DNA from: Planctomycetales bacterium
GTDB lineage: Bacteria; Planctomycetota; Planctomycetia; Isosphaerales; Isosphaeraceae
Assembly (NCBI GenBank): GCA_027451885.1
Contig: DAIDHX010000194.1
Span: 1-38,106, forward strand
Reading direction: 5' to 3'
Length of the DNA: 38,106 bases
This document shows, piece after piece, positions 1 through 38,106 of the stretch. Made by a program: the position numbers and the translations under genes. Below the pieces are notes generated by a model. That model saw only the letters and a program-made list of their open reading frames with translations, did no database searches and had not been told where the DNA came from. Positions within the stretch are counted from its first letter, which is position 1. Every line of letters begins with the position of its first letter.

Positions 1-3000
1 GGCGCGCTTTCGGCCACGCCAGATTCGGGCCGTACCCGGATCGGGTAGGGTGGGTGGGCCAGCGGACGTTCCGGAGGATTCTTGGCCAGCTCCGCCAGCG
101 CGGTCTCGATGGCCTTTTCGAGCTGAGGATCCTTGCCCGCCGCAACCGATGCGGGATCCTGCTCGACCTCGATGTCAGGCGCGACGCCCTGGTTTTCAAC
201 CACCCAGCCGTCCTCGGTAAAGATGGCGATGTCGGGCGCGGTTACCCGGCCGCCGTCCATGAGCACAGGGAAACCCAGAATCCCCACAAGACCGCCCCAC
301 GTGCGCTTGCCCACCAGCGGGCCCATGCGGAGCTTGCGGAACATCCAGGGCAAGAGGTCGCCGCCCGAGCCTGCCGTCTCGTCGATGATCATGACCTTGG
401 GGCCTGCGATGAGCGCGTTCGGCGAGCGCATGGCCTGCCCATAGCGCGTGGCCCAGTTGCAGAGGTGGGGCCTGCGCAAAAGCTCGATGTAATAGTCCGC
501 GACCTGGCCGCCGCCGTTATAGCGCTCATCGACGATGATCGCCTCCCGGTCGGCCTGGGGGAAGAAGTAGCGCTTGAAGTAGTCATACCCCGCGCGGGCG
601 GTGTTGGGGACGTAGACGTAGGCGACACGCCCCTTGGTTCGCTCCTGGACCAGACGGAGGTTGGACTCGACCCATTCGCGGTTGCGCAGGCTGAGCTCGT
701 CGGCGATGGGCTCGACGATCAAGGTGCGAGCGTCGGAGCCGTCGGGCTTCGAGCCGACCTTGATCTCGGTGCGCTTGCCCACGGTCTCGCTGAAGTAGCG
801 ATATACCTCGCCGTCGGCCTTGACCTCGCGGCCATCGACCTCGAGCAGGTAATCGCCGGGCTGGACATCGACCCCGGGCGCGAACAGAGGCGCCCGCAGC
901 GCAGGATCCCAGTAGGCGCCTCCGAGGATCTTCTTGAAGCGGAACTTGCCATCGGCCAGCTCGTAGTCGGCTCCGAGCAGCCCGACCGGGATTGGCTTGG
1001 GCTCGTAGAGGCGTTCGCCGCCGGACTGGTAGCTATGGCCGACAGCGAGCTCGGAGAGCATCATGCTGATCACGCGAGACAGGTCCGCCCGGGTGGTGAG
1101 GTCCGGCAGGAACGCCTCGTATTTCTTGAGCACGGTATCCCAGTTGGCCCCGTGCATGTTGGGTGCGTAGAAGTAGTCGCGGTTGATGCGCCAGGCTTCG
1201 CGGAGGATCTGGGGCCATTCAGCGCGGGGGTCCACAAACACGGTGACCGCATCCAGCTTGAGCGCGCCATCCCCTGGCTTGAACTTGTCGACATCGGCGA
1301 TTCCCAGAATGAAAGGAGCGCCTTGAGCCTCGGGGGCGCCGACTTGATAGAGCAGCTTCTTGTGATCGGCCGAAACCGTGAAATCATCGAGCCCGTCGGC
1401 GAGGGTTTCTTCCTCGCGCTTCTTGAGATCGAACCGTTTGAGCGATCCCTTGCCCAGCCCGCCCCCCGGCGCGTTGCGGGCGGCGGCGTCCTGGCGGATG
1501 TAGAGAATCTGATCCTCAGCACCCGCGGCCAGAGGCGCGATCACGCCGGCCTCGATCGGCAAGGGGACGATCCGGCGCTCGATCGCGTCGAGATCGATCA
1601 CAACCTTGACCGCCGGCTTGTCGGCCGCGGCCGGTTTCTCCCTGGCGTCCGCGGCCGGTTTCTCCCTGGCATCCGCGGTTCTGGCCTCGGCCCTGGGTCC
1701 GTTCGCGGGCTTTGCCTTCGCGGCTTTCGCCGTTTCCTCGTCACTCTCCTTGAGCAGCGGATTGGCGGTCGCTTTCGCAAGCGCGACAAGATAAACAGAA
1801 GAGCTTAAATGCATATCAGTAAACGATTGATCAAACCAGTTCTTCACGGGGCCGGCGTCGGTCGAGGCGGTGAAATAGAGGTACTTGCCGCCGGAGTCGA
1901 ACACGGGTGCGCCGGCTTCCACGAGGCCGTCAGTCACCGGGTGCGACTGGCCGGCGGCCACGTCATAAAGCCAAAGACTCTGAAAGCCGACCTTGTTCAT
2001 GACCGTGTACGCCAGCCATTTCGAGTCCGGGGACCAGCTATAGGCGAGCGACTTCATCGGTCCGTAGATCGCGTCGGAGGCGATTTTTGCGGTGTTGCCT
2101 GTTGCGACATCGAGCACCGAAATGGTGCGGGAATTGTCGAAGAATGCGATGCGCGAGCTGTCGGGAGACCAGATGGGGCGTTCATAGTAGCCGGTTCCCT
2201 TGAGTGCGAACCGCCTTGTCTGGCCGTGGCCGGTCTGGGGCTCGATCACGAGCTGATATTCGCCCCCCGCGTCGGAGAAGTATGCGATCGATTCGCCGCT
2301 CGGCGACCAGGCCGGGTCGCGGTCGTGAACGCCTGGAGACTGTGTAAGATTGCGTGGGTCACCTTTCCTGGCGGGGACGGTGACGATTTCGCCGCGATAT
2401 TCGAGCGCCACGCGTTTGCCGCTGGGGGAAAGGCTTGTGCCGCGGACGTACTTGGGTCCGGCGGCCACGCGGGGGCGGGTCTCGGCGAAGTCGGCCGCGG
2501 CGGCGATCGTGAGCCTGTGCGAGCCCCCCTCGGCTGGGTCATGAATGTGCAGCCAGCCGGCCTGTTCGTAGATCACCTTGCCCGCGCCTGCCGAGGCGCT
2601 TGCGATCGGGAAGACGTCGTGATTTGTGCGCCTGGAGACCTTGTGCGTGGCGGGTTGATAGTCGTAGAGATTGAACTCGCCATCGCGATCCGAAAGGAAG
2701 TAAACGCGATTGCCCACCCACATGGGCTCGGTGTCGTTGCAGCCGGTGCGCGGCTTGGGAATCTCCACGTGCGAGAGGTCGTCGAGCTTGAGGATCCAGA
2801 TCCGCGAGATGGTGCCGCCGCGGTAGTTTTTCCACTGGCGAAACGCCTCGGCGAGCGGGGTGTAGGCCAGGTACTTGCCATCGGGCGAGATCGCGCCCTT
2901 GAAGGCGGAAGGGACCGGCAACGCTGCCGGGACCCCTCCCTGGGGGTTAACCGTGAAGAGTTGCAGGAAGCGGCTGGTGGACACCGACCGCGGCGACGTG

Positions 3001-3389
3001 AAAAGGACCTGGCCCTCCGGCGTGAAACCGCGAACCACGTCCGGGCCGGGATGCCACGTGAGCCGTTTCGGCTCGCCGCCGGTCACCGGGACCACGTAGA
3101 CGTCGAGATTGCCGTCGTAGGCCGCCGAGAACGCGACCAGTTTGCCGTCCGGCGAGAAGAAGGGGGTGGTCTCATCGCCGGGGTGCGAGGTCAAGCGGTG
3201 TGGATTCGCGCCATCAGGCTGCGCGATCCAGACGTCGCCGGCGTAGAGAAAGGCGATGTGATCGCGAGCGATCGCGGGCGAGGACAGGAGCCGGGTGTCC
3301 CCCTCCGCGCCACGCGCCAAAGATCCGGCCAGGAGGCAACAAACCGCCCCGCCCAACCACGCTCGACCCCGCAAGCACGCTCTTCTCAT
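1..3389 (-). CDS. Tricorn-type S41 serine protease, C-terminus cut by window edge
   Basis: At least 1129 residues; the frame is still open at base 1. The start is the ATG at 3389, preceded by GAGGA seven bases upstream, and it opens a Sec signal peptide ending near LARGAEG. Residues about 30-550 carry TolB/WD40-like propeller repeats with recurring SPDGK motifs. A charged Ala/Lys/Glu linker with a duplicated octapeptide follows at about 550-600. The C-terminal half has the tricorn core: ELAVGHSY with the likely catalytic His near 784, a PDZ-like domain near 800-880, VDERYNGGGQ, the nucleophile in GSGGD near 1008, and ENQGVAPDI with the likely catalytic Glu near 1064. The order matches archaeal tricorn (His746, Ser965, Glu1023). 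Tricorn Ser745 is Gly here. The signal peptide suggests a periplasmic peptide-degrading enzyme, unlike cytosolic archaeal tricorn. The family call is secure; the substrate is unknown. Confidence 0.93.
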   Translation of the reverse strand, partial: MRRACLRGRAWLGGAVCCLLAGSLARGAEGDTRLLSSPAIARDHIAFLYAGDVWIAQPDGANPHRLTSHPGDETTPFFSPDGKLVAFSAAYDGNLDVYVVPVTGGEPKRLTWHPGPDVVRGFTPEGQVLFTSPRSVSTSRFLQLFTVNPQGGVPAALPVPSAFKGAISPDGKYLAYTPLAEAFRQWKNYRGGTISRIWILKLDDLSHVEIPKPRTGCNDTEPMWVGNRVYFLSDRDGEFNLYDYQPATHKVSRRTNHDVFPIASASAGAGKVIYEQAGWLHIHDPAEGGSHRLTIAAAADFAETRPRVAAGPKYVRGTSLSPSGKRVALEYRGEIVTVPARKGDPRNLTQSPGVHDRDPAWSPSGESIAYFSDAGGEYQLVIEPQTGHGQTRRFALKGTGYYERPIWSPDSSRIAFFDNSRTISVLDVATGNTAKIASDAIYGPMKSLAYSWSPDSKWLAYTVMNKVGFQSLWLYDVAAGQSHPVTDGLVEAGAPVFDSGGKYLYFTASTDAGPVKNWFDQSFTDMHLSSSVYLVALAKATANPLLKESDEETAKAAKAKPANGPRAEARTADAREKPAADAREKPAAADKPAVKVVIDLDAIERRIVPLPIEAGVIAPLAAGAEDQILYIRQDAAARNAPGGGLGKGSLKRFDLKKREEETLADGLDDFTVSADHKKLLYQVGAPEAQGAPFILGIADVDKFKPGDGALKLDAVTVFVDPRAEWPQILREAWRINRDYFYAPNMHGANWDTVLKKYEAFLPDLTTRADLSRVISMMLSELAVGHSYQSGGERLYEPKPIPVGLLGADYELADGKFRFKKILGGAYWDPALRAPLFAPGVDVQPGDYLLEVDGREVKADGEVYRYFSETVGKRTEIKVGSKPDGSDARTLIVEPIADELSLRNREWVESNLRLVQERTKGRVAYVYVPNTARAGYDYFKRYFFPQADREAIIVDERYNGGGQVADYYIELLRRPHLCNWATRYGQAMRSPNALIAGPKVMIIDETAGSGGDLLPWMFRKLRMGPLVGKRTWGGLVGILGFPVLMDGGRVTAPDIAIFTEDGWVVENQGVAPDIEVEQDPASVAAGKDPQLEKAIETALAELAKNPPERPLAHPPYPIRVRPESGVAESA
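1627..1674 (-). repeat. Two-copy 24-bp tandem repeat inside the tricorn linker
   Basis: Units 1627-1650 and 1651-1674 differ at one base. The repeat is in frame and duplicates an octapeptide (A-D-A-R-E-K-P-A register) in the Ala/Lys-rich linker between propeller and protease domains. It looks like a slippage product in a disordered segment, so copy number may vary between strains. Confidence 0.85.
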
Positions 3390-3599
3390 CGCTGATTCCT
3401 CAATTGCCGTCCAGGCTCGTCGGTTCGTGATCAGACTCGAAATCAGTATCGCCGATCGCGCCACCGTTGGCGACCCACGCAATCTCTCGCCGCGGCCGGC
3501 TTTTTCGTTGCCGGCCTGTCGTCCTTCGTTTCCACCCGCGTTTTATTGGAATGAACATGCCCAGCAGGCTACAGGTCGATCATCCAGCGGCCGGGCCGC

Positions 3600-4325
3600 T
3601 CAGGACGGGCCCGTGCCAGGGGGATCAGATCCCTCAGGAGTCAGAACAAACGTGCGCTCAAGGCCGCTCTCTCGAGCTTGCCAGACCGCGCGCGACACTG
3701 GATCAAACGCGGTCAGCCAACCGCCTCCATAGCAGTAAGTATCGATGCATATGATATGGCCGAGGTCGAGAATCTCGCCGCGTTTCTGGGAGGTATGCCC
3801 GGTCACTGCCGTCTTGCCGGATCGATGCGGGGCGGGCACAAAATCTCGTAAGCTTGACCAGCGCAAGATGGTTTCGGGCTGGTCGGTGAGCTCGCGGTCG
3901 GGATCATAACTGGCGTGGACGAAGAAATGAGTCGCCGTTTCGTACGAATCGCGGCAGCTTTCCAGAAAGCGGAAGTGCGATTCCGGCACCAGTTCGAGAT
4001 CGCGGGGCAACGGCGGCAACCCGCCGTTGTACGAGCGGAGCGTCGCATCGCCGCCGATCTGCAACCAGCTCGAGTAGTTCTCCTTGGAGCCAGATAGTGC
4101 TTGCATGAATACTATATCATGATTACCCAGGAGCGGTATCAACCGGCATGAACCGGCGAGCTCGATCAGGCGTTCGATGACCAGGCGGCTTTCTGGGCCT
4201 CGGTCCACGTAATCGCCGAGGGTGACGATCGTGTCGGTCGTTTCTGGCTCCAGGATTTCCAGCAGGCGCGCGAAGGCTCGGTGGCAGCCGTGGATGTCAC
4301 CGATTGCGATTGTTCGAGCCGCCAT
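3600..4325 (-). CDS. PPP-family metallophosphatase
   Basis: 241 residues. The three signature blocks of the PPP metallophosphatase superfamily are present: GDIHG at 9-13, GDYVDRG at 37-43 and GNHD at 67-70, which supply the Asp, His and Asn ligands of a two-metal centre. Further metal-ligand histidines are likely in VHASY and VTGHT, and the C-terminal part has IDTYCYGGG. Length and motifs fit bacterial protein-phosphatase/ApaH/PrpE-like enzymes, so the substrate could be phosphoprotein or a dinucleoside polyphosphate; the sequence does not decide. No signal peptide is visible, so it is probably cytosolic. I chose the ATG at 4325 because AGGAG sits five bases upstream; a GTG one codon earlier is too close to it. 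Codons around GNHD and the C-terminal IDTYCY block are unusually AT-rich for this window. Confidence 0.92.
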   Translation of the reverse strand: MAARTIAIGDIHGCHRAFARLLEILEPETTDTIVTLGDYVDRGPESRLVIERLIELAGSCRLIPLLGNHDIVFMQALSGSKENYSSWLQIGGDATLRSYNGGLPPLPRDLELVPESHFRFLESCRDSYETATHFFVHASYDPDRELTDQPETILRWSSLRDFVPAPHRSGKTAVTGHTSQKRGEILDLGHIICIDTYCYGGGWLTAFDPVSRAVWQARESGLERTFVLTPEGSDPPGTGPS

Positions 4326-4361
4326 CACCGCTCCTGGGATTGTGCCGTGCTTCCCGGCGCT

Positions 4362-4390
4362 ATTCTAGCCAGGCCGGCAAATGGCGACAG
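4362..4390 (-). promoter_or_regulatory. Possible sigma70-type promoter for the phosphatase gene
   Basis: On the minus strand CTGTCG (4390-4385) is followed by a 17-base spacer and TAGAAT (4367-4362), about 36 bases upstream of the ATG at 4325. The -10 matches consensus at five of six bases, the -35 at three. Position and spacing are good but the assignment is pattern-based only. In the other direction TATACT at 4399-4404 is a possible -10 for the gene starting at 4452, without a recognisable -35. Confidence 0.33.
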
Positions 4391-4451
4391 GCTTTGGTTA
4401 TACTGAAGTTGATCGATTGTTGAACCGCTCGAATTGCAAAGGGTAGTGCTG

Positions 4452-7400
4452 ATGGGAATCGTGCGGTGGCTGATGCTGTGGGGATTTGTGGCCGGGTGGG
4501 TGCTCTCCGGTCTGGATTCTGGCGCATGCGCGGGGGATGAGCCGGGGAAGGTGGACTTCAACTTCGACGTCAGACCGATCCTTTCGGACAAGTGTTTCTC
4601 GTGCCATGGGCCGGATGCTCGGAATCGCAAGGGGAAGCTGCGTCTGGACACGAAGGCGGGGCTGTTCTCAGCGCGGCCTTCGGGGGATCCTGTGGTTGCG
4701 CCTGGGGATCTCGACGCGAGCGTGCTCATCGCCCGGGTGACGAGCGCGGACCCCACCGAGCGGATGCCGCCGCCGAACTTTGGTCGTTCGCTCGAGCCCC
4801 AAGAGGTTGAGCGACTCAAGGCGTGGGTGAAGGAAGGAGCGCCCTGGGCGGCGCACTGGTCGTTGCTTCCGCCGCGTGATCGTGTCCCTCCCCGGGTGAA
4901 TCGGGCTGGCTGGGCGCGGAATCCGATCGACGCCTGGGTGCTCGCGCGACTCGAGTCCGAGAAGCTCGCGCCAGCCGCTCGGGCCGATCGCGAGACCCTG
5001 ATTCGCCGCGTGACCCTCGACCTGACGGGTTTGCCCCCTGCGCTAGACGAGATCGATGCGTTTCTGGCGGACCGAGCTCCAGGCGCGTATGAGCGCGTGG
5101 TCGACCGCCTGCTGGCCTCGCCCCGTTTCGGCGAGCGCATGGCCGTGGAATGGCTCGACCTGGCGCGGTATGCCGACACGCATGGGTACCAGGCGGATGT
5201 GTATCGTCCCGTGTGGCCCTGGCGCGACTGGGTTGTGTCGGCGTGGAATCACAACATGCCGTTTGATCGCTTCATCACCTGGCAGCTTGCGGGCGACTTG
5301 CTCAAGGACGGGCCGCGCGCGCGGATCCTGGCCACGGCCTTCAACCGGCTTCATCGCCAGACGAACGAGGGGGGCTCGATCGAGGAGGAGTTCCGCGCGG
5401 AGTATGTTGCGGACCGCGTGAACACCTTCGCGGCGACCTTTCTGGGCATGACGCTCGAATGCGCCCGCTGCCACGATCACAAGTATGATCCAGTATCGCA
5501 AAAAGAATATTATCAATTGTTCGCATTCTTTAATAACGTCGACGAATCGGGCCTTTATTCGCATTTCACGAGCGCGACGCCGACCCCTGGTCTCTTGCTT
5601 TCAACCGCGGCCGAGGAAGCGAGCATCCGCGCGCTCGAGCGTGAGATCGCGGCGGCGAGCCATGCGCTTGAAGCCCTACCCGCCAGGCGTGAAGCGGCAT
5701 TCGAGGCATGGGGGAAGTTGGGCGAGACGTCTGGGCCGCGTGCGCCTGGGCCGATCGGCGATTTTGCGCTCGACGATCTCACGAACGGGCTGGCCGTGAA
5801 TCGAGCGCGCGCGGACCGGCCGGGCCGCGCGACCGACGCCCCCGAGCTTGTGCCTGGCCGTGTGGGCCGCGCGATCCGCTTGAGCGGCGAGAACAACGTG
5901 ACGTTGCCGCTGGGCAACTTTGATCGCTACGAGCCTTTTTCCATCGCGCTCTGGGTCAAGTCGCCGGATCGAAAGGATCGGGCCGTGGTGATCCACCGTT
6001 CGATGGCCTCGAGCGACGCGGGCAGCCGGGGGTATCAGCTCCTGATCGAGGACGGCAAGCCGAGCGTGGGGCTCATCCATTTCTGGCCGGGCAATGCGCT
6101 TGCGATCCGCGGGCTCGACCCGCTGCCGATCGGCCGCTGGGTTCATCTGGCGTTCCGTTACGACGGCTCGAGCCGGGCCACGGGGCTTGAGCTTTACGTC
6201 GATGGCAAGCGGGCGGCGGTCGAGGTGGTGCGCGACGGTTTGACGAAGACCATTCGCGGCGGCGGCAATGATCATTTGACGATTGGCCAGCGGTTTCGCG
6301 ACCGGGGCTTCAAGGGAGGCATGGTCGACGAGGTGAAGGTTTACGACCGCGCGATCTCGGAGCTTGAGATCCACGCGCTTGCCCACCCCGAGTGTGAGGC
6401 CAATCCCGCACAGAGCGCTGGGGATGAGAACCGGCAACAGGCGTTGCGACGTGAGTTTTACTTCCTGGCGATCGATCCGGAGGCTGCTCAAGCGCGGGGG
6501 CGCCTGCTTGCGCTGCGGAAGCGCGCCGCGGAGCTGGTAGATGCGATTCCCGAGATCATGGTGATGCGTGAGCTTGGAGGCCGGCGGCCGACATATGTGC
6601 TCAGGCGTGGAGTCTACGACGCCCGGGGCGATCGCGTGGATCCTGGAATTCCGGCGGCGCTTGGGGGCTGGCGTGCGGAATGGCCGCGGAACCGGCTGGG
6701 GCTTGCGCGCTGGCTCACGAGCCCCGATCATCCCCTGGCCGCGCGGGTTGTGGCCAACCGCGCCTGGCAGTCGTTCTTCGGTCGTGGGATCGTGGCCACT
6801 CCCGAGGACTTTGGCTCGCAGGGCAGGCTTCCATCGCATCCCGCGCTTCTCGACTGGCTGGCGCGCAGGCTTGTTGATTCTGGCTGGGATATGAAGGCGC
6901 TTGCACGTGTAATTGTAACCTCCGCGACCTACCGCCAGGACTCGCGGGCGAGCGCTGCGCTGCTGGCTCGGGACCCGGAGAACGAGCTTCTGGCGCGGGG
7001 GCCGCGGGTGCGGCTTTCGGCCGAGATGCTCCGGGACGCCGCCCTTGCCGCATCGGGGGAGCTTGTGGAAAAGCTGGGCGGGCCGCCGGTGAAGCCGTAT
7101 GAACCACCCGGTCTCTGGGAAGAAAAGTCAGGGTCGAGTTACGTTCCGGACAAGGGGGCGGCCGCGCATCGCCGCAGTCTTTACACATTCTGGAAGCGGA
7201 CGTCGCCGCCGCCGATGATGCTGGCCTTCGACGCCGTGAGCCGCGAGGTCTGCGTGGTGAGGCGGCAGCCGACGTCGACGCCGCTCCAGGCGCTTGTGCT
7301 CCTGAATGATCCGCAGTTTGTCTCAGCCGCGCGTGGGCTGGCCGAACGGGCGCTTCGCGATGCGCCCGCGAGCGCGGCCGATTCGATCACGCTGGCCTGC

Positions 7401-7625
7401 CGCGCGGCGTGGGGCAAGTGCCCGGACGCGCGCGAGCGCGCGATTCTGGAAGCGCTTTTGCGCGAGCAAACGAATCTGTTTGCCGCCGATCCCTCAGGCG
7501 CGGGCCGGCTCCTAGCGGTTGACGGCGCGCCCATTCCCGCGAATCTCGATCGCACCAGGCTGGCGGCGATGACCGTGCTCGCGCAGGCACTGCTTGCGCA
7601 TGACGCATTTGTGATGAAGCACTGA
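4452..7625 (+). CDS. Secreted PSCyt1-DUF1549-LamG-DUF1553 protein
   Basis: 1057 residues from the ATG at 4452, which follows an AAAGGG ribosome-binding site; a TTG at 4434 is the only upstream alternative. A Sec signal peptide precedes a PSCyt1 cytochrome-c-like domain with CFSCH at 48-52. DUF1549 (PSCyt2) follows, with the hallmark [12 protein letters not shown] and a second CxxCH ([11 protein letters not shown]) at 337-341. Residues about 437-646 form a LamG/concanavalin-type insert ([20 protein letters not shown] to [11 protein letters not shown]), a fold that often binds carbohydrate. DUF1553 (PSD1) begins near 746 with [19 protein letters not shown]. The family is greatly expanded in planctomycetes and its biochemical role is not established; covalent haem is inferred from CxxCH. 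Unlike most relatives, no DUF1501 gene follows: the next gene is convergent, 25 bases away. Codons at 5480-5545 are strikingly AT-ended. Confidence 0.93.
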
Positions 7626-7650
7626 GGCGGCCAGGCCGGCGTCCTGGGCG

Positions 7651-10476
7651 TTACCAGGTGCCGCCGACGCTGAAATTGAAGTACTGCACACGATCCCCCT
7701 CCGCCCTGAGCACAGGGAAGGCGAGGTCGAACTCGAACGGCATGGGGCTGATGGGCAGCACGACCTTGAGGCCCGTGCCGATCGAGACGCGCATCTGGCT
7801 GAGCTCGTAATTCGGCGTGACGGTGCCGAAGTCGGTGAAGAAGATCTGGTGGAAGGTATCGCGTGCGTTCCAGGGGAACTGGTATTCGACGGAGGCCACG
7901 GCCATCATCACGCCGCCGGTGGGGACTCCGAAGGCGTGAGGGCTGACGGTGCGGTACTGGAAGCCGCGAAGGCTGCCGAAGTTACCGGCGAAGTAGCGTT
8001 CGTAGATGGGGGTGGATTCGGTGGTGACGCCGTAGTGGCCGCGGATGGTGAAGAATTGCTGGCCGCTGCCGTCGGGCCGGTGGAAGGTGGGAATGTGCAC
8101 GCGCCCCTCGGCGTCGAATTTGGCCCAGGTGAAGCTGCCGAATCCTTCCTCGGTTGAAAGCTGGAGATACTGCCCCTTGGTTGCCATGAAGGGGCTGTTG
8201 CGGTTGTCGAATCGAATGCTGGGCTTGATCGAGAAGAGAGAGGTGTAACCATTGGCCGCGAGATAGTCGGCGGGGGCAGGGGTGGCGTAACCGAAGAAGT
8301 CGACTTCTTCCGCCCGGATGCGCAAGTCAGTGTACATACTTGTGCCGAGCTGGCGGCCGAACGCGAACGCTCCACCGCCGCGCCGCTCCATCCAGTTGAA
8401 GTAGTAGCGCTGCATGAGATAGCCGGTGGCCATGCCGCTGATCGGCAGGGTGAAGAGATACGGATCGCGCAGGCTGACCTGCATGAAGTTCACCCAGTTG
8501 CCTGCCTGGAGATTGATGCGGAATTCCTGGCCTCCGCCGCGGAACGCCATGCCATTGACGAGGTCGCTGAACGAGGTGGGCAGGCGTGTGATGTCGAAGT
8601 TTTTCTCGTAGATCATGATGTTGCCCATGATGCCCTGGAAGCTGTTCGCGCCCACGCCCACCATGAAGTTTCCGGTGGGAGCTTCCTCGACCGATGCGAC
8701 GACGTCAGCGAACGAGCGGTTGGGGAAGGGGTCGTTGCGATCGGGGGTGACGTCGGTCATGTTCATGCCGGGGATGCTGGGGAAGCTGCCCACGGGTTCG
8801 CCGGTTCCGAGCGGAGCAGGGCCGACGCGCGGCGGCGCCGGGCGTCTGGGGGGTAGCGCCGGCAAGCTGGGCGTCGCTCCGCCAGCGGCGGGGGGCGAGT
8901 CGACCTGGGGATCAAACGCATTGCCGCCGAAAGGGCCGATCCCGGGCGCAGCGGGCTCGGCGGTCGTCGCAGGCGCTGGCTCAAGCGCAGGCGCGGCGGG
9001 CGTGCGATCGTCTCCGCCCGGGTCCTGCATGCGGGCCTGGGTTGTCTCCCCCAGAAGCGGCATCATCACATCGCCGTGCGGCTTATCCCACGGCCGCTCG
9101 TCGACGATCTTGATATCGATCTGTTTCCCCTTCTGGGGATCGTTCATGAAATAGCCCAGGTTTTGCAGCCGGCGGCGGAAGAGTTCAATGCGGTTCTTGT
9201 CGAGAATCTCCCCAGGCAACAACCCCGCCTGCACCGCCTCGCGGCGGATCACCTGATCCCGGGTGCGGTTGTTGCCCTCGATGCGAAGCTCGCCAAGCGT
9301 GAACGGCTCGTGCTCCTCGATCCGGTAAACCAGATCGACGACGCCAAGCTGGTTGGTAAACCGCGGCTCGCTCACAATCTGGGCCTTGATGTAACCGAGC
9401 TCGTTGTACTTGATCAGCATCCGCTGCTTGTCGGCGTCGCGCACGCCCAGCATGAACGGCTTGCCCGAATGCAGCTCCAGATCCTTCTTGAGCTCCTCGG
9501 ACTTGAGCCGGGTGTTTCCCTCGAGAAGGATGTCGCGCACGCGGTACTGCGTGCCTTCGGAGATCACGAAGGTCAGGTTGATCTTGCCGTCGTCCGCGGG
9601 GCGCGTGACGGGCGTGACCTTCACCTCAAAGAAGCCGTTGGCGTAGTAATAATCGATTAGCTTCTGGCGATCCTCGTCGAGCATCTCGCGCTGATAACGC
9701 CCGCCCAGGAGGCCGAGAATCGGCTTGCGGACCGTGATTTTGGTGTGGAGCGTGGCGTCGGACGCGAAGACGTTCCCCTTGAACGCGATTTCGCCAAGTT
9801 CCTGCTTGGGGCCCTCGAAGATCTCCATGACGATCTCGAGCTCGCCTGGCTCGCCCCCCTTGATGAGCTTGACGGAGGCGTGCTCGTAGCCTTTCTCCTG
9901 ATAGAGCCGCTGGATCTGGGCGACACTGATGCGGGTGTGGTTGGGATCCGCGCGATTGCCGGCCTTGAGGCCCGTGAGCTCCTCGATGTCCTTGAGCTTT
10001 ACGCCTCTGCGCCCCTTGAATTCCACGGACTTGATGATGGGCATCTCCTGGACGCGGAAGATCAGGTTGTACTTGCCGCTTTTGGGGGGGGATTCCTCGA
10101 AGTAATAGGCGACTTCGGAGAACCACTTGGTGCGGTAGAGGCTTTTCAGATCCGCCTCAACGCGATCCTGATCGAGCCTCTGACCTGCGCGTGAAAGGAG
10201 CTTGGCCTTGATCTTGTCGGAAGTGATCGAGGAGTTTCCCTCGAACAGGATGGCGGCGATGGTTCCTTCAGGAAAGCGATCGGTCTGAGCGCTTGCGGTT
10301 GTGGCTGAGATGAGGAAGAGGGCGACGAGATGCGCGGTAGTTGCAAGCGAGTTTTTGCCCTTGAGTCTGAAGGGGTGCGTCTTTCGGGCAGGCGCAGCGC
10401 ACGCGTTGAGCGTGGCGGCTTGCCGCGTCTCGATCCCCCTCCGCGCTCTCAAGCCGGGGCCATCCATCCGTGCCAT
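7651..10476 (-). CDS. bamA: BamA/Omp85 outer-membrane assembly protein with long POTRA-barrel linker
   Basis: 941 residues from the ATG at 10476. Five POTRA domains are countable, beginning at IAAILFEGNSSI, IKSVEFKGRRGV, LGEIAFKGNVFA, VRDILLEGNTRL and LGELRIEGNNRT. A 16-strand-type barrel follows, with LRGFQYR as the (V/I)RGF lid-lock motif and a C-terminal Trp (FSVGGTW), as in outer-membrane barrels. It should insert beta-barrel proteins into the outer membrane. Between POTRA5 and the barrel-entry EEAPTGNF lies a Pro/Ala/Gly-rich stretch of about 135 residues (about 8694-9100) absent from proteobacterial BamA. The start is uncertain: the hydrophobic signal core (TTAHLVALFLISATTASA) lies about 45 residues in. 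ATGs at 10497 and 10467 and a GTG at 10656 are also in frame, and none has a strong ribosome-binding site. Confidence 0.93.
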   Translation of the reverse strand: MARMDGPGLRARRGIETRQAATLNACAAPARKTHPFRLKGKNSLATTAHLVALFLISATTASAQTDRFPEGTIAAILFEGNSSITSDKIKAKLLSRAGQRLDQDRVEADLKSLYRTKWFSEVAYYFEESPPKSGKYNLIFRVQEMPIIKSVEFKGRRGVKLKDIEELTGLKAGNRADPNHTRISVAQIQRLYQEKGYEHASVKLIKGGEPGELEIVMEIFEGPKQELGEIAFKGNVFASDATLHTKITVRKPILGLLGGRYQREMLDEDRQKLIDYYYANGFFEVKVTPVTRPADDGKINLTFVISEGTQYRVRDILLEGNTRLKSEELKKDLELHSGKPFMLGVRDADKQRMLIKYNELGYIKAQIVSEPRFTNQLGVVDLVYRIEEHEPFTLGELRIEGNNRTRDQVIRREAVQAGLLPGEILDKNRIELFRRRLQNLGYFMNDPQKGKQIDIKIVDERPWDKPHGDVMMPLLGETTQARMQDPGGDDRTPAAPALEPAPATTAEPAAPGIGPFGGNAFDPQVDSPPAAGGATPSLPALPPRRPAPPRVGPAPLGTGEPVGSFPSIPGMNMTDVTPDRNDPFPNRSFADVVASVEEAPTGNFMVGVGANSFQGIMGNIMIYEKNFDITRLPTSFSDLVNGMAFRGGGQEFRINLQAGNWVNFMQVSLRDPYLFTLPISGMATGYLMQRYYFNWMERRGGGAFAFGRQLGTSMYTDLRIRAEEVDFFGYATPAPADYLAANGYTSLFSIKPSIRFDNRNSPFMATKGQYLQLSTEEGFGSFTWAKFDAEGRVHIPTFHRPDGSGQQFFTIRGHYGVTTESTPIYERYFAGNFGSLRGFQYRTVSPHAFGVPTGGVMMAVASVEYQFPWNARDTFHQIFFTDFGTVTPNYELSQMRVSIGTGLKVVLPISPMPFEFDLAFPVLRAEGDRVQYFNFSVGGTW

Positions 10477-11112
10477 GAGCCCTCGTTTCCGAACCATTCC
10501 CGCCCGCGCAAGCCAGGAATCGCTTGCCAGGCGTTCGCCACCACGGTCGCGTGAAGCTGAAACCTCACGCTCGAGGAACCCGCATGATCGCCCACGCGCC
10601 CGTTTCGATCCCTGGCGCGCTGGCCGCGATTTCCTCGCGACGGCTTCGATTTCCACTCCGTGAGCTCAGGCCCGGCCCGCCTTCCATGGCTTCTGGACCA
10701 ATACCTGCCCGACTCACCGCGTTCGACGTGATGGCGGGGTTCTACCCAACGGTTCCACAACTGACAACCCCGGATCGCATCACGATCCCGCTTGAGCACT
10801 TTTTCAAAGAGAGGCAAAAACGATCTGAAGTTGCTCATCTTTCAAGAGTTGCGCGCGTGCTCCAAATCCGACCTCGAAATGCGGGATCTCGCCTCCGGAG
10901 CCTTCCAGGATCGGTTTTTCCGCGGCAGGCCGCTGCGCAGGCATCCGGGCGGCCAGGCGAACGGGGGTCGTCTGAGCCCGCATTTTGAGGCCAGGGTGTT
11001 GAACCAGGATTCGACACCCCCCATGATAGGTGCCGGAATCGTTCCGAAATTCCCCCCACGCATCGGTCTCGTTCGACACGCCTTCCCAGTCACGCCAAGA
11101 GAGATTGATATC
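10477..11112. other. 636-bp divergent intergenic region
   Basis: This lies between the chosen bamA start and the DUF1080 start. Frames are open on both strands, including the upstream extensions of both genes, but their translations are Arg/Pro/Ser-rich and match no family I recognise. It should hold divergent promoters and leaders. I could not pick convincing -35/-10 pairs, terminators or a riboswitch. If bamA starts at the GTG at 10656, about 180 bases of it would be coding. Confidence 0.5.
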
Positions 11113-12438
11113 ATGCTCGAGCGATCGTTCTTCGTCGTTCTGTCTCTGGTTGCGTCCGCCGCGCCCGCGCTTGCCGCTGCGCCCGGTCGTGCTGCGAAGA
11201 CGCCTCCGGCCGGGTTCACGGTCCTGTTCAACGGCAAGGATTTCACCGGCTGGCATGCCGAGTCGACCATGGACCCTCGGCTGGTCAAGAGCATGGATGC
11301 AGACGCCAGGGAGAAGTTCCTGAAGGCGGGAGCGGCGGATCTGAGCAAGCACTGGAAGGTGCGCGACGGGGTGATCGTCAACGACGGGCAGGGGGCGTAT
11401 CTCACGACCGACAAGGACTACGGCGACTTCGAGCTTCTGGTTGAATTCAAGATCGGCCCCAAGGGGGATAGCGGCGTGTACCTCAAGGGGACGCCGCAGG
11501 TGCAGATCTGGGATTTCACCGAGCCGAGCTACGCCCGGATGGGCGCCTCGAAGGGATCGGGCGGTCTCTGGAACAACGCGGAAGGCGCACCCGGCAAGGA
11601 TCCCCTTGTCGTCGCGGATCGGCCGATCGGTGAGTGGAACCAGTTTCGGATCATCATGGTGGGCGAGCGGACGACGGTCTATTTGAACGACAAGCTTGTG
11701 GTGGACCACGCCCGGCTGGCCAATTACTGGAAGCGTAGCCTGCCCTTGCTCGCCAGGGCGCCGATCCAGCTTCAGACTCACGATCATGAGGTTCTCTGGC
11801 GTGGGATCGCGGTCCGTGAGCTCGAGGCGGACGAGGCGAACGCCATTCTGGCCGCGCACGGCAAGGGCGGGTTCACGCCGATTTTCGACGGTAAAACGCT
11901 CGAGGGCTGGAAGGGTGCGACGGCCGGCTATCATGTTAAAGAAGGCGCGATCCAGTGCAGGCCGGGGAGCGGCGGCACGCTCTATTACGAGAAAGAGCTT
12001 TCCGACTTCGCCGCGCGGGTCGAGTTCAAGCTCCCGCCGGCTGGCAACAACGGCCTTGCGATCCGCTATCCGGGCGAGGGTGACACGGCGTATGTGGGGA
12101 TGACCGAGCTCCAGATTCTGGACGATGGACATCCCAACTACGCGGGCCGCATCGATCCCCGCCAGGCGTGCGGCTCAGCCTACGGCATGGTGCCTGCGCA
12201 CCGGGGCTATCTGCGCCCGACCGGCCAGTGGAATTTCGAGGAAGTCACCGTGAAGGGATCCACGATCAAGGTGGAGCTCAACGGCACTCAGATTCTCGAC
12301 GCCGACCTGAGCAAGGTGAAGGAATTCATGGCGAAATCCGCGCACCCTGGCAAGGATCGCAAGTCGGGTTTCTTTGGGTTTGCCGGGCACGGCGACCCGG
12401 TCCAATTCAAGTCCGTTTTCATCAAGCCGCTTCCCTGA
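11113..12438 (+). CDS. Secreted protein with two DUF1080 (3-keto-disaccharide hydrolase) domains
   Basis: 441 residues. The ATG at 11113 opens a Sec signal peptide (FFVVLSLVASAAPALAAA). Two DUF1080 domains (PF06439, LamG-like beta-sandwich) lie in tandem. The first, about 34-240, starts GFTVLFNGKDFTGWH and includes DSGVYLKG and a GLWNN loop. The second, about 253-441, starts GFTPIFDGKTLEGWK and includes NNGLAIRYPGEGD and MTELQILDDGHPNY. PF06439 members are described as 3-keto-glycoside hydrolases acting on C3-oxidised sugars. The next gene, 61 bases downstream on the same strand, is an exported oxidoreductase of the type that can make 3-keto sugars, which supports this role. Whether both domains are catalytic is unknown; one may only bind ligand. 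The 107-codon upstream extension of the frame has no family similarity and was not used. Confidence 0.9.
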   Translation: MLERSFFVVLSLVASAAPALAAAPGRAAKTPPAGFTVLFNGKDFTGWHAESTMDPRLVKSMDADAREKFLKAGAADLSKHWKVRDGVIVNDGQGAYLTTDKDYGDFELLVEFKIGPKGDSGVYLKGTPQVQIWDFTEPSYARMGASKGSGGLWNNAEGAPGKDPLVVADRPIGEWNQFRIIMVGERTTVYLNDKLVVDHARLANYWKRSLPLLARAPIQLQTHDHEVLWRGIAVRELEADEANAILAAHGKGGFTPIFDGKTLEGWKGATAGYHVKEGAIQCRPGSGGTLYYEKELSDFAARVEFKLPPAGNNGLAIRYPGEGDTAYVGMTELQILDDGHPNYAGRIDPRQACGSAYGMVPAHRGYLRPTGQWNFEEVTVKGSTIKVELNGTQILDADLSKVKEFMAKSAHPGKDRKSGFFGFAGHGDPVQFKSVFIKPLP

Positions 12439-12499
12439 TTTTCCTGGGGCGGATCCCCCCATCCGCCCCAATCACCCTCGAACGAAACGAGCGCTCGCC

Positions 12500-13819
12500 A
12501 TGTCACTTCATCGCGTGAATCGTAGAACTGCGCTCCGCGCGTTTGGCGCGGGATTTGCCCTGCCGGCCGTATTCATTCGCAACGGTCTCGCCGCGCCCAG
12601 TGAGACCCTGCAGCACGCCAGCATCGGGGCGGGGGGAATGGCCGCGGCCGATATCGGCTCCCTGACCGAGAGTTCAAATCTCAAGCTCGTCGCGGTGGCG
12701 GATGTCGACGAAAACGCCCTCGCTGCTCTCAAACGCCGCCATCCCAATGTGCGCACCTACACGGATTGGCGCGTGCTGTTCGACAAGGAAAAGTCACTCG
12801 ATTCGGTGAACGTTTCCACCCCCGATCACATGCACGCGCCGATCGCCATGAGCGCGCTCGGCCGGGGCCTCAACGTTTACTCCCAGAAGCCCTTGACGCA
12901 GACGATCTACGAGGCGAGGAAGCTCACCGAGGCCGCCGCCCAGAGCAAGGCCGTCACGCAAATGGGCATTCAGATCCACTCCCACCCGATCCACCAGCAG
13001 ATCATCGCCACGATCCGCGCGGGGTTGATCGGCAAGGTAAAGGAAGTCCATAGCTGGAGCGGCAAGCACTGGGGCGACACCAATCCGACCCCCAAACGGC
13101 ACGACAAGCCACCCAAAAACTTCCACTGGAATCTCTGGCTCGGTGTCGCGGCCGAGCGCCCGTTCATCTCAGGTTACTACCACCCCGGGGAATGGCGCAA
13201 GCGGCTCGACTTCGGCACCGGCACCTTCGGCGACATGGGATGCCATATCCTCGACCCCGTCTACAAGTCGCTTGCGCTCACGTACCCGCGCACCGTGACC
13301 TCCACCGGGGGCGCAGCGGGCAAGGACAACTGGGGCCTCGATTCCAGGGTCAAGTATGTCTTCCCCAGGACGCCTTATTCCGAGGGGGATCTCACGCTCC
13401 ACTGGTACGACGGCGATGCCCGGCCTCCCAGGGAAATCGCCGAGCTGGTAAAACCCCACGGCCTCTCCGACCAGGGGTCGATCTATGTCGGCACCAAGGG
13501 GGTTCTCTACGCACCCTACATCGATCAACCGATCCTGATGCCGGAGCAAACCTTCCACGAAACCAAGCTGCCGGAAGCCCGGGGCGCGAATCATTACCTG
13601 CAATTCGTGGACGCCTGTCTGGGCAAGGGCAAGACCTGGGCGCCCTATTCCTATGCGGGACCGCTCACGGAGACGGTCCTGCTGGGCTGCCTCGCCACTC
13701 GTTTCCCGAACCAGACGTTGGAATGGGATGCCGCGGGGCTTGCCGTCAAGAACGTGCCCGAGGCCGCACCCATGATCCACAAGGCCTACAGGAGCGGCTG
13801 GTCCGTCAAGGGCCTCTAG
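12500..13819 (+). CDS. Tat-exported Gfo/Idh/MocA-family oxidoreductase
   Basis: 439 residues from the ATG at 12500. A twin-arginine signal (NRRTALRAFGAGFALPAVF) indicates export folded with its nucleotide cofactor. The N-terminal Rossmann fold has GAGGMA at 43-48 and VAVADVDENAL; the family EKP motif appears as QKP in YSQKPLTQT. The C-terminal substrate domain contains GDMGCHILDPV, carrying the usual catalytic-region His. Exported Gfo/Idh/MocA proteins are abundant in planctomycetes, and some oxidise sugar hydroxyls, including C3. The DUF1080 gene directly upstream suggests that this enzyme makes, or reverses formation of, 3-keto sugars cleaved by its neighbour; this is inference. The next gene is 145 bases downstream. 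Confidence 0.92.
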   Translation: MSLHRVNRRTALRAFGAGFALPAVFIRNGLAAPSETLQHASIGAGGMAAADIGSLTESSNLKLVAVADVDENALAALKRRHPNVRTYTDWRVLFDKEKSLDSVNVSTPDHMHAPIAMSALGRGLNVYSQKPLTQTIYEARKLTEAAAQSKAVTQMGIQIHSHPIHQQIIATIRAGLIGKVKEVHSWSGKHWGDTNPTPKRHDKPPKNFHWNLWLGVAAERPFISGYYHPGEWRKRLDFGTGTFGDMGCHILDPVYKSLALTYPRTVTSTGGAAGKDNWGLDSRVKYVFPRTPYSEGDLTLHWYDGDARPPREIAELVKPHGLSDQGSIYVGTKGVLYAPYIDQPILMPEQTFHETKLPEARGANHYLQFVDACLGKGKTWAPYSYAGPLTETVLLGCLATRFPNQTLEWDAAGLAVKNVPEAAPMIHKAYRSGWSVKGL

Positions 13820-13964
13820 GATCGATCCAGAAGCGCGGCGGCGGCCCTGGTTGCCTTGCACGCATGCCTGTGTGCGGCCGCCTCGCCGCGCACCTCTGGA
13901 TCTGCCCCGTACAATGTGTGGTCGAGCTCGCTTGATCGATCACCTGGGGACGGGGTAGAAGCTG

Positions 13965-15296
13965 ATGACACGGCTTTCGCCAGACTGGACAGGCGTCAAG
14001 AAATCCCGCAACACCGGACTCTTTTCGGGCGAGCCAGCCGAGCGGCTGGACTTTGTCGTCGAGCTCCTGCGCGACCTGAGCTTGCACGATGATCCCCAGG
14101 CGATGGTTCGGTCTTACGGCGAACGCCTTCGCGAGCTGAACAAGGTCGACGGATATCTGGCCCTGAGCCGCCGGGATCTGGAACACCCCTATTTTCGCAT
14201 TACCCGTTCGAGCGCCTGGAGCGAGGAGATCAATCCCTGGAAGCAGAAGGACCGCCTGCCGCTGCTCCAGGGCGGTTTCCTGGGCGAGCTGATTTACAGC
14301 GAGGAACCGCGGCTGATTGAGGATCTGGCCGGACTCGTGCCCGAGGACGATCCCGCGTACGAATACTTGAATGGCTTTCGGTCGATGATGGCGATCCCGC
14401 ACTTTGACCGCGGCCGCGGGCTGAACATGACGATCTCCCTCAAGCGGGAGCCGCGGGGATTTGATTTTGGCAAGTTCCCGGAGTGGGTCTGGATGAGCGG
14501 GCTCTTCGGCCGGGCCACGCAGAGCCTGGTCCTTTCCGACGAGCTCAAGCGGGCGTACGACCAGGTGGAGCGCGAGGTCAAGGTCATCGCGGACATTCAA
14601 CGCTCGTTGCTACCACAATCGTTGCCGACGATTCCTGGGGTGGAGATGGCGGCGTACTATCGCACCTCGCGCTGGGCGGGCGGCGACTATTACGACCTGT
14701 TTCCGCTGCCGGAAGGACGGCTGGGGATTCTGATCGCCGACGTGAGCGGGCACGGGACCCCGGCGGCGGTGTTGATGGCGATCACGCACAGCCTTGCGCA
14801 TAGCTTGCCTGGGCCGCCGGACCCGCCTGGTGCGTTGCTCGACCATGTCAACCGCCGGCTCTCGCAGGCCTACACCACAACCAACGAGGTCTTCGTGACC
14901 GCGTTTTACGCCGTGCTCGACCCGGCGCGGCGAACGCTGACGTATGCCTCCGCGGGGCACAACCCGCCGCGGCTCAGACGCTACCGGCCGGATAGCGTGC
15001 TGGCGCTCGACGAGGTTGGCGGGCCTCCGCTCGGACTGTTCGAAGACCTTGCGTACGACCAGACAACGATCTCACTTGAGCCCTGCGATGTGCTCGCGCT
15101 TTATACCGACGGTGTGACCGAGGCGATGGATCAGCGCGGGGAGCAGTTCGGCGTCGGCCGTCTTGATGATATTCTGGGCGATTGCGCGCTCGGCGCCTCG
15201 GGGATGGTCGACGCCGTGGTGGCCGCCGTGGATCGCCATACCGGCGGGCAGGCACCTGCGGACGATCGTACCCTGCTTGTGATTCAGATTGAATAA
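13965..15296 (+). CDS. GAF-like/SpoIIE (PP2C) regulatory phosphatase, RsbU-like
   Basis: 443 residues. The ATG at 13965 is preceded by a GGGGACGGGG stretch. The N-terminal half (about 25-190) resembles a GAF-type sensor (GGFLGELIYSEEPRLIEDLA, then SMMAIP) and is followed by a helical linker ending AYDQVEREVKVIADIQRSLLP, the classical entry to RsbU phosphatases. The SpoIIE/PP2C domain has its metal ligands: GGDYYD near 238-243, DVSGHG near 259, ASAGHNPP, DGVTEA near 382 and ADDRTLL near 432. It probably dephosphorylates an anti-anti-sigma factor in a partner-switching cascade. No STAS or HATPase partner lies in this window, so its target is elsewhere. No membrane segment is seen, so it is probably cytosolic. 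The link to rpe, 85 bases downstream, is only positional. Confidence 0.93.
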   Translation: MTRLSPDWTGVKKSRNTGLFSGEPAERLDFVVELLRDLSLHDDPQAMVRSYGERLRELNKVDGYLALSRRDLEHPYFRITRSSAWSEEINPWKQKDRLPLLQGGFLGELIYSEEPRLIEDLAGLVPEDDPAYEYLNGFRSMMAIPHFDRGRGLNMTISLKREPRGFDFGKFPEWVWMSGLFGRATQSLVLSDELKRAYDQVEREVKVIADIQRSLLPQSLPTIPGVEMAAYYRTSRWAGGDYYDLFPLPEGRLGILIADVSGHGTPAAVLMAITHSLAHSLPGPPDPPGALLDHVNRRLSQAYTTTNEVFVTAFYAVLDPARRTLTYASAGHNPPRLRRYRPDSVLALDEVGGPPLGLFEDLAYDQTTISLEPCDVLALYTDGVTEAMDQRGEQFGVGRLDDILGDCALGASGMVDAVVAAVDRHTGGQAPADDRTLLVIQIE

Positions 15297-15381
15297 TCGC
15301 CCGCTCGGCTGGCATGATCTTGGATCGAGGAGCCGCGCCCGGCAGCGCGGCCTGTCTGGCAGCAAGGGGAGTCTCCCATCC

Positions 15382-16053
15382 ATGTCTGTTCGCCCTCAAA
15401 TCAAGCTGGCGCCGTCGATCCTGGCGGCCGACATGGGCCGGCTCGCCGATGCCGTGCGTGAGGTGGCCGAGCTGGGCGCGGACAGAATCCACATCGACGT
15501 GATGGACGGTATCTTCGTTCCCAACATCACCTTCGGCCCGATTGTGGTGAAGTGGCTGCGCCCGGTCACACGGCTGCCGCTCGAGGTTCATCTCATGATC
15601 GACCGCCCCGAGCGCTATCTCGAAGACTTCGCCAAAGCGGGTGCTGATACGTTGATTGTGCATCAGGAAGGCGCGCTCCATCTGAACCGCACGATTCAGG
15701 CGATCCGCGCGCTGGGCAAGAAGGCTGGCGTGGCGATCAATCCCGCCACTCCCGCCGGCGCGCTTGAGGAGGTGCTCGCCGACATCGATCTCGTGCTGGC
15801 GATGACCGTGAATCCCGGCTTTGGCGGCCAGGCGTTCATTGCGAGCACGCTCGGCAAGATTGCTAAATTGCGGCGCACGATTGACGACTCTGGGCTCGAT
15901 TGCGAGCTTGAGGTCGATGGCGGTGTTGATGCCGACACCATTGGCGCGGTCGTTGACGCAGGGGCGCGGGTGCTGGTCGCCGGGTCGGCGATCTTCGGCG
16001 CCCCTGGCGGCCCCCGCGCGGGCATCGCCGCGCTTCACTCCAGGCTGGGCTGA
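15382..16053 (+). CDS. rpe: Ribulose-phosphate 3-epimerase
   Basis: 223 residues, the normal length for the family. It interconverts D-ribulose 5-phosphate and D-xylulose 5-phosphate in the cytosolic pentose phosphate pathway. The TIM-barrel signatures are intact: APSILAAD with Ser12, HIDVMDG with metal ligands His37 and Asp39, EVHLMI with His70, VNPGFGGQ, and EVDGGV with the second catalytic Asp, followed by the phosphate-binding AGSAIFG. The start is the ATG at 15382 with AAGGGGA about 12 bases upstream; the frame opens 31 codons earlier, but that extension is not family-like. It follows the SpoIIE phosphatase gene by 85 bases and converges on the DUF1264 gene. Confidence 0.96.
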   Translation: MSVRPQIKLAPSILAADMGRLADAVREVAELGADRIHIDVMDGIFVPNITFGPIVVKWLRPVTRLPLEVHLMIDRPERYLEDFAKAGADTLIVHQEGALHLNRTIQAIRALGKKAGVAINPATPAGALEEVLADIDLVLAMTVNPGFGGQAFIASTLGKIAKLRRTIDDSGLDCELEVDGGVDADTIGAVVDAGARVLVAGSAIFGAPGGPRAGIAALHSRLG

Positions 16054-16165
16054 ATTCCCAGAAGCATCACGCTCCGCGTTCGCGCAGCTTCTCCCAGAAC
16101 GCATGCGGAAGGACTGCGACATAGCGCGTGTTCACGAGCCGATCGCGCCGCGGCCGGCGAAAAGA

Positions 16166-16213
16166 CAGCCGCGGAGTTGCCTGGCAGCCGCGGAGTTACC
16201 TGGCAGCCGCGGA
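16166..16213. repeat. 19-bp tandem repeat across the 3' end of the DUF1264 gene
   Basis: Two 19-base units (16166-16184 and 16185-16203) differ at one base, and a third partial copy covers 16204-16213. The second copy contains the stop codon of the minus-strand DUF1264 gene; at the same place the first copy reads TTG on the plus strand, so it carries no stop. CCGCGG palindromes occur at 16148, 16169, 16188 and 16207. This looks like slippage duplication of the gene's last codons. Confidence 0.8.
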
Positions 16214-16831
16214 CCGGGGTTTCGCCAGCTCGGGCGGCAAGACCGCGTCCGGCGCAAGCACGAATGGCTTCTCGCCGGTGACCGACCAGAACAGCTTCGC
16301 GGGCCCCGCGGGATAGTCCGTTCCCTCGACCCAGGTGTGATAGACCTTGCCCCACAGCGTTCGGACCTTCGCGTAGGTCTGTTTTTCCTCCTCGCCGTGC
16401 TGGGTCAGACTCTTGAGCAAGCCAGCATCGATCTCATGCTTATGATCATGCCAGTATGCCTTTTCCTCGGTTGGCATCGCCTGATACGTGGCGTCGTCAA
16501 CCAGGTATTCGATGCCGATCAATTTGGCGTCAGGGCCTGTGCCGTCGTAAAGCACACACTGGTTGAGCCTCTCATTCACCGGCTTGCAGAAGTGGTACGC
16601 AACCTTGGAGACGCCAGGATTTTCCTTGAGCAAGTGTACTCCTGCGAACGCCAGGGGGCAGTGGAGCGCTTCCTCGAGGGGCGCTTTGGGCCCCTTCGCA
16701 GCATGCCCATCCGCACGCACCGCCGCCCCCGCGGAAGCAAACCAGGCACCCACAAAAACCCCGGCGGCCGCCGCGCCCACGAGGGGAATCCAACCGCATA
16801 ACCGAGGTAATCTCAAGCCCGGGTCGCTCAT
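16196..16831 (-). CDS. Secreted DUF1264 (oil-body-associated-protein-like) protein
   Basis: 211 residues. The start is the ATG at 16831, with GGGGG about eight bases upstream. It gives a signal peptide (hydrophobic WIPLVGAAAAGVFVGAWFASAGA) with a likely cleavage after AVRA. The mature part matches DUF1264/OBAP: ALHCPLAFAGVHLL, VAYHFCKPVNERLNQCVLYD, KLIGIEYLVDD, and EEKAYWHDHKHEIDAG, with conserved Cys and His clusters. In plants the family associates with oil bodies; the bacterial role is unknown. The conserved His/Cys residues could bind a metal, but that is speculation. It stands alone, convergent with rpe and divergent from the DUF418 gene. Its last codons lie in a short tandem repeat. The family call is good; no function can be given. 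Confidence 0.85.
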   Translation of the reverse strand: MSDPGLRLPRLCGWIPLVGAAAAGVFVGAWFASAGAAVRADGHAAKGPKAPLEEALHCPLAFAGVHLLKENPGVSKVAYHFCKPVNERLNQCVLYDGTGPDAKLIGIEYLVDDATYQAMPTEEKAYWHDHKHEIDAGLLKSLTQHGEEEKQTYAKVRTLWGKVYHTWVEGTDYPAGPAKLFWSVTGEKPFVLAPDAVLPPELAKPRSAAAR

Positions 16832-16885
16832 CGTGCCATGCCCCCGTCCGTGCTTATCGTGCAAAAGAATCGTCACCCAGGAGAT

Positions 16886-16914
16886 AATGTATTGCTCGTT
16901 GACCATGCAGGCAA
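16886..16914 (-). promoter_or_regulatory. Possible promoter for the DUF1264 gene
   Basis: On the minus strand TTGCCT (16914-16909), a 17-base spacer and TACATT (16891-16886) lie about 55 bases before the ATG at 16831. Each hexamer matches the sigma70 consensus at four of six bases. The surrounding 258-bp divergent region should also hold the DUF418 promoter, for which I see only an isolated TATGAT at 16956-16961. Confidence 0.28.
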
Positions 16915-17089
16915 GACTCTGGCTCAAGGGAACCGAATCGTGAACTGGAATCCCGTATGATTTCGTAGTCCTGGTTGAACGCAATAATTGTGCGGCGGAT
17001 GCGAAAACGCTCCAGGCATGGGGTGGTCCGCGGCGGGAAGCACGTGATTTTCTGCGCCTCACCCATACACAGGGAGCAAGGATCGCGTC

Positions 17090-18499
17090 ATGTCACTGGA
17101 TGTGCGGGACCCAGAATCTTCAGCCGTGGTCCAGACTGACCAGGAGGGGATTGAGCCGGCAGCGCCTGCCGTGGCTGCGCCGCTGCCTGTGGCGGCGGGC
17201 GAGCGCCTGGATTCGGTCGATGCGCTGCGCGGGTTCGCGCTGCTTGGCATCCTGGCGATGAACATTGTCGATTTCGCCTGGCCTGGAGAGGCATACTCGA
17301 ATCCCAGCAGGCTCGGGGGTTTTGGCGGCTTCGAGCGCGGAGTGTGGATCTTTAATCATCTGGTTTTCGAGGCCAAGATGATGACGATCTTCTCGATGCT
17401 CTTTGGCGCGGGGCTGGTTCTCATGGACCAGCGCGCCTGTGCGCGGGGGGCAACGATCCGCGGCGTCTACTTCTCGCGGATTCTCTGGCTGCTGCTCATT
17501 GGTCTCGTGCACGCCTATCTCATCTGGTCGGGCGACATTCTCGTCCTCTACGCCCAGACGGGGTTGTTTCTCTATTTCTTCCGCGCCAGTTCGCCTCGAA
17601 CTCTGATCATCCTGGGTATTTGCGCGTCTTTGGTTTTGGTTCCGATCGTGCTTGGCTTCACGGCTTCGATTGACTACATGAAGGCCGCGGCGCAGCGGGT
17701 TGAAGCGCACCGGCAGGCGGGCGAGTCATCGTCGTGGCTTGATACGAATGCGGCGAAGATGTGGGGCAAGATGCATACGGGATTTGATGAACCCACGCCC
17801 GAGAAGCGGCAGGAAAACTGGAACAAGGAACTCGCCGCGTATCGGGGCGGTTACCTGGGAATCGTCAAGCACCGGGCAGGGCAGCTCATCTGGATGCATA
17901 CGCTGGCCTTTGTCTTTGGGCTGGGATTTCTGGCGGCGTCGCGGATGCTGATCGGCATGGGGCTCATGAAGCTCGGGGTTTTCTCCGCCGCGCGCTCCGA
18001 CGGCTTCTATGCCTGGATGGTCGGCCTCGGGTACGGCATTGGCTTGCCGCTCATGGTCTATGATGCCTACGCGCTCATCCAGCACAGCTTCTCCGGCTGG
18101 TACATGATGCACGGCGGGTTGTTCTACAACACATTCGGGAGCATTGTGGTTGCGCTTGGCCACGTGGGTCTGCTGATGCTCATGATCCGCCATCACGTGC
18201 TGGAGTGGCTCACGCGGCGGCTCGCCGCGGTTGGGCGCATGGCGCTTTCGAACTATCTGACCCACTCGATCGTCTGCACGACGATTTTTTACGGCTACGG
18301 CTTCAACCTTTACGGCCGCATCAGCCGGCCTGCGTCGTTGGGAATCGTCATTGCGATCTGGGTCGCGCAGCTTCTCTACAGCCCGATCTGGCTCAGGTAT
18401 TTCCGGTACGGGCCGGCGGAGTGGCTTTGGCGCTCGCTCACCTACTGGCATCGGCAGCCCTTTCGCAATCAACCCGCCGTGGCTGCTTCGGCGCCATGA
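17090..18499 (+). CDS. DUF418-family polytopic membrane protein
   Basis: 469 residues with about nine to ten hydrophobic segments. After a hydrophilic Ala/Pro-rich N-terminus, LDSVDALRGFALLGILAMNI gives the classic YeiB/DUF418 opening, also found in acyltransferase-like membrane proteins. FEAKMMTIFSMLFGAG and LWLLLIGLVHAYLIWSGDIL follow. The C-terminal DUF418 part carries GRMALSNYLTHSIVCTTIFYG and ends with an aromatic GPAEWLWRSLTYW block. It belongs in the inner membrane; the family is of uncertain function and may transport or modify a small molecule. The start is the ATG at 17090, with AGGGAG and AAGG just upstream. A DUF3472 gene follows 85 bases later on the same strand. Confidence 0.92.
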   Translation: MSLDVRDPESSAVVQTDQEGIEPAAPAVAAPLPVAAGERLDSVDALRGFALLGILAMNIVDFAWPGEAYSNPSRLGGFGGFERGVWIFNHLVFEAKMMTIFSMLFGAGLVLMDQRACARGATIRGVYFSRILWLLLIGLVHAYLIWSGDILVLYAQTGLFLYFFRASSPRTLIILGICASLVLVPIVLGFTASIDYMKAAAQRVEAHRQAGESSSWLDTNAAKMWGKMHTGFDEPTPEKRQENWNKELAAYRGGYLGIVKHRAGQLIWMHTLAFVFGLGFLAASRMLIGMGLMKLGVFSAARSDGFYAWMVGLGYGIGLPLMVYDAYALIQHSFSGWYMMHGGLFYNTFGSIVVALGHVGLLMLMIRHHVLEWLTRRLAAVGRMALSNYLTHSIVCTTIFYGYGFNLYGRISRPASLGIVIAIWVAQLLYSPIWLRYFRYGPAEWLWRSLTYWHRQPFRNQPAVAASAP

Positions 18500-18584
18500 A
18501 AGCTGGAGCATCGCGGCCGGTTCGCGATAACATGGGGCGACCCGGTTTTGATTGGCCGAAGTCCTCAGGTGGATGGTGCTGACG

Positions 18585-19430
18585 ATGCGTTTCCTGACTG
18601 CGATCATCTGCTGGGGATTCGTGGTCCTCGGCGTTGCTTCCGCCGCGGATAAGAGCCTTGAGGGCAAGGCGTGCCGCTCGGTGCATCTGGCGTACGAGGC
18701 GGGCGAGGGTACAGCGTTTTACAACGAAGTGACGGTCGACGAATCCGCTCCCGGTACCTACTTTTGCGTTTGCGGCTGGAACAAGGGCTATTACGGCATC
18801 CAGGAGCTCGGTAACGGCAAGAAGCTCGCCATTTTCTCGGTGTGGGACTCGAACGCGGACGACCCCAAAGCCCTCGCCAGGGAGAAGCGTGTGCAATTGC
18901 TGCACCGTGACCCCAGGGTGCGTGTGGGTCGATTCGGCGGCGAGGGGAGCGGCGGCCAGTCGTTCTTCGACTTCGATTGGAAGAAGGGGGCGACCTATCG
19001 CTTTCTCGTCACGGCCAAAACCAGAGGCGAGCGCACCGAGTTCGCAGGCTATTTCCGCGCTCCCGGCGACCCGGCCTGGACGCACCTGGTGACCTTCTCG
19101 ACCATCACGGGAGGCGCGAAGCTGAGCGGGTATTACGCCTTCGTGGAAGACTTCAAACGCGACGTGGCCTCCGCCAGGATCGTGCGCAGGGCGCATTACT
19201 CAAATGCCTGGGTGAAGACCGTCAAGGACGGTTGGAAGCCGGTCACCCAGGCGCGATTCACCGCCGACAGCAACCCCGTGCTCAACATCGACGCGGGTGT
19301 TGACCAGGGTTCGTTCTTCCTGGCGACGGGGGGCGATACCAAAAACCAGACCACCAGGCTCCGCGAGCGGATGACACTCCCGCAGGACGCAAGGCATGCC
19401 TTGCCCGATACGCTCCCCGCGACTCCCTGA
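18585..19430 (+). CDS. Secreted DUF3472-family protein
   Basis: 281 residues. The ATG at 18585 opens a Sec signal peptide (FLTAIICWGFVVLGVASA); an in-frame ATG at 18573 adds four residues and cannot be excluded. The domain resembles DUF3472 (PF11958): RSVHLAYEAGEGTAFYNEV, PGTYFCVCGWNKGYYGIQEL, KLAIFSVWD, FDFDWKKGATYRFLV, and SGYYAFVEDFKRD. This looks like a beta-sandwich, often found in secreted proteins of Bacteroidota and planctomycetes and presumed to contact carbohydrate. The last 30 or so residues are Arg/Leu/Pro-rich and probably disordered. It lies between the DUF418 gene and the PSCyt block; 292 bases separate it from the latter. Confidence 0.85.
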   Translation: MRFLTAIICWGFVVLGVASAADKSLEGKACRSVHLAYEAGEGTAFYNEVTVDESAPGTYFCVCGWNKGYYGIQELGNGKKLAIFSVWDSNADDPKALAREKRVQLLHRDPRVRVGRFGGEGSGGQSFFDFDWKKGATYRFLVTAKTRGERTEFAGYFRAPGDPAWTHLVTFSTITGGAKLSGYYAFVEDFKRDVASARIVRRAHYSNAWVKTVKDGWKPVTQARFTADSNPVLNIDAGVDQGSFFLATGGDTKNQTTRLRERMTLPQDARHALPDTLPATP

Positions 19431-19508
19431 GAGCGAATCCACGCCAGGCGCAAACCGGTGACGGACCCTCGCGCCGAAGGTGTTCGTTAAACATTTGGTC
19501 GACATCGC

Positions 19509-19538
19509 CTGTCAGCCGCGGGGGCTGGGCGTTATAAT
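19509..19538 (+). promoter_or_regulatory. Likely sigma70-type promoter before the PSCyt-DUF1501 block
   Basis: CTGTCA (19509-19514), an 18-base spacer and a perfect TATAAT (19533-19538) lie about 185 bases upstream of the ATG at 19723, in a region with no supported gene. The AT-rich hexamer stands out against very GC-rich surroundings. The remaining leader (19540-19722) has an open frame but no recognisable protein. This would start transcription of the 19723-26819 genes independently of the DUF3472 gene. Confidence 0.42.
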
Positions 19539-19722
19539 TTGGGGAAAGTGACGCGGTCCGACCCTCCTCTTGCCGAGTGCCTCCCGCCCTGTTCGTGCGG
19601 GCCCGCCAGGGTGCTTCTGGCAAGGGATCGCCCTGCCGGGTGCTGATTCTCCCGGGCGAGTGCGATTCGGGTTTGGAGCGGCCCTGGACCCTGCTTCGAC
19701 GACCGAGCCCACGGTGACGATC

Positions 19723-22700
19723 ATGATCGAGCGGAGGATGGCACTCGGGCTGGCATTTTGGGTCGCGCTGGGGTTGGCATCGGCTGGGCACAGGCCAGCC
19801 GTTGCGGATCCGCCTCGTCCTGGGGCAAGCCACCCCAGGCCCGTCGATTTCGCGCGGGAAATCCGCCCGATCCTGGCCGAGAACTGTTTCGCCTGCCACG
19901 GCCCTGACGACAGGGCACGCAAGGCCAAGCTGCGGCTTGATGTCAAGGAAGGCGCGCTCGCCGCGCTTGGCAGCGGCGATCGGGCGGTCGTGCCCGGCAA
20001 GCCCGATGACAGCACGCTCGTTTTTCGGGTCGAGAGCGACGACGCCGAGCTCCTGATGCCGCCGAAGGCAAGCGGCAAGCAGCTTGCCCCTGATCAGAAA
20101 GCCCTCCTCAGGCGCTGGGTTTCCGAAGGGGCGAAATGGTCGTCGCACTGGGCCTTCGACCCGCCTCGCAAGGCCGATCCTCCCGCCGTGAAAAACGCAA
20201 CCTGGGGGCGGTCGCCTCTGGACCGCTTCATCCTCGCCAGACTGGAAGCCGAGGGGCTTTCTCCCTCCCCCGAGGCCGATCGCGAAACCCTGATCAGGCG
20301 CGTGACCTTCGACCTCACCGGCTTGCCCCCCACGATTGAGGATGTCGATCGCTTCCTCGCCGATCGCGCTCCGGGCGCTTACGAACGCGCGGTCGATCGA
20401 CTGCTCGAGTCGCCGCGTTACGGCGAGCACATGGCACGCTACTGGCTCGACGCCGCGCGCTATGGCGATACGCATGGCCTGCACCTCGATAATTACCGCG
20501 AAATGTGGCCCTATCGCGACTGGGTTGTGCGGGCGTTCAACCGCAACCAGCCCTTCGATCGATTTCTGATCGAGCAGCTCGCGGGCGACCTCCTGCCGAA
20601 CCCGACGCTCGACCAGCTCGTGGCGACCGGTTTCAATCGCTGCCATGTCTCCACGAGCGAGGGGGGCTCGATCGAGGAAGAAGTGTACGTGCGGAACGTG
20701 GTCGACCAGGTCGATACGAATGGCACGGTGCTGCTGGGGCTCACCACTGGCTGTGCCCGTTGCCACGACCACAAGTACGACCCGATCCGCATGAAGGACT
20801 ACTACCAGCTCTTCGCCTTCTTCAACAACATCGACGGCCCCGCGCTCGACGGCAATTCCGCCAAGTGGGCGCCCATCGCGGCCGTGCCCACGATCAAGGA
20901 CAGGCTTGCCATCGTTGCGGCCGACGCCGAGATCGCCGCGCTCAAACGAACGCTGGAGGACGAAACGGCGAAGCTGGCCGCCCGTGCGCCTCTTGCCGCC
21001 GAGCCGGCTGAGTCCGAGATTCCGGCCCGCGCCGATTATGTGTGGATCGACGATGCCGCGCCCCGCGGCGCGAATCCGCAAGGCGACAGCCCCTGGCAGT
21101 TCGTCTCGCGCCCGGATTATCCCGTGAAGAGCGGTTCGGGCGCGCTCAAGCTTACGGCCCAGGGGCGAATGCAGCGCTTCTTTGAGACCGCCGCCGCCAA
21201 GCTTGTCATCGGCGAGGGGGATGCGCTGTTCGCGCACGTTTACATCGATCCGATTCATCCGCCGAAGGAGATCATGCTCCAGTGGCACACCAGGGAAGGC
21301 TGGATGCGGCGGGCTTACTGGGGCGAGAATCGCATCGACTGGGGCAAGGATCAAAGTGTTGAGCGCTTGAGAATGGGTGACTTGCCGCCGACTGGAGAAT
21401 GGGCGCGGCTCGAGATTCCGTGCGCCCGGCTCGCGCTTGCCCCTGGCTCCGTGATCGACGGCTGGGCGTTCACGCAGTTTGACGGAACCGCGTACTGGGA
21501 TGCGGCCGGCCTGCGCACATGGACCCCGCAGCCGGAACAGAAGTACGCCTCCTTTGCGGCGTGGATTCGCGCCCGCAAGGCCGACAAGGGAGCAGGGCTC
21601 TCCGATCCCGACAAGGCGATCCTGGCACTCGAACGCTCGAAGCGCACAGCCGATCAAGTTCGCTCGCTCTACGCGCAGTACCTGAGAACGGGCTCGGCCA
21701 AAACGGCGGCCGCGCTCGAACCAATCGTCGCCAAGCTGAAGGCGGCTGAGGCCAAACGCAAGGCGCTCGACGATCAGGTTGCCACCACGCTGGTCTTCCG
21801 GGAACGGAGCGGCGAGCCGAAGCAGGCCTACATGCTCAAGCGCGGGGAATACGACCAGCGCGGGGACAAGGTTGGCCGCGCGATTCCCGCGTTCTTGCCG
21901 CCGCTGCCCGCGGGTGCGCCTGTGAATCGGCTGGGTTTCGCGGAATGGCTCACCGCGCCCAATCATCCGTTGACGGCCCGAGTGGCCGTGAATCGCCTCT
22001 GGCAGCAGTTTTTCGGCGTGGGTCTGGTGAAGACTGCCGAGGACTTCGGCGCTCAGGGGGAGCCGCCGTCACATCCGGAGCTGCTCGATTTTCTGGCGGT
22101 CGACTTTCGCGAGCACGGTTGGAACATCAAGCGGCTCGTGCGCACCCTTGTGACGAGTGCAGCGTATCGCCAGTCGGCGAAGATCACGCCCGAAAGGCTG
22201 GCGAAGGATCCGGCGAATCGGCTCGTTTCGCGCGGGCCGCGATTCCGGCTCGACGCCGAAATGCTCCGCGATCAGGCCCTGGCGGTGTCAGGGCTTCTGG
22301 TGGAGTCCGTGGGCGGCCCGAGCGTGAAGCCGCCGCAACCGCCGGGGTTGTGGGAAGCAGTTGGTTACTCAGGAAGCAACACCGCCCACTTCCAGCCCGA
22401 CGCGGGACCGGCCAAGGTCCATCGCCGCAGCGTTTATACGTTCTGGAAGCGGACAGCGCCGCCGCCGCAGATGAGCACCTTCGACGCCCCTTCACGCGAA
22501 TCGTGCCAGGTGCGCAGAGAACGCACCAACACACCGCTCCAGGCCCTTTTGCTGCTCAACGAGGAGCAATACATGGAAGCCGCGCGGGGGCTCGCACGGC
22601 GGGCCTGGGCCGAGGGGGGCTCGACGGCGGAGGACAGGCTTGTCTACATGTTCCGGCTGGCGACCGGCCGCCGGCCCGACTCGAGCGAGGCAACCGAGCT

Positions 22701-22863
22701 TGGCCGAACCCTGCGCGACCTGCTCGATCATTACCGCACCCGCAGCGCGGAGGCACGCCAGGTCGCCGGCGAAGGCTCGCCCGGCGATCCGTGCAATTTC
22801 GCGGCCTGGACGCTGCTCGGCAACGCCGTGCTCAATCTCGACTGCGTGATCACGCGCGGCTGA
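19723..22863 (+). CDS. Secreted PSCyt1-DUF1549-DUF1553 protein with a carbohydrate-binding-like insert
   Basis: 1046 residues from the ATG at 19723; an ATG at 19738, directly after GCGGAGG, is also possible. A signal peptide is followed by PSCyt1 with CFACH at 55-59, DUF1549 with [12 protein letters not shown] and [11 protein letters not shown] at about 344-348, then DUF1553 from about 733 ([20 protein letters not shown]). Between them, about 436-603, sits a beta-rich insert ([13 protein letters not shown] to [11 protein letters not shown]) that resembles a jelly-roll carbohydrate-binding module and is unrelated to the LamG insert of the paralogue at 4452. The CxxCH motifs predict covalent c-type haem, so it should be periplasmic or surface-exposed. 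A DUF1501 gene follows after 26 bases, the usual partner arrangement, and a glycosidase-like gene follows that. Biochemical role unknown. Confidence 0.93.
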
Positions 22864-22889
22864 TCGCGCGAAACCGGAGCGAACCGCCC

Positions 22890-24350
22890 ATGCACCCCTT
22901 CGAAGACCTCGCCGCCGCGATGACCCGCCGCCACTTCCTGGCCGGCTCAGGGCTCTCACTGGGCTCCGCCGCGCTCGCCAGCCTGCTCGGCAGCCAGGCA
23001 CACGCCGGTGGATCCCCACGACCATCCGGAGGCTTGCCCGGCTTGCCCCACTTCGCGCCGAAGGCCAAACGCGCGATCTATTTGCATATGAATGGAGGTC
23101 CATCTCAGATCGATCTCTTCGACTACAAGCCGAAGATGAACGACTGGTTCGACAAGGATCTGCCCGAGTCGGTCCGCAAGGGGCAGCGGCTCACCACCAT
23201 GACCTCCGGCCAGTCGCGATTTCCGATCGCGCCTTCGAAGTACAAGTTCGCGCGCCACGGCAAGGCCGGCACCTGGGTGAGCGAGCTCTTGCCCTGGACA
23301 GCCAGAATCGTCGACGAGATCGCGCTCGTGAAGACGGTCTGGACGGAAGCGATCAACCATGACCCGGCCGTGACCTACATCTGCACTGGCAACCAGCTTC
23401 CGGGACGCCCGAGCCTGGGCTCGTGGCTCTCTTACGGCCTGGGCTCGCTCAACGAGAATCTGCCGGCGTTTGTGGTGATGACTCCCTCCTGGAGCAGCAA
23501 GGTCGACGCCCAGGCGCTTTATAACCGGCTCTGGGGCTCGGGCTGCCTGCCCACGCAATATCAGGGGGTCGCGCTTCGAGCCAAGGGCGATCCGGTGCTC
23601 TTCCTTTCGAATCCAGGCGGGGTCGACGCGCAGGCGCGGAGACGCGTGCTCGACGCCGTCAGCCGGCTCAATCATCACGAGTTCGAGACGCTCGCCGATC
23701 CGGAGACGCAAGCGCGCATCGCCCAGTACGAAATGGCCTTCCGCATGCAGACCTCGGTCCCCGAGCTCACCGATATTTCAAACGAGCCCAGGCACATCCT
23801 TGAGCTCTACGGCCCCGATGTGCACAGGCCTGGTTCGTTCGCGCGGTCGTGCTTGCTGGCGCGGCGGCTGGCCGAGCGCAACGTTCGTTTCACGCAGATC
23901 TTCCATCGCGGCTGGGACCAGCACGGCAACATGGCCGGCGACCTGCCCGCGCAGTGCAAGGACGTCGATCAGGCCACCTACGCGCTCATTGTTGATCTGC
24001 GCCAGCGCGGGCTGCTCGACGACACCCTGGTGATCTGGGGCGGTGAATTCGGGCGCACGATTTACTGCCAGGGCAAGCTCACGCGTGACAATTACGGCCG
24101 CGACCACCATCCCAAGTGCTTCCCGATCTGGATGGCCGGCGGCGGTATCAAGCCCGGCATCGTGCACGGCGAGACGGACGACTTCAGCTACAACGTCGTC
24201 TCCAACCCCGTGCACATTCACGACGTCAACGCCACGATCCTGCACTGTCTGGGGATCGATCATCGCCGGCTGAGCGTGAAGTTCCAGGGGCTTGACCTGC
24301 GCTTGACCGGAGTCGAGGAACATCATCCGGTGAAGGCAATCCTGGCGTAA
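22890..24350 (+). CDS. Tat-exported DUF1501 protein (alkaline phosphatase/sulfatase-like fold)
   Basis: 486 residues. The ATG at 22890 has GGAG about ten bases upstream. A twin-arginine motif ([11 protein letters not shown], Arg13-Arg14) directs folded export. The family's conserved blocks are present: [81 protein letters not shown] and [16 protein letters not shown]. The Asp/His pattern resembles metal ligands of the alkaline-phosphatase superfamily, but no activity is established for the family. It is 26 bases behind the PSCyt gene and 33 bases ahead of the glycosidase-like gene, so co-transcription is likely. DUF1501 proteins normally pair with PSCyt/PSD1 proteins, implying a shared envelope complex or pathway. 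Confidence 0.94.
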
Positions 24351-24383
24351 GCGTTTACCATCACCTTGAGAAGGCAACACGCG

Positions 24384-26819
24384 ATGACGATTCGCCGCTG
24401 CGCGCTTCTGGCTGTATTTTTGGTTGCGCCGTTGGGCACGCTTCGGGCACAGGGAGTCGAGCACGACTTCACGCAGGCGGCCGTGGTCGCGCCTCAGGGG
24501 CTGGATAAGCCCGAGCAAGAGGCGATTGCGCTCCTTGTTGATCGGGTGCGGGAGCGAACGGGCATCGTGTGGGAGCGTGTGGGGGCGATGCCCAGCGCGG
24601 GTCGCGCTTCGATCGTGGTTGTTCCGGCCCGTCTGGCGGACGCCGTCGCCGCTGGGCTGGGAGTTTCCAGCTCCGCGCTGAAGGCGGGGCTCAAGCCAGA
24701 GGGCTATCGGATTGAATCGCTTGCGAGCGCTCGCGCGCCTCGGCTTGTGATTGTCGGCGCGGATGCGCGAGGCGTGCTTTTCGGCGTGGGCCGGTTCCTG
24801 AGACTGATCCACACACGCGCGGGGCGGGCCGTGCTCCCAGGCGCAATCAAGCTGGTTGATGCACCCGAGTACCCCATCCGCGGCCAGCAGCTTGGCTATC
24901 GCCCCAAGACCAATTCCTACGACGCCTGGGATCTCGATCAGTGGAAGCGCTATATCGCGGACATGGCGATCTTCGGCGTGAACACCATCGAGCTTCTGCC
25001 TCCGCGTAGCGACGACGCGGCCAAAAGCCCGCATTTTCCCCGGCCGCAGCTCGAGATGATGACCGGGATGTCGCGCATTTGCGCTGATTATGGCCTCGAT
25101 GTCTCGGTGTGGTATCCCGCGATGGATCCCGATTACACCGACCCGGCGACCGTGGCGCGTGCGCTTGAGGAATGGGCGAGCGTGCTCTCGGTGTTGCCCC
25201 GGCTCGACGACGTCTTCGTGCCCGGCGGCGATCCCGGCCATACCCGTCCGGGCGTGCTGCTCGCGCTTCTAGAAAAGCAGGCCGCGAACATCAGGCGCAT
25301 CCATCCCAGGACGCGCATGTGGGTGAGCGCTCAGGGCTTTTCTCAGCAATGGGTTGAGGAATTCCTGGCGCTGCTCGCGGCCGAGCCGGCGTGGCTCTCC
25401 GGCGTGGCCTACGGGCCGCAAACGCGGTTGCCGCTTCCCGAATTGCGCAAGCGCGTCCCCGCGCGATATCCCATCCGCGACTATCCCGATATCACCCACA
25501 GCCTGCGCTGCCAGTATCCCGTGCCCGACTGGGACGTGGCTTTTTCTCTCACGCACGGCCGCGAAGGCATCAATCCCCGCCCCTTCGACGAGGCCGCCAT
25601 CTTTCACGCTTTCGCCCGGGAAACCAGGGGGTTTGTCACCTACAGCGAAGGCTGCAATGACGACGTGAACAAGATCGTCTGGAGCGCGCTTGGCTGGAAT
25701 TCGAAGGCGTCGCTCGTGGAGACGCTCCGTGAATACGCGCGAGTGCTGGTCGGGCTGGAACCAGGCGCGGCGGACGGCTTTGCACAGGGGCTCTTCGCCC
25801 TGGAGCGTAACTGGAAAGGCGCGCTTCTCAACAACGACGAGGTCGAGACCACGCTCGCGCGCTTCCGCGCCATGGAATCGCACGCATCGCCCTGGACGCT
25901 GCGCAACTGGCGGTTCCAGCAGGCGCTCTATCGCGCCTATTACGACGCCTATGTGCGCAGAAAGCTGATCGCGGAGACCGAGCTTGAAGCCCGCGCGCTC
26001 GATCGCCTGCGGCAGGCGGCCGCCATGGGCGCACTCGCCGCGGTCGAGGAGGCCCAGGCGATCCTGCGGCAGGCGAATGAGCTCCCAGCACCAGACCTGC
26101 GCAGCCGCGTCTTCGAGCTGGCCGAGGCGCTCTTTCAAAGTATCGGCATGCAATTGAGTGTGAACAAGTACCAGGCGATCGCCATCGGCCGCGGGACGAC
26201 GCTCGACACGATCGATACCTCGCTTAATAACTCCGAGTGGCTCGAGAATCGGTTCGCGGCGATCCGCAAACTGCCCGCCGAGGCGGATCGGCTCCGTGAA
26301 ATCTCCGCCATTTTGAACTGGACGAACCCCGGTCCTGGCGGCTTTTACGACGATCTGGGCAATCCCCGCAACCGGCCCCATCTCATCCTGGGCGCGCCTT
26401 ACGAGGTCGACCCGGCCGGCTTCCGGGGAACACGCACTGGCTTTGACCAGGATCTGGGAGCGCGGCGGTCCTGGTGCCGGCATGCCGCGGGATACTACGA
26501 TGCGCCCGTGCGGATGCGTTACGGCGGCCTTGATCCCAGCGCCCAGTACCGGGTGCGTGTGGTCTACACCGGGGATATGTTCCAGGTGAAGCTGCGGCTC
26601 CAGGCGGACGCCGGCATTGAGGTCCATCCCTTCCTGAAGAAGCCGCGCGACCTGGCGCCGCTCGAGTTCGCCATCCCACGCCAGGCGACGGCCGACGGCG
26701 CGCTCGAGCTTTCCTGGTACCCCGAACCGGGGCGCGGCGGCAATGGTCGCGGCTGCCAGGTGGCTGAGGTCTGGCTGATGCGTGCAGAAAACGCGGGCGC
26801 TGCTCCCGCCCATCCCTGA
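24384..26819 (+). CDS. Secreted glycoside-hydrolase-like protein with GH20/GH67-type N-terminal domain
   Basis: 811 residues. The ATG at 24384 has GAGAAGG about ten bases upstream and opens a Sec signal peptide ending near TLRAQG. Residues about 25-155 resemble the alpha/beta domain that precedes the catalytic barrel in GH20, GH67 and GH84, with ADARGVLFGVGRFLRLI. A TIM-barrel-like region follows: KRYIADMAIFGVNTIELL, DDVFVPGGDPGHTRPG near 275-290, and FVTYSEGCNDDVNKIVW with Glu422. Acidic residues in the last two motifs are catalytic candidates. A helical region (about 480-620) and a C-terminal beta-sandwich complete it. I cannot assign a GH family or substrate; uronic-acid or amino-sugar glycans are reasonable guesses. 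It is 33 bases downstream of DUF1501, suggesting that the PSCyt/DUF1501 pair also acts on glycans. Confidence 0.75.
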   Translation: MTIRRCALLAVFLVAPLGTLRAQGVEHDFTQAAVVAPQGLDKPEQEAIALLVDRVRERTGIVWERVGAMPSAGRASIVVVPARLADAVAAGLGVSSSALKAGLKPEGYRIESLASARAPRLVIVGADARGVLFGVGRFLRLIHTRAGRAVLPGAIKLVDAPEYPIRGQQLGYRPKTNSYDAWDLDQWKRYIADMAIFGVNTIELLPPRSDDAAKSPHFPRPQLEMMTGMSRICADYGLDVSVWYPAMDPDYTDPATVARALEEWASVLSVLPRLDDVFVPGGDPGHTRPGVLLALLEKQAANIRRIHPRTRMWVSAQGFSQQWVEEFLALLAAEPAWLSGVAYGPQTRLPLPELRKRVPARYPIRDYPDITHSLRCQYPVPDWDVAFSLTHGREGINPRPFDEAAIFHAFARETRGFVTYSEGCNDDVNKIVWSALGWNSKASLVETLREYARVLVGLEPGAADGFAQGLFALERNWKGALLNNDEVETTLARFRAMESHASPWTLRNWRFQQALYRAYYDAYVRRKLIAETELEARALDRLRQAAAMGALAAVEEAQAILRQANELPAPDLRSRVFELAEALFQSIGMQLSVNKYQAIAIGRGTTLDTIDTSLNNSEWLENRFAAIRKLPAEADRLREISAILNWTNPGPGGFYDDLGNPRNRPHLILGAPYEVDPAGFRGTRTGFDQDLGARRSWCRHAAGYYDAPVRMRYGGLDPSAQYRVRVVYTGDMFQVKLRLQADAGIEVHPFLKKPRDLAPLEFAIPRQATADGALELSWYPEPGRGGNGRGCQVAEVWLMRAENAGAAPAHP

Positions 26820-27108
26820 CCATCGCTTCAGGTGTTAAAACCGCCAGGGTTGGCCCACTCCGGCGGGTTGAGCCGCTTCCATGCTGGTAATGGCAGGGGC
26901 TGATTGATTATTATTTAACATGCGCTGGTCGAAGGGCGAGTCTTCCTCCAGCCAATCCGCGCTGCTTGCCTGACACCGGGGTCGTACACGCGATCCCGGT
27001 CGTGAGATCCTCCCCCGCGGGTCGTGCCGGGATGCTGAGTTGCGACGGCGTTCGCGACAGCAAGCATCTGGTCCAGGCCCCGAATTTCGCCAGCCGTCGA
27101 GGTTGATC
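26820..27108. other. 289-bp intergenic region before the giant PSCyt fusion gene
   Basis: No gene is supported here. A short AT-rich island at 26900-26921 (including TAACAT at 26916-26921) interrupts GC-rich sequence and is the likeliest promoter location, but no good -35 matches it. The break suggests the 27109 gene may have its own promoter. The bases just before its ATG (GAGGTTGATC) include a plausible ribosome-binding site, GAGG. Confidence 0.4.
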
Positions 27109-32229
<5,121 letters not shown>

Positions 32230-32244
32230 CCATGAGAGCGAGGC

Positions 32245-32270
32245 GCGGGTGGAGAGCGATTCTCGCCCGC
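32245..32270. terminator. Possible bidirectional hairpin between convergent genes
   Basis: GCGGG (32245-32249) pairs with CCCGC (32266-32270), and GAGA (32252-32255) with TCTC (32261-32264), around a five-base loop with a small bulge. It sits in the 56-base gap between the converging 27109 and TPR genes, where a shared terminator is expected. There is no T-rich tail, so factor-independent termination is doubtful. Confidence 0.33.
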
Positions 32271-32285
32271 CCCTTGCCCGCAGGC

Positions 32286-33554
32286 TCAACCCCCTACGGC
32301 GATTCGCGACCAGGCCTGCGCTGCTCGACCCCAGCCCATCGTCTCGCAGATCTGGGCCAATCGCTTCGCCGCCGCGCTGCGCTCCGCTGGTTTGCCGCCG
32401 CCGGCCCGTTCCAGCTCGAGAAATGTGGCGTATGCACCCGCGATCTCGCTACGTGCGTCGTTCATGCGCTTCGTCCGCGCGCGATGCTCGGTCGCCTTCG
32501 CCCGCTCGCCCAGCCGATCTTCGACCGACGCCAGCCGGTAGTAATACTTCGGCGTGTAAGGGTGCAGCTCGATCGCCTTCTCGAGATCGTGCCTCGCCTT
32601 TGCCCAGTCTTGCTGCTTCTCCGCCGCGGTGGCGCGGAAAAACCAGGTCTCGGCCATCTCGTCCGCGCTGCGGGGCGGATGGCCAAGAACCTCCAGGAAG
32701 CGATCCAGCTCTCCCTGCTCGCTCAGCATCGTCAGGTAGTCACGCCAGGCGCGGGCGTCCTCGGGCGAGCGCTTGAGACATTCGCGGAATTGCGCGTCCG
32801 CCTCGGCCCTGCGGCCCGTCGCGGCATAGGCGCGACCCAGCGCGCGGCGGGCATTGGCGTCGCTGGGATCTGCCTCAAGATAACGCATGAGGTGCGGAAT
32901 CGCTTCCACGTGGGCCACACGCTCGAGCTCAGGACGCAAACGCGACATGAGCCAGCCGGTCTGCTCCCCGCCGGTGGTTCGGTCATATGCGCTCCAGATC
33001 ACCGGAAAGGCGTCTTCCCAATCGTCCTCGATCGCATAGAGCTTGAGCAGCTCCTGGCTCGCGTCCAGAAAATACTCAGGTGGAGTGGGGTGCAGGGGAT
33101 CGTGATGCACCAGCTTGAGCCAGGCGGTTTCCGCCTCGCGCGCGTGATCCACCTGAAAGAACGATTGACCCGCTCGGAACATCGCCTCGGAATACTGGCT
33201 TGACCATTCCGGGACCTTGATCAGGGTTTGCGCGCAGGCCAGCAGGTCTCCCTGACCGGCGAGTGTTCGCGCCAGCGTAACGAGGGCGACGGCGTCTCGC
33301 GGCCGGGCTCGGAGTCGCTCACGCAGGAGTTGCTCGGCCGCGCGGTATTCTCCCTGGCCGAGCAGCCGCGCCGCAGTCTCGACCCGGGGCACCTCTCGCG
33401 TATCGTGCAGATACCACCAAACATTAAACGCAACCAGGCCCGCCAGGCTTGTGCTTGCCGCAAGCCAGCGTAGCCATGCACCTGGGTTACGCTGGCTGGG
33501 GCGAGAATGGTTGGGCGTTTCCTCGTGTGTTTCCGCCATGGTCGCCTGGGTCAT
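32286..33554 (-). CDS. Membrane-anchored TPR protein
   Basis: 422 residues from the ATG at 33554, with AGGA about 11 bases upstream; an ATG at 33539 is also possible. The frame opens 45 codons earlier, but that stretch overlaps the intergenic gap and the end of the upstream gene. One hydrophobic segment (about 27-49, WLRWLAASTSLAGLVAFNVWWYL) should anchor it in the inner membrane with the rest outside. The remainder is helical TPR repeats, clear in ANARRALGRAYAATGRRAEADAQFRECLKRSPEDARAWRDY and in WAKARHDLEKAIELHPYTPKYYYRLASVEDRLGERAKA (each seen here as adjoining repeat units). TPRs mediate protein contacts; no enzyme domain is seen. It lies 62 bases behind a second TPR gene on the same strand, probably one operon. 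Confidence 0.88.
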   Translation of the reverse strand: MTQATMAETHEETPNHSRPSQRNPGAWLRWLAASTSLAGLVAFNVWWYLHDTREVPRVETAARLLGQGEYRAAEQLLRERLRARPRDAVALVTLARTLAGQGDLLACAQTLIKVPEWSSQYSEAMFRAGQSFFQVDHAREAETAWLKLVHHDPLHPTPPEYFLDASQELLKLYAIEDDWEDAFPVIWSAYDRTTGGEQTGWLMSRLRPELERVAHVEAIPHLMRYLEADPSDANARRALGRAYAATGRRAEADAQFRECLKRSPEDARAWRDYLTMLSEQGELDRFLEVLGHPPRSADEMAETWFFRATAAEKQQDWAKARHDLEKAIELHPYTPKYYYRLASVEDRLGERAKATEHRARTKRMNDARSEIAGAYATFLELERAGGGKPAERSAAAKRLAQICETMGWGRAAQAWSRIAVGG

Positions 33555-33616
33555 CGAACGCGGGTCCTGGAGCCTAAGCCCATCGCCGGATGGGCGTAGC
33601 GCGCTAGCACATGATC

Positions 33617-34978
33617 CTACTTGAGCCGTTCCAGCGCGGCCATGCTGGTTGGATCGCCGGGCGCGTCCTCGAGAATGAGCCTGTGCCACGCTCGTGCTTC
33701 GTCCTTTCGCCCCATTTTCTCACGCAATTCCGCAAGCTGGTGATAGAGCTCGAGCTCGGGCCTAAGACCGAGCGTCCGAATCTGCACCGCCTTTTCATAT
33801 ACAGCGCGAAGCTGTTTGAACGCGGCCTGGAATTCACCAAACTCGCGGGTGATGCGTTCGGCCTCGTGGCGATTTCCGGCAACATAAAGCGCCTGACGCA
33901 GGCGGTATGAGATCACGCCGTCCTGGGGATCGAGCTCCCGGGCGCGGCGATATGCGGCAATGGCGCGGGGCCAGTCGCGGGCGTTCTGGGCCACGATTCC
34001 CTCGATCTTGGCGATCCGTGGTTCGTTGCGGAATCGAGGCGGTAAACGGTGAAACTCACGCTCCAGCCGGGCGATGTCATGGCCGTCGTCGAGCCCGCTG
34101 AGCCAGGAATCCCAGGCGAGCAGCGAGTCGGGGTATTGCTCAAGCGCACGGGCCAGAATCGCCAGACCTTCTTCGGGTTGGCTGTTGTGGATGTGGGCGA
34201 GACCGAGAATCACCGCGGTCTGGAGATTGGCGGGGTCGAGGGCGTAAAGCGGAGTAAAAAGCTGCACCAGCGACCCCGGCGCGACCTTGTCGATGTCGAT
34301 CCGCGCGAGTTCGAGCAAAACGCGCACGCGGTCGCGAGGATCGGGCTCGACTTCGTGCATCCGCATTCCCAGGCGGTGTGCTTCTTCCACGCGGCCTTCG
34401 AGATCGAGCAAGTCGAGAAGCGCCCAGCCGGCCTCGGGCGTGGTGGGATCGATCCGGAGCGCCTCGTTCCAGCATGGTTCAGCCAGGTCGTATCGCGCTT
34501 GCTGGTAGCGGGCCTTGCCTTCGAGGAACTTGATGGTGGCGGAAGTCCGTCGATTTGCGGGGTGGATCCGCGCGAGCGCCTCGAGCGCCCGGGAAGGGTC
34601 GGCGTGCGACGGCTCGGTCGAGAGCTCGGCCAGTAGCAGCCAGCCTGTCTCGCTGGTTGGATCACGCTCCAGGAACCGTTCGAGAAGACCGGCGGCCTCG
34701 GCGAATCGCATGCCCCGGGCCGCTGCGCGCACCTGATCGAGCGTGGGCGTGCCAGGGCGCGCCCAACCTGCAATCAACGCGCCCAGGCCCACAAGCAGGA
34801 TCGACGCGGCCATCACCGCGAGCAGCGCGTCTCGAATCGAGGCGAAAGGTCTGATCACACGCCTATTCTCTGCACCCAGGCCAGATCTGCCAAGTGATCT
34901 GGGACCCGCTTGTCTCGGGATGAAAAACTCGGCATCCTCAGGAAATGCACTGCCATTCTCGGTTGCCCGATCACCCAT
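33617..34978 (-). CDS. Membrane-anchored TPR protein, divergent start overlaps neighbour
   Basis: 453 residues from the ATG at 34978, which has AGGA six bases upstream. A hydrophobic segment lies at about 50-72 (ALLAVMAASILLVGLGALIAG), followed by TPR repeats to the C-terminus, for example RFAEAAGLLERFLERDP, RYDLAEPCWNEALRIDP and WPRAIAAYRRARELDP. The start codon shares bases with the start codon of the plus-strand TPR gene (CATG at 34976-34979). A GTG at 34858 (Val41) would remove the unusual 40-residue tail before the membrane segment and leave about 118 bases for divergent promoters; I keep the ATG because of its ribosome-binding site, but the choice is open. Probably co-transcribed with the TPR gene downstream. 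Role unknown. Confidence 0.87.
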   Translation of the reverse strand: MGDRATENGSAFPEDAEFFIPRQAGPRSLGRSGLGAENRRVIRPFASIRDALLAVMAASILLVGLGALIAGWARPGTPTLDQVRAAARGMRFAEAAGLLERFLERDPTSETGWLLLAELSTEPSHADPSRALEALARIHPANRRTSATIKFLEGKARYQQARYDLAEPCWNEALRIDPTTPEAGWALLDLLDLEGRVEEAHRLGMRMHEVEPDPRDRVRVLLELARIDIDKVAPGSLVQLFTPLYALDPANLQTAVILGLAHIHNSQPEEGLAILARALEQYPDSLLAWDSWLSGLDDGHDIARLEREFHRLPPRFRNEPRIAKIEGIVAQNARDWPRAIAAYRRARELDPQDGVISYRLRQALYVAGNRHEAERITREFGEFQAAFKQLRAVYEKAVQIRTLGLRPELELYHQLAELREKMGRKDEARAWHRLILEDAPGDPTSMAALERLK

Positions 34979-34979
34979 G

Positions 34980-36284
34980 ATGATTCCTGGCCGATTGCGC
35001 CCTCGCGGGCGTTCTGGATTTCAACTGGCCCGCGCTGGCCGCTGGCTGGTTGCGGCGGCCCTGGCGCTTGTGGTTGGGGTCGTGCTCGCGCGGTACATGA
35101 TGCACGAGCGCAAGGTCGTGGCCATCACCTCGGCGATCGAGAATGGGCGGCTTGCCGAGGCGTCCGCCGCCATCGAGCGCTGGCTGGAATCCGAGCCGCG
35201 ATCGGCTGACGCCCACTTTCTGGCCGCCCGGCTGGCCTGGGCTCGCCAGGACCTTGCAACCGTGGATCGAGAGATCGGGCTCGCCCGCGCGCTTGGCCAT
35301 TCTCCCGCCGAGGTCAATCGGCTCTGGGGACTCCTGCTTGCACGGGGCGATCAGAAAACTCAGGCAGAGAATCTGCTGCGAGAGACGCTGAAATCCACCA
35401 CGGTTCCGGACCCCGAGGTCTCCGAGGCGCTTGCACGACTCTACCTGGGGAGCTATCGGTTGCACGAGGCGGCGGCCCTGCTCGACGACTGGGCCAGGCG
35501 CGAGCCCCAGAACGCGCGTCCGGTGCTGTTGCGAGCCGAGGCCGACCTGCGGCTGGGTACACCCGCGGAAACGGTGATCGAACGCTACCGCGAAGCGCTC
35601 AGGCGCGATCCCTCGCTCGATCGTGCACGGCTGGGCCTGGCGGAGCAGCTCTGGATCAACAAGCACTACGACGAGGCCTCGCACCATTACTGGCTCTATT
35701 TGGAAACGCATCCGGACGATCTTCAGGCCCTGATAGGCGCGGGTGAGACGGATCTCGAACTTGGTGAATTCCAACGAGCTGCGCGCAGGCTTGATCGGGC
35801 CGTTACGCTCGCCCCGCGCGACCCGGTCGCCCTGGCGGCCCGGGCCGCGCTCGAAGAACGCCAGGGACGCTTCGCAGACGCACTCGCCTTTCTTGACCGC
35901 GCCATCGCCGCCGATCCCTTCGACACCCAGGCCTCGTATCGCCGATCCGTCGCCCTTGCGAGTCTCGGTCGCAGAACTGAAGCAGAAGCGGAACGCAGCC
36001 GCTTCGAAAAACTCAAGGCCGATCACGAACAGTTCGTTCGTTTGAGCCAGGAACTCCGCGAGCATCCCAACCAGGTCGAATTGAGGGCCAGGGCCGCGGT
36101 TTGGCTCATGCAACATGGCCATGCCGCGGAAGCCCTCGATTGGGCCAGGTTGATCCTCGCCAGCCAGCCCAACCATCCCGCCATCAACCGAATGCTCGCG
36201 GATTACTACAAATCAAAGGGCGAGCTCGGTCTGGCGAACCTGTATGAAGCCCAGGCCGCCGCGAGCAGCAAGTCCCAGCCGTAA
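34980..36284 (+). CDS. Membrane-anchored TPR protein
   Basis: 434 residues from the ATG at 34980; adjacent ATG 34977 and an earlier ATG at 34920 are in frame, and none has a clear ribosome-binding site. An Arg-rich N-terminus precedes one membrane segment (about 22-38, WLVAAALALVVGVVLAR). The rest is TPR-like: LAEASAAIERWLESEPRSADAHFL, HEAAALLDDWARREPQNARPVLL, FQRAARRLDRAVTLAPRDPVALA and FADALAFLDRAIAADPFDTQAS, each within a run of similar 34-residue units. It faces away from the minus-strand TPR gene at 34978 and converges on the next TPR gene with only 18 bases between stop codons. Orientation and anchor match its three neighbours, suggesting one family of scaffold proteins. Confidence 0.87.
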   Translation: MIPGRLRPRGRSGFQLARAGRWLVAAALALVVGVVLARYMMHERKVVAITSAIENGRLAEASAAIERWLESEPRSADAHFLAARLAWARQDLATVDREIGLARALGHSPAEVNRLWGLLLARGDQKTQAENLLRETLKSTTVPDPEVSEALARLYLGSYRLHEAAALLDDWARREPQNARPVLLRAEADLRLGTPAETVIERYREALRRDPSLDRARLGLAEQLWINKHYDEASHHYWLYLETHPDDLQALIGAGETDLELGEFQRAARRLDRAVTLAPRDPVALAARAALEERQGRFADALAFLDRAIAADPFDTQASYRRSVALASLGRRTEAEAERSRFEKLKADHEQFVRLSQELREHPNQVELRARAAVWLMQHGHAAEALDWARLILASQPNHPAINRMLADYYKSKGELGLANLYEAQAAASSKSQP

Positions 36285-36302
36285 GACCGAGCCCCCAGTC
36301 GT

Positions 36303-37394
36303 TTAGAGGGCGTAAGCCGGCCAGGTGGTCGTGAGCGGATCAGAGGGCGCGTCCTCCCGCAGGGTCTTGATCGTCTCCTGCACCAGGTTCGCATCCTTTT
36401 CGCGCCCAAGCTGGCGATAGGCGACCGCCAGGTTGTAGAGCACGGAATACGACGCCGGCGCGATCGCCTTAGCTCGATCGAGATATCCAAGCGCAAGTTC
36501 TGGTTTGTGCCTCTGGAGCTCAAGCTTGGCCAGGTTGATGAGCGGGCCGCTCGACGCGGGATTGAGCTCAAGAGCGCGCTTGAACGGTCGCTCTGCCTCC
36601 TCGAGCTTGCCCTGGAGCAAGTACGTGTTCCCGATGGCGTTCCAGAGCATCGCGTCCGGGTGCGACTCGACCTCCTTGAGCAGCAAGGCCCGGGCCGATT
36701 CAAGCTGGCCGGTTGCTGCCAGGTCGTCCGCGTATTGACTGAAGAAGAGCACGCGTGGCAGGGGCATTTCCTTGAGTTCGGGATCGAGCGCAAGCACCTT
36801 CGCGAAATCCTGGCAGGCCAGCTCGCGGTTCTTTTCGTTGTGGTGCAAGACGCCGCGCAAGGTTGCGCCCAGAATGGCGCCTCCGGGCGTGTGCTCGAGC
36901 CGATCCGCGAGCGCACGAAGGGCAGGCTTGTCGTCGAGCGCAAGCTCAACAGCCGCCAGCCTGCGCATCGCCGCGAGATTGTCGGGGGCGAGCGCGAGAA
37001 TCTGGTTGAAGGCTGAGACAGCCTGGCCAGGCCGTGGTCCCCGCGCGAGCGCGTAGGCCCGAAGTTGCAGGTCCGAAAGCTCGAGCCTGCCAGCCCTGGT
37101 GTAGTAAGGTTCGGCCTGCTCCGATCGATCCATCCGGCTGTAACACCGCGCCACGAGAAGCGCAGCGTCGCGGCTCCAGGGACGGCGATCGAGATGGTCG
37201 AGCGCCCGCGCGAGGGAAGTCTCCAGGTCGCCCAGCCGATAGGCGCGCGTGGCGTCCTCAAGGCCGGACGAGCGTGTGAGATTCCAGGCGGACATCGCCA
37301 GCAAACCAGCGAACACCGCCAGGAAGGCCAGACGCAAGGTCCAGGCGCCGCGCTGGCGTGTGATCCTGGAACGTGTGCTCACGATCATTTGCAT
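36303..37394 (-). CDS. Membrane-anchored TPR protein
   Basis: 363 residues from the ATG at 37394; the ATG at 37388 is an alternative and neither has a good ribosome-binding site. A short basic N-terminus is followed by one membrane segment (about 18-37, TLRLAFLAVFAGLLAMSAW). TPR units follow, including AYRLGDLETSLARALDHLDRRP, PGQAVSAFNQILALAPDN, LEEAERPFKRALELNPAS and PELALGYLDRAKAIAPAS. The start lies only about 14 bases beyond a strong hairpin that follows the DUF1559 gene. Read-through from DUF1559 would therefore be attenuated, or this gene has its own promoter. No catalytic motif is visible. Confidence 0.87.
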   Translation of the reverse strand: MQMIVSTRSRITRQRGAWTLRLAFLAVFAGLLAMSAWNLTRSSGLEDATRAYRLGDLETSLARALDHLDRRPWSRDAALLVARCYSRMDRSEQAEPYYTRAGRLELSDLQLRAYALARGPRPGQAVSAFNQILALAPDNLAAMRRLAAVELALDDKPALRALADRLEHTPGGAILGATLRGVLHHNEKNRELACQDFAKVLALDPELKEMPLPRVLFFSQYADDLAATGQLESARALLLKEVESHPDAMLWNAIGNTYLLQGKLEEAERPFKRALELNPASSGPLINLAKLELQRHKPELALGYLDRAKAIAPASYSVLYNLAVAYRQLGREKDANLVQETIKTLREDAPSDPLTTTWPAYAL

Positions 37395-37408
37395 ACAAAG
37401 AAATGAGA

Positions 37409-37450
37409 CTGCACGACCCGCCGGGACTGGAGGCCCAGCGGATCGTGCAG
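37409..37450 (-). terminator. Hairpin terminator or attenuator after the DUF1559 gene
   Basis: A perfect 8-base inverted repeat, CTGCACGA (37409-37416) with TCGTGCAG (37443-37450), continues inward with four and then three more pairs, each after one mismatch, and closes on an eight-base loop. Read on the minus strand, the stem is followed by TCTCATTTCTTT, a moderately T-rich tail. It lies about 32 bases beyond the DUF1559 stop and just before the next TPR start, so it could terminate, attenuate, or mask that gene's ribosome-binding region. Confidence 0.6.
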
Positions 37451-37482
37451 GGAACTCTGAGCTCAAAGCGCGGTGCGCGAGA

Positions 37483-38106
37483 TCAAAGCTGGTCGGAGCT
37501 CACCACTTCGCCGTTGTCGGGCGTGGCGATGGCATACCAGGAGAGGTAGCTCACGCTGTTCTTGATGAACCGCACCGAACCGTCCATGAACAGCAAATTG
37601 ACGCCGCCGGGGTGATTCGACGACGCGTTGACGAGCGTGATCGTGGCTCGGCTGTCTTCACGCTGATCATTGTAGTCGCAAGCGAACCGGTTGGGCAGGT
37701 TCGTATGCGAGTAGATCATCGTGCCGCCGTAGGCCCACCACTCGCCTTTCCACCCCCAGCTTTGATTGCCCGTTGTGGCCTGCACGCTGGCGCACATCTG
37801 AGCGAACTGGTAGTCGGTCGGGAAGGCATCCGAGTTCGCGCCCAGGTAATAGACCATGCCCAGGCCGTTCCTGCCTGGGAAGGCGCCGGGACCGCGAACC
37901 CACTCGCTGAAGATGGCGGTGTTGCTCGTGCCGTCGGTGAAGGTGTCGATACTCACCTGCCGCGACTTGATGGCACCGTCCCACGAGCTGAGCACGTATC
38001 CAGGACCGTTCATGACCCAGTTGCCGCTATCGGGGCTGGCGCCCGGCAGGACGCCGTTGATTCGGCGGTTGAGACCGACGTTCGAGACGTAGCTGCTCGA
38101 ACCGAC
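37483..38106 (-). CDS. DUF1559-family protein, N-terminus cut by window edge
   Basis: The visible part is the C-terminal 207 residues; the frame is open to base 38106, beginning VGSSSYVSNVGLNRR. DUF1559 hallmarks are clear: FTDGTSNTAIFSEWVRG, and near the C-terminus NHPGGVNLLFMDGSVRFIKNSVS, the family's His-to-DGSV motif. Complete members start with a type IV pilin-like prepilin signal and a hydrophobic helix (pseudopilin-like), which would lie beyond the window. They are expanded to dozens of copies per genome in planctomycetes and are presumed to be exported or pilus-like surface proteins. An internal ATG at 38013 is unlikely to be the start because homology continues upstream of it. It is followed by a strong hairpin, then a TPR gene on the same strand. 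Confidence 0.93.
   Translation of the reverse strand, partial: VGSSSYVSNVGLNRRINGVLPGASPDSGNWVMNGPGYVLSSWDGAIKSRQVSIDTFTDGTSNTAIFSEWVRGPGAFPGRNGLGMVYYLGANSDAFPTDYQFAQMCASVQATTGNQSWGWKGEWWAYGGTMIYSHTNLPNRFACDYNDQREDSRATITLVNASSNHPGGVNLLFMDGSVRFIKNSVSYLSWYAIATPDNGEVVSSDQL

Follow-up and report, generated by a model that had tools for sequence, protein, structure and literature searches.

The window (38,106 nucleotides, an entire contig of an Isosphaeraceae genome) ends in four adjacent TPR genes and a DUF1559 gene, the five genes that an earlier sequence-only reading had listed there. TPR1 (32286..33554, minus strand) encodes 422 residues, its start being set from alignment with congeners, whose copies are 60% identical. 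TPR2 (33617..34978, minus strand) encodes at most 453 residues, with an uncertain start. TPR3 (34920..36284, plus strand) encodes at most 454; this start is approximate, and translation more likely begins at an internal ATG at 34977. TPR4 (36303..37466, minus strand) encodes 387 residues from a TTG, an internal ATG start also being possible, and begins 16 bases past the end of the DUF1559/SBP_bac_10 pilin-like gene (37483..38106 and beyond, minus strand). The latter is truncated by the contig end, so that the window holds its C-terminal 207 residues with the H-X9-DG end. The orientation of the cluster is therefore mixed, as previously noted, with TPR3 opposed to the other four genes. A gene for a PSCyt1, WD40, PSCyt2 and PSD1 protein (27040..32229, plus strand) flanks TPR1 outside the core; it adjoins TPR1 in genome G002 but not in G001.

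The last 141 bases of the window (37966..38106) are identical to the end of contig C150. Extension to the right, which the sequence-only reading had suggested, revealed the missing half of the cluster on that contig. In window orientation, it consists of CRTAC_A (plus strand), CRTAC_B (minus), an anchored metallo-beta-lactamase-fold protein (minus), and a DUF1501 protein (minus). The N-terminus of the DUF1559 protein, with the prepilin motif GFTLIELLVVIAIIAVLIALLLP, also sits on C150 (L009 7787-8455). The congener G002 has the whole stretch across the join on one contig, C433, with gene order and orientation unchanged. CRTAC_A and CRTAC_B comprise FG-GAP repeats followed by UnbV_ASPIC, both domains scoring above their cut-offs, and CRTAC_A matched cartilage acidic protein 1 (PDB 9etn). 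Both qualify as CRTAC1-like proteins, from whose known members they differ in being bacterial, membrane-anchored, and paired or fused with TPR superhelices.

TPR1 to TPR4 matched TPR models only, many of them above Pfam cut-offs, which places the four among TPR proteins. None passed an NCBIfam TPR equivalog cut-off (PrsT, PilW, Tgl, LapB, PgaA, or BcsC); all scores were far below, and assignment to these known families was rejected. PrsT was the top NCBIfam match of all four, which might suggest a part in surface polysaccharide or LPS export like that of PrsT, PgaA, BcsC, and LapB. However, the PrsT scores (61-80 bits; cut-off 312) reflect shared repeats, and the scanned cluster genes included none recognisable as coding for a glycosyltransferase, a synthase, or an exosortase; we consider such a role highly improbable. 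PrsT, LapB, PilW, Tgl, and FlcA are anchored or periplasmic TPR scaffolds with a single anchor or signal. TPR1 to TPR4 share their repeat type and single anchor but score far under the family cut-offs and have different partners.

The profiles of TPR1 and TPR2 matched over their full length (hhalign, 384 columns, E 1.7e-49). TPR2, TPR3, and TPR4 each have one N-terminal segment with a hydropathy of at least 1.6 and no second segment, followed by TPR repeats. The corresponding segment of TPR1 is weak in the window copy (below 1.6) but stronger in the two congener copies, at 1.9 and 2.3. Thus, the single-anchor plan proposed earlier for all four proteins was borne out directly for three and through the congeners for TPR1. 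Lysine and arginine exceed aspartate and glutamate ahead of the anchor segment by 1, 2, 6, and 5 in TPR1 to TPR4, respectively, and the TPR parts are therefore predicted to lie on the extracytoplasmic side. TPR2 and TPR4, modelled with AlphaFold at a mean pLDDT of 89 and 89, each begin with a single long helix, after which helix pairs form a superhelix. A fold search with TPR2 was uninformative, returning generic TPR superhelices (O-GlcNAc transferase, BBSome, APC/C) at low TM-scores.

The DUF1559 gene product matched PF07596 at 47 bits (cut-off 23.3) and H-X9-DG-CTERM at 41.7 bits (cut-off 19). Together with the prepilin N-terminus, these matches assign it to DUF1559/SBP_bac_10 and agree with its earlier description as pilin-like. 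The family members of Planctomycetes likewise have a prepilin-type N-terminus, a large C-terminal domain, and H-X9-DG. In Tuwongella, the family was recovered in detergent-soluble fractions, and all that is reported there of its gene neighbours is that they often encode signal peptides (PMC8567305).

The G002 orthologue matched pilins by sequence (geopilin, PilE, and GspG), the DUF1559 and TPR4 genes are directly co-oriented, and genes for PF00482 (platform) and prepilin peptidases occur on other contigs of the same genome. These results are compatible with a role of the TPR proteins in building a type IV filament or pseudopilus, as known for PilF/PilW, Tgl, and TadD, with the DUF1559 protein as a special subunit and CRTAC carried or displayed. 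The known TPR pilus helpers (PilF/PilW, Tgl, and TadD) are outer-membrane lipoproteins, whereas the proteins described here are predicted to be anchored in the inner membrane and score far under the curated PilW and Tgl cut-offs. Moreover, the annotated cluster genes, for which part of the ORFs were scanned, included none recognisable as coding for a pilus motor, a platform protein, or a secretin. We consider filament assembly an unlikely function of the cluster.

The four TPR genes have the same order and relative orientation in both congeners searched, accompanied by DUF1559, indicating that the arrangement is more than chance. Within the family, TPR2 and TPR4 orthologues were found in 24 and 23 of 45 genomes, respectively. 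The cultivated relatives Aquisphaera insulae and Tautonia sociabilis also carry the locus. The other 21 genomes, many of them nearly complete, lacked a TPR2 orthologue (E 1e-15), so the complex proposed below would be dispensable. DUF1559 lay directly upstream of TPR4, on the same strand and within 450 bases, at 25 of 29 loci; the exceptions were L074, L097, L084, where it was one gene removed, and L085, at a contig end. As these loci were chosen by a TPR2 or TPR4 match, the count tests the adjacency of DUF1559 and not that of TPR2 to TPR4. As a control, 13 other TPR places in the genome were considered, of which only the TPR-cytochrome had a DUF1559 within 3 kb. Among weaker TPR2 loci, 6 of 20 had neither DUF1559 nor CRTAC nearby. 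An elongation factor and a DUF3179 protein, additional neighbours in G006 (KatS3mg108), occurred at no other locus and were dropped from consideration.

Gene order varied between loci and membership was kept, with 4-base stop-start overlaps among the TPR1, TPR2, TPR4, and CRTAC_A genes in several of them. The neighbourhood is conserved across Isosphaeraceae loci, so that the lack of conservation which would have refuted the sequence-only reading did not occur; the four-TPR arrangement as a unit fared less well, all four genes occurring together at 5 loci only. The constant unit is DUF1559, TPR4, and TPR2 (plus TPR1), to which CRTAC1-like propeller proteins or a TPR-cytochrome are usually added. 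TPR3 was opposite to its TPR neighbours at all six loci where it had such neighbours, and the mixed orientation is a conserved feature.

DUF1559 is among the largest protein families of Planctomycetes, and Planctopirus is reported to have 68 paralogues, two of them essential (PMC10632474). The genome of the window contains 72 DUF1559 matches, an abundance that counts against reading much into proximity. Unlike the family at large, the window protein falls in a set specific to TPR4 loci: the TPR4-adjacent DUF1559s grouped together, separately from 17 other members in the genome. On a 60-row tree, this label required one change (support 92/83, 94% of bootstraps) against a mean of 12.5 for shuffled labels. 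Four cytochrome-bearing loci formed a single DUF1559 clade (100/100). The idea that the DUF1559 group tracks the accessory gene held only in part, as the cytochrome loci L068, L073, and L083 fell elsewhere in the tree. Likewise, loci with the CRTAC gene inside the cluster did not form a single group on the TPR2 tree.

At other loci, a full-length TPR1/2-like domain is fused to a CRTAC domain in proteins of about 1000 residues, often beside a DUF1559 gene. The genome of the window has two such fusions, each adjoining a DUF1559. The first seven loci of one set were picked for long open frames, and the share of fusions among them is not a rate. Across the phylum, 30 loci were collected; 18 matched the profile including its TPR part and were left out of the test, and the other 12 matched essentially CRTAC only. 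At 10 of these 12, a TPR gene lay next door on the same strand, and the pairing extends to genomes outside the class. These results bear on whether the genes are merely neighbours retained by descent, with no shared function. All strong cases come from one family, in which repeat proteins and DUF1559 are abundant, and this speaks for such retention. However, paralogous clusters seem to be inherited as blocks, gene order shifts between loci with membership kept, and both the fusions and the reach of the pairing beyond the class argue against it; we regard simple retention as very unlikely.

The combination of an alpha-solenoid with a beta-propeller in Planctomycetes is shared with the membrane-coat-like proteins of PVC bacteria (Santarella-Mellwig 2010, PMC2799638). 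In the coat proteins, the propeller comes first and the solenoid follows; in the fusions the anchored solenoid precedes the propeller, and in the window cluster the two are separate proteins. The cluster proteins thus lack the coat architecture.

Among the products of sister clusters is a TPR protein with an anchor and seven CxxCH motifs, and planctomycete cytochrome domains flank the window cluster. In other bacteria, CRTAC genes are reported to flank hydrazine-synthase-like genes (PMC12758564). These observations would fit a redox module whose TPR arms hold haem proteins and CRTAC in position to pass electrons across the envelope. No multihaem gene is visible, however, in the window cluster or in several of its relatives, and we consider a redox module quite unlikely.

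We propose, with a probability of roughly 0.6, that TPR1 to TPR4 and the DUF1559 protein together belong to a single envelope complex of Isosphaeraceae. The proposal is based on gene content, conservation, co-orientation, the locus-specific DUF1559 group, and the TPR-CRTAC fusions; from these we infer physical contact, a location outside the cytoplasm, and a scaffold role. The N-terminal helix would fix each TPR protein in the cytoplasmic membrane, holding its superhelix on the outer side. The superhelices may serve as docking sites for the CRTAC1-like FG-GAP/ASPIC-UnbV proteins of the same locus and, at sister loci, for a seven-haem cytochrome linked to TPR. The DUF1559 protein, presumably matured by a prepilin peptidase encoded elsewhere, could be a pilin-like subunit devoted to this assembly, which it would place or tether. 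The sequence-only reading had suggested a TPR scaffold for export or surface assembly; an extracytoplasmic scaffold is still the best reading, while nothing shows export or surface assembly.

In the literature searched, which largely excluded subscription papers and preprints, no paper linked DUF1559 or CRTAC with TPR genes, and the conserved gene set is apparently undescribed there. The role of DUF1559 becomes testable through a locus that links one group of the family to identified partners. The pairing of TPR superhelix and CRTAC propeller, fused in many genomes, suggests an envelope complex that likewise appears to be new to that literature. As a speculative and rather doubtful generalisation, DUF1559 paralogues, of which a genome has dozens, might be module-specific adaptors, each dedicated to one exported module. 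Here, the module would be a scaffold of alpha-solenoids and beta-propellers, anchored at the outer face of the cytoplasmic membrane and resembling a coat in its composition; of the TPR-CRTAC units found across the phylum, the window cluster would be the most elaborate seen here. Only a modest enrichment of any CRTAC near any listed DUF1559 was detected in three genomes: among the matches listed (the best 150 of 278 rows), 7 of 29 CRTACs lay within 5 kb of a DUF1559, against 2.0 by rotation (p 0.005).

Reading frames and profile scans confirmed four TPR proteins and one DUF1559 protein at the right end of the window, which spans the complete contig C194 of a 6.18 Mb, 316-contig assembly. TPR1 (32286-33554), TPR2 (33617-34978), TPR4 (36303-37466), and the DUF1559 gene (37483 to beyond 38106) are located on the minus strand, and TPR3 (about 34920-36284) lies between TPR2 and TPR4 on the plus strand, so the adjacency and mixed orientation described in the sequence-only reading held. 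One membrane helix per TPR protein had been proposed. TPR2, TPR3, and TPR4 each have a single N-terminal hydrophobic segment and none further along the chain; that of TPR1 is weak in the window copy and clear in two congeners (G001 and G002). Basic residues exceed acidic ones before the segment, which predicts that the TPR parts lie outside the cytoplasm. TPR2 and TPR4 were modelled confidently as superhelices by AlphaFold. TPR1 and TPR2 aligned over 384 columns in profile comparison (E 1.7e-49), and from this alignment they look like old duplicates; the remaining TPR-TPR comparisons were also significant, which the repeats alone could explain.

The terminal 141 bases of the window exactly matched the end of contig C150, and no other contig matched at that length. 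C150 encodes the DUF1559 N-terminus absent from the window, which bears the prepilin motif. Four more genes follow, encoding two CRTAC1-like propeller proteins with FG-GAP and UnbV_ASPIC domains (CRTAC_A, and CRTAC_B, whose N-terminal part ahead of them is longer), an anchored metallo-beta-lactamase-fold protein (MBL), and a DUF1501 protein. A single contig of G002 carries DUF1501, an 800-residue protein, PSCyt-WD40, TPR1, TPR2, TPR3, TPR4, DUF1559, CRTAC_A, CRTAC_B, MBL, and DUF1501, in the order and orientation of C194 plus C150. This unbroken row indicates that the join is sound. Rightward extension, as had been suggested, therefore yielded further components, of a unit larger than and different from that guessed. 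On the plus strand, the region 19570-32229, reaching TPR1, encodes a DUF1501-like protein and two PSCyt1/PSCyt2/PSD1 proteins, of which the second also has WD40 repeats; the final part of this row is retained in G002 but not in G001. An 817-aa protein encoded at 24366-26819 (plus strand) has no Pfam match at E 0.001 and shows 70% identity in G002.

Conservation and co-orientation of the gene set were established in Isosphaeraceae, the family counted (named records include Aquisphaera insulae, Tautonia sociabilis, and KatS3mg108). G001 and G002 retain all four TPR proteins at 50-61% identity. Orthologues of TPR2 were found in 24 and those of TPR4 in 23 of the 45 family genomes, each in 14 of 21 genera. 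In a class-wide search, TPR2 matches of at least 220 bits occurred in 23/45 family genomes versus 1/252 others, and CRTAC adjoins the TPR2-like gene of this lone genome (G049). DUF1559 was the immediate upstream neighbour of TPR4, co-oriented with it and no more than 450 bases away, at 25 of 29 TPR4 loci; the others were L074, L097, L084 (TPR2 intervenes), and L085 (contig end). The commonest order was DUF1559-TPR4-[CRTAC_A]-TPR2-TPR1, with frequent 4-base overlaps. The complete four-TPR set lies together in five loci (the window's own, L030, L031, L079, and L083). The orientation of TPR3 is kept as well, opposing that of its TPR neighbours in all six loci having them. A seventh TPR3 locus, L093, has no TPR neighbour within the stretch taken; there (4896-10320, genome G003) the TPR3 orthologue adjoins two DUF1559 genes, apart from the other TPR genes of the G003 cluster. 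Several loci contain CRTAC_B or a TPR-cytochrome, in which anchored TPR repeats precede seven CxxCH motifs; the latter is encoded beside or near DUF1559 genes in L034 (10524-12374), L033 (15608-17530), and L035 (9580-11841).

Among the weaker TPR2 matches were proteins about 1000 residues long, in which an anchored TPR domain precedes a CRTAC domain. Among 20 such loci fetched, the first seven listed having been picked for long frames, CRTAC was fused or nearby in 10, DUF1559 alone was present in 4, and neither in 6. Two fusions are encoded in the window's own genome (contigs C105 and C292), each adjoining DUF1559, as is a second DUF1559-TPR-CRTAC row (positions 696-6590 of locus L148, on contig C153) with a 4-base TPR/CRTAC overlap. 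A phylum-wide search gave matches at E 1e-100 in 116 of 292 genomes, mostly in the CRTAC part only. Of the 12 fetched loci whose match was essentially confined to that part, 10 had a same-strand TPR gene beside it; one of the remaining two had DUF1559 and a TPR-cytochrome-like protein, and the other had neither in view. Most of the adjoining TPR proteins start with a hydrophobic stretch (8/10 reach a hydropathy of 1.6), and the one in L190 is cut by the end of the stretch. Elsewhere, then, TPR and CRTAC are one unit.

The DUF1559 proteins of these loci form a specific group. The own genome has 72 PF07596 matches. In a tree of 60 proteins, a single label change (support 92/83; 94% of bootstraps; shuffled mean 12.5 changes) split 20 TPR4-adjacent proteins from 17 other own-genome copies, with 23 rows of neither group left uncounted. 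In the four two-cluster genomes (G002, G003, G020, and G041), the copies fall in separate parts of both the DUF1559 tree and the TPR4 tree, and each is closer to copies of other genomes than to its in-genome partner; these trees suggest that the clusters are passed on as blocks. A control set of 13 other TPR places in the own genome was compared with DUF1559 positions, and the only one within 3 kb was the TPR-cytochrome.

DUF1559 is described as a large family found in detergent-soluble fractions (PMC8567305), with 68 copies in Planctopirus, two of them essential (PMC10632474). Three further papers add data on its abundance and expression (PMC2754498, PMC5352709, PMC3909097), and a CRTAC1 gene was noted beside hydrazine-synthase-like genes (PMC12758564). 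Our literature search, which took in little of the subscription journals, gave no link of DUF1559 or CRTAC with TPR genes. The TPR-CRTAC-DUF1559 unit thus appears undescribed, in line with the sequence-only reading, which had recognised no known system.

A TPR scaffold, as first proposed, is plausible for this larger unit. We infer that the TPR superhelices, outside the cytoplasm, would hold the CRTAC propellers, and that the pilin-like DUF1559 protein, matured by peptidases encoded on other contigs, where prepilin peptidase genes were located, may place the assembly. The assembly could possibly serve a type IV filament, but among the genes annotated in the cluster none was recognised as coding for a motor, a platform protein, or a secretin; platform genes are located elsewhere in the genome. 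Elsewhere in the window, two adjacent long plus-strand frames (54-1808 and 1809-3395) lack Pfam matches, and 7651-10656 (minus strand) encodes a 1001-aa, BamA-like Omp85-type protein with POTRA repeats.
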